This document shows positions 1 to 64,000 of a DNA stretch of 64,000 nucleotides, one piece after another. The translations under genes were made by a program, and so were the position numbers. Below the pieces are notes generated by a model that worked only from the letters and a program-made list of their open reading frames with translations, had not been told where the DNA came from and searched no databases. This stretch comes from Moringa oleifera (lineage: Eukaryota > Streptophyta > Magnoliopsida > Brassicales > Moringaceae). Where the stretch lies: positions 4,838,001 to 4,902,000 of the forward strand of contig JAJFZO010000609.1 of the NCBI GenBank assembly GCA_021397835.1. Direction: 5' to 3'. Within the stretch, counting starts at the first letter, position 1. Every line of letters starts with the position of its first letter.

Positions 1-3000
1 GTTATATCAAAAAATTTTTAAATAAAATATTTAAATTACAATCAATTTTGATTTAAACTTTTTCACATATAAATATAAAAAAATATTCAAACTACCATTA
101 TAATAATATTAAAAAATATATTGTTAAAATTTTAAAAATTATTTATTTATAAAAAATTATTTAAATTTTTAAAATGAAATATAAAATCTATTAAAGTAAT
201 TTTTAAAAATTTTAATAATTAAATACAATAACTATTTATAAATATTTTAAATTAAAATTTGTATAAATAAATTTTAAAAATTAAAATTCAATTGAAAAAT
301 GTAAAAAAATCAATAGAATGGTTCTCCAGCAAGCGATTTAAATAAAAACTTTTTTTATATGGCATTGATGATTCTTGATTAAGTTTTCATTGAAAAGATA
401 AATTGTGCATTTTTAATTTCTTAAAATAAGTATTATGTGTGATTTATGACTTAATCAATCTTTTATTTTTTAAAAAATTACATAAAATTTTAAAATTAAT
501 AAAAAATCAAATGAATTGTTTTCAAATGGAAAAACCATTTTGGATTTTTTATACTTAGTGTTGAGTCTAATAGCTGATCATCACATGTCATAATAGGTCA
601 AATATAAACCATTAGTTTTCTTTGAGGTCCAAAATTAACACCATAACAAAATAATTTTTTAATGGAAATTATTATGATAATTATCATAATTTTTATTATA
701 TATATTATGAAATATCTGTTTACCACATTTTTAGTGACTTTTATCTATTAGCCACTATTAATAAATGTACAGTAGCAATTGTAAATATTAGCCATTGAAA
801 CATATATTTTTAGAGATAATTCTTTACAATTGCCTTTAAAATAATTTTTTATTTTTTATTTTTTGATATTTTAAATTTTAAATTTCAAAATTTATACGAA
901 ATTAAATAAATAATGATTCAAGTATAATAGAAACAATATTTTGTTAAATCAAACTTACTTAAAAGTGAATATATATTCAAATAAGTCAAATTTATAACAA
1001 TTTAAAAAATTAAAATTAAAAAATTATTATATTATTTAAAATTATTTTTACTATTGAGATGCAAAATATAAAAAATAACTTTTCAATTTGTTTTACCCAT
1101 ATTATAATTTTTCGAAATATAAAAAACTACTGAATTTGATTTTAAAATAATCTTTTTTATGGTAACATGTGTCATAATTTTAAGATCATCCTTTAGAAGC
1201 TTAAATTGGTGCGTCAAAAGTGAAATGTTTTTTCTTTTTGGTTTATAATTTTTTATTGAAAATAAATTTTATTAGATTTTTTATTTTTTATTTATTATTT
1301 GGATGAATATTTTTTTAAAAAATATAATGATATGAGTGAGTAAAATATATTAAAATAAAGAAAACAATGATAACATTTCAACACTAATGGTTTATAGTAA
1401 CACAAATTATAACAAATATCTTATAAAAAATTATTAAATATCATATCAAAACACACAAATAACATTAACCAAATAATCTCTTATTGAGCATCCATTAAAT
1501 GAGGCTTTTTAAATTTTTTCTTTTTTTTTTTCAGGAAAGCCCAAAAATTTTGATAAAAAAATCTCAAACAAAAAAATTGAACTCATAGAAGGAAAAAGCA
1601 TATGTACGGTGTAAGGACAGTAGCTTTGCATATTATGAGGCTACAAAGTCAACCTTACCTTCATAGCTTGAGCTATTGTTACACAAATTGCAAATTTAAC
1701 CAACAAAGTAATAGCTAAAAAAATAAACAAACAAAGAAAGGGACGAATGGAAAGGAGGAGGCACTGTACAATCAGAAACAAACTAGCAAAGAAGAATTCA
1801 AAATGGAGGTAGAGGAAGAAAAAGCCGCAAAAGGAAGATTGTGGAGGTAGCTCAAGTGAATGATGAATCACATAAGCGTTGAGGTAAAGCCTTGTGAGTA
1901 AGTCTTGCTAGTGTAACAGGGTAGTCTCTCAATTACTTTGCCAATATTGCCACCATAATCATGATTGCGAAGAATAATTGGATTCGGGGTTCAATTAAGT
2001 GTTGGACTCAATAATTCAGATTGGGTGCTAATTAGCAATGGTTATGAGCACAATTTGGTCCAATTCCGCCTAACATAAGTTTAACGTTAGTATGCTCATT
2101 GATGTGGCATATATAAAAGAAAACATCTAAATAAAAGGTACTTCTGATAAATTGTGTTGTGAGTTAAAATACAATTTAGATTTGGATTGATCTTTTTAAA
2201 AAATTATAATAAAAATAAAATAAATCAAAAATTAAAAGTTTAAAAAAATAATAAAAATATGAAAATATCCAAAATAATAAAATAAAATTATGTAAAAAAT
2301 AAAATAACAAAAACATAACAAAATGAAAATATATATTATTTGTAAGTGAAAATAAAAATAATTTGACTAAAAGAAAATAAGTGAAAAAAACTAAAAATAC
2401 ATAACAAAATAAAATATATATTATTTATAAAAAATAAAAAAATTCAAAATGATTGAAAGAAAATAAGAAAAAAAAGTAAAAGAAATCTAACAAAATCAAT
2501 ATAATACTTGTAAAAAATGACAACACTAAAGAAACAACACTATTTGTAGAGAAAAAATAAATTTTATTAAAAAAATAGAAAATAAAATAAAATAAAAGCA
2601 AAAATATATCAAAAAGAATCATAAAAATTAAAAATTAAATTAAATAAAAAATATAAAAAATCTAAAAAATAAAGAAAATAAAAATAATGAAAAATAATTT
2701 TAAAAAATTCTAGAATCATAAAATATTCTATAGAAAAAAATTTTAAATTACATTTGCATTTGTCTTTTAAAGAAAAATGTGATAAAAATATAATAAATCA
2801 AATAGTAAAGATATAAAAATATCTAAAATAAATAGATAAAACATGAAAAATTAAAATAAAATTCAAAAATCAAATGAATAAAAAATAAAAGATGAAAAAT
2901 ACCAAAAACCAAATAAAATAATAAAATTACAATCATAGGTTTAAAATTTGTTATTTTTATTAAATTAAAGTAATCAAAAATGATAAAAATAAAAAAATTA

Positions 3001-4497
3001 TAAATTATAAAAACATTAAAATAAAATAAAATTATAGAAACTATCTATTTTCTTATTTAGTTTTTTTAGGATTGTTTTGTTCATATGTGTTGTCTTGATT
3101 TTGTTGAATTTTTTATTTACTTTAGGTTTTTTAAATTTATTCTCTCATATTTATTTTTTGTTGAGTATTTTTATTTTCTAGCACCCTTGTTTTAGGAACT
3201 TTATTTTTCTTAGTTTTTTATTTTATTTGATTTTTTATTTTTTATTAGTTTTTATTTTTAACCTTGTTTATAAATTTTTTATATTTTTAATTTTTTAAAA
3301 TTTTTATCATCTTTAACTACTTTAATACAACATAATCAAAAATATTAGACCTATGAAGTGGTTTTAATTTTATTAGTTAATTTGATTTTTAGTTTTTAAT
3401 TTTTTGTTACTTTTTATTTTTCTAATTTTTGAATTTTATTTTATATTTTACACATATTTATTTATTTATTTTACATACATTTTTACATTTTTGTTGTATT
3501 TATATTTTTTATTTTTGATTTATTATTTTTTAATATATTTTTCTTTAAAAAGTAATATAAATGAATTTTTTTAATTTTTTCTATAAAATATTTTATGATT
3601 CTTGAATTGTTTCTAATTATAAATTATTTTACATTATTTTTTCATTTTTTCATTTTTTAAGTTTTCTAATCTTTTATGTTTTTAAATTTTTTAATTGAAT
3701 ATGTAGATTTTATTTGTTTCTATTTCTATTTTAATTAATTTTTAAATAATTTTACATGATATATATTTTTAATTTAATATTTTATTTTTCTTATTTTTTT
3801 ACTTTTCTTTCAATAAAATTTATTTTGTTGCTTTACAAAGAGTTTTGTTTCTTTATTATTATCTTTTTTTTAATATGCACTATCTCAAATACATTTTCAT
3901 GAATCACTCTCTTTTTTTGTTTGTTTTTTTTTTGAATTAATTTTTTAAATAATTTTTTAGCCATTTTAAATTTTATTGTAATCATGTTTCATTGAAATTT
4001 GTAATCTCTCATTTTTGAATAAAATGAGCATGTGATATCCGTATAGACTCTCAAGATTAATTAAAAATTTATATTTTACCTTTCCTACTTGAATTTTAAT
4101 TTTTAAAATTTATTTATAAAAATTTTTAATTTAAAATTTTTATAAATAGTTATTGTATTTTATTATTAAAATTTTTAAAAATTATTTTAAAATTTAAATC
4201 ATTTTTATATTTTATATTTTATTAAATTTTTAAATTTTTATTTGTATGCAGTTATTGTATTTATTTTTATGATTTATTTTTAAATCATTTTATATTTTTA
4301 AAATTTAAATCATTTTTATAAATAAATAATTTTTCAAAATTTTAGCAATATAATTTAAAAATATATTTTTTAGTATTTAAAAAATTAAAATTTTTTATAA
4401 TGGTAATTTTAATATGTTTTTATGTTTATATGTGAAAAAGTTTAAATCAAAATTCATTGTAATTTAAATTTTTTATTTTAAAATTTTTTGATATAAT
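1..4497. mobile_element. Foldback-like element with long terminal inverted repeats
   Basis: Bases 2-297 match, as reverse complement, bases 4,088-4,497. The match runs nearly base for base over two long stretches: 2-80 with about 4,420-4,496, and 205-297 with 4,088-4,185. The right arm is longer because it holds an extra AT-rich block near 4,200-4,320. A second inverted pair is nested inside: 2,933-3,045 pairs with 3,240-3,357, and weaker pairing extends outward to about 2,130 and 3,990. I see no transposase frame. Minus-strand ORFs at 1,641-1,871 and 2,425-2,622 are low-complexity chance frames. The arms fit a foldback or long-TIR Mutator-like non-autonomous element. The outer left end may lie before base 1, so no target duplication can be checked. 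Confidence 0.6.
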
Positions 4498-4499
4498 TC

Positions 4500-6928
4500 A
4501 GTTTGATTCAAATTAATAAATTAAATTTATTTTGTCGAAGATGTTTTAAAAATTAAAATTTATTTAAAAAAATCAAAAAATAAACTAATTATTTTATTTT
4601 TTCTATTTATAATATTTAATCTAAAAAATAATTTTAAAAATAAAAAGCTTAACAAATGATTGAATTAAATTATCATGTATCTTTAATTTTTAGAAACTCA
4701 ATTTAATTCAAAATGACAGAAGATTATAATATGAATTTCATAGTGATAAAATAATAGTAATGAAGCACTAATTGTGATTTGTCAAAGTTATATTTCTCGT
4801 TAAAATTGATAAAAAAATTAAATTTTTAATTAATTGTATAATTTAACTTCATGAAAGATGAGATACCACTTTGATTACATAAAATATGAAATTAGAAAGT
4901 AAATAAATAAAAGAATAAAGGGTAACAATGACTTTTCTTTGTCAGCGATGATTATTCTCTCTCCATCTTCCTCATACACATCTTTTAGAACATTGAAGGG
5001 CACTCAATAGGGATTTTTTTTCTTTTTTCCTTGAAAAAATTAAAATTTCTTTTATCTTCTGATGGTTCATTTTGATCATCAAATTGAGTTTGGCGAGCAC
5101 GGTGGACGCACGTGGCATGACAAGAATAGTTGATAAAAGCCACATGGTCATCTGGCGCAGCCAGCACATGTCAAAAGTGCCCGTTGATTTTAGGTGCAGA
5201 TTTTTGTTTAGGCATGATCACGATTCGTGACTATCTCATTCCATCCACGTGGTCTCATCCTGTGCTGACTCCTCCATAATTTGAAGGTTGTTTGAGAAAG
5301 CTTCAAGCCCGTCGATGACGGTGACCTTATAAGCGATACTCATGAACAGTCATACCAGCGTCAAATATGCCTATGGAGACTAGATCCTCTATGTGCAATA
5401 TTGCCTCACAGCTTGTTAAGTCAAACAAAACATTGATTTTATTTTTTTCGTTGAAAAAAATTACAAAATTAAAACCTTTTCATTAAACTACTTAAGTCAT
5501 GACTGTGTGTCTTTAATAAAAGTTGCGTTTATTTAACTAAAATATTTCATTTTCATAAGGTATGAAAGTATTGAGTCACACTCATAAGTTGCAATGGTCA
5601 TCACCACTTTATTTTTCTATTTACATCATTGACATTAATTTTTTTTAAAAAAATAATTAAAAATTTATTTAATTTTAAAATTAAATAAAATAAAAAAATC
5701 ATCTTTTAAATTTTAAAAATTTATTTTTAAAAATTTTTTATTTCAGCTAACAATATTTTCATTTTGAATTCTTAATAACTAATGAGGTTTACTATCACAA
5801 ACTTTGCAGTTAAAATGATTGACTCAGAAAACAATAGTAATAAAATTAATTTTAAAAATCAATATCATTTAAAAGTTTATATTTTATTCTTTCTTTCTTA
5901 TTAAATTTCAATTTTTAAAGTAAATTTAAATATACTCTAATTTACTAATTAAGATTAAATTAAATTTTATTAAAAAATTTAAAAATTGAAAATATTTAAA
6001 AAAAAAAAAATTTACACAACAAATTTTGTTACAGAAGGAATATCCTATGTGAGCCTTTTTATTTTGTATTATCCTTATTTGCTTTTGGATTGAATTTTCT
6101 CTTAATAAGTTTAATTTTTTATTTGTTGGTGAGGTTGTAAATCTAAAATTAATATGTCTTATCTTAGAAAACATATTGATGGTTTATCTTAGAAACAAGG
6201 TACGTTTAATTTCCTAGAGGTGAAGAGTGGAATTCTCACATCTCATCTTCTCAAGTTTTCCATGGTTCAATTTCGATCTACCTTTTATTTTTCAGAAATT
6301 TTCATTTAACTTCATTAGAGGAAAAAAATTCTTTTAATTGTTCATTAATTTCAAATAAAATTTAGTTATATTGTCTATTTACTAATCTTTTTAATTTATT
6401 ACATAGTAACTTTTATAATAAAATTTATTGTTGAATTCTCTTAAATAATATTTTAATCATACATTTTGTTTGTACGATTAAAAAAAATCTATTATCCTTT
6501 GTGATAATAATTTAAAAAGGATATTGCTATAATCTTGAAAAAAATTTAAAACAAGATGTGCTCCAATATATTGGTGATACAAATTATTTAATGAATTAAA
6601 AATCTTGAAAGAAGTTTTATAAATAAAAATAAAAAAATTATTTGAAGTATTAAATTTTATAAAAAAACGCATTATTTTCAAATGCATATTATTAACAAAA
6701 TCTTATTAACAATACATGCATTAGTTTTTTCAAAATTAAAATTAAACATTAACTTTCTTATATTTAACTACATTAAAAAATAATCATTTTATCAATAGTA
6801 GGATATTTATTATTAATAATAAAATATAATATTTAATTAATAAGATTATATTTTTAAAAATAAAAAATATTAAATGTAATAAAAGGGCTTAATTTTATTT
6901 TTTACCTTGGACCACAACAAGCGTAGAT

Positions 6929-6930
<2 letters not shown>
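4500..6930. other. AT-rich intergenic DNA with one GC-richer island
   Basis: I see no supportable gene here. Bases about 4,930-5,420 are less AT-rich than their surroundings and have short minus-strand frames (for example 4,985-5,167, 60 codons), but the peptides match no family I know and the frames are short and overlapping. The rest is A/T homopolymer-rich DNA without recognisable elements. Confidence 0.5.

Positions 6931-6931
<1 letters not shown>

Positions 6932-6962
<31 letters not shown>
6932..6962. repeat. (TA)n microsatellite, followed by a short ATA-rich tract
   Basis: An uninterrupted TA dinucleotide run of about 30 bases is followed at about 6,976-7,000 by an imperfect ATA/ACA trinucleotide tract. 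Confidence 0.95.
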
Positions 6963-6964
<2 letters not shown>

Positions 6965-7383
6965 CAACAATAGTAACAATGATAATAATAATAATAACAG
7001 CAACAATATAAAGCAAGTGACCATTTTATGAGTTAAACTGTCACTACGCTTTTCGGCTTACAACTCAAACTAATGGAACCTCTTTATTTGCTAGCAATGT
7101 TGACTATTTGCATTTAGTTAAAAATAGAAGTAGAGGGCAACGTTCATACCATGCCTTCAGTAACTTCCTCCCCTCGACTTCCTTCTAGTTTGACATCTCA
7201 TAACTAAGCTAAAGCAACAGCAAAAAGAAGTAAATGAAACAATTTCATCTACTAACACTTTTCCTTCTGATAAGTGATTCATGTGGCTATAACTGATCTT
7301 CTCCTCATGTAACCAAATAATAATGTTCTAGTAAAAGTATTGCTTTATATATGAGTGTAATATATATATGAGTGTAATATACG

Positions 7384-7800
7384 TCACTACATCAAAATAG
7401 CTAATTTGTCACAAACTTTTGTCACGGGCTATGAATTATTGAAATTTACCACAAACTATAAATTACTATCACAAAATTTGTCATGATGTTGTCGCAAAAA
7501 TTGATAATAGTTTTAAAAAACTATAAGCTGAGGTCATCATGGTAAATTTTATGACAAATTTTCCACCATATGGTAGAAATGTTTGCCATGAAAATTGTCA
7601 TGAATTATTTCATAGCAACTTAATTTTTTACAAATTGAAAATTATTTTTTATTTTATTATAAATTTTACCATGCATTTCATAAATTCTATAGCAAAACAT
7701 CATGGCAAAAATGCTGCCATGGTAAATGCTCGTGGAAAACTAAGGTCGTGCCAAAAATTCAAGGTAAAAGAAGCCCGTGACAATAATCCGTGACTTAAAA
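7384..7800. mobile_element. Possible CACTA-type terminus with sub-terminal motifs
   Basis: The sequence CACTACATCAAAA begins at about 7,384 and resembles the CACTACAAGAAAA-like ends of plant CACTA elements. The next 400 bases repeat short direct and inverted motifs around ATGGCAAA / TTGCCATG and TGTCACAAA, as sub-terminal repeats do. I could not find a matching TAGTG end or a 3-bp target duplication, so this may be a solo or truncated end. The plus-strand ORF at 7,539-7,793 falls inside these motifs and is not credible as a gene. Confidence 0.3.
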
Positions 7801-7889
7801 AAAATGTGGCACAAATCCACAGCAAAACAAAAAAACATAAAATCATATATTAAAATACTCATTTATTTTTATTTGTAATTTTTTAAACA

Positions 7890-7960
7890 TAAAAAATTCA
7901 CATACAAAATTTTGTGTTTTAATTTTTTATAATGTTAAATTATTTATGCTTTTTTCTTTT
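7890..7960. repeat. Left arm of an inverted-repeat pair
   Basis: The reverse complement of this stretch matches 9,009-9,078 closely; both include AAAAAAGCATAAATAATTTA followed by a shared AT-rich tail. Each arm adjoins a TA microsatellite on its inner side (about 7,974-8,001 and 8,971-8,990). The pair brackets about 1 kb that includes the coding remnant at 8,346-8,558. Confidence 0.65.

Positions 7961-7963
<3 letters not shown>

Positions 7964-8001
<38 letters not shown>
7964..8001. repeat. (CA)n-(TA)n compound microsatellite
   Basis: A short CA run is followed by an uninterrupted TA run, directly inside the left arm of the inverted-repeat pair. Confidence 0.9.
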
Positions 8002-8003
<2 letters not shown>

Positions 8004-8345
8004 AATCAATTATAAATCTATAATTTAAAACAACACATCTTTAAAGTCAAGAGAAAGAGATAAAGAAAAAATAATATAAAATTATTTTCCTAGTAATTAT
8101 AAAGATATTATCTAAATTTTGTTAAAAAAACAAAAAAAATCTCAAAAAATCTAAAATACAAAACACAAAAGAAACAGAAAAAAATTCAAAAAGATAAAAA
8201 AATAAAAATCATATAATAATTTTCAAAAATAAAAAAGAAAAGAACAATATAAAATACAAAAAATCAAATGAAATAAAAAATTCAAGAAAAATAAGGTTAG
8301 TAGAAAAAAATAAGAGAAAGAAATTAAAAATAAACAAAAAAAATT

Positions 8346-8558
8346 ATGTTAGGATCAAAAGCTGAGACAATCCTGATTAATAATTATTCCTTCTTGTTGC
8401 ATAAAATGAAGTATTTGAAACATTTTCTTAAGGAAGACATAGAAAAATTGAGCACAGAAGAGAAAAGGTTTTACTGAATATTTGATGCCAGTAATAGATT
8501 AATCGTTCATCAGCTTCCACATCAATCAGTAAGATTCTTAGATGATCCATTTTCACAG
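8346..8558 (+). pseudogene. Unrecognised coding remnant
   Basis: An ATG at 8,346 opens a 43-codon frame ending in TGA at 8,475-8,477. The same frame then stays open to about 8,558, where CAG is followed by GTTTGC, a possible donor. The peptide is not low complexity: it includes HKMKYLKHFLKEDIEKLSTE and, after the stop, IFDASNRLIVHQLPHQSVRF. Charged, varied composition in very AT-rich DNA suggests a decayed exon rather than chance. I do not recognise the family. It lies inside the 7.9/9.0 kb inverted-repeat pair, so it could be transposase-derived or captured. A translated search of 8,340-8,570 would decide. Confidence 0.35.
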
Positions 8559-8970
8559 GTTTGCATTATGTGAAGCAGACAAGAAAAAACACTAAGATTT
8601 AAAATCTCAAATAGGGTAATTACTACCCATTAAGCTTCATTTCAATTTTCACACAATTGGTTTCTCTTTTTGTATTCCCTTGTTCTTTTGGATCTTTTTT
8701 TATGCATTTTCTCTGAGTTACTCAAGCCAAGTTGCTAGATTGAGGTTATACCAACTAAACCAAATACATTCATTAATTTGGCTATCATATCTACTTTTCT
8801 TTTTGGCTGTTAGTATTTTTGCAGCCTATGAGAAAAGCACTGCTCAACAAGAAAACTGACACTTAGGCATCAAGGCTTGCTACTTAAAGCGAGCTCACCA
8901 TTAACCCTTTACGGCATAGCAAGTTAATGACAGAGGCTCAACATCCGAACCTTACCGTTGCATTAGTAGA

Positions 8971-8990
8971 ATATATATATATATATATAT
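8971..8990. repeat. (AT)n microsatellite
   Basis: Uninterrupted AT dinucleotide run immediately inside the right arm of the inverted-repeat pair. Confidence 0.9.
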
Positions 8991-9008
8991 TAAATTATGT
9001 CAATATGA

Positions 9009-9078
9009 GAAGAAAAAAGCATAAATAATTTAGCATTATAAAAAATTAAAACATAAAATTTTATATGTGAGATTTTTT
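9009..9078. repeat. Right arm of an inverted-repeat pair
   Basis: Inverted partner of 7,890-7,960 (see that entry). Confidence 0.65.
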
Positions 9079-9194
9079 TTTCCTTGTATACATATAAACT
9101 TGAGAAGTATTTTTGTTACTTTAAATTATTTTGTGTTTTTTAATTTCTATGATTTTTTAAAAATAATCAGTCAAATATTTCAAATAAAAATTTA

Positions 9195-12100
9195 AACCCG
9201 CACCCTAAACCTTAGACCCTTGAACATTAAACTTAACCCTAAATTGTAAAACCTTGGACCTAAAACCTTTGACTTTGGAGCCTATAACCCAGACTTTGGA
9301 CCTTGGACTGTAGGCCTTAAACCCTAGACCTTAAACCCTATACTCTATACCTTAAACCTTAAATCCTATATCCTAGACCCAAGACCCTAGATATTGGACC
9401 CTTAAACCCTACACTTTAAACACTAGACCTTAAACCCTAAAACTTAAATCTTAGACCCTAGACCCTAAAACTTTGGACCTTAAACCTTAGGCCCTCGACC
9501 TTGTACCCTATCCTAAAATACTAGAACTATAAAATGTAAAACTTAAACCGAAAATTCTAGACCCTACACCTTAAATCCTAGACTGTAGGCCTTAAACCTT
9601 AGATCTTAAACCCTTAGACCCTAGATCCTAAACCCTTAGACCCCTTAGATCTTACATTTTAAACTAAAAATCCTAGGCCTTTAAACCTTTAAACCTAAAA
9701 TCTAGACTATAGACTTAAGACCCTTGACCATGGATCCCAACACTCTAGACCTTAAACACTAAACCTGGACCAATCTTGAACCTTGAACCCCATACCTAAA
9801 TTCTAAAACATAGAAACCCTTAAAACCCAAAACCTTAGACCCTAGAACCTGCCTTAGACTCGAAAATCTTAGATCTTAAAACCCTAAAACCTTAAAACCT
9901 AGATTCTATACCTTAAACTACACACTATACCTTAGACCTTGGACCTCAGACCCTAAGACCTTAAACCCTAATTTCGAAACTTTAAACCCTAATTCTTAAA
10001 ATCTAAACCCTAGACTCTAGACCTTAGACATATAAATCGTAGACCCAAGACCCTTGACCTTAAACCCTAGACATTAAGACCTAAACCTTAGACCACAAAC
10101 CATAGACCTTAGACGTAGACCCTAGCCCAAGATCCTAGACTGTGGATCCTAAATCCTAAACCTTATAGCCTAAACCATAGACCTTAGACCCTAACCTAAA
10201 CCTTAAAATCCTATACTAAACCCTAAATCTTAGACTCATAGACTATAAACTATAGATCAATACTCGAGACCCTACCTTAAGCCCAATACCTTAAAACCCT
10301 ACCCGTAGAACCTAAACCCTAGATCCCAATCCCTAGACCCTAAAATTCTAGAACTTAAAACCTAAAAACTTTAAAACCTTTATCCTAGACCTAGACTTAT
10401 GACCTTAGACCTTAGCTCTAGATCCTACACTTTCGACCCTAAACTTAGGGATATTCGTAGTGCAATTTGGTCAGTTTATATATTTTTAGCACATAAACCA
10501 TTGATGCAATTTGTTGATTACTTTAAACTGTGCAGTTTAACTTAAACAATATAAATTGCACCAGATTGTACTATAAAATGCAACAGGATTTAGTGCGATT
10601 TGATTTATTAATATACTTTCAAAGTAAATATCAAACAATATCTATGAACAAAAAAAAAAAAAAATTCAAACATCAATTGTAATCAACTTGAAGTTCAAAG
10701 TTTATCAATATTTAAGGTTGATTAGACCTAGTTCCTTGCGAATGAAAGATAACCCAATAGAGAGAGACAATAAAGATATGGCAAGTTTCAGAGTTTATAA
10801 CTTTTGTTATATAACAAATTAGGTTTTGAACGGAAATTACTTGGACTTGGGCTTTCAAAGAGTGATGGAGAATAAAACAAAAACTTTTTAAACTTTTATT
10901 CAATATGGTGCAGTTTGGCTTTAAACCAAACCGTTTATGTTTTTTAAGAAATTGAACTGCACTAATGCGATTTGTATTTTCCTAAACTGTTTCAAACCAT
11001 TAATTTATAAAACCACATGGCTTGGTTCGATGCGATTCGGTTTGATTTGGATGATTTTTACAGTTTGATGATTTTCTTTTGAACACTGCTATTTAAAACC
11101 TTAAAATCTTAAATCCTAGATCTTATACCCTAAAACCCTAGACTCTCAATCTTAGACCTTAAAACCATAGATCCTTGATCTTAGACCCTAAAACCATAGA
11201 TCTTAAACTAAATTCCTAAAACCTTAAAACACCAAACCTTAAAGCCGAAAACATCACACCTTAAAACCTAGATCCTAATATCTTATACCTTAGAACTTAG
11301 ACCTTAGACCTTGGACTTTGGACCCTGGACCCTAAACCCAAGACCTTAGAACATTAGATACTCAACCCTAGACCCTTATACTCTAGATCGTAAACTCTGG
11401 ATCGTAAACACTAAACCTTACACCCTACCTTAAAACCTTATAACTTTAAAATCTTAAACCTAAACAAAGGATCTTAAACCAAACTTTAAAGCCTAGGCCC
11501 TAAACCCTGGATCCTAGACTTTAAACGTTAGACCCTAAACCCTAGGCCCTAAACCCTAGGCGCTAGATCTTAGGCCCTAAACCTTAGACCTTAAATTACT
11601 GATGATAAACCGTAGACCCTAGACTCTACACTTTATACCTTAAACCCTAGACCATAAAACCTTAAAACCCTGAAACCCTAAAAGTCTATATCCTAAACAC
11701 TAGACCCTTACACTCCTAAAACTCGAGACCCTACACCCTTATTCTTGGACCTTAGATCTTAGATCTTGGACCCTAAAACCCACCTTAGATTCCTAAACTC
11801 TAGATATTAGACCTTAGACTCTAAAATCCTGAAACCTAGATGTTTGACCCTAAAACCATGAAATCATATACCCCTAGAAACCAAAAACCCAAGAACCTAA
11901 ACTTTAAACCCTTACTTTGGACAGCAGAGCCTAAACTCTTATTTGTTAAACCCTAAACCCCAAAATCTAAACTATAGATCCTATACCCAAAAACCCAAAA
12001 ACATTAAAACCTTAAGACCTTAGACACTAAACCTTAAAACTCAAGACCCTAGATCTTAAAATCTAGACCCTAAACCCTTAAACCTAAGACCAAAGACCCT

Positions 12101-15100
12101 GGACCCTAGACTCTAATGCTCTAAACTGTGGACACTAATACTCTAGACCCAAAATCCTAGACTTTAGACCCTAGACCCAATACTATTAAACCCCAAACTC
12201 AACATCCAGACCCGAGATCCAAAACTCCTATACTTTAAACCCTAAATAGTGGACCTTAGACTCTAAACCCTAAATCCTACCCTAAGTACATAGACTGTAA
12301 ACCATATATCTTAGATCTTAAACGAGCTTGAACCCTAGACCTTATAATTCTTAAAGCCTAGATCCTGAAACCTTAAACCCTAACCATAATTTTAAAACCT
12401 TACCTTAAACCATATGCCCTAATCCCAGAAACCTTAGACCCTAAATCTGAAACCTTAAACCTAAGAAATTATAATGTCATACCTTATACACTCCTTTTTG
12501 ATACCTTACACCTAAAACCCTAGAACCTTAAAACCTAAAAACTAGACCTTGAACCTTAGATCTTAAACCCTAGGCCTTAGTTTATGGACCCTAAAGCCTA
12601 GGCCCTAGATTATAGACCCTAAAACTTAGGCTTTAGATCTAAATTTCTCAACCCAATACCCTATACCCTAGAACCTAGACCCTAGACCCTAAACCCTTAA
12701 GCCCTACACTTCTAAACCCTGCAACCCTAACTTTAAACTTTGGACCCTAGACCTTAAATTCTAATTCTTAGACCTTAAAACCATAAACAGTAAAACCGAA
12801 AATCCAGACCCTATATCCAAAACCCCAAATCTTGAACCTTAAAACCTTACACCTTCAGAATAAGACCATAGATCATAAACCTTAAACCCTAGATCCTAAA
12901 ACCCGTAACCCTAAGCTCAAAACTCTAGACGCTAGACCCCATACCTTAAGACCTTGAAACCATAAAGCCTTAAAATCCTAAAACACTAAACCCCATACCC
13001 TAATGTCGAAAACTTTACACCTTGATCCTGAAATCCTAAACCCCAAACCTTAAATCCTACACCTAAAACATGCACCTTGGATACTAGCCCAAAGACCTTA
13101 CACCCTGAGTCCTAGATCCAGATCCTAAAACACTTGATACTAAACCCTAGACCTTTGACCTTAAACCTAGACCATAGATTGTGGACCTTAATTTATAAAC
13201 CTTAAAACCCTATACCCAAGATTCTAGACCCTACACCCTACCCTAAAACTTAAGAATCTATACTCTACACCTACTTTAAAACTCGAGATTCTTAAAACCT
13301 AAAATCTAGACCCAAGAACTTAGACCCTATACCCTAAACCATAAACTCTAGACCTTTGACCTTACACCTACCCTAAAACACTAGAACCTTAAAACCTAAA
13401 ACCCCAAAATCCTATACCTTTAAACCCTAAGCTCTAGACTCTAGACCCTAAACCTTAGATCTTAGACCCTACACCTAAGATCCTAGATCTTAGATCCTAG
13501 ACCACATACCTTAGACCTTAGAATTTAGACCTTAGGCCTTTAAATCCCCTCAGCTCTAGACATTAAACCCTAGATCTTAGACCCTAAAACCTAAAAACCT
13601 AAAACCTAGACCTAGACCATAGACCTAAGACCCTAGATCATGGATCCCAAAACCCCATCCCTGGACCTAAAACCTTAAACCCTAAAATCATGAACCCTAA
13701 ACCTTAGACCTAGATTCTAAAACCCTAAACCTTAAAACCTTAAAAGCTTAAAACTTAGATCCTGTAACCTAAACCTTAAGCCTTAAATCCTAAACATTAA
13801 AACTTAAAGCCTAGATCTTAAACTCTAGACCCCAAACATTAGTCCTTAAACCTTAGACCCTTAAATCACAAACCCGAAACCCTTGACCCTAGACCCAAAA
13901 CCCTTGACCCTAGACCCAAAACCCTTGACACTTGACCATTAACCTTAAACCTTAAATTCTATACCCTATAACCTAGATCCTAGATCCTAAACCATAAACC
14001 CTAAACTCTAACCCTAACACTAAAACGTTACTCTAAACCCTAAACCATAAAGTCAAGATCTTAAACCTCCAATCCTAGGGCCACCCTAAACTTTAACCTT
14101 AAAACCAACCCTAAGCCTTAGACCTTAAACACTAATACACATGACCCTAAACCTTAAATTCAAGACTCTAACCCCTAAAACATAGACCCTTGATCCCAAA
14201 CTTTACACTTTAGACCTTAAAACTCTAGAATCCTAAAACCTAGATCCTAGACCGTAAAATTTAGGCCTTAAACCTTAAAACCTTAAAGCCTTGACCCTCG
14301 ATCTTAGACCCTAAACGATAGACCCATAAAATCCTAAAATCATAAAACCTTAGACCTTAAAACACTAGATCTTAAATCATAAAACCTTAGACCATAAAAC
14401 TTTAAAACTCTAAAACACTAGACCTTATAGCCAAAAACCTTGGACTTTGAAACCTTAGATCCTAAAACCCTAGACTTTGGATGCTAGACTTAGATTCTAG
14501 ACCTTGGACTATAGATCCTGAACTCAACACCTAGACCTTAAACCTTAAATAATAGATCGTAGACACTAGACCCTAAAACACTTAACACTTGACACTAAAC
14601 CCTAGACCCTTGACCTTAAACCATAGGCCCAAGACTCTAGACCTTAAAACCCTTGTACTCTAGACCTTAAACTCTTATACTCTAGACTTTAGACTCTACA
14701 CCCTCACTGAAAACCCTAAAACTCTAAAACCTAAAACCTAGATCAAAGATCCTAAACTTTAAACTAATACCCTAAACTTTTAGACCCTAGATCTTAGACC
14801 TTACCCTAAAACTCTAGAACCTTAAAAGCTAGACCTAAGATCCTAGGCGAAACCTTAGATTGTAGACCCTAGACACTACTCTAGGCACTAGGTCCTTGAC
14901 CATAGTCAGTAGACTGCAAATCTTAGACATGCTAGACCTTGGACCTTAAAACACTATACTATCAACACTAAAATCCTGAACCCTAAACCTAGATCCTAAA
15001 GCATTGAAACCGTTAAATCCAACAACCTTAGAACCTAAACCTTTGACCCAAAATTCTTAGACCCTAAAACCGTAGAACACTAGGATCTAGACCCTAGACC

Positions 15101-16688
15101 TTTGACCCTAAACTCTAGACACTAGATCTTAGATCCTAAACCTTAGAGCGTAAACAATAGACCCTATGCCTTAGACACTAAAGCCTAGATCCTAGACCTT
15201 AGACCATAATTCTTAAACAATAGACTCATAGACCCCAGACCTTAACTTCTAAACCTTAGATCTTGGATCTTAAACCTTAGACATTAGATTCTAGACCCCA
15301 AACCCTTAAATCATAGACCTAAAACCCTAGACCTTAACACTAAACCCTAAATTCTAGACCTAAACCCTAGATTTGAAATCCTAGATCCGAAATCTTAAAC
15401 TCTAAACTTTAAACCCTAAACCTTAAACTCTAACCCTATAATCCTAATCGAAACCTGAAATCCTAAATCCTAAACCCTAAACCCTAGACCCTAACCCTAA
15501 AACTCTACCTTGAATCCTTGACCCTAACTTAAAAGTCTACCTCTAAATCCTAAACCCTAGAACCTCAAAGACTAAAACCTAAAACCTAGACCTTAGACCC
15601 TAGACTTTAAACCCTATAATCAAAAAACCTAAAACTCCAAAACCCTAAAACTTTAAAGTCTAATAACCTTAGAACTTTAAACCCTCGACCCTCAATGCTT
15701 AATCCTAAACCCTCAACCATAGACCAACCTAAAAATCTATACTTTAGGTACTATACCTTAAAACACAAGACCTTAAACCTTAGAACCAAAAATCATAAGA
15801 CCTAAAACTCAAACCTTCAATCCTAGACCTTAAAACCTTGGTCTGTAGACCCTAGACCCTAGACCTTAGAACTTTACAACCCTAAAACCCTAGACCTAAA
15901 CCCTCAACCTTAAAATTGTAGACCTAACCCCTAAAATCATAAACCCTTAAACCCTCGATCCTCAACGCTTGACCTTAGACCCTAGACTCGAAAACCTTGA
16001 AAACTTATACTCTATGTCCTATGCCTTAAAACACAAGACCTTGAACCCTAAATCTAAAACATTAAAACCTAAAACTCAAACCTTGGATTGTGGACCTTAA
16101 AACCTTGGACTTTAGACCTTAAAACCAAAAACTTTAAACCTAAAATCATAGACCCTAAACCCTAAAATTGTAGACTTATACACTAAAACCCTAAAACTAT
16201 ATACCTAGACCCTAAAATCATAAACCTTAGAGCTTAGAGCTAAGACCATAAAACTTTCGAACCTAAAACCTAAAACCTAGACCCTAAACCATAAACTCTT
16301 GACCCCTAGACCTTGAAACCTTGGACCTTGTACTTTGGATCCGAAACCTTTGTTCTTGGACCTTAGACCTAAAATCTTAACACTAAAATCCTTTCTCTAA
16401 ACCATAAACCCTAGACTTTAAAACCTATAAAGCCTTAGACCTTAGACTCAGGCCCTGGACCCTAAACCGAAAAATCTAGACCCTAAATGTTAGAACTTAT
16501 ACCCCAAACTTTAGGACTTAAATCCCTAATGCTAGACTCTATGCCTAAAGCCTTAGACCTTAGACCCTAAAACCTTTAACCCTAAACCTTAAAACTAGAC
16601 CCAAAACCTAAACCCTTAACCTTAGATCCTAGAAGTTAAATCCTTGACCATAGTCCCTAGATCTAAAACCTAAACCTTAAACCCTAGA
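9195..16688. repeat. Degenerate telomere-like (CCCTAAA-related) satellite array
   Basis: About 7.5 kb consists of short words such as CCCTAAA, CCCTAGACC, CCTTAAACC and CCTTAGACC in constant orientation, with CCCTA on the plus strand. Units vary between about 6 and 12 bases. Exact 7-mer runs are rare, so this is not a functional telomere; it resembles an old interstitial telomere-like or pericentromeric repeat. There is no coding content. The array is interrupted at 10,446-11,091 by an unrelated insertion. A short scrap of the same repeat occurs at about 16,905-16,955 and another at 31,970-32,070, next to copy B of the segmental duplication. Confidence 0.9.
10446..11091. mobile_element. Non-autonomous hAT-like insertion inside the telomere-like array
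   Basis: About 650 bases without the CCCTA pattern interrupt the array. The left end starts TAGGGATATTC. The right end read inward starts TAGCAGTGTTCAAA. Both resemble the TAGGGGTGTTCAAAA-like ends of plant hAT MITEs. Sub-terminal DNA on both sides repeats GTGCAATTTGG / GCGATTTG / GATTCGGTTTGATTTGG motifs, as such MITEs often do. I could not confirm an 8-bp target duplication because the flanking repeat is itself degenerate. The minus ORF at 10,712-10,903 is not a recognisable gene. Confidence 0.45.
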
Positions 16689-17165
16689 CAATAATACAAA
16701 AGAATCACAAAGAAAGATAAGAAAGAATAAACTACTTAATTAAATATAATCCCAAAAATAGAGAAAAAAATGCTAGAAGAGAAATCATAAATAAGAACAA
16801 AAAAAAAAAAAAAAGCTATGCACAAGAACCCAATATATATATATATATGTATAATTACAAAAATAAAAAACTAAAAGAAAACATGACAACAAAGAACATA
16901 CAATGACCCTAAATCCTAAAACGTTAACCCTCGACCCTTGTCCCTAGACCTTAATAAAATACAAAAGAACCACAAAGACAGATAAGAAAATTATAAACTA
17001 TTGAATTAGAGATAATCTAAAAAATAAAGAAAATATGCTAAAAGAGAGATCATAAAATTAGAACAAACAAAAAAGAAAGACGAGCATAAGAAAAAAAATA
17101 GTGTCAAAAATTACAAAAATAAAAAATAAAAACAAAAAACAAACATGACAACAAAGAACATAAAC
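16684..17165. repeat. Two-copy A-rich repeat separated by telomere-like DNA
   Basis: Bases about 16,684-16,900 and 16,953-17,165 are near-copies. Both begin with AATAxACAAAAGAAxCACAAAG-type sequence and end with AAACATGACAACAAAGAACAT. They are separated by about 50 bases of CCCTAAA-like sequence. This shows that the telomere-like and A-rich repeats amplified together before the larger duplication. Confidence 0.7.
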
Positions 17166-17965
17166 AAGAGCACATAGTAAAGAAGAAACAAAATATTAAA
17201 AAAAAAATTCAACAATACAAAAAAGAAAAGAGAAACAAACAATAGTATAAAACTAGTATAAAAATATATAATAAGACACAAGCAAAAAAGTGAAGTAAAA
17301 ATAGTATAAAGATCATGCATGAAAGAACAAAAAAATAATAAATAGAAAGACAATACAAAAAAAAGCATAAAAACAAATAACTAAGAATAAGCACAAAAGT
17401 GGAAAACATAAAATAGAAAATAAGTTCAAGAATTGAGTATAAAACAAAATACAAAAAAAGCAAGCACAATAACATAAAAGTAGAAAATAGATATAAGAAC
17501 AAAGGATAAACTGAACAACAATAGCAACATCATAGAATAGACATAAAAGAATGAACAAAAAAACTTAAAACAAATAACAAAACAAAACAGTAGCGAACAA
17601 GCATGAGAACAAAGAAGAAAGAGTAGAAAAGTGTAGGAACAAAAAAGAAGAGAAGAATAGCATAAACATAACAACAAAGAAAAAACACAAAAACAACAAA
17701 CAAGCAAAAAAACTAAAATAAAACACTAGCTACAAAAGCACAAAACTAAGAGAGAATAAACATAAAAGAAATAAAACGAAGACAAACACAAAAGTAAAGA
17801 ACAAAGAACAAGCATAAAAATAAAATAGGAGATAACAAACGTAAAAAAATATAAAACAAAAAACTAGGATCACAACAAGAAATAATTAATAGGCTAAAAG
17901 ACAAGTAAAAGTACAACTATAACAACAATAGACAAAACACAAAATAACATAATAACAAAATAGGT
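17166..17965. repeat. A-rich low-complexity block (copy A)
   Basis: The plus strand is dominated by A with short AACAAAG, AAGCAC and AAAATA words. The complementary strand therefore reads as several overlapping Phe/Leu/Cys/Tyr-rich ORFs (17,111-17,707). All three minus frames are open at once, which is a composition artefact and not a membrane protein. Confidence 0.8.
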
Positions 17966-18573
17966 ACTTATCTACACAACTACACCTCGTTATTAACCAT
18001 ATTGATCAATCATAATTCTTTAGTTAAGTAATAATTATTGAACATGTTACAAAAAAAAATAAATTAGTGGTGCACCCTCAGTAACTTTACCCGATCATTT
18101 CTCTCACAACCCACTAGTTCTCTCACACCTTTAGGCACATCCAATATTCTTCATTAACCATACAGAACTTTTAGGACTAGTAATAAAAGGAATCATAATT
18201 GAGATTACTAACATTTTCAACTTTTAGTATTCCTAAGCTTTATGCTATGACAAGACCAATAAGCATGTGAAATCTATATAGCAAAAAGAATAAAAAAGCA
18301 TCATAATTTAAAAAAATTTACTCCATCAAACCTTTGCTCACCATCTCATCAAAAGTGTAATGATTGAACACTAAAAGCCATAATCCCAAAACTTTGAATC
18401 TTAACAATAGTTCTCCATTTCCTAACTTGCTTATTTGTTTCCATTATCCACTATGGTAAGAAGACCTAAGTTGAAATTACATGCATCACATTCTATAACT
18501 GACAAGCATGTTAAACAACATTTAATGCTAAATTATTAATTTTAAGCAATCCAAATTAGAGAATTATATATAC

Positions 18574-18666
18574 CTCTTTGTCATGCTTACCCAACGCCCT
18601 TAGTGCTTCTAGCTTTGCCCTTATGCCAAGCAGTAAGACAGCCTCAAGCCACAATTTTTCACATTG
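18574..18666 (-). pseudogene. Eroded TPR-like exon (copy A)
   Basis: The minus strand is open for 31 codons and ends in GAG followed by GTATATA, a donor-like site. It includes LWLEAVLLL and RAKLEALRALGKHDKE. This helix-pair pattern (LxxEAxxLxAxxLxALGxxxEA) is typical of TPR repeats. It resembles the first TPR region of plant NPG1/NPGR calmodulin-binding proteins, which is my recollection of the family and not a search result. The expected acceptor AG just upstream reads CCAATG, so it may be lost. Copy B has the same exon with a stop. No other confident exon of the gene is present, so this is a fragment. Confidence 0.35.
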
Positions 18667-18999
18667 GTAGCAAATATAAGGAAAAATTTATCAATTTAAG
18701 AAATATGGAGCCAATTGATATGAAGAAAAGATATATCTTAACTTACTTCTACTATCATTTTGAGAACTCTACTAAAGTCATAAATTGATTTGATTAATGC
18801 TTGATGTGATTTAAAAATAATAACAATATATTAAAAGCTATCATCATTTAAGCATATATAATGACTAAAATATACAGCTTGCAAAAATTATCAAATCTAT
18901 AATGACAATAGTTAAAACATAGCCCTAGAATAAATAACAACAATATCTATATGCAAGGGTTAAAAAAATGATGATGCAAGTTCCTCATCTTTCTACTAA

Positions 19000-21050
19000 A
19001 CCGTTGCTTGGAAAGCACTATGGAGTATCCAATGCAAATATCAAAGAAAAAAGTTCACTTTTTATGTTTAAAAAGAAAAGTAAAAGTAACATGCAATCTA
19101 TTGCGGATTGAAACAAGAATGTGTAAAGATCTCTCTTGCTCAAAAACTTTATCAAAAAATATATATACAATTGCATACGCAAACAAGAAAAAGACATGCA
19201 GACACGAATATTACAAATTGAAAGCAAAAGACAAGAATAATGCCCTTTTTTGGTTGCATGCAAAGAATAAAGCAAACTTGTTTTGGATGATGACTATTAA
19301 TTTTTATATAACTATAACTTCTACGTAAAACTAATGGCTCTATCTTGCTTGGATATGTCTAAAAAGTTATGAATCAAACTAATAAAGAATATTCCTATTA
19401 AAAAAATTTAGAAATGATGGCTAACTCCTTTTCTTTTTCTATTCTAGTTAAACAATGACATGAAAATAAGTACAATTTAAAATATCAAAATCAACAATGT
19501 TGAGTGCCTATCTTACCTTATGAAAGATGAGGTGTTCCAACAAAGGATCCACAAATACTATAAACACACATGATCGGACAACATTTACTAGTTATCGCAT
19601 ATTATTTAATTTGTAGATCTCCAAGGGAATATCAACTTTAAAGAAAAAAGGATTAATTGGATTAAAAAATATAAATTAATCTTCATTGAAATAAAGAAGA
19701 CTAAAGAAAAAAAATTGAAATTTATATGCTTGAAAACAAGAGTGAAAGCATTACCTAATTTATTGGGTGGTAAATTGATAATCTTATTTTGATATGTATA
19801 TATAATAAGGTAGGTAGACATACAAATATGCAAGTTATAGATTAAAAGCAAGAGAGACAAAGATTGTCTTATTTTCGTTGCATGCAAAAGAATAAAACAG
19901 GCCTTGTATTGATTAATACCAATCCATTTCTTGAGTCCATATAACTATAACATATCCCCCCCTTACCAAAAAAAAAAATGCTATCTCACCAGAACAAATC
20001 CGCAAAGCAGTGGATCGAATTAGTGAGAGGTCATCTATGAAAAAAAGAACATTTAAAAATGATGACGCACTCTCCTTATTTTTTTATTATGCTTAAACAA
20101 TTCCAAATAAAAAAAAGCATAATTCACAAAATCAAAATAAATACTAACATTTTTGGTGATCATGACACTGCATGATGAGTGGTTTATAAATGTGAGGTGT
20201 TTTCAAAAAGGACCTATAAACATTATGAACAGACTCAATTGGATAACACTTATCATATACCGCATGTTGATTAATGTGTAGATTTCCATAAAAATTCACG
20301 TGCAAATAAAGAAAGTTGAACTTGGTTAAATAATAGAAGTGACCAAAAGAAAGATGAACTTGGTTTAAAAAAACAAAAGTGACCAGAAGATTAACTTTCG
20401 TTGAAATACAATAGCCTAAACAGAAAAGTTCATTTTCTATGCCCAAATAGAAGTGTGAAAGCATTGCCTAATTTGTTATGCATTAAATCAAGAGTTTGCT
20501 GAAAAAAATTCATTAAAAAATGTATATGCAATGACATACATAAATAAATAGGATAAGCAAACAAGCAGATTATATGTTGAAAACGAAAATAAAAAGATTG
20601 CCTTATTTTGGTTTACCCAAAAGAATCAAGCAAGCCCTGCTTTGGTTAATCCAAAAGAATCAAGCACGCCTTGTTTTGGTTGACAACTATCCATTTGTTT
20701 GCTATAGAACTATAACTTTTACAGAAAATCAATTGTTGTGACTCCACAAGACATAACTAAAAAGTTATGTAACCAGTGAAGAAGTCTTTTATCAACCAAA
20801 AAATGTTTAAATGGCTAACTCCTTTTCTTTTTTGATTCTAGTTAAAGAGTGACACATAAAAAAGACATAGCTTAAAATATTAAAACACTAACCTTCTTGG
20901 TGACAAGAAACTACATGGTGAGTAACTATTATAGATTTTGAGAGGTGAGGTGTTTTCAAATAAGATCTACAAATACAACAAATAGACATAATTGGATAAC
21001 ACTTATCAAGTGTAATTTGCTAATCTCCATAGCAGCATTCTTAAGATCTT
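19000..21050. repeat. Three degenerate tandem units of about 0.65-0.75 kb (copy A)
   Basis: Shared landmarks recur three times. A TTTTCTTTTT-ATTCTAGTTAAA-like word is near 19,420, 20,072 (weak) and 20,815. A GTGAGGTGTTxxxAxxAxGGAxCTACAAA-like word is near 19,520, 20,190 and 20,940. A TTTTGGTTG/GCATGCAAAAGAAT word is near 19,250, 19,870 and 20,620. The same three units are present in copy B at about 39,600-41,350, so the triplication predates the segmental duplication. No credible ORF spans them. Confidence 0.6.
19310..19312. other. Empty (pre-insertion) site of the CACTA element in copy A
   Basis: Copy A reads TATATAACTATAACTT continuously. In copy B the same sequence is interrupted after TATATAAC by the element and resumes AACTATAACTT, with AAC duplicated. 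This is a paralogous empty site that fixes both ends of the element. Confidence 0.9.
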
Positions 21051-21064
21051 GTTAACTTTCATAG

Positions 21065-21142
21065 AAAATAATAAAATCAGAGGAACTCTGAGTACACATG
21101 ATTGTATGCAAAAGTTCCATAACATCACAACTAAATAGCCCC
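21065..21142 (-). pseudogene. Exon-like remnant, family not recognised (copy A)
   Basis: The minus strand reads GLFSCDVMELLHTIMCTQSS, a non-repetitive peptide. The copy-B counterpart at about 41,400-41,485 reads GLFSYDVVELLHTIMCTQSS and stays open a little further (SMKIDEILGMLL) where copy A shifts frame. A second exon-like piece just upstream on the minus strand (about 21,240-21,300) has an acceptor-like TTAACTCACAG and reads LDVHKKVKQKLDIG before a stop. Conservation of the peptide between copies suggests an ancestral exon, but I cannot name the gene. Confidence 0.25.
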
Positions 21143-22319
21143 TTTGTTACTTCAAAAAATATTAGATGACTTAGTTATGTATACTAACACTGGTTATAGA
21201 AGATAAAAGTTAATAAAAAGCTAGAAACGTATTCATACCTCAAATTTCACTTATCCAATATCAAGCTTCTGCTTCACCTTTTTATGAACATCAAGCTCTG
21301 TGAGTTAATAAAAATGAAACAATAAGCAGAAGTCACCAAAAAGTACACATAAATCCTTACAGAACATCTAGGAGTCATACAATACATTTCTTTTCCAAAA
21401 GTGGGAAGAAAGTGTAAAAAATAAATTAGAAAAAAAATAAGTAAGAACAAGGAAAGGTTACGGGAATAAGAATATCTAATCATGTTACAGATCGTTTTTG
21501 TTGCAAACATTTAACTTAAGAGGAAGCCAAGGGTTTAGACAATCAGTTGCAATACACTCAAGAACTTACCAATTTAGCTCAGCCAAATCACCAAATAGCA
21601 TACGCAAATTTGCACAATTATTCTTGAAACAAAGAACATCAAGAAAATAGTTTATACAAAACCAGCATGCTAGTTACCAGAATGTAAAACTAAAAAGAAC
21701 AATAACATCCAAACTATTGACCACTTAATTCTTTTAAGTTGAAATATAGAATAAGGCATATGAAGTAAAAGAAAGTTGCAAAACTGGTTTGTTTCAAGAT
21801 GCTCTAAAATGTCATAAAAAAACTAAAATATTCAGTATAGAACATCGAAAAGATTTTGCGAAGAAAGGAAATGGGAAAAGCCACATAAAACAAGGATATT
21901 GCTCTGCACATTACCACCCTTGATTGGTTTTATTCATGCAAAAATAGGCTGGCCCTCAACACCATCATCTCTTACTAGAGTGTATACCGCCACTAGTCGG
22001 TACCCTCACATCATCAATATTACCTTCATACATCCTCCCTCTCTCTCTTGCAGTATCATCAAATGAGTCTGTACAAAAATGAAACTTTTAAGGGACCAAG
22101 GATATAGTACTAGTTAATTATTTCTAGAAAGATATCTAATCAAGAAGTAAAAGTATGTCATAAGTTAGCTAACAAAATATAAATGAAACCAATAGGATAT
22201 TAAAAGACACAACATGAATAAATACTAGAGCCTATATATAGTAGAAAAAAATCGCACTAACCAGTTTCGTTATTTTCATGTAACCATTCAAACTTACTAG
22301 GCCCTCTTTACCTCCAAAG

Positions 22320-22405
22320 TACTCTTTAAATCCTTTCATAATACTTCCTTCAATGGTATCTCTGATAATTCGGACATTACTGGTAGATGGAAGAGCTGCC
22401 ATCAG
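22320..22405 (-). other. Exon-like module of the compound repeat unit
   Basis: The minus strand is open through the peptide NVRIIRDTIEGSIMKGF. Related modules occur near 23,430-23,530, 28,070-28,185, 29,360-29,485 and 42,610-42,745. An alternative frame reads LSKDLE...LASLSGY in the copy near 28,100. Two overlapping open frames make the true frame uncertain. The IEG...F pattern could belong to the same NPG/TPR-like gene as the exon at 18,574, but this is weak. No function assigned. Confidence 0.25.
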
Positions 22406-23660
22406 GTAATATAATCATTTTTTCATCCATTATCACCATTTTTAAGGGTTCAAAAAGATTATCAATGGAGAATGTTCAAACAATCATAGAGAAAGACACA
22501 CATTGGCGATGAGAGATGATAAAAATCGATGCTTAAATTTGATTGAGATAGTGCCAAAACAAGTAGTTGGCATACTTAATTAGATTAAAAAGGCAAACAC
22601 AAAGCATAAGCATACACAAACACACAACCACATGGAGTAATAACATGTACATATACGGAATCCCTAAGGACACATGCAAAAGTAACACAAACACTCAAGC
22701 AAAACAGAAAAAGAAAAAGACATAAATTTGACAAAGTCAAAGAAGATTAGAAATAGTTACTTCACATGACACCCAAACGCAATACAATCCTTGTTAGCCC
22801 CAGCCTACATAATCTAAATACATAATCCTTATAAGCTCAAACTCAGGAAAGCATCTCCATTCATCCATTGACCACTTAGTTTCGTATATTGAAATACAGA
22901 ATAAGGTATAAAAACTAAAAGAAATCGACAAAATTGGTTTGTTTCTAGATGCTCACACTAGGACATTGAAAAGATTTTACCCAGAAAAAGAGGAGAAAAA
23001 AGCCACAAAAAGAAGGATATCGCTTTGTACATTACCACCAGTGATTGGTTCTTTTGATGCAAAAATAGGTTGGCCCTTAACACTATCCTCTCTTACTGGA
23101 GTGTAGACAACTACTAGTTAGTACCCCCACATCATCAACATTAGCTTCATACATCCCTTGTGTTTCTTCTGCAACATCATTAAATGAATCGATATAAAAT
23201 TGAAACTTTGAAGCAACCAAAGGATATGATACTAGTTAATTATCTCTAGGAAAATATCTAATCTATGAAGTAGAAGCACGTCATAAGTTTAGCTAACAAA
23301 ATATAAATGGAACCAATAGCATATTAAAAGGCACATTATAAATGCAAGAACACATAACGAACTGCAATAAAAAGGTTACCCTAACCCAGATTCCTTATTC
23401 TTACATAACCACTCGAACTTGCTAAGGTCCCTTTACCTCTAAAGCACTCTCCAAATCCTTTGATAACACTTTCTTTAATGGAATGTCCCATAATTTGAAC
23501 TTTAGTGATAGATGAAGAAGCTGTCATCAAGTAACATAATGATTTTTTCATCCACTATCACCATTTCTAATGGTTTAAAATCATTAGAAATGGATAATGT
23601 TCAAAAAGTTGTAGAGAAAAAAGCATATTAGTGATGATACTTAATAAAAACTGATCCTTA

Positions 23661-23864
23661 AATTTGAAACGAGATAGTACCAGAACAAGCTGTTGGCATA
23701 CATAATTAGATTAAAAAGGCTAACATAAAGCAAAGGCATACAGGGACATACAACCACATGGAAATTTGAAACGAGATAGTACCAGAACAAGCTGTTGGCA
23801 TACATAATTAGATTAAAAAGGCTAACATAAAGCAAAGGCATACAGGGACATACAACCACATGGA
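23661..23864. repeat. Perfect 102-bp tandem duplication
   Basis: Bases 23,661-23,762 and 23,763-23,864 look identical. All surrounding repeats are diverged, so this duplication is recent. It creates the repeated motif in the minus ORF at 23,641-23,892, which is not a gene. Confidence 0.95.
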
Positions 23865-26800
23865 GTAAAAACATTAACATATATGTATCCATAGGGAGAC
23901 GTGAAAAGTAACGTAATCACGCAAGCAAAACAGAAAAAGAAAAATAACATAAGTTTGACAAAGCCAAAAAAGATTAAAAATAGTTGCCTCACATGATTCA
24001 CATGCGCAGTAACAATCGATGTTAGCCTCAACCCACATAATCTAAATATATAATCCTTGTTAGCCCAAGTTCAAGAAAGCATCTCCATTAACCAAAACCC
24101 TTGATAACTTAATTTCTTATGTTGAAATACAGAATAAGGCATATTATCCAAAAGAAAGTTGCAAAACTGGTTTGTTTTTAGATGGTCATAGTAGGATATT
24201 GAAAATATTTTATCTAGAAAAAAAGAAGGAAAAAGCCGTAAAAAGAAGGCTATTGCTCTCCACATTACCACCACTCATTGTTTCTGTTGATGCAGAAACA
24301 AGTTGGCCCTCCACACCATCCTCTTTTATTGGAGTGCAGACAGTCACTAGCTAATACACCCCTATCATCAACATTAGCTTCATACATCCTCATTGTTTCT
24401 CTTGCAATAACATCTAATGAGTTTGCACAAAAATGAAACTTTCAAAAAACCAAGGGATATAGGACTAGTTAATTATCTCGAGAAAAATATCTAATCTATG
24501 AAGTAGAAGCAAGTCATAAGTTTAGCGAACAAAATATAAATGGAATCAACAATATATTAAGTAAAAGAAAGTTGCAAAACCGATTTATTTCTAAATACTC
24601 AAAATAGGACATTGAAAAGATTTCACCTAGAAAACAAAAGGGAAAAGCTACGAAAAAGAAGGATATTCTTCTGCACATTACCATTAGTGATTGGTTCTAT
24701 TGATGCAAAAATATGTTGGCCCTTCACACCATCCTCTCTTACTAGAGTGCACATAGCCACTAGTTAGTATCCCTACATCAATAACATTAGCTTCATACAT
24801 CCTCCCTATCTTTCCTGCAGCATCATCAAATGAGTCTGTACAAAAATAAAACTTTTAACCAATCAAAGGATATAGCACTAGTTAATTATCTCAAGGAAAA
24901 TATCTTATCTATGAAGTAGAAGCATGTCATAAGTTTAACTAACAAAATATAAATGGAACCAATAGCATGTTAACTAAAGAAAGTTACAAAAATGGTTGCC
25001 TTTAAATGTTCACAGTAGGACAGTGGAAAGATTTTACCCACAAAAGGGGAAGGAAAAAGCCACAAAAAGAAGGATACTGCTTTTAACATTACTACCAGTG
25101 ATTGGTTCTTTTGATACACAAATAGGTCCGCCCTTAACACAATCTACTATTACTCGAGGCAGCCAACCACTAGTTAGTAACCCACAACATTAGCTTCATA
25201 CATCCTCTGTGTCTCTCTTACACCATCATCAAATGAGTTTGTACAAAAATGAAACTTTCAAACAACCAAGGGATATACGACTAATTAATTATCTCAAGAA
25301 AAATTTTTAATCTATGAAGTAGAAGTAAGTCATAAGTTTAGGTAACAAAATATAAATGAAATCAACAGCATATTAAATAAAAGAAAGTTGTCAAACCGGT
25401 TTGTTTCTAAATGCTCAAAGCAGGATATTGAAAAGATTTTACCGAGAAAAGGAGAAGGAAAAAGTCACTAAAAAAAAGATACTGCTCTCCACATTATTAC
25501 CACTGATTGGTTTTGTTGATGCACAAACAAGTTGGCCCTCAATACAATCCACTGTTAGTGGAGGCAGTCAGCCATTAGTTACTACCCTCACATTGTCAAC
25601 ATTAGCTTCATACATTCTCCCTGTTTCTCCTGTAGCATCATCAAATGGGTGTACACAAAAATGAAACTTTTAAACAACCAAGGGATATAGTACTAGTTAA
25701 TGATCTCTAGGAAAATATCTAATCTATGAAGTAGAACTATGTCATAAGTTTAGCTAACAAAATATAAATGGAACCAATAACATATTAACTAACAGAAAGT
25801 TATAAAACTGGTTGATTTCTAAATGCTTAGAGTAGGACAATAAAAAGATTTTACCAGGAAAAGGAGAGGAGAAAAGCCACAAAAAGTTACTACTCAAATA
25901 AGTTTCTACAAAAATGAAACTTTTAAGCAACCAACAGATATAGCCTTAGTTAGTGATCCCAAGGAAAATATCTAATTTATGAAGTAGAAGCATGTCATCA
26001 GTTTAATTTTAAAAATATAAATGGAACCAATAGCAAATTAACTAAAAGAAAGTTACAAAACTTGTTGGTTTTTAAATGCTTACAGTATCACATTGAAAAG
26101 ATTTTACCCAAAAAAGGAGAAGAAAAAAACCATAAAAAGAAGGATACTGCTCTGTACATCATCAACATTAGCTTCATACATCCTCCGTGTGCCTCCTGCA
26201 GCATCATCAAATAAGTTTGCACAAAAATAAAACTTTTAAGCAACCAATGGATATAGTACTAGTTAATGATCTCTAGGAAAATATCTAATCTATGAAGTAG
26301 AACCATGTTATAAGTTTAGCTAACAAAATATACCAATACCATATTAACTAAAAGAAAGTTGCAAAACTTGTCAGTTTCTAAATGCTCACCTTAGGACATT
26401 GAAAAGATTTTACCCAGAAAAAAAGATGGGAAAAGCCACAAAAAGAAGGATAGTGCTTTGTCTATTACCACTACTAATTGGTTCCATTGATTCAGAAATA
26501 GGTTGGCCCTCAACACCATCCTTTCTTACTCGAGTGCAGACAACCACTACTTAGCACCCCCACATCATCAACACTGGCTTCATACATCATCTTTGTCTTT
26601 CCTGCAACATCATCAAATGGGTCTGTACAAAAATGAAACATTTGAGCAACCAAGGGATATAATACTAGCTAATGATCTCTAGAAAAATATCTAATCTATG
26701 AAGTAGAAGCATGTCATAAGTTTAGCTAACAAAATATAAATGGAACTAATAACATATTAATAAAAAGAAAGTTGTAAAAGTTATTGGTTTATAAATGCTC

Positions 26801-28648
26801 ATAGTAGGACATCGAAAAAATTTTACCCAAAAAAAGAGGGAAAATGCCTCAAAAAGAAGAATACTGCCCTGTAAATTACCACTAATGATTCGTTTTGTTG
26901 ATGCAAAAATAGGTTGGCCCTTAGCACCATCCTCTCTTACTGGAGTGCAGACACTCGCTAGTTAGTACCCGGACATCATCAACATTAGTTTCATACATCT
27001 TGCCTTTCTCCCTGCAGCCTCATCAAATGAGTCTGTACAAAATTGAAATTTTTAAGTAACCAAGGGATATAGTATTAGTTAATTATCTCTAAAAAAATAT
27101 CTAATCTAAAAAATATAACCATGCCATAAGTTTAGCTAATAAAATTTAAATGGATCTAATAGTATATTAACCAAAAGAAAGTTGCACAACTAGTTTGTTT
27201 CTAAATTCCCCTACTAGGACATTGAAAATATTTTACCCAGGAAAAGAGAAGGGAAAAGCCCAAAAAAAAAGGATACTGCTCTCCACGTTACCACCACTGA
27301 TTGGTCCTGTTGATGCAGAAAGAGGTTGACCTTTAACACCATCCTCTCGACAAGAGTGCAGACAGTCACTAGTTAATACCTTCACATCATCAACATTAGC
27401 TTCATACATCCTTCGTATCTCTCCTGCAGCATCATTAAATGAGTGTGTACAAAAATGAAACCTTTAAGCAATCAAAGAGTATAGTACTAGTTAATTATCT
27501 CTAAGAAAATATCTAATCTATGAAGTAGAAGCATTTCATAAGTTTAGCTAACAAAATATAAGTGGAACCAATAGCATATTAACTAAAAAAAAGTTGCAAA
27601 ACTGGTTGGTCACAGTAGGAAATTAAAAAGATTTTACCCAAAAAATGAGAAGGGAAAAGCCACAAGAAAAAGGATATTGCTCTGCACATTACCACCAGTG
27701 ATTGGTTTTGTTGATTCAGAAATAGGTTGGTCTTCAACACCATCCTCTCTTACTGGTGTGGAGATAACCACGAGTTAGTAGCCCCACATCATCAACATTA
27801 GCTTCATACATCCTCTATGTCTCTCCTGCAGCATCATCAAATGAGTCTGTATAAAAATGAAACTTTTAGGCAACCAATGGATATAATACTAGCTAATTAT
27901 CTCTAGGAAAATATCTACTCTATAAAGTAGAAGCTTGTTATAAATTTAGCTAACAAAATATAAATGGAACCAATAGCATATTAAAAGGCAGATCATAAAT
28001 AAATAGTAGAACTTACAATGAACTGCCATAAAAAAGTTACCCTAACCAAGATTCTTTATTCTTATGTAACCGCTCAAACTAGCAAGGGCCCTTTCTACCT
28101 CCAAAGTACACTCCAAATCCTTTGATAATACTACCTTCAATGGCATCTCTGACAATTCAAGCATTAGTGATGGATGGAGGAGCTACCATAGTGACATAAT
28201 CATTCTTTTAACCATTATCACCATTTCTATGGGTTTAAAATCATTAGAAACGCAAAATGTTCAAACAATTGCAAAGAAGAACACATATTGGCCATGAGAC
28301 TTGATAAAAATCGACCCTTAAATTTCAAATGAGATAGTGCCAAAACAAGCTATTGGAATACTTAATTAGATCAAAAAGGCCAACATAAAACACAGGCATA
28401 CAGAGACATATAACCACACGGAGTAAAAACATGTACATATATGTATCCATTGGCAAACATAAAAAGTCACACAACACTTAGGCAAAACAGAAAAAGAAAC
28501 ATAACATAAGTTTGACAAAGCCAAAGAAGATTAAAAATAGTTACTTCACATGATCCACAAAACTAAAGATATTGCTCTGCCCATTCCCATCAGTGATTGG
28601 TTCTGTTGATACAAAAATAGGTTTGCCCTCAACACCATCCTCTCTTAC

Positions 28649-28741
28649 TAGAGTGTAGACAGCCATTAGTTAGTACCCCCACCTCATCAACGTTAGTTTC
28701 ATACATCCTCCTTGTCTCTCCTGCAGCATCATCAAATGAGT
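28649..28741 (-). other. Best-preserved copy of the 93-nt exon-like cassette
   Basis: On the minus strand the bases before 28,741 read TTTCATTTTTGTACAG, a good acceptor. The bases after 28,649 read GTAAGAGAGG, a good donor. The 93 bases between them are open in one frame, starting with the last two bases of a codon and ending with the first base of the next (phase 1-1). The peptide includes DSFDDAAGET and ends GCLHS. Copies joined by splicing would stay in frame. Many other units keep the same arrangement (for example near 22,070, 24,835, 26,620, 27,030 and 27,845 at the acceptor), while others have lost the acceptor AG (TACAAAC) or donor GT. I infer an exon; no transcript evidence is available. 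Confidence 0.4.
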
Positions 28742-29981
28742 CTGTACAAAAATGAAACTTTTAAGTAATCAAGGGATATAGTACTGGTTAATTATCTCTA
28801 GAAAAATATCTAATCTATGAAATAAAAGCATGCCATAAGTTTAGCTAACAAAATATAAATGGAATCATTGCATATTTAACTAAAAGAATGTTGCAAAGCA
28901 GGTTTGTTTCTAAATGTTCACAGTAGGACATTGAAAATATTTTACCTAGAAAAGGAGAAGGAAAAGCTACAAAAAAAATGATATTGCTTTGCACATTACC
29001 GCCAATGATTCGTTCTATTGATGCATAAACAAGAACGCCATCCTCTCTTAGTGGAGTATAGACAACCACTGATACCCCCACAACATCGACATTAGCTTTA
29101 TGCATCCCCTTTGTCTCTCCTACAGTATCATTAAATAAGTTTATACAAAAATGAAAATTTTAAGGAACCAAGGGATATAGTACTAGTTAATTATTTTAAT
29201 AAAAATATCTAATCTATGAAGTAGAAGTATGTCATAAGTTTAGCTAACAAAATATAAATGGAACCAATAACATACTAAAAGTCACATCTTAAATAAATAC
29301 AAAAGCATATAATGAACTATAAAAAAAAAAAGTTAAACTAATCTAGTTTCCTTATTCACGTGTAATCACTCAGACTTGCTATGGCCTCTTTATCTCTAAA
29401 GTAATCTCTAAATCCTTTGATAATACTTCCTTCAATGGCATCTCCGATAATTCGAACATTACTCACAGATGGATGAGCTGCCATCTGGTAACGTAATCTT
29501 TTTTTTAATCCTTTATCACCATTTTTAAGGGTTTAAAAAGATTAAAAGTGGAGAATCTTCAAACTGTTTCAAAGAAAAACACACACTTGAGGTTAAACTC
29601 AAGTTCTTATCATTCTTGAACATATAATTTCTGGCATTCCTTGCAAATCAAAGACAAACTAAGGGTAAACTTCGACAACATATTGGCATAAGAAATCAAA
29701 ATATCATGAATAATATATGACAACAACAAAAGTCTTCTTCAAAGGGTTGATTAATGGAAGCTTCTTTGAGCAGATAGCCAGGAGGCAAACGATCCTTCCA
29801 TTGCTTACCTAAGAAGCCAAAAGTCGAGTTTGTTCAAATTTATGTGCTTCTAGAATTATAAATTGATTACTCTAATGTGGAAGTATTCTTTTATCTAAAA
29901 GATTGAGTAACATCTCACAATTCAATCCTAACACTAAAGGCAAAGAGAAGCATATTAAAAATAAAAAATGTCAAGATATAT

Positions 29982-30387
29982 GAAACTTTTAAAAGAAATA
30001 ACCTTATTGATCATAAGTAACATTAAGATATATTATTATTGAAAAATCCAAGTAACTTAGAGCATTTTGTTAACATGAACTGTTAGTTAGAAATGTAGTT
30101 AAGGGGCAGATAGAAAGAGTAAATTTACCAAATGCATACCTCTTGTCTGCTTTAGATGGCAGAACTCCCAACCATTTTTTATGTAAACTTTTAAAAGAAA
30201 CAATCTTACTGATCATAAGTGACATTAAGATATATTATTATTGAAAAATCCAAGTAACTCAGAGCATTTTGCTAACATGAACCGTTGGTCAGAAACGTAG
30301 TTAAGAGGCAGATAGAGAGAGTGAATTTACCAAATGCATACTTCTTACTTGCTCTAGATGGCAAAACTCCTAACCATTTCTTATGTA
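29982..30387. repeat. 203-bp direct tandem duplication
   Basis: The landmark AAACTTTTAAAAGAAA begins at 29,982 and again at 30,185. About 200 following bases match with scattered differences. The duplication also copies the exon-like KKWLGVLPS piece; the second copy reads KKWLGVLPSRASKK. Confidence 0.85.
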
Positions 30388-31153
30388 TAGAGTGCTTTGT
30401 GCAGGATAACACCTTGCAATTGCAATCTCATTTCGGGAAAGATCAGTAGAAAAATTCATACTGAATAATAGGGACAATGGCACAGATTAACTTTTAAGGA
30501 TAATAAAAAAGAATTTGTAAAAATTTTTTGAAGAAAGAAATTTAATATAATTCATGCTAGCATACTTTAATCCCACAAAGAAAGGGGCAGTAGAAAAAGT
30601 TTTGAAGAAAAGACCAAAACTACATCCAAGTTCCCAAATTCAGATATATAAATACCAAGAATCTCTTCAATGTAGGACCAACAAGCAAAATGGAAACAGC
30701 TTCTAGATGAGGTATTTTAAGTATAGGATTCTTATCTACTCACATATACTGTAGGATGGCAAAATCGAAACAAAATGCATGTTTGTAATTGCAAGTGAGA
30801 CTAGGTAAAAGTAATATTCTTTTTAGCCTATAATAACACATCCTCACCATTCTATCTCCGATATTTCTATTATAAAAATAAGTATACGAAATAGTATGCC
30901 CACAAAATAAAATAATTTAAATGTCTAATTAAATCCATTAGTCAAAGCTCCAATAGTGATGATTGAGTGAAAGAACAAATAGGCCAAAAGTGATATATGG
31001 ATGAAGATTATAAACAAGCAATCATAAGCACGAACAACTTCTAAGCACAATCATCAAAAGGTGGTTAAATGCCACATAATAGATTTCTTTGGAGAAAGTA
31101 ATAGGTAAAACAAAGAAATGCAAAGTTAAATATGTTTTTGATTATATCCAAGT

Positions 31154-31243
31154 TAAATTTTGTCATCTAAGGCCCCTATTGCTAGGACGAAATTCTCAAC
31201 ACTATTACGTGATTCTTGTAATGAAAGGGCCACCATTGGTTTG
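31154..31243 (-). other. Exon-like piece, unrecognised
   Basis: The minus strand reads KPMVALSLQESRNSVENFVL followed by AIGALDDKI and a TAA. The composition is protein-like and unlike the surrounding AT-rich DNA. I do not recognise the family. The acceptor and donor are unclear. Confidence 0.35.
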
Positions 31244-31793
31244 AACCACAAAAAAGGATTTCAAACACAAGAACAAATATTGACAGAGAACAAAGAAATA
31301 AAGGATTAGTTATAGCGAAGCATTACAAGATAAGATCAGCTTGCTTACGCCGTTTGCATTAATCACAATGGCAGACATAAATATATGTGGAATATTATTA
31401 AGTAACAAAACCTACTAATGTAATATTTAGTCATCAAGCATGAGCCCTCATACGATCATGCTTGACTCTTTCATCTTTTTTTGACAAAACATTTTTGTTG
31501 TTTTATCCTCAAACACCTCTATATATTGCAAGTTTTGCTGGATAATATGATTAAAGCAATCATAATGGCTTCTGTACTAGTTGCACAATAGTGTCCCAAA
31601 AATTTACTAGCTATTGTTACCTTATTAGGGACGAGGCTACATATAGTCGAGATTGGAAATGAGTAAGTCATAGAGTTGTGGAGTCAAAAGTTATCCACAA
31701 AGCAAACATATGTACATGTTGGGTTGAGGAAAAGGTTTTACATGAGAACAATAATTTATAAAGTGAGACAAGGGAAGAATATAAAGGACAAAC

Positions 31794-31856
31794 CTTCTCT
31801 TGGATTGTAGGTAATAAAATGTCTCTATCACCATAGACACAGAGCTTCATAAGAGT
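31794..31856 (-). other. Candidate 63-nt exon, unrecognised
   Basis: On the minus strand TTCCCTATTTACAG precedes 63 open bases that are followed by GTTTGTCC. The peptide is TLMKLCVYGDRDILLPTIQE plus K. Both splice-like borders and an exact multiple of three support a real or recently real exon. The family is unknown to me. Confidence 0.45.
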
Positions 31857-31969
31857 CTGTAAATAGGGAACAAAGCAATAGATAACAATAACGATAACTG
31901 ATCTTCGTAGCCACAATATTTTAACAGGAATCAAGATATGTAATAAAACATGGCTTTTAAAGGAATGTA

Positions 31970-32070
31970 CTGATCTAGACCCTAAATCTTAGAACCTAGG
32001 CCCCAAACTTTAAGGCCTAAATCCTTGACGCTAGACTCTAGGCTGTAGACCCAAAGCCCCAAACCATAAC
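31970..32070. repeat. Telomere-like scrap at the edge of copy B
   Basis: CCCTAAATCTTAG / CCCCAAACTTTAAGGCCTAAATCC-type words mirror the end of the large array near 16,500-16,560. This suggests that the duplicated segment began inside the array. Confidence 0.75.
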
Positions 32071-33522
32071 AACAAGGAACATAAAGAAGAATACATAGCA
32101 AAGAAGAAACAAAATATTAAAAAAATTTAACAAAACAAAAAGGAAAAGAGAAACAAACAACAATATAAAACTAGTATAAAAATAGATAATAAGATACAAG
32201 CAAAAAAGTAAAGTAGAAATAGTATAAAGATCATGTATGAAAGAACAAAAAATAAATAAATACAAAGACAATACAAAAAATAAGTACAAAAACAAATAAC
32301 TAAGAACAAGCACAAAAGTAGAAAACATAGAATAGAAAATAAGTTCAAGAATTGAGTATAAAACAAAATACAAAAACAGCAAGCACAAGAACATAAAAAT
32401 AGAAAATAGATATAAGAACAAAGGATAAACCGAACAACAATAGTAACATCATAGAATAAACACAAAAGAATGAACACAAAAACTTAAAGTAAATAAAAAC
32501 AAAATAATAGTGAACAAGCATGAAAACAAAGAAGAAAGAGTAGAAAAGTGTAAGAACAAAAAAAAAAAAGAAAGGGAAGAATAGCATAAGCATAACAACA
32601 AAGAAATAACACAAAAACAACAAACAAGCAAAAAACCTAAAACAAATCACTAGCTACGAAAACACAAAACTAATAGAGAATAAACATAAAAGGAATAAAA
32701 CAAAGACAAACATAAATGTGACAAACAAAGAACAAGCATAAAAATAAAATAGGAGATGACAAACATATAAAAATATAAAACAAAAAACTAGGATCACAAC
32801 ACGAAATAATGAATAGGCTAAAATGTAAGTAAAAGAAAAACTATAACAACAATAGACAAAACACAAAATAACATAATTGAAAAATAAGTACTTATCTACA
32901 CAACTTCACCTCTTTGTTAACCATATTGATCAACCATAATTCTTTAGTTAAGTAATAATTATTGAACATCTTACAAAAAAAAAATTAAATATGTGGTGCA
33001 CCCTTAGCAACTTTGAAGATATTTACCCCATCATTTCTCTCACAACCCCTTATTTCTCTCACACCTTTAGGCATATCCAATGGCTTCCAATATTCTTCAT
33101 TATCCATACAGAACTTTTAGGACCAATAATAAAAGGAATCATAATTAAGACTACTAACCTTTTCAGCTTTTAGTATTCCTAAGCCTTATGTTATGACAAG
33201 AACCCAATAAGCATGTGAAATCGATGTAGCAAAAAGAATTAAAAAAGAATCATAATCTAAAGAAAGTTTACTCCATCAAACCTATGCTTACTATCTCATC
33301 AAGAGTGTAATGATTGAATACTAAAATCTATAATCCCAAAACCTTAAATCTTAACAACAATTTTCCATTTCCTAACTTGCCTATTTGTTTCCATTATCCA
33401 CTACGGTAAGAAGACCTATGTTGCATTACATGCATCACATTCAATAACCGACAAGCTTGTTATTCAACATTTAATGCTAAATTATAATTTTTAAGGAACC
33501 AAAATTAGAGAATTATATGTAC

Positions 33523-33615
33523 CTCTTTGTCATGCTTACCCAACGCCCTTAGTGCTTCTAGCTTTGCCCTTACGCCAAGTGGCAAGACAACCTTAAGTCA
33601 TAATTTTTCACATTG
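33523..33615 (-). pseudogene. Eroded TPR-like exon (copy B)
   Basis: Same 31-codon exon as at 18,574-18,666, ending in GAG followed by GTACATA. TGA at 33,598-33,600 replaces the Trp codon that copy A keeps (LW in A, L-stop in B). The distal half, RAKLEALRALGKHDKE, is unchanged. The stop shows that copy B cannot encode the exon. Confidence 0.35.
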
Positions 33616-34273
33616 GAAGTAAACATAAGGAAAAATTTATCAGTTTAAGAAATTTGAAGCAAATTGATATAAAAAAAAATATATCTTAACTTACTTCTAC
33701 TATTATTTTAACCACTAAAGTCGTAGATTGATTTGATTAATGCTTGATGTGAATTAAAAATAATAATAATATATTAAAAGCTATTATCATTTAAGCATAT
33801 ATAATGACTAAAATATGCAGCTTGCAAAAATTATCAAATCTATAATGACAGTAATTAAAACATAGCCCCAGAGTAAATAGCAACAATATCTACATACAAG
33901 AGTTAAAAAAAAGTTATAACGAAACGAGATATATATGATAAAAGTTCCTCATCTTTCTACCAAAGCATTGCTTCGAAAGCACTGTGGAGTATCCATTGCA
34001 AATACCAAAGAAAAAAGTTCATTTTGTATGTTCAAAAAGAAGAGTAAAAGCATCCTATAATCTATTGCAGATTGAAACAAGAATGTGCAAAGATCTCTCT
34101 TGCTCAAAAACTTTGTCAAAAAATGCATATATAATTACAATCACAAATAGGTAAAAGATATGCATACAAGAATATTACATATTGAAAGTAAGAAATAGGA
34201 ATAATGCTCTTTCCTGGTTGCACGCAAAGAATAAAGCAAAGTTGTTTTGGACGATGACTATCAATTTCTATAT

Positions 34274-34276
34274 AAC
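34274..34276. other. Left target-site duplication (AAC) of the CACTA element
   Basis: AAC directly precedes CACTA and is repeated directly after TAGTG at 39,607-39,609. Three bases is the usual CACTA duplication length. Confidence 0.9.
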
Positions 34277-34312
34277 CACTACTACAAAAATTATAATAAT
34301 TGATATCAATTT

Positions 34313-34525
34313 AATGACAGTTATTCAAAGAACTGTCATTAAAAGATTTATCAACATTTTTGATAACAGTTATTTCAAAACTGTCATTAAAAGTAAGGTT
34401 TTTAACGCCAATTGAAAAAGAATTGTATTTAAAAAGGCTATCAATTAAACTTTTAACGTCAGTTACATAAGAACTGACGTTAAAAGACAACATTTAACGT
34501 CAGTTCTATGAGAACTGACATTAAA
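34313..34525. repeat. Left sub-terminal hairpin repeats of the CACTA element
   Basis: Four or five short palindromes pair TTAATGACAGTT or TTTAACGTCAGTT with AACTGTCATTAAA or AACTGACGTTAAA across loops of about 6-10 bases. Such sub-terminal repeats are the usual transposase binding region in CACTA elements. Confidence 0.8.
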
Positions 34526-34771
34526 CACCAAAATTGTAGCAGCATCGGTTGCTGTTGCTTTCCTTGCTGCAGCTGTAGCTGCTGTTGCTGCAAGAGGCAG
34601 CACCAAGGTCCGGATTGAAGACCAAAGAACTTGCATTATTGAAGACCAAAGAATGTGAACCTTCCCATTCTCTAGGCAGAGGACAAGGAAAAAGCTCCCA
34701 TCGTCGAATCAGGAGAAAGAGCAAGCAAAAGTCAAAATCCACAGGCAGAACAATTTGCAATCCACTGCTGG

Positions 34772-34954
34772 GTGGAGGGGGTTAATGGAGGCTCCTCGTT
34801 TGTTCAGATTGTAAGGAACGCCAATGACTGGGAGATTGGCCAGATTGAGGGCATGGACGCCTACATTCAGAACAGCAGTATTGTGTTTGAGAGGGAGGAT
34901 GCAGTGGTGTGGAAGCTGGGCATTAGTGGCAGCAGCAGCTTCACTGTTAAATAA
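34772..34954 (+). pseudogene. Captured LINE reverse-transcriptase tail fragment, copy 1
   Basis: The frame reads NANDWEIGQIEGMDAYIQNS and then EREDAVVWKLGISG...FTVK before TAA. Plant LINE-type ORF2 proteins have, downstream of the reverse transcriptase, a segment of the form NDWE...(E)ED.v.WK...sG.FSVKS. The order and spacing match, apart from extra Ser residues after SG. The fragment is only about 60 codons and ends in a stop, so it is captured non-functional cargo. It is the first of two tandem copies 382 bases apart. Confidence 0.6.
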
Positions 34955-35544
34955 TGTTAAGCTCAACAGGGTGCAAATCCAATCTGCAAAGAAGGCTCAG
35001 ATCAACAGGGTGCAGGCTCAGGCTCAGTTCCGGAGGAGACAACTATGCAGCTGCCAGAGAATGGGAATTCCCACCTCTCTGGCCTTCAACGCCAGTTCTG
35101 GAAGAACTGACGTTGAAGGCCAGGAACATTCAACGCCAGTTCTCCAGAACTGGCGTTGAAGGGTTAATGGAGGCTCCTTGTTTGTTCAGATGATAAGGAA
35201 CGCCAATGACTGGGAGATTGGCCAGATTGAGGGCATGGACGCCTACATTCAGAACAGCAGTATTGTGTTTGAGAGGGAGGATGCAGTGGTGTGGAAGCTG
35301 GGCATTAGTGGCAGCAGCAGCTTCACTGTTAAATAATGTTCAGCTCAACAGGGTGCAAATCCAATCTGCAAAGAAGGCTCAGATCAACAGGGTGCAGGCT
35401 CAGGCTCAATTCCGGAGGAGACAACTATGCAGCTGCCAGAGAATGGGAATTCCCACTTCTCTGGCCTTCAACGCCAGTTCTGGAAGAACTGACGTTGAAG
35501 GCCAGGAACATTCAACGCCAGTTCTTCCAGAACTGGCGTTGAAG
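34781..35544. repeat. 382-bp tandem duplication inside the CACTA element
   Basis: GTTAATGGAGGCTCC starts at 34,781 and again at 35,163. The 382-bp units are nearly identical. Each holds the LINE-like fragment, a GTGCA/CAGGCTCAG-rich stretch and one hairpin at its end. The high similarity indicates a duplication younger than the element's captured parts. Confidence 0.92.
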
Positions 35545-35665
35545 GCCAGGAACCTTCAACGTCAGTTCTGGAATAACTGACGTTGAAGGCTCCACGAACT
35601 GGCGTTGAAGGCCAGAGAAGTGGAACCTTCAACGTCAGTTATTCCAGAACTGACGTTGAAGGATA
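35083..35665. repeat. Internal palindromes matching the sub-terminal repeat
   Basis: Repeated pairs of TTCAACGCCAGTTC or TTCAACGTCAGTTC with GAACTGGCGTTGAA or GAACTGACGTTGAA lie well inside the element, up to about 1.4 kb from its left end. They are more GC-rich versions of the end hairpins. The sub-terminal domain therefore extends far inward, with the LINE-like fragment embedded in it. Confidence 0.8.
35163..35336 (+). pseudogene. Captured LINE reverse-transcriptase tail fragment, copy 2
   Basis: Second copy of the fragment at 34,772-34,954, in the same frame and ending at the same stop. It has two early codon differences (SLFVQM for SSFVQI). Confidence 0.6.
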
Positions 35666-35759
35666 TGGTACCTTGCTTTTTAAGGGTGGGGATCTAAATT
35701 TTTTTCCAGAGGCCTCTAGAGCCCGCCATAACATCCCGCTTCATTTTTTCTCTCTAAGG

Positions 35760-36095
35760 TCAGAATTCTCCTCTTCACAGACTGTCCAGAAGCAGCTGCA
35801 CCGCCAGCCATCCATTCTCCGGCGATTCTCCTGTCTGCAGTCCATCCACAACCAGCTGGGGTAGCTGGTGGCAGCCTTTTCCCCACTCTCTGTTTTGGTA
35901 TCTATCCACACAGCCAGCCATCCATTCTCCGGCGTTAAGCTCCTTTCTGCAGTCAATCCAGAACCAGCTGGTGTGGTCTCTGTCCACACAGCTGGGGTAG
36001 CTGCTGGCAGCCTTTCCAGCACTCTCTGTTTTGGTCTTTGTCCACACAGCAGCCATTCCCCTGCTGTTCGTCCAGAACCAGCTAGTCCATAGTTT
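35760..36095. repeat. GC-rich imperfect repeats inside the CACTA element
   Basis: Words such as CAGCCATCCATTCTCCGGCG, CTGCAGTC(C/A)ATCCA(C/G)AACCAGCTGG and GGTAGCTG(G/C)TGGCAGCCTTT each occur at least twice in about 335 bases. Spacing is irregular, about 90-140 bases. All-frame openness (for example minus 35,741-36,112) follows from composition. It may be captured 5'-untranslated or promoter DNA; the origin is unknown. Confidence 0.6.
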
Positions 36096-38129
36096 ATGGA
36101 ACATTTAACCATGTTAAAATTATTTGACCATCTATCATTTGAAAAATTGTATGCTTCTTCTTGTAACTATGCTTTCCAGGAAGTATCATATGTTTAGTCT
36201 GGATGTTCCTGCAGTTAGATTTTGAAGTAAATCATGAAAATGAGCCCCAGTAAAGGAAAATGGTCATCAACGGAAATCATGACTTATCATGTCTAGGTGG
36301 AGAAGAATAGCTTTGGTAAATGGAGCTTGTTTCAGGTGATGTATTGACCAATGGTTCTTTGGTCTCAGTGTAAGCCGTTGCAAAGAATTCATTCACTGCT
36401 TTGTTAGAGTTGAATATGTTGGAAATCTGATTGTCCAGTTAAATTTGGTAATTATGTTATATCATTGTTTTTCTCTGTTAGGCATGAACTATTTTCAGTA
36501 AGGAAATTAAAGCATCTTTAGCTTGCACTACATGCTTTTTGGGGCTGTCGCAATTTTTGGCGACACTGGTTTGGAGTTTTAGGTGTGGGAACGAAGATGA
36601 CAACGGGGTGAGATGTGAGACAAATTGCGAATACTTCAATTTTCTGACTTTCTGGAACTTTTAGCCTTGCTCTATTGGATTCTAAAGTGTTTGTTTTTGG
36701 GTGGATTGTGGAAGTCCATATTCTTCTAATGTGAAGTTTACTTGGCGGTGTCTCTGGCTGTAACCTAAAATGAATATTTTTTTATGTTTTTTCAGGCACT
36801 GATGTGGACAATTACCTCTAGTATTACTCAAGTGTTTTTAGGAAGCATTAATGTGCATAGCTAACAGTTACAGAATGGACTATAGACTATCTCACTGGTC
36901 GTTCTATCATCTTATTCAGAAGTAATCGACTTTCAAAAGGAAACTTTACCTAGTCAGGTATGGGCATTTTGTTAGTTGTCTATCATCTCATTCCTCTAGT
37001 TGAAACTTTGGCACGCCTGATAGGCCAACATAGGATCTTTTAGCAGAATAATGTAGGATTTGCTACATTGAAGAATCATCAGAAGCTTCTTTTAGTTCAT
37101 TTGAGACTTCTGTTCCTTATTCTGCAAATGGAAACAGAAGGGCATTAGCTCAAGGCTTTGCCTTGTTGGAAATAGAATAAAGAAGATAGACTTTCTTCTG
37201 TTTGGGTAGCAGCATTTCGATAGCTTTTCCTAGTCTCCAGCCCTCCAGAATATTTATTCCTACTGTTGCTTCTTATATATTAATTATTTTAATATATTAA
37301 ATTATCTGGATGGAGAGACTATATCCTAGGTTTTATGTCTGATAGACAGTGATCTGCCACCAGCTTTTCCACATGGGTCTTTTAACTTTTCAGGTGAAAC
37401 ATCTGGTATGATGGTTCCAGCCCCATTGAAATTTGAGATACTGAGTATAAGTTGTAAGTTGTTGATTGATATATGCTTTTATATTTCATATTTTCTTTTT
37501 AATGTCAGGGCCTCAATAGCTATATGAAAGTGAGTAACCTATCATCAGGGAAAGAGAAGGCAATTACAGGAAAGTCACTGCTCTGAAACAGAGCAGGGCC
37601 AGACATCATTCTGTTCTGTGCAGTGTCATTCAAATGCTAGGTTTGATTCTTTTTAGGATTTTAGCTAGGATTATCATTTGAATACAGCTTATTGGTTACC
37701 TTTAACTCTGTTTTGTTTCTTTTTTTTTAGGGGGGTGGGGGGGTTGTGTTTGTGGAGGGGTGGGCATGGATAACTTCACAGAAAACAAAAATTAGTGCAT
37801 GGTTGTGTGAAAGATGACTATAATAACAACTCCAGCAATCAACTTGTGGCATAATAACTTTTAGAAAAACACAACTCTAAGGAAGCACTAACAACATTTG
37901 GCCATGCAGAGCAGAACAGTTAAAGTATTGTTGAATGAAATCAAAATAGTTGTTAAATTAGTGACAGTAACCTCTAGAAATTTAAGTAGCATTGACATTT
38001 GTGGTCAGAAAAGCTTCTTAGAGAGGTTTTTCCTACATATCTTTTCAATCATACTGCACTTATGCACATGAAGCTTGTACTATAGAAGAATGTTTAACAT
38101 ATTTTTTATATTTATTTTTCATAATGTAG
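36096..38129. other. CACTA interior of unknown origin
   Basis: This is unique, moderately AT-rich DNA with no long ORF and no peptide I recognise. It has an intron-like texture (T-rich tracts, scattered GTAAGT/CAG) and may be captured intron or the upstream part of the protease gene whose end follows. A G-rich tract lies at 37,730-37,764. Confidence 0.5.
37730..37764 (+). other. G-rich tract, possible G-quadruplex
   Basis: Four G-tracts (GGGGGG, GGGGGGG, GGGG, GGG) lie within 35 bases of otherwise AT-rich DNA, directly after a T-run ending in AG. Confidence 0.55.
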
Positions 38130-38133
38130 GCAG

Positions 38134-38756
38134 CATTGATTGTTGGTGGTTGTCGAGCCTCGTAATTTTATGTACAGTATTTTTGATCCTTTGAACCATG
38201 GTTCTCGTCAAGAACTAGATCAACTTATGTCCACGTAAGTGAAAATATTTTCATTTATGTTAGTATATATTTTTTCTTACTGTTAATAATATTGATTATT
38301 TTCTATTAGCAGTTCTTTTAAATTGTTTCAAGTTTTTAAAGAATCAAGCAATAGGCGCATTCCTAGAAGTATTCTTGTTAAGGTATGTATATTTAAACCT
38401 ATATGTGATGTTAGTTTTATTTATTTTGCAAAATGTAATAATGATAAATTTTTAATGCAGTGTCCACATCAGCCTTCAAATACTGAGTGTAGATATTATA
38501 TTATGAAATTTTTAAGGGACATCATTGATTGACGTGATAGAAATATCCCATATGCAAAAATGGTAAGTTTTTAATCATTTGCTTATGTAAATACTTAAGT
38601 AATTAATTGATGTGTTTATTAAAAATTTTAATTGGACTAACCTTTTTTTTTTTTGAAATATAGTTAATGGACATAGATACTTACACCCAATCGGATATTG
38701 ATGAAATTAGAAAGAAGGTTGGACAATTTCTTTGGAGTGCCATATTAAAAAGTTGA
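38134..38756 (+). pseudogene. Ulp1-like (C48 family) cysteine protease C-terminus, broken
   Basis: Four exons join in phase: 38,134-38,234, 38,313-38,382, 38,461-38,562 and 38,664-38,756, all with GT...AG borders. Exon 1 starts with the catalytic-type His codon and reads LLVVVEPRNFMYSIFDPLN, whose FDPL supplies the expected Asp. Exon 3 reads CPHQPSNTECRYYIMKFLRD, matching the family pattern CPxQPxxxECGYYVMxxMRD with the catalytic Cys kept and the following Gly changed to Arg. Breaks: TGA replaces the Trp of the HW motif (38,137-38,139), and a second in-frame TGA lies at 38,530-38,532. CACTA elements often carry such Ulp1-like proteases. This copy cannot make an active enzyme, and its N-terminal part is not recognisable. 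Confidence 0.8.
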
Positions 38757-39129
38757 ATCTTGAAGATTTTTGTACACATGACCATTATTGAATTTACATA
38801 GTTGAATTTTTAGGATTGTGTAATATTTTAACTTATGTATTGTACATATAGAGTTCAATTATAACATTAAACATTAGTGATCTTTTGTTTTGTTTGTCTC
38901 TTATTACTTTTTTGGATTAGATTATTTTGAGTGTTTTCAGATATGAAAGAAGTAATAACGATCTCTATTAGAATGGTATTGAAGTGTATAACATAAAAAT
39001 TTTGGTTGCATATATATTGTGAAGAATTGTATTGATGTATATTGATGATGTGAAAACAGGTTTTGGATAATTTGAATTTTATTTATTTTGAAATAAATAC
39101 AAAAAATACCTTTAATGGGTATCCCTTTT

Positions 39130-39592
39130 TAACGACAGTTTCAACAGAACTGTCGTTAAAGGGTCCCCCTTTTTAATGACAGTTTCGTTGGAACTGTCAT
39201 TAAAGGGCATCCCCCTTTAACGGCAGTTCTGTTCGAAACTGTCGTCAAAGGGTACCACCTTTAACGACAGTTATGTTGGAACTGTCGTTGAAGGGTGCCC
39301 CCTTTTAACGACAGTTATGTTGGAACTGTCGTTGAAGGGTACCCCCCTTTAACGACAGTTCTATTGGAATTGTCGTTGAAGGGTACCCCCACTTTAACGA
39401 CAGTTCTGTTGGAACTGTCGTTAAAGGGTACCCCCCTTTGATGACAGTTTCAATAGAACTGTCATTAAAAGGTAATGTTTTCAATGACAGTTCCATAACT
39501 GTCATTAAAACTTCTTTCCTTTGATGACATGAACAAAGATGACAATTTTACAACTGTCATTAAAAACCATTTTTAACTGTCATTAAAGGTTT
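39130..39592. repeat. Right sub-terminal hairpin array of the CACTA element
   Basis: About nine or ten units, most about 55-60 bases apart, pair TTTAACGACAGTT with AACTGTCGTTAAAGGG. GGGTACCCCC-type spacers lie between units, and the outermost units decay to GATGACA forms. The minus ORF 39,305-39,505 is the repeat read through. There are about twice as many units as at the left terminus. Confidence 0.9.
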
Positions 39593-39606
39593 TATTTGTA
39601 ATAGTG

Positions 39607-42600
39607 AACTATAACTTTTATGTAAAACCAATGGCTCTATCTCGCTCAAATATGTCTAAAAAGTTATGAATCAAACCAATAAAGAAGATTTCTATAAAAA
39701 AGAAATTTAGAAATGATGGCTAACTATTTTTATTTTTCTATTCTAGTTAAACAATGACATAAAAATAAGTACAATTAAAAACATCAAAGTCAACAGTGAT
39801 GAGTGCCTACCCTAACTTATGAAAGGTGAGGTGTTCCAACAAAGGATCCACAAATACTATAAACACACAGGATATGACAACACTTACTAGTCATCGCATA
39901 TTATTTAATTTGTAGATCTCTAAGGGAACATTAACTTCAAAGGAAAAAGGATTAACTAGATTAAAAAATATAAGTGATTGAAAAATTAACCTTCATTGAA
40001 ATAAAGAAGAATAAAGAAAAAAAATTGAATTTGTATTCTTTGGCATAAGAGTGGAAGCATTACCTAAATTTACTAGGTGTTAAATCAACAATCATATTTT
40101 GATATGCATATATAATAAGGTAGGTAGACATACAAATATGCAAGTTATAGATTAAAAGCAAGAAAGAGAAAGATTGTCTTATTTTGGTTGCATGCGAAAG
40201 AATAAAATAGGCCTTAATATTGATTGATGCCAATCCATTTTTTGGGTTCTTATAATTATAACATATCCCCTTCCCCCCTCAAAAAAAAAATGTTGTCTCA
40301 CCAAAACAAATCCATAAAGCAGTTGATCAAATTAGTGAAAAGTCATCTATCAACAAAAGAACATTTAAAAATGATAACTCACTCTCCTTATTTTTCTATT
40401 ATGCTTAAATAGTTCTAAATAAAAAAAGCATAATTCACAAAATTAAAACCAATAATAACCTTTTTGGTGACCATGACATTGTACGATGAGCAGCTTATAA
40501 AAAGGTGTTTTCAAAAAGGATCTACAAATACTATGAGCAAACCCAATTGGATAACACTTATCGAATACTACATGTTGATTAATTTGCAGATCTCCATAAA
40601 AATATCAAATGCAAATAAAGAAATATGAACTTGTTAAATAATAGAAGTGACCAAAAGAAAGATGAACTTGGTTTAAAAAATAAAAGTAACTAGAAGATTA
40701 ACTTTCATTAAAATACAAAAGTCTAAACAAAAATGTTTATTTTGTATGCCCAAATAGAAGTATGAAAGCATTGCCTAATTTATTGTGCATTAAATCATTG
40801 CCTAATTTATTGTGCATTAAATCAAGAGTTTGCTCAAAAAAATTTATTAGAAAATGTATATGCAATTACATACATAAATAAATAGGATAAGCAAACAAGC
40901 AGATTATATGTTGAAAACAAAAGGCAAACAAGCAGATTGCCTTATTTTGGTTGACCCAAAAGAGTCAAGCAGGCCCTGCTTTGGTTAATCCAAAAGAAAA
41001 AAGCACGCCTTGTTTTGGTTGACAACTATCCATTTATTGGCTATAGAATTATAACTTCCATAGAAAATCAATTGTTGTGACTCCATAAGACATAACTAAA
41101 AAGTTGTGTAACCAGTGAAGAAGTCTTCTATTAACCAAAAAATGTTTAAATGGCTAACTACTTTTCTTTTTTAATTCTAGTTAAGGAGTGGCATAAAAAA
41201 AGACATAGTTTAAAATATTAAAACAATAACCTTCTTAGTGACAAGAAACTACATGATGAGTAACTATCGTAGATTTTTTTAGAGGTGAGGTGTTTTCAAA
41301 CAAGATCTACAAATACTATAAATAGACACAATTGGACAACACTTGTGAAGTGTAATTTGCTGATCTTCATAGCAGCATTCCTAAGATCTCATCAATTTTC
41401 ATAGAAACAATAAAATCAGAAGAACTTTGGGTACACATGATTGTATGCAAAAGTTCCACAACATCATAACTAAATAACCCCTTTGTTGCTTTAAAAAATA
41501 TTAGATGACTTGCACCTCTTAGGTCATGTGTACTAGCATTGGTTATAAAAGATAAAAGTCAAAAAAAAACTAGAAATATATTCATACGTTAAATTTCACT
41601 CATACAATATCAAGCTTCTACTTCACCTTTTTATGAACATTAAGCTTTATGAGTTAACAAAAATGAAACAATAAGCAGAAATCACCAAGAAGTATACATA
41701 AATCCTTATAGAAAATCTGGGAGTCATACAATACATTTCCCTTCCAAAAGTGGGAAGAAAGTGTAAAAATGAATAAATAAAGAATAAGTGAGAACAACGA
41801 AAGGTTATAGGGATAAGAATATCTAATCATGTTACAGTTGGTCTTTGTTGCAAACATTTAACTTAAAAGGATCCCAAGGGTTCAAAAAATCAATTGCAAT
41901 ACACTCAAGAACTTACCGATTAAGCTCAACCAAATCACCAAATACCATACACAAATTCGCATAATTGTTCTTGAAGCAATGAACATCAAGAAAATAGTTT
42001 ACGCAAAACCAGCATGTTAGTTACCAGTATGTAAAACTAAAAAGAACAATGACATTGAAACCGTTGACCACTTAATTTCTTAAATTGAAATATAGAATAA
42101 AGCATATGAAATAAAAGAAAATTGCAAAATTGGTTTGTTTTAAGATGCTCTAAAACATCATAACAAAACTAAAATATTCACTATAGGATATTGAAAAGAT
42201 TTTACCTAGAAAAGGAAAATGGAAAAGTCACATAAAACAAGGATATTGCTCCGCACAATACCACTTATGATTGCTTTTGTTAATGCAGAAACAGGTTGGT
42301 CCTCAACACCATCCTCTCTTATTGGAGTGTAGATAGCCACTAGTCAGTACCCTCACATCATCAACATTAGCTTCGTATATCCTCCCAGTCTTTCTTATAG
42401 TATCATCAAATGAGTTTATACAAAAATGAAACTTTTAAGAAACCAAGGGATATAGTACCAGCTAATTATTTCTAAGAAAATATATAATCTATGAAGTAAA
42501 AACGTGTCATAAGTTAGCTAATAAAAATATAACTGGAACCAATATGATAGTAAAAGGCACAATATAAATAAATACTAGAGCCTATATACAGCAGAAAAAA

Positions 42601-43330
42601 AGTTACACAAACTATTTCCCTTATTCTCATGTAACCGTTCAAACTTGCTAGGCCTTTTTTACCTTCAAAGTACTCTCTAAATCCTTTGATAATATTTCCT
42701 TCAATGGTATCTCTGATAATTCGGACATTACTAATGGATGGAGTTGCCATCAGGTAACATAATCATTTTTTCATCCATTATCACCATTTTTTAGGGTTTA
42801 AAAAAATTAACAATGGAGAATGTTCAAACAGTTGTAGAGAAAAACACATATTTGCTATGAGACATGATAATAATTGACCCTTAAATTTTAACGAGATAGT
42901 GTTAGAACAAGCAGTTGGCATACTTAATCAAATTTAACAAGGCAAACACAAAGCACAAGTATACACAGACACACAACCACATGGAGTAATAACATATACA
43001 TATACGATCCCCTAAGGACATATGTAAAAGTAATACAAACACTCAAGCAAAACAAAAAAAGAAAAAGAACATAAATTTGACAAAGTCAAAGAAGATTAGA
43101 AATAGTTACTTGGCATAACTCCAATACGCAATAACAATCCTTGTTAGCCCCAGCCACGAAATCTAAATATACAATCCTTGTCAGCTTAGGCTCAAGAAAG
43201 CATCTCCATTCATCCAAACCCTTGAACACTTAATTCTGTATGTTGAAATACAAAATAAGCCATAAAAATTAAAAGAAAGCTGCAAAACTTGTTGGTTTTT
43301 AAATTGTCACAGCAGCAGATTGAAAAGATT
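39607..43330. repeat. Segmental duplication, copy B, right part
   Basis: Counterpart of 19,310-22,990, including the three degenerate units (about 39,600-41,350), the exon-like piece near 41,400-41,485 and the start of the 410-bp array. Apart from these I see no gene. Minus ORFs at 41,654-41,857 and 42,514-42,750 follow the copy-A frames and contain repeat modules. Confidence 0.85.
40769..40822. repeat. 27-bp tandem duplication private to copy B
   Basis: CATTGCCTAATTTATTGTGC plus ATTAAAT occurs twice back to back. Copy A has a single version near 20,461. It is a small post-duplication event. Confidence 0.9.
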
Positions 43331-46300
43331 TTACCCAAAAAAGGAGAAAGGAAAAGCCAAAAAAAAAAGGATATTGGTCTGTATATTACCACTAGTGATT
43401 GTTTCTATTAATGCAGAAACAAGTTGGCCTTTAACACCATCCTCTCTTACTCGAGTGCAGATAGCCACTAGTTAGTACCCCTACATCATTAACATTAGCT
43501 TCATACATTCTCCCTGTCTCTCCTACAGCATCATCATCAAATGAGTCTGTACAAAAAAAGAAACTTTTAAGCAACCAAGGGATATAGTACCAACTAATTA
43601 TCTCTAAAAAAATATCTAATCTATGATGTAGAAGCATGTCATAAGTTTAGCTAACAAAATATAAATGGAACCAATAGCATATTAACTAAAAGAAAACTGC
43701 AAAATTAGTTGGTTTCTAAATGCTCAAAGTAAGACAATGAAAAGATTTTACCCAAAAGAGGAGAAGAAAAAAGCCACAAAAAGAAGGATACTGCTCCGTA
43801 CATAACCAATACTGATTGGTTTTGTTGATGCAAAAATAAGTTAGCCCCCAACAACATCCTCTCTTACTGGAGTGCAGATAACCACTAGTTAGTACCTCTA
43901 CATCATCAACATTAGCTTCATACATCCCCCCTATCTCTCTTAGAGCATCATGAAATGAGTTTGTATAAAAATTAAACTTTTAAAGAACTAAAGGATATAG
44001 TACTAGTTGATTATCTTTAAGAAAATATCTAATCTATGAAGTAGAAGCATGTTATAAGTTTAGATACAAAATATAAATAGAACCAATAGCATATTAACTA
44101 AAAGAAAGTTACATAATTAGTTTGTTTCTAAAATCTCACATTAGGACATTGAAGATATTTTACCCAAAAAAAGAGAGCAAAAATCCACAAAAAGAAGGAT
44201 ACTACTTTGCACATTAGCACCAGTGATTGGTTCAATTGATGCAGAAATAAGTTGGCCCTCAACAGCATCCTCTCTTATTAAAGTGCAGATAAGAACTAAT
44301 TAGTACTCTTACATCATCAACATTAGCTTCATGCATCCTCCTTATAACTCGTGTAGCATTATCAAATGAGTTTGTACAAAAATGAAACTTTTAAGCAACT
44401 AAGAGATATAGTACTAGTTTGTTATCTTTAAGAAATTATCTAATCTATGAAGTAGACGCATGTCATAAGTTTAGTTAACAAAATATGAATGGAACCAATA
44501 GCATATTAACTAAAAGAAAGTTGCAAAACTGGTTGGTTTCTAAATGCACACAGTGGTACATAGAAAAGATTTTATCGAGAAAAAAGAGAAGGGCAAAGCC
44601 ATAAAAAGAAATATACTACTTTGCACATCACCACCAGTGATTGGTTCTGTTGATGATGAAACAGGTTGGCCCTCCACACCATCATCTCATACTAGAGCGC
44701 AAACAGCCACTAGTTAGTACCCCTATATCATCAACATTAGCTTCATACATCCTCTGTGTCTCTCTTGCACCATCATCAAATGAGTCTATACAAAAATTAA
44801 GCTTTTAAGTAACGAAAGGATATAGTACTAACAAATTATGTTCAAGAAAATATCCAATCTATGATATAGAAGCATGTCATAAGTTTAGCTAACAAAATAT
44901 AAATGGAACAAATGGCATATTAACTAAAAGAAAGTTGCAAAACTAGTTAGTTTCTAAATGCTCGCACTATAACATTGAAAAGATTTTACCCACAAAAGGA
45001 GAACGAAAAAGCCACAGAAAGAAGGAAATTGCTCTATACACTACCATCACAGATTGGTTCTGTTCATGCAGAAAGAGGTTAGCCTTCAACCCCATCCTCT
45101 TTTACTGGAGTGCACACAGCAACTAGTTAATACTCCAACATCACCAACATTAACTTCACACATCCTCCATGTCTCTCGTGTAGCATCATTAAATGAGTCT
45201 ATATGAAAATGAAACTTTTAAGCAACCAAGGGATATAGCACTAGTTAATTATCTTTTGAAAATTATCTAATCAACAAAGTAGAAGCATGTCATAAGTTTA
45301 GCTAACAAAATATGAATGAAACCAATAGCATACTAACTAAAAGAAAGTTGCAAAACTCGTTGGTTTCTAAATGTTCACAATAGGACATTGAAAAGATTTT
45401 ACCTAAAAAATGAGAAGGTAAAAGCCATAAAAAGAAAGATACAGCTTTGCACATTACCACTAGTGATTGGTTCTGTTGATGCAGAAATAGGTTGGCCGTC
45501 AACACAATTCCTATATTACTGGACTGCAGACAGCCACTAGTTAGTACCCCTACATCATCAACATTAGTTTCACACATCCTCCATGTCTCTCATGCAGCAT
45601 CATCAAAAGAGTCTCTAAGAAAAAAGAAACATTTAAACAATCAAGAGATATCATACTAATTAATTATCTCCATGAAAATAGCTAATCGATGATGTAGAAG
45701 AGTATCATAAGTTTAGCTAACAAAATATAAATGGAACCAATAGTATATTAACTAAAAGAAAGTTGCAAAACTTGTTAGTTTTTAAATGCTCACACTAGGA
45801 CACTAAAAAGATTTTACCCAAAAAAAGGAAAAAGAAAAAGCCACAAAAAGAAGGATATTGATTTACACATTACCACCACTTCTTAGTTCTGTTGATGCAA
45901 AACAGGTCGGCCCTCCATACCATCCTCTCTTACTAAAGTGCAGACAGCCACTACTTAATACCCCCACATGAGTTACGCTGGCTTCATACATCCTCTCTAT
46001 CTCTCCTACAACATCAGCACATTAACCTATACAAAAACGAAACGTTTAAGTAGCCAAAGGATGCAGTACAAGTTAAATTTATCTAGAAAAATATCAAATC
46101 TATGAAGTAGAAGCATGTCGTAAGTTCAGCTAACAAAATATAAATGGAACCAATAGCATATTAACTAAATGATAGTTGCAAAATTGGTTGATTTCTAAAT
46201 GCTCAAAGTATTACATTGAAAAGAATTTACCCAGAAAAAGAAAAGGGAAAAGCCACAAAAATGAGGATACTACTTCGCGTTTAACCACCAATGATTGGTT

Positions 46301-49300
46301 TTATTTGATGTAAAAAAACATTAGCTCTCAACACCATCCTCTCTTACTAAATTGCAGATAGCCACTAATTAGTACCCCCACATCATCAACATTAGCTTCA
46401 TACATCCTCCCTGTCTCTCCTACAGCATCGACAAATGAGTTTATACAAAAATGAAACTTTAAGGCAACCAAGAAATGTAGTACTAGTCAATCATCTTAAG
46501 GAAAATATATAATCTATGATGTAGAAGCATGTCATAGGCTTAGCAAACAAAATATAAATGAAATCAATAGCATATTTACTAAAAGAAATTTACAAAGCTT
46601 GCTGGTTTCTAAATACTCACAGCAGGGCATTGAAAAGATTTTACCCGAAAAAAAAAAGAACTAAAAAGCCAAAAAAAGAAGGATATTGCTCTCCACTTTA
46701 CCACCAGTGGTTAATTCTCTTGATATCAAAATAGGTTGGCCCTCCATACCATCCCCACTTACTGGAGTGCAGACAACCACTACTTAGTACCCCCACATCA
46801 TTAACATTAGCTTCATACATCGTCCTTATATTTCTTACAGCATCAGCACATTAGTTTATAGAAAAACAAAACGTTTAAGCAGCCAAGGAATGTAGTACTA
46901 GTTAATTATTTCTAGAAAAATTTCGAATCTATGAAGTAGAAGCATGTCACAAGTTTAGCTACCAAAATAGAAATGGAGCTAATAGCACATTAACTAAAAG
47001 AAAGTCGCAAATTCGGTTGGTTTCTAAATGCTCACAATATGACATTAAAAAGATTTTATCCAAAAAAAGAGAACGAAAAATCCCCAAAAAGTAGGATATC
47101 GCTCTGCACTTTACCACCAGTGATTGGTTCTATAGATGCAAAAACAGGTTGGCCCTCAACAACAATCTTTTTTACTGGAGTGCAGACAGCCACTAGTTAG
47201 GACCATCACATCATCAACATTAGCTTCATACATCCTCCCTGTCTCTCATGCAGCATTAGCAAATTAGTCTGTCCAAAAATGAAACTTTTAGGCAACCAAG
47301 GGATGTAGTACTAGTTAATTATCTCGAAGAAAATATATAATCTATGATGTAGAAGCATGTCATAAGTTTAGTAAATAAAATATAAATGGAACCAATAGCA
47401 TATCTACTAAAAGAAATTTGTAAAAGTTGTTGGTTTCTAAATGCTCACATAAAGGCATCGAAAAGATTTTACCGAAAAAAAGAGAAGGGAAAAGCCACAA
47501 AACGATGGATATTGCTCTGCACATTACCACCACTCATTAGTTATGTTGATGCAAAAACACGTTGGCCCTCCACACTATCCTCTCTTACTAGAGTGCAGAG
47601 AACTACTACTTAGTACCCCCACATGATTAACATTAGCTTCATACATTCCCCCTGAGACCTCTTGCAGCATCAACACATTAGTCTATACGAAAATGAAACG
47701 TTTAAGCACACAAGGGATGTAGTACTAGTTAATTATGTTTAGGAAAATATCAAATCTATGAAGTAAAAGCATGTCATAAGTTTAACAAACAAAATATAAA
47801 TAGAACCAATAGCATATTAACTAAAAGAAATTTGCAAAACTTATTGGTTTCTAAATGCTCACAGTAGAGCATTTAAAAGATTTTATCCAAAAAATGAGAA
47901 TGGAAAAGCCACAAAAAGAAGGATATTGCTCTGCATATTACTACCATTGATTAGTTCTATTGATGTAAAAATAGGTTGGCCCTCCATACCATCCTCTCTT
48001 ACTAAAGTGCAGACAACCAACAACTTGGGACCCCCACATGATTAATGTTAGCATTATAGATCCTCCCTATCTCTCTTATAGCATCAACACATTAGTCTAT
48101 ACAAAAATGAAATGTTTAAACAACCAAGGGATGTAGTATTAGTTAATATCTCTAGGAAAATATCGAATTTATGAAGTAGAAGCATGTCATAAGTTTAGCA
48201 ACAAAATATAAATGAAACCAATAGCATATTAACTAAAAGAAAGTTGCAAAACTTATTGGTTTTTAAATGCTTACCATAGGGCATTAAAAAGATTTTACCC
48301 AAAAAAGGAAAAAGGAAAAGCCACAAAAATAAAGATATTGCTTTGCACATTACCACCTCTTATTAGTTCTGTTAACGCAAAAATAGGTTGGCCTTCCACA
48401 CCATCCTTTCTTACTTGAGCGTAGACAACCACTACTTAGTACCCCCACATGATTAACGTTAGCTTCATACATCCCCTTTAGACCTCTTACAGCATCAACA
48501 CATTAGTCTATACAAAAATGAAACGTTTAAGTAGCCAAAGGATGTAGTACAAGTTAATTATCTCTAAGAAAATATCGAATCTATGAAGTAGAAGCATGTC
48601 ATAAGTTTAGCTAACAAAATATAAATGGAACCAATAGCATACTAACTAAAAGAAACTTGCAAAACTAGTTGGTTCTAAATGCTTAAAGTATGAGATTGAA
48701 AAGATTTTACCCAGAAAAAGAGAAGGGAAAAGTCACAAAAAAGAGGATATTGCTCCATACTTTACCACCGATGATTGGTTCTGTTGATACAGAAACACGT
48801 TAGCCCTCAACACTACCCTCTTTTACTAGGGTGCAGACAGCCACTAGTTAGTACCCCCACATCATCAACATTAGCTTCATACATCCTCCTTGTTTCTCCT
48901 ACAGCATTGACAAATGAGTGTATACAAAAATAAAAGTTTAAGGCAACCAAGGGATGTAGTACTAATTAATCATCTCAAGAAAAGTATATAATTTATGATG
49001 TCAAAGCGTGTCATAAGTTTAGCAAACAAAATATAGATGGAACCAATAACATATTAACTAAAAGAAATTTGCAAAACTTGTTGGTTTCAAAATGCTCACG
49101 TTAGGGCATTGAAAAGATATTACCCGAAAATGGAGAACAAAAAAGCCACAAAAAGAAAGATATTGCTCTGCATATTACCACTATTGATTAGTTCCGTTGA
49201 TGTCAAAATAGGTTGGCCCTCCATACCATTCCTTTTTTCTGGACCGCACACAACCACAACTTAGTACCCCCACATCATTAACATTAGCAATATACATCGT

Positions 49301-52300
49301 CCTTGTCTCTCCTGCAGCATCAGCACATTAGTCTATACAAAAATAAATCATTTAAGCACGCAAGGAATGTAGTACTAGTTAATTATCTCTAGCAAAATAT
49401 CGAATCTATGAAGTGAAAGCATGTCATAAGTTTAGCTAACAAAATATAAATGGAACCAATACCATATTAACTAAAAGAAAGTTGCAAATTCGGTTGGTTT
49501 CTTAATGCTCATTGTATGACATTGAAAAGATTTTATCCAAAAAAATGAGAAAGGAAAAGCCACAAAAAGAATGATATCGCTCTACTATTTACCACCAGTG
49601 ATTGGTTCTGTTCATGTAGAAATAGGTTGGCCCTCAATAACATTCTCTCTTACAGGAGTGCAAACAGCCACTAGTTAGTACCCTTACATCATCAACATTA
49701 GCTTCATACATCTTCCCTATCTCCCGTGCAGCATCGGTAAATGAGTGTATACAAAAATGAAACTTTTAGGCAAGCAAGGGATGTAGTACTAGTTAATTAT
49801 CTCGAGGAAAATATATAATTTATGATGTAAAAGCATGTCATAAATTTAGCAAACAAAATATAAATGGAACCAATAGCATATTTACTAAAAGAAATTTGTA
49901 AAACTTGTTGGTTTCTAAATGCTCACACTAAGGCATCGAAAAGATTTTACCCAGAAAAGGAGAAGGGAAAAGCCACAAAGAGATGGACATTGCTATGCAC
50001 AATACCACCGCTGATTAGTTTTGTTGATATAAAAATAGGTTGACCCTCCACACTATCCTCTCTTTTGCAGATAGCCATTTGTTAGCACCCCCACATGATT
50101 AACGTTAGCTTCGTACATCCCCTTTAAGACCTCTTACAGCATCAACACATTAGTCTATACAAAAATGAAACGCTTAAGCACCCAAGGGATGTAGTACTAG
50201 TTAATTATCTCTAGCAAAATATCAAATCTGTGAAGTAGAAGCATGTCATTAGTTTAACTAACAAAATATAAATGAAAACAATAACATGTTAACTTAAAGA
50301 AAGTTGCAAATTCGGTTGGTTTTCAAATGCTCATAGTGTGACATTGAAAAGAGTTTATTGAGAATAAGAGAAGTGAAAAGCCATAAAAAGAAGGATAGTG
50401 CTCTGGACTTTACCACCGCTGATTGGTTATGTTGATGCACAAACAGGTTGGCACTTTACCACTGCTGATTGCTTTGCACTACCAGTCTCTCCTCCAATAT
50501 CGGCAAATGAGTCTCTACAAAAATGAACCTTTTAAGAAACCAAGGGAAGTAGTACTAGTTAATTATCTTGAGAAAAATATACAATCTATGATGTCGAAGC
50601 AGGTCATACATTTAGCATATAAAATATAGATGGAACTAATAGCATATTAACTAAAAGAAATTTGCAAAACTTGTTGGTTTATAAATGCTCACAGTTGGGC
50701 ATTAAAAATATTTTACCCAAAAAAGGGAAGGAAAAGCCACAAAAAGAAGGATATTGCTCTGCACATTACCACCACTGATTAGTTTTGTTGATGTAAAAAG
50801 AGGTTGGCCTTCCACATCATCCTCTCTTATTGGAGTGCAGACAGCCACTACTTAGCACCCCTACATGATTAACGTTAGCTTCATACATCCTCCCTGTCTC
50901 TCTTACAACATTCGCACATGAGTCTATACAAAAATGAAACATTTAAGCAACCAAGGGATGTAGTACTAGTTAATTATCTCTAGTAAAATATGAAATCTAT
51001 GAAGTAAAAGCATGTCATAAGTTTAGGTAATAAAATATAAATGAAACCAATAGCATATTAACTAAAAGAAAGTTGCAAAACTGATTGGTTTCTAAATGCT
51101 TATAATATGTCATTGAAAAGATTTTACCCAGAAAATAAGAAGGGAAAAGCCCTAAAGAAAGGATACTACTCCGTACTTTACCATCAATGATTGGTTCACT
51201 TGATGTAGAAACATAACACCATCCTCTGGAGTGCAAAAACCTACTAGTTAGTACCGCCACATCATCAACATTAGCTTCGTACATCCTACCTATCTCTCTT
51301 GCAACATAGGCAAATGAGTCTCTACAAAAATGAAACTTTTAAGCAACCAAGGGAAGTAGTACTAATTAATCATCTCAAGGAAAATATATAATCTATGATG
51401 TCAAAGCATGTCATAAGTTTAGCAAGCAAAATATAGATGGAACCAATAACATATTCACTAAAATAAATTTGCAAAACTTGTGGGTTTTGAAATGCTCACA
51501 GTAGGGCATTAAAAAGATTTTACCCAAAAAAGGAGAATGGAAAAGCCACAAAAAAGGGCATTACTTTGCACATTACCACCACTAATTAGTCTTGTTGATG
51601 TAAAAACAGATTGGCACTCCACACCATCTTCTCTGGAGTGCAGACAGCCATCACTTACTACCCCCACAAGATTAACTTTAGCTTCATACATCCCCTTTGA
51701 GACCTTTTATAGCATCAACATATTAGTGTATACAAAAATGAAACGTTTAAGTAGCCAAGAGATGTAGTACTAGTTAATTATCTCTATAAAAATATCGAAT
51801 CTATGAAGTAGAGATATGTCATAAGTTTAGGTAATAAAATAAAAATGGAACCAATTGCATATTAACTAAAAGAAAGTTGTAAAACTAGTTAGTTTCTAAA
51901 TGCTCATAGTATGTCATTGAAAAGATTTTACCTAGAAAAGGAGAATGGAAAAGCCCCAAAAAGAACATAATGCTTTGCACTTTACCATCAGTGATTGGTT
52001 CTGTTGATTCAGAAACAGGTTGGCCCTCAACACCATCCTCTCTTACTGGAGTGCAAACACCCACTAATTAGTACCCTTGCATCATTAACCTTAGCTTTAT
52101 ATATCCTACCTATCTCTCTTATAGCATCGGCAAATAAGTCTCTACAAAAATGAAACTTTTAAGCAACCAAGGGAAGTATTACTAATTAATCATCTCGAGA
52201 AAAATATATAATTTATGATGTCGAAACATCTCATAAGTTTAGCAAACAAAATATAGATGGAACCAATAGAATGTTAACTCAAAGAAATTTGCAAAACTTA

Positions 52301-55300
52301 TTGGTTTATAAATGCCCACAGTAGGGTATTAAAAAGATTTTACCTAGAAAAAGAGAAAGGAAAAGCCACAAAAGGAAGGACATTACTCTGCACATTACCA
52401 TCAATGATTAGTCTCATTGGTGTAAAAACAGGTTGGTCCACCACACCATCCTCTCTTACAAAAATGCAGACAACCACTGCTTAGCACCCCCACATGATTA
52501 GCATTAGCTTCATACATCTTTCATGTCTCTTCTACAACATTAGCACATGAGTCTATACAAAAATAAAACGTTTAAGGAGCCAAGGGATGTAGTACTAGTC
52601 AATTATCCCTAGGAAAATATCGAATCTATGAAGTAGAAGCATGTCATAAGTTTAGATAATAAAATATAAATGAAACCAATAGCATATTAACTAAAAAAAA
52701 GTTGCAAAATTGGTTGGTTTTTAAATGCTCATAGTATGTCATTGAAAAGATTTTACCCAGAAAATAAGAAGGGAAAAGCCCTAAACAAAGGATACTACTC
52801 CGTACTTTATCATCAATGATTGGTTAACTTGATGCAGAAACAAGTTAGCCCTTAATACCATCCTCTGGAGTTCAAAAACCCACTAGTTAGTACCGCCACA
52901 TCATCAACATTAACTTCATACATCCTACCTATCTCTCTTGCAGCATGGGCAAATGAATCTCTACAAAAATGAAACTTTTAAGCAACCAAGGGAAGTAGTG
53001 CTAATTAATCATCTCAAGGAAAATATATAATCTATGATGTCAAAGTATGTCATAAGTTTAGCAAATAAAATATAGATGGAACCAATAACATATTAACTAA
53101 AAGAAATTTGCAAAACTTCTTGGCTTCAAAATGTTCACAGTAAGGCATTAAAAAGATTTTATCCAAGAAAAGAGAATGGAAAAGCCACAAAAAGAAGGAC
53201 ATTACTCTGCACATTACCACTACTGATTAGTCCTGTTGATGTAAAAATAGGTTGGCACTCCACACCATCCTCTTTTACTAGAGTGCAGACAGCCACTACT
53301 TACTACCCCCACAGGATTAACGTTAGCTTCATACATCCCTTTTGAGACCTCTTACAACATTGACATATTAGTCTATACAAAAATGAAACGTTTAAGCAGC
53401 CAAAGGATGTAGTACTAGTTAATTATCTCTAAGAAAATATTGAATCTATGAAGTAGAGGTATGTCATAAGTTTAGGTAATAAAATATAAATCGAACCAAT
53501 TGCATATTAACTAAAAGAAAGTTGCAAAACTATTTGGTTTCTAAATGCTCATAGTATGTCATTGAAAAGATTTTACCTAGAAAATGAGAAGGGAAAAGCC
53601 CCAAAAAGAAAGATAATGCTTTGCACTTTACCATTAGTGATTGGCTCTGTTGATGCAAAAACAGGTTGACCCTCAACACCATCCTCTCTTAGTGGAGTGC
53701 AAATAGCCACTAGTTAGTACCTCTACATCATCAACATTAGCTTCATACATCCTCCGTATCTCTTGTGCAACATCGGCAAATGAGTTTGTACAAAAATAAA
53801 ACTTTGTAATAACCCAGGGATGTAGTACTAGTTAATTATCTTGAGAAAAATATATAATCTATGACATAGAAGCATGTCATGAGCTTAGCAAACAAAATAT
53901 AAATGGAACCAATAGCATATTAACTAAAAGGAAGTTGTAAAACATGTTGGTTTCTAAATTCTCGCAATACGGGATTGAAAAGATTTTACCTCGAAAAAGA
54001 GAAAGGAAAAGCTGCAAAAAGAATGATATTGCGTTGTACATTACCACCAATGATTAGCTATGTTGATGCAAAAAACAGGTTGGCCCTTGACACCATTCAT
54101 TTTTACTAGAGTGCGGACAACCACTACTTAGTACCCCTATATGATCAGTGTTAGCTTCATACATCCTCCTTATCTGTCCTATAGCATCAGCACATGAGTT
54201 TGCACAAAAATGAAACGTTTAAGCAGCGAATGGATGTAGTACTAGTTAATTATCTTTAAAAGAAAATATCAAATTTATGAAATAGAAGCATGTCATAAGT
54301 TTAGTTACCAAAATATAAATGGAACTAATAGCATATCAACTAAAAGAAAGTTGCAAAACTGGTTGGTTTCTAAATGCTCATAGTATGACATTGAAAAGAT
54401 TTTACCCAAAAAAAAAACGAAAAAGCCACAAAAGGAAGGATACAACTCTGCACTTTACGACCGGTGATTGGTTTTGCTTATATAGAAATAGGTTGGCCGT
54501 CAACACCATCCTCTCTTGTTAGATTGCAGACAATCACTAGTTAGCACCCCCACTTCATCAAAATTAGCTTCATACATCCTTCGTGTCAATCCTACAGCAT
54601 AACTTCATGAGTCTGTGCAAAAGAGAAACTTTTAAGCAAACAAGAGATATAGTACTAGTTAATTATCTCGAGGAAAATATATAATCTATGATGTAGAAGC
54701 ATGCCATAAGTTGAGCTAACAAAATATAAATAGAACAAATAACATATCGACAAAAAGGAAGTTGCAAAAACTTATTGGTTTCTAAATGCTCAGAGTACGG
54801 CATTGAAAAGATTTTACCTAGAAAAGGTGAAAGGAAAAGCAAGATAAAGAAGGATGCTTTCATGTACATTACCACCAATGATTAATCCTATTGATGCAGA
54901 AAGGGGTTAGCCCTCAATGCCTTCCTCTCTCACTGAAGTGTAGATAACCAGTACTTAGTAACCCCACATGAATCAACATTAGCTTCATACATCCTCCCTG
55001 TCTCTTATGCAGTATCATCAAATGAGTCTACACAAAAATGAAACTTTTTAACAACGAATAGATATAGTACTTGTTAATTATCTCAAGGAAAATATCTAAT
55101 CTGTGATAAGGAAGCATGTCATAAGTTTAACTAATAAAACATAAATGGAACAAATAGCGTGTTAACTAAAAAAATATTGAATAACTGGTTTGTTTCTGAA
55201 TGCTCACAATAGGACATTGAAAATATTTTACCAAGAAAAGGGGAAGGAAAAAGTCACAAGAACAAGGATAGTGCTCTGCATATTACCACTAGTGATTGAT

Positions 55301-58300
55301 TCTCTTGATGGAGAAATACGTTGAACCTCAACACCATCCCCTCTTAGTGGAGTGTAGACACCCACTAGTTAGTACACCAACATCATCAACATTAAGGTCA
55401 CACATCTTCCTTGTATCTCTTATAACATCAAATAAGTCTGTACAAAACATAAATATCTAACTTGTGAAGTAGAAGCATATCATAAGTTTGGCTAACAAAA
55501 CATAAATGGAACCAATAGCATATTAACTAAAAGAAAGTTGCATAACTAGTTTGTTTCTAACTGCTCAAAATAAGACGTTGAAAAGATTTTACCTAGAAAA
55601 GGAAAAAGGAAAAGCCACAAGAAGAAGGATAATGCTCTGCACATTACCACTAGTGATTGGCTCTGTTGATGCAGGAAAAGGTTGGCCCTCAACACAATTC
55701 TTCTCTTAGTGGAGTGCAGACAGCCACTAGTTAGTACCCCTACATCATTAGCATTAGCTTCTCACATCCCCCGTGTCTCTCATGCAGCATCATCAAATGA
55801 GTCTGTATAAAACATATATATCTACCCTATGAAGTACAAGCATCTCATAAGTTTAGCTAATAAAACATAAATGGAACTAATAGTATATTAACTAAAAGAA
55901 AGTTGCATAATTGGTTTATTTCTAATTGCTCAGAATAGGACATTAAAAAGATTTTACCTAGAAAAGGAGAAGGGAAAAGCCACGAGAAGAAGCATACTAC
56001 TCTGCACATTACCACTAGTGATTGGTTCTGTTGATGCATAAACAGGTTAAACCTCAACATCATCCTCTCTTAGTGGAGTGCAAATAGCCACTAGTTAGTA
56101 CACCAACATCATCAACATTAACGTCACACATCCTCCCTGTATCTCCTGCAACATCATCAAATGAGTCTATACAAAAATGAAACATTTAAGCAAGCAAGGG
56201 ATATAGTATTAGTTAATTATCCTTAGAAAAATATCTAATCTATGAAGTAGAAGTATGTCATAAGTTTAGCTAATAAAATATCAATGGAACCGATAGCATA
56301 TTAACTAAAAGAAAGTTGTAAAATTGGTTGGTTTCTAAATGCTCACAGTAGGACATTAAAAAGATCTTACCCAGAAAAGGAGAAGGGCAAAGCCATAAAA
56401 AGAATGATAGTGCTCTGGACATTAACACTAGTGATTGATTCTATTAATGATGAAATAGGTTGGCCCTCCACATAATCCTCTCATACTTGAGTGCAGACAG
56501 CCACTAGTTAGTCCCCCCACATCATCAACATTGGCTTCATACATCCTCCGTGTCTCTCCTGCAGTATTAGCAAATGAATCTGTACCAAACTGAAATTTTT
56601 AAGCAACCAAGGGATATAATACTAGTTAATTATCTGTAGAAAAATATTTAATCCATGAAAAATAATTATTTCATAAGTTTACTTAATAAAATATAAATGG
56701 AACCAATAGCATATTAACTAAAAGAAAGTTGTAAAACTTGTTTATTTCTAAATGCTCATAATGGGATATTGAGAAGATTTTATCAAGAAAAAGAGAACAA
56801 AAAAGTCATAAAAAGAAAGATATTGCTTCGCACATTACCAGGAGTGATTAGTTCTGTTGACGCAGAAATTGGTTGGACCTCAATAACATCCTCTCTGTAG
56901 CCACTAATTACTACCCCGACATTATCAACATTACCTTCATACATCTCCCCTCTCTCTTGCAGCATTATGAAATGAGCCTGTACAAAGCTTTTAAGTAACC
57001 AATGGATCTAGTACCAGTTGATTATCTCTAGAAAATTATCTAATCTATGAACTAAAAGCATGTCATCAGTTTAGCTAACAAAATATAAGTATAACCAATA
57101 GCATATTAACTAAAAGAAAGTTGCAAAACTTGTTGGTTTTTAAATGCTCACAGCGAGGCATTGAAAAGATTTTACCCAGAAAAGGAGAAGGAAAAAGCCA
57201 TAAAAAGAAGGATATTGTTGTGCATATTACCACCAATGATTAGTTTTGTTGATGTAGAAACACGTTAGCCCTCTACACCATCCTCTCTCACTGAAGGGCT
57301 GAAAGCTGATACTTAGTACACCCACATGATCAATGTTAGCTTCATGCATTCTCCTTGTCTTTTCTACAGCATTAGCAAATGAGTCTATATAAAAATGAAA
57401 CCTTTGAGTAGCCAAAGGATGTAGTACCAGTTAATTATCTATAAGAAAATATTAAATTTATGAAGTAGAAGCATGTCATAAGTTTAGCCAACAAAATATA
57501 AATGAAACCAATAGTATATTAACTAAAAGAAAGTTGCAAAATTGGTTAGTTTCCAAATGCTCATAGTATGACATTAAAAAGATTTTACCCAGAGAAGGGA
57601 AAAGCCACAAAAAGAAGGATACTACTATGCACTTTACCCCGAGTGATTGGTTCTGTTGATGTAGAAACAAGTTGGCCCTCAACACCATCCTTTCTTACTG
57701 GAGTGCAGACAGCTACTAGTTAGTACCCCCATATCATCAACATTAGCTTCATACATATTTTGTGTCTCTCTTGCAGCGTGATCTCATGAGTCTGTACAAA
57801 AATGAACCTTTTAAGCAAATAAGAGATATAGTACTAGTTCACTATCGCGAGGAAGATATATAATCTATGATCTTAAAGCATACCATAAGCTTAGCTAACA
57901 ATATATAAATGGCACCAATAGCATATTAATTAAAAGAAAGTTGCAAAACTTGTTGGTTTCTAAATGCTCACATTAGAAAATTAAAAAGACTTTACCCAGA
58001 AAAGGCTAACAGAAAAGCTATAAAAAAAAAGGATATTGCTCTGCACATTACCACCAATGATTAATTATGTTGATGTAGAAACAGGTTGTCCCTCCACACC
58101 ATCCTCTCGTACTCGAGTGTGGATAGCCAATACTTAGTGCCCTCACATGATCAATGTTAGCTTCACACATCGTCCGTGTCTCTCTTATAGCATCATAAAT
58201 AAGTCTACACAAAAATGAAACCTCAGAGCAGCCAAGGGATGTAATACTAGTTAATTATCTCATAGAAAAATTGAATCATGAAGTAGAAGCATATCATAGG

Positions 58301-61260
58301 TTTAGCTAACAAAATATAAATAGAACCAATAGCATATTAACTAAAAGAAAATTATAAAACTTATTAGTTTTCAAATGCTCACAGTATGACATTGAAATGA
58401 TTTTACTCAGAAAAAGAGAAAGGAAAAGCCACAAAAGAAGGATACTCCTCTCCACTTTACCACCGGTGATTGGTTTGGCTGATGTAGAAATAGGTTGGCC
58501 CTCAATACCATCCTCTCTTACTAGAGTGCAGACAGCCACTAGTTAGTACCCCCACATCATCAATATTAGCTTCATACATCCTTTCTGTCTCTCATGCTGC
58601 ATCATCTAATGTGTTTTTACAAAAATGAAACTTTTAAGCAATCAAAGGATGTAGTACTTGTAAATTATCTCGAGAAAAATATATAATCTATAAAGTAGAA
58701 GCATATCATAAGTTTAGCTAACAAAATATAGATGGAACCAATGGCATATTAACTAAAAGAAAGTTGCAAAACTTATTGGTTTCCAAATGCTCACAGTAAA
58801 GCATTGAAAAGATTTTACCTGAAAAAAGAAAGGGAAAAGCCACAAAAAAAAGGATATTGTTATGCACATTACCACGAGTGATTAGTTTTATTAGTGCAGA
58901 AACTGATTAGCCTTCTACACCATCTTCTCTTGCTGGAGTGCATACAGTAACTCGTTAGTACTCCCACATCAACATTAGCTTCGTATATCCTTCATCTCTC
59001 TCCTGTAACATCATCAAATGAGTTTGCATAAAAATGAAACTTTTAAGCCACCAAAGGATATAGTACTAGTTAATTATCTCTAGAAAAATATCTAATCTAT
59101 GAAGTAAAAGCATGTCATAAGTTTAGCTAACAAAATATAAATGGAACCAATAGCATATTAACTAAAAGAAGTTTGCAAAACTGGTTGGTTTCTACATGCT
59201 CATAGTAAGATATTGAAAAGATTTTACTTAGAAAAGAGAAGGAAACAGCCACAAAAAGAACGATACTACTCTGCACTTTACGACATGTGATTAGTTTTGT
59301 TGATGTAGAAACAGGTTAGCCGTCAACACCATCCTCTCTTATTAGAGTGCACACAGCCTTTAAATAGTATCCCCACATCATCAACATTAGTTTCATCCAT
59401 TCTCCCTGCAACTCCTACATCATCATCAAATGAGTCAGTACAAAAATGAAACTTTTAAGTAGTTAAGGGATATAATATTAATTAATTATTTTTAAGAAAA
59501 TATCTAATCTATGAAGTAAAAGCATGCCATAAGTTTAGCTAGCAAAATATATATTGAACTAATAGCATATCAACTAAAGAAAGTTGCAAAACTTGTTGGT
59601 TTCTAAATGCTCATAGTAGGACATTGAAAAGATTTTGCTCAAAAAAGGGGAAAGGAAAAGCCACAAAAAGAAAGATATTGTTCTACCCCCAGTGATTGGT
59701 TCTGTTGATGCAGAAACAGGTTGGCTCTCAATACCATCCTCTATTATTTTAGTGCAAAGAGCAACTAGTTAATACCTCCCATATCATCAACATTAGCTTC
59801 ATACATCCTCCATGTCTCTTCTGTAGTATCATCAAATGAGTTTGTACAAAATTGAAACTTTGAAGCAATCAAGGGATATAGTACTATTTAATTATCTCTA
59901 AAAAAATATCTAATCTATGAATTAGAAGCATGTCATAAGTTTAGATAAAAAAATATAAATGAAACCAATAACATATTATTTGAAAGAAAGTTGCAAAACT
60001 AGTTTGTTTTGAAATGCTCACAGTAGGACATCGAAAAGATTTTACCCAGAAAAGGAAGGAAAAGCCACAAAAACAAGGATACTATTTTGCACATTACCAC
60101 TATTGATTGGTTTTGTTGATGCAAAAACAAGCTGGCCCTCAGCACCATTCTTTCTTATTATAGTGCAGACAGCCACTAATTTGTACTGCCACATGATCAA
60201 CATTAGTTTCATACATCCTCCCTGTCTCTCTTGTAGCATCATAAAGTTTGAACAAAAATGAAACTTTTAAGCAACCATGGGGTATTGTACTAGTTAATTA
60301 TCTCTAGGAAAATATCGAATCTATGAAGTAGAAACATGTCATAAGTTAACTAATAAAATATAAATGAAACTAATAGCATATTGACTAAAAGAAAGTTGCA
60401 AAACTTTTTGGTTTTTAAATGCTTAGAGTAGGACATTGAAAAGATTTTACGCAAAAAAAAGAGAAGGGAAAAGCCACAAAAAGCAGGATATTGCTCTAGA
60501 CATTACTGCCAGTGAATGGTTCTGTTGATGCCAAAACAGGTTGGCCCTCCACACCATTTTTTCTTACTAGAGTGCACACAGCCACTGGTTAGTGCCCCAT
60601 ATCATTAACATTAGCTTCATACATCCTTCATGTCTCTCTTATAGCATCATTAAATGTGTCTGTACAAAAATAAAACTTTTAAGCAACCAAGGGATATGGT
60701 ATTAGTTAATTATCTCTAAGAGAATATCTAATCTATGAAGTAGAAGCATGTCATAAGTTTAGCTAAGAAAATATAAATGAAACCAATAGCATATTAACTA
60801 AAAGAAAGTTGCAAAACTAATTTGTTTTGAAATGCTCACAGTAGGACATTGAAAAGATTTTACCTAGAAAAGGAGAAAGGAAAAGCCATAAAAAGAAGGA
60901 TACTACTTTACACATTACCACCAGAGATTGGTTGTGTTGATGTAAAAACAGGTTGGCTCTCAACACCATCCTCTCTTATTGGAGTGCAAACAGCCATTAG
61001 TTTATACCCCTACATCATCAACATTAGCTTCATACATCCTCCTTTTCTTTCCTACAGCATCATCAAATGAGTTTGTAGAAAAATAAAACTTTTAAGCAAC
61101 CAAGTGATATAATAGTAGTTAATTATTTTTAGGAGAATACCTAATCTATGAAGTAGAAGCATGTCATAAGTTTAGCTAACAAAATCTAAATGGAACCAAT
61201 AATATATTAGAAGGTACACCATAAATAAATGCAATAACATATAATGAACTGCAGTAAAAA
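42180..61260. repeat. About 410-bp tandem repeat array B (about 45 units)
   Basis: The landmark CATCATCAACATTAGCTTCA or its CATGATTAACGTTAGC variant recurs about every 405-417 bases from 43,482 to 61,015. Shorter units of about 360-400 bases lie near 55,400-56,900, and one collapsed unit lies near 50,480. Two unit types differ at several linked sites: type A (catcatcaacatt; aaacttttaagc; gatgtagaag) and type B (catgattaacgtt; aaacgtttaagc; gaagtagaag). They alternate between about 50 and 54.5 kb and again near 57-58.6 kb. Both-strand ORFs of 60-90 codons inside units are by-products. The minus strand carries the exon-like cassette described at 28,649-28,741. Confidence 0.93.
51015..54320. repeat. 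Four-unit higher-order repeat of about 1.64 kb, two copies
   Basis: A unit with a private deletion (ATCCTCTGGAGTGCAAAAAC near 51,220) and an ACTACTCCGTACTTTA variant recurs about 1,640 bases later (near 52,860), in the same order with its neighbours. Unequal crossover or replication slippage has therefore copied blocks of four units. Confidence 0.7.
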
Positions 61261-61272
61261 AGTTACACTTAC

Positions 61273-62968
61273 CCAAAGTCCTCATTTTCATATTGTGTAA
61301 CAATGAGAAGGAATCCTTTGACCAATGTAGGAGTTTAAGTGAGCACAGAATTTGTAAAGTTAAAATGACCTCACCACAAGAACTAAAGAAATAGGCATAA
61401 TTTTTTCGTGGTGGCATATGTAACTACTGGGCTTATTTCTCTTCCAATCAACAATTAATCTGGTCAAGAATGGGCTCCAGAGACCAGCCCTTAGATTGGG
61501 AATAAAAGGAAAAGGTGCAATTACAGCACAAATAAAAATTTAAGAAAAATAATGAGAAATGTCAAGTTATGATTATAAGATTACCTCAATTATGTCTTCA
61601 GGAAGCAAAAATATTAAGCATCCAAGTTTTCTTGCAATACTGATGATGTAGGTGGCATTCATCTTTTTATCCTCTTCTGCAATGCTCACAAGTTAGAAAA
61701 AGGAACAATAAGTAGAATAAGAGAATCATTCTAAAAGATTTCAATTAAGACTCCATATAAGAAGTTTAAATTATAAACATCATTCTAGAATCAGACTAGC
61801 ATTTTCCTACACAGCTATAGGTTACGCAAACTTCAAAGAAAAGTGAATACTTTAAAAAGGTTATTAGCCTTCATGGTCTTGGTGAAGGTTATGTTTCAAG
61901 TAGAATGAGGGGGACCAAAGTACAGGCTGTAACTCAAATTCAATCCTTAAAGTTAAGTTATATCATGAAAATATAAAAAGTGAGCCTAATACAAGCAGTA
62001 GTCTGTACTCAGCACATATGCCCCGGTATATTTCCTATGTTTCACCAAGGTAGAAGAGCATTCTAGGCTTTAACATAATTAATGCGCCATTGTACTAGTT
62101 CTAAAATTTTATGAAATATCATCCATTATTCCATTGATAAGAAAAACTTCAATGACCAGGGGTCTAGTTAATTGATGAAACATAAAACACATAAGATTGG
62201 AATAAATCAGACCTGTCATTCCTTTTGTTACGAGAGCCCAATTTACAACTCTACGATGCACTGCACTAAGTAGTTCAAGGAAAAAAATTCCATCTGATAA
62301 ACTATTATCCTGCAAAATTGAAAGGGCATTAATTCACAAATCGAATTTCTTTTACCCCATAATGTTTATGGATGAACCCACTCAAAAGCCTTGATTTTAG
62401 ACTCCTAAGATCTAAGTTCAGATTAAGCACAGAGAACAATTACATATACAAAATGAAGCTAGTTATGGGAACACACCTTAAAACTATCCATCCGAGTCTG
62501 GCTTCCAGAGCTGCTCACTTTGGTGTTGGGCCATTGTAGAACATCAACATTAGTGATTTCTTTTCCATGAGAATGAAACTTCAAGTTCTTTCGAAGTTGG
62601 AGAATGTTAAATCTCATCAATTGCCACAAACAAGCTAAAAAAAAAATTGAACATTCTTAAGACAAAAGCCTTAACCATGTGCTTCTAGACAAAAGAAAAA
62701 ATCAATGTGCTGGTGCAAGTCTTTGAATGCTGCAAAAAGCATTCATCATACAGTTCAACACTTTTTGCAAAACTTATTAGCATAGTAAGAGACATACCTA
62801 ATATCAGTTTTTTGTTTCCTTGTACAATGTCATTTTCGGCAATGTTAGCCAAGGAAAACTTCAACTGTTTTCCTATTTTTACAACTTGATTACAGTTTTT
62901 TACTTTTTTGAATGGCAACTTTATAGTAGGCTTGTTTGCAATTCTCCAATTGACAATCCCTGGGAGAT
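61273..62968 (-). pseudogene. Fimbrin (plastin) actin-bundling protein, second actin-binding domain fragment
   Basis: Exons, in transcript order: 62,798-62,968; 62,477-62,634; 62,213-62,309; 61,585-61,676. All have consensus borders, join in phase and are free of stops. They read [37 protein letters not shown], then CLWQLMRFN, then [15 protein letters not shown] and [11 protein letters not shown], then [14 protein letters not shown] and FLLPEDIIE. This is the end of CH3 plus CH4 of plant fimbrin, which cross-links actin filaments. A candidate fifth exon (61,273-61,369) starts in phase with VILTL and HWSKD where the family has VNQKMILTL and YWSLQ, so it looks altered. Everything N-terminal of CH3 is missing; a 5-phosphatase 3' end lies there instead. 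It is therefore a fragment, although the open exons suggest it is fairly recent. Confidence 0.85.
61380..61584. other. Intron-like spacer, nothing recognised
   Basis: Lies between the fourth fimbrin exon and the candidate fifth exon. A short minus-strand WSLEP reading near 61,480 is reminiscent of the family WSLQ but is out of context. Confidence 0.4.
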
Positions 62969-63014
62969 CTTGTGGAGCACACAAGCAAGTGTAGATTTTG
63001 AAGGAGTACATGCC

Positions 63015-63953
63015 TCAAAAAGAAATTAAGGTCAGTGTATCCATGTGAGTATGGAAATAGTTCCTCAACTTCAATCGTAGAACTTGAATAACTCATGCTT
63101 TTCTTGATTCAACTGTGGTTTATGGATTTCTTCTCTGCTAAAAAAAAGCTGTAAACAGGCTTATGATATGAGAACCTTGTTTCCCCACGAGCATAAAATA
63201 GTTGATTCAGGCCTTTCCTATACCAGAGTATATGATCACACCTGGATGAAAAGGGCACAATTAGACACTAACTTTACAGAATTGAATACACAATATGGTC
63301 CACATTATTTCACATGCTCACAATCATGTAATACAAGGCTAATATGATTTCATTGTAAAAGATATGTCACAAATTACCATGCAGGCATTCTTGGCTTCTC
63401 CATTGGATGCCTATCATCACATACATAACTGTCTGAATATTGGAATACTTACAAGTGGGAGGAAAAAATATCTTCCCTTCATTCCATTCCTTGAACACAC
63501 GCCTGCTCTGTCCATAGCTGTAAGCAAAAATCATCAAAAACCATCGAATTTTAGATTGAGCACATTTAAAAGTAGATTGAAAAGAGGAAATTCTGAAAAT
63601 TCAGAAAGAACATCACAAACAAATAAGCATGCCTAGTCACGTCATTCTCTAACAATGCTCTCCAATTGAACATCTCAACAAAAGCCTTTGTAAAGCAATA
63701 AGACAATGCAATCCACTAATTCAAGTCACCAAGCCAAACAATTCGATTGGACTAGGACAAATATGACAGAATTTAAGCTACGTAAGCTAGAACGCTACAG
63801 ATATTGATTCATTAGCTAAGTATAGACGAGCAAATAGTGAGAGTAAAGGCTTTATTCATGGTCGAGAATTGTTTGAAGAGAGTTCTCATCTCCCATGCCA
63901 TTTAGAAACCTTTTCTTCCTTATGATCTCCATAACATCTAAATGAAACTTCCA
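63015..63953 (-). pseudogene. Inositol polyphosphate 5-phosphatase, C-terminal half, broken
   Basis: Exons in transcript order: about 63,855-63,953 (DVMEIIRKKRF...TILDHE), about 63,641-63,745 (RIVWLGDLN-stop-WIALSY...LLEND), 63,378-63,517 (VFKEWNEGKIFFPPT), and about 63,015-63,241 (CDHILWYRKGLNQLF, ARGETRFSYHKPVYS, ending EVEELFPYSHGYTDLNFF). The family removes the 5-phosphate from inositol phosphates and phosphoinositides. Both signatures are damaged: WxGDxNxR is cut by TAG (63,716-63,718), and PAWCDR reads PAW-CDH. There are further breaks. A 2-base loss after KYSN shifts frame in exon 3, and a second shift precedes RVF. TGA lies at 63,109-63,111. The donor after DHE reads ATAAAG instead of GTAAAG. 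The normal C-terminal stop after LNFF is out of frame by one T. Upstream exons lie beyond the window. Confidence 0.85.
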
Positions 63954-64000
63954 TTATAGTTGTGTACCATGCCCTGATTTTCACACAGTCTAGTTTGAGA

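Follow-up and report, generated by a model that had tools for sequence, protein, structure and literature searches.

A tandem array beside a fimbrin fragment in Moringa oleifera is most likely satellite DNA derived from an AIR9 pseudogene

The window, a 64,000-nucleotide stretch of Moringa oleifera DNA, carries on its minus strand fragments of phosphatase-like, fimbrin and AIR9 genes together with a tandem array present in two copies, A and B. The features are, in the order in which the minus strand is read:

63017..63518, minus strand: 3' gene fragment, which we take to be inositol-polyphosphate-phosphatase-like, with an internal stop (PF22669)
61585..62971, minus strand: intron-containing fimbrin fragment (CH3-CH4) whose frame is broken near 62,952-62,971 (homology)
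61273..61369, minus strand: proposed last fimbrin exon, 97 nt (1pxy alignment, self-matches)
43266..61209, minus strand: main array, unit from an AIR9 A9-domain exon and flanking intron (TRF, nhmmer, AIR9 homology)
42601..42747, minus strand: AIR9 A9 first-half exon remnant, spacer of copy B (tblastn of P0036)
42101..42552, minus strand: terminal unit of copy B and a partial unit (two nhmmer matches)
41587..41646, minus strand: next AIR9 exon as it stands in copy B, with heavier decay and two stops in frame (88% identity to copy A)
29383..29481, minus strand: AIR9 A9 first-half exon remnant, copy A (tblastn)
28568..29278, minus strand: pair of units on the 5' side of copy A, 28,649-28,741 included (nhmmer)
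28049..28183, minus strand: AIR9 A9 first-half exon remnant, copy A (tblastn)
24138..27984, minus strand: array of copy A, 11 matches, some partial (TRF, nhmmer)
23382..23530, minus strand: AIR9 A9 first-half exon remnant, copy A (tblastn of P0049)
22913..23327, minus strand: one unit and a partial unit, copy A (two nhmmer matches)
22260..22405, minus strand: AIR9 A9 first-half exon remnant, copy A (tblastn of P0036 and P0049)
21755..22203, minus strand: terminal unit of copy A and a partial unit (two nhmmer matches)
21239..21297, minus strand: next AIR9 exon beyond the array, copy A, reading ELDVHKKVKQKLDIG, an in-frame stop, then VKFE (tblastn of P0055 and P0078)

The fimbrin upstream of the array is a frameshifted 3' fragment without a 5' part. 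It matches CH3-CH4 of plant fimbrin (FIM family, 1pxy) and can be aligned up to residue 503, but differs in being truncated and frameshifted, and neither the array nor the donor site beside it is fimbrin. Directly before it lies the phosphatase-like fragment (typed joined exons match PF22669 at E 6.8e-05, which misses the Pfam cut-off), the 5' part of whose gene could lie beyond the window edge. The 97 nt at 61,273-61,369 had been proposed in an earlier note as the last fimbrin exon; they do allow a reading that stops one base into a codon, ahead of GTAAGTG, but their finish belongs to AIR9 and not to fimbrin. Alignment to 1pxy showed that 61,319-61,369 is fimbrin-like, while about 61,273-61,292 is an AIR9 exon end with its donor, and the literal translation of the whole piece gave no Pfam match. 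Self-matches join 61,225-61,292 to 23,338-23,407 and, at 82.9% identity, 60,796-61,292 to 22,913-23,407, with AIR9 codons at 23,382-23,423 on the counterpart side. Judging from these alignments the piece looks like a fusion of a fimbrin-like start with an AIR9 exon end and donor, and its phase fits the array unit because its 3' end and donor are themselves AIR9.

TRF confirmed the array with a unit of about 413 bp, so that the roughly 410-bp array of some 45 copies reported earlier is real. An nhmmer model of 409 positions, built from 46 full units and run on the minus strand, gave 65 matches in six blocks, and 46 of them form the main array at 43.3-61.2 kb (45 without the last partial of 98 nt). 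In blastn searches of both strands all 66 of 66 unit matches were on the minus strand. The copy that had been singled out as best, 28,649-28,741, and its translation SFDDAAGETRRMYETNVDEVGVLTNGCLHS proved exact. The terminal units of copies A (22,203) and B (42,101-42,552) group together with a support of 0.95, and a two-unit higher-order repeat extends over 45.4-53.7 kb, a dimer pattern reached by 0 of 5000 permutations.

By its sequence the unit comes from AIR9 (A9 domain, PF23197), not from fimbrin, and comprises an exon with intron on either side. Database proteins match the raw window by tblastn, and every one of the 107 proteins that passed the threshold carries PF23197. The unit consensus, read in the AIR9 frame with X placed at the stop, shows 88-91% identity over 42-43 residues with the four plant AIR9 relatives at the top of the list. 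On typed composites the first-half A9 exon matches PF23197 at E 1.3e-10 and the second half at E 6.1e-07, above the Pfam cut-off, whereas the literal ORF 42,517-42,762 stays below it (E 0.0021). Of the literal frames 28,848-29,159 and 27,236-27,463 neither matched PF23197, and the second had an unrelated weak match (DUF1450, E 0.0052); family scans of the unit therefore need reading across the frameshift, while tblastn does not. A Pfam scan of ten literal open frames returned one fimbrin CH match (26.1 against a cut-off of 26), one A9 match under the threshold and some weak matches to unrelated families; two coding-looking stretches at about 29.7-30.4 kb had no Pfam match.

The native exon limits can be read in the unit as GCAG/GA...GGTG/GTAATG, and homology to AIR9 relatives breaks off just before GExGRMYEA on one side and after STEPI-AVG on the other; upstream of GExGRMYEA the 43 of 107 AIR9 relatives fitting the pattern show 42 different contexts. 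Across the units the native donor is retained in 52/57 and the native acceptor AG in 26/58, the latter less often than the acceptor AG proposed earlier (35/59). The relative P0078 runs from the unit exon through an intron-like stretch into EPDVLKEVKQKLDLGSVKFE, an exon which we located 3' of the array in both copies, by tblastn in copy A and in copy B, which has no tblastn match of its own, through identity to copy A. The sequence, the exon limits and the next exon VKQKLDLGSVKFE thus match plant AIR9, a 187-kDa microtubule-associated protein, and the suggestion that each unit holds a phase-1 exon is borne out by the AIR9 exon, which runs from phase 1 to phase 1. The difference is that we find here an internal fragment only, frameshifted and with stops, and a single exon repeated in 57 spanning units.

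The AIR9 exon was probably dead before amplification, since the consensus is frameshifted and a stop stands in place of the AIR9 Arg codon in 50 of the 57 units that span the exon (TAA in 48, TGA and TAG in one each). The consensus exon has 133 nt against 132 nt in the native one, owing to an extra G that shifts the frame by +1; the length is exactly 133 nt in 34/57 units, and in 54/57 no gap interrupts the stretch around the extra G. Only the terminal unit of copy A keeps CGA (Arg), within 21,986-22,003, and the codon is now TGA in that of copy B, within 42,333-42,350. The array as a whole does not show the open frame across the exon of a functional AIR9: the exon is open in 11/57 units, seven of which have a length not divisible by three, and its length is divisible by three in eight (five of 132 nt, the others of 78, 117 and 120 nt), so that four units combine both properties. 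Two of these four, 29,278 and 27,667, are AIR9-like at both ends. Such open in-frame units can be explained by later compensating indels, or they may instead preserve an older in-frame state.

It had been proposed that a symmetric 93-nt exon was multiplied behind fimbrin and could be included or skipped in any number, giving a variable acidic tail. We consider this very improbable, even though AG, GT, the right length and an open frame coincide in 10/56 units (8.8 if independent) and the phase of 61,273-61,369 fits. That the two sites bound an exon was not borne out. AIR9 relatives set the beginning of the exon 21 nt, and its end 61 nt, further along; the proposed donor A/GTAAGAG corresponds to codons CCA-GTA-AGA-GAG of the AIR9 TPVRED motif, and the proposed acceptor sits inside an AIR9 intron, the acidic “SFDDAA” being translated intron. 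The sites do occur in some units, but less regularly than claimed, the donor GT in 34/57 and both sites in 24/56, and they are kept at 0.59 and 0.60, below the 0.77 of an average dinucleotide. The block is open and in phase in 24/56 units compared to 32.8 +/- 3.8 in a simulation of neutral decay from the consensus, hence there is no excess of intact blocks. Contrary to what the proposal required, its divergence is not below that of its surroundings, at 0.140 versus 0.108 outside the exon; after base matching exon and remaining unit do not differ, and third codon positions are the least variable. Neither unit divergence nor site retention revealed protein or splice-site constraint on the block. 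Its peptide, in the frame of the earlier note (composite letters), had no Pfam match on its own, and the expected homologous tail did not appear: among 120 fimbrin relatives listed of 139, of which 37 extend for 20 residues or more beyond the IMYW-type motif and hold a tail, nothing credible matched the 31-residue peptide (best E 0.29). P0108, P0110, P0115 and P0118 continue after EVNQKM into an ordinary tail of continuous sequence; P0111 lacks that tail, departs after EV and perhaps reads into an intron. The incomplete and frameshifted fimbrin fragment also speaks against such a cassette.

The array might alternatively supply extra A9 half-domains to a working AIR9 gene, as A9 domains occur repeatedly in AIR9, with eleven in the Arabidopsis protein (PMC3488599). 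The symmetric exon, the correct next AIR9 exon adjoining in both copies and the four open units of proper length would agree with this. The extra G and the stop common to most units, the in-frame stops in the next exon of both copies, the lack of a selection signal and the failure of further C-terminal AIR9 (P0046 beyond residue 81, P0106 beyond 44) to match by tblastn at E 1e-3 make it highly unlikely. We would likewise be surprised if the chimeric phosphatase-fimbrin-AIR9 unit were still transcribed, with the 61,273 donor splicing into about 45 decoy acceptors and donors to give variable tails or regulatory RNAs. How the fragments met is a separate matter. A gene-capturing mobile element (Helitron or Pack-type) may have assembled them with the array internal to it, which would suit three gene fragments in the same orientation with introns retained, and a fimbrin lacking its 5' part directly behind the phosphatase fragment. 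We find this possible but rather doubtful, as inspection of the edges by eye identified no element ends and no obvious terminal motif at either of the left edges that are shared (17,140 and 32,060); it is compatible with an AIR9-derived satellite.

The array is very probably satellite DNA grown out of an AIR9 pseudogene, and most likely inert rather than a set of optional fimbrin exons, in line with the fallback reading of the earlier note, an inert satellite born from an exon. The locus is best read as a chimeric pseudogene cluster of phosphatase, fimbrin and AIR9 in which one dead AIR9 exon became a satellite. By homology an AIR9 fragment came to lie on the minus strand beside the phosphatase-like and fimbrin 3' fragments, in the order A9 first-half exon, intron, second-half exon, intron and next exon. 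The second-half exon would then have gained its extra G and, in most copies, the stop at Arg, and the piece of about 413 bp would have been amplified in head-to-tail order, for which unequal crossing-over or slippage is the simplest mechanism. The whole stretch is duplicated in tandem, presumably as the next step, and the copy-B array has grown further and carries its dimer over 45.4-53.7 kb. Finally the units decayed, presumably as silent methylated DNA free of protein or splice constraint. The consensus has no CpG, and C-to-T changes are more frequent at CHG (0.275) than at CHH (0.124; p 4.5e-12), a pattern that fits methylated heterochromatin.

Satellites consist of head-to-tail monomers of a few hundred bp, with dimeric higher-order patterns and methylation-like decay. 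The same traits are found here in a head-to-tail array without coding constraint. Plant satellite DNA can arise from other genomic sequence, for example as retrotransposon-derived tandem repeats (PMC7004042); here the source is instead a protein-gene exon with introns, the array is short and its units are about 20% diverged from one another. A limited search of the open literature with few word choices found no specific precedent for an AIR9 satellite, a satellite from gene fragments or fimbrin tandem repeats. The locus offers a clear case of satellite origin, where one can still read off the parent gene, exactly which exon was used, the changes that inactivated it and the flanking exons that remain attached. 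It also carries a warning that splice-like motifs and matching phases in repeats can be inherited from a parent exon, with no function needed.

The tandem array described in the earlier note was borne out by Tandem Repeats Finder, which gave 413-bp periods at 43,270-50,452, 51,226-55,447 and 55,818-61,209 and 412-413-bp periods at 24,139-25,886 and 26,156-27,984, together with the minus-strand matches of a profile built from 46 full units (~413 bp each). The profile search of the window found 65 unit matches in six blocks, the main block holding 46 (45 if a 98-nt partial is left out), and blastn with both strands gave 66 matches, none of them on the plus strand. Two unit types alternate in a two-unit higher-order repeat (~826 bp) at 45400-53700: at 45.4-53.7 kb similarity is 0.835 for units two apart versus 0.791 for neighbours, and none of 5000 shuffles reached this odd-even difference. 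The long-branched clade behind the pattern (printed without a support value in the tree) consists only of units from copy B, the second of the two duplicated copies.

The units encode the second half of the A9 domain (PF23197 positions 50-86) of AIR9, a plant microtubule-associated protein, and the spacers between the blocks its first half (positions 1-42), each as a typed composite. The peptide of the 93-nt block alone, the exon proposed earlier, had no Pfam match in its proposed frame. Searching proteins with the combined domain gave 109 candidates, 107 under threshold and all 107 carrying PF23197; three are named, for example, AIR9, AIR9-like or microtubule-associated protein. In tblastn against the raw window, these relatives match not only the units but also the spacers and a short exon that follows the array. 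Translated in the AIR9 frame, with its stop written as X, the unit consensus shares 88-91% identity with the best four plant AIR9 relatives over 42-43 residues.

Among the 107 relatives, 43 fit the pattern GExGRMYEA, with 42 different contexts directly N-terminal of it, and in most relatives listed STEPI is followed by AVG, beyond which residues vary. Such varied flanks point to exon edges, as expected in proteins predicted from genomic DNA. In one relative, P0078, this exon is followed by an intron-like stretch and then by EPDVLKEVKQKLDLGSVKFE, the next AIR9 exon, which lies in the window after the array:

21,239-21,297, next AIR9 exon (EPDVLKEVKQKLDLGSVKFE), located by tblastn
41,587-41,646, the same next AIR9 exon, decayed copy

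Taken together, these observations place the native exon of the unit at GCAG/GA...GGTG/GTAATG (slashes mark exon edges). The acceptor proposed earlier then falls within the AIR9 intron, 21 nt upstream of the native start, and the acidic residues SFDDAA are translated intron; the proposed donor lies 61 nt ahead of the native end and corresponds to codons CCA GTA AGA GAG of TPVRED. The native donor is retained in 52/57 units and the native acceptor in 26/58. The proposed splice-like dinucleotides do occur (acceptor in 35/59 units, donor in 34/57), but both fall below the all-dinucleotide mean of 0.77.

The exon appears to have been dead, by frameshift, before it was amplified. Its consensus is 133 nt versus 132 nt natively; it is exactly 133 nt in 34/57 units, and its length modulo three is 1 in 38 units, 2 in 11 and 0 in 8. 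An extra G separates the Gly codon of VGYRLV from the Tyr codon, in a stretch that is ungapped in 54 of the 57. Once the frame is restored, the Arg codon reads TAA in 48 units, TGA in one and TAG in one. That nearly all units share the frameshift is why we infer that it is older than the amplification. Only unit 22,203 retains CGA, and unit 42,552 has TGA; the two adjoin the following AIR9 exon, one in each copy, and cluster in the tree (support 0.95). Four of the 57 units are open with a length divisible by three, which counts against this order; the units at 29,278 and 27,667, two of the four, are AIR9-like at both ends; they are most simply explained by later compensating indels.

No trace of coding constraint was found by these measures. 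If the 93-nt block were functional, lower divergence would be expected, but substitution relative to the consensus reaches 0.140 within the block, versus 0.108 outside the extended exon; with base matching, the native exon and the rest differ by 0.001, mid-range among all circular shifts (0.457). Variation at codon positions 1/2/3 is 0.165/0.145/0.095 over the block's first 72 nt (21 nt of intron included) and 0.163/0.180/0.078 past the frameshift, so that position 3 is the least variable, the opposite of coding constraint. Open, in-phase blocks occur in 24/56 units, below the 32.8 +/- 3.8 of a decay simulation begun from the consensus, which need not equal the ancestor.

The neighbouring gene fragment is indeed fimbrin (match to 1pxy, E 4.1e-50, aligned up to residue 503 with exons joined by hand), and its frame is broken near 62,952-62,971, where VNWRIANK and LACVLHKIS parts lie in different frames and aligned related fimbrins read continuously. 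The candidate last exon (61,273-61,369, minus strand) aligns ungapped but weakly over its first 51 nt with the beginning of fimbrin's terminal exon. Its last ~20 nt (61,273-61,292) match 23,388-23,407, within self-matches of 61,225-61,292 to 23,338-23,407 and of 60,796-61,292 to 22,913-23,407 (82.9%); the matched region is AIR9 exon sequence SKFEWLCKNKESG (23,382-23,423). The candidate exon thus looks like a fimbrin-AIR9 fusion, whose donor and phase would be those of AIR9. A homologous tail in other fimbrins was not found: the 31-residue peptide had no credible match among the 120 fimbrin relatives compared (best E 0.29), of which 37 have a tail of at least 20 residues and the rest provide no test. 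A multiplied fimbrin cassette is unsupported, the unit being AIR9, with no constraint seen and no tail match among the fimbrins compared.

The locus contains a large tandem segmental duplication, 17140-23327 and 32060-43685, seen in paired self-matches (17,140-19,312 with 32,060-34,276 at 88%; 19,310-23,327 with 39,607-43,685 at 86%). The second copy is interrupted by an insertion, of CACTA type as judged by its features, which fills the gap between its two parts:

34,277-39,606, CACTA-type element, 5,330 bp, start CACTACTACAAA, end TTTGTAATAGTG, flanked on each side by AAC

In copy A the empty site lies near 19,300-19,325. The element carries palindromic TTTAAYGACAGTT-like subterminal repeats and a 382-bp tandem pair (98% identical, 34,779-35,545); three of its open frames had no Pfam match. 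Degenerate plant-telomere-like repeats (CCCTAAA variants) occupy a long stretch at 9254-16686, with a short remnant directly below 32,060. A 202-bp tandem pair lies in 29979-30387, each copy with a coding-looking stretch KKWLGVLPSxAxKxYAFGKFTL, and a further such stretch, KQWKDRLPPGYLLKEASINQPFEED, lies near 29.7-29.8 kb; neither had a Pfam match, and they are possibly further gene fragments.

In plants, an excess of C-to-T change biased to CHG, with loss of CpG, is the expected trace of DNA methylation. The unit consensus has zero CpG; at its 28 CHG sites C-to-T (or G-to-A) change amounts to 0.275, versus 0.124 at 125 CHH sites (p 4.5e-12). CpG observed/expected is 0.303 in the whole window and 0.264 in the main array, so that depletion is not particular to the array. 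The decay of the array would fit plant DNA methylation. The earlier observation stands for the array, the best copy (28,649-28,741) and its peptide, and not for the proposed splice sites as exon edges; its fallback, a satellite born from an exon, is supported, with AIR9 as the parent. Our results support a reading of the array as an inert satellite derived from an AIR9 exon.
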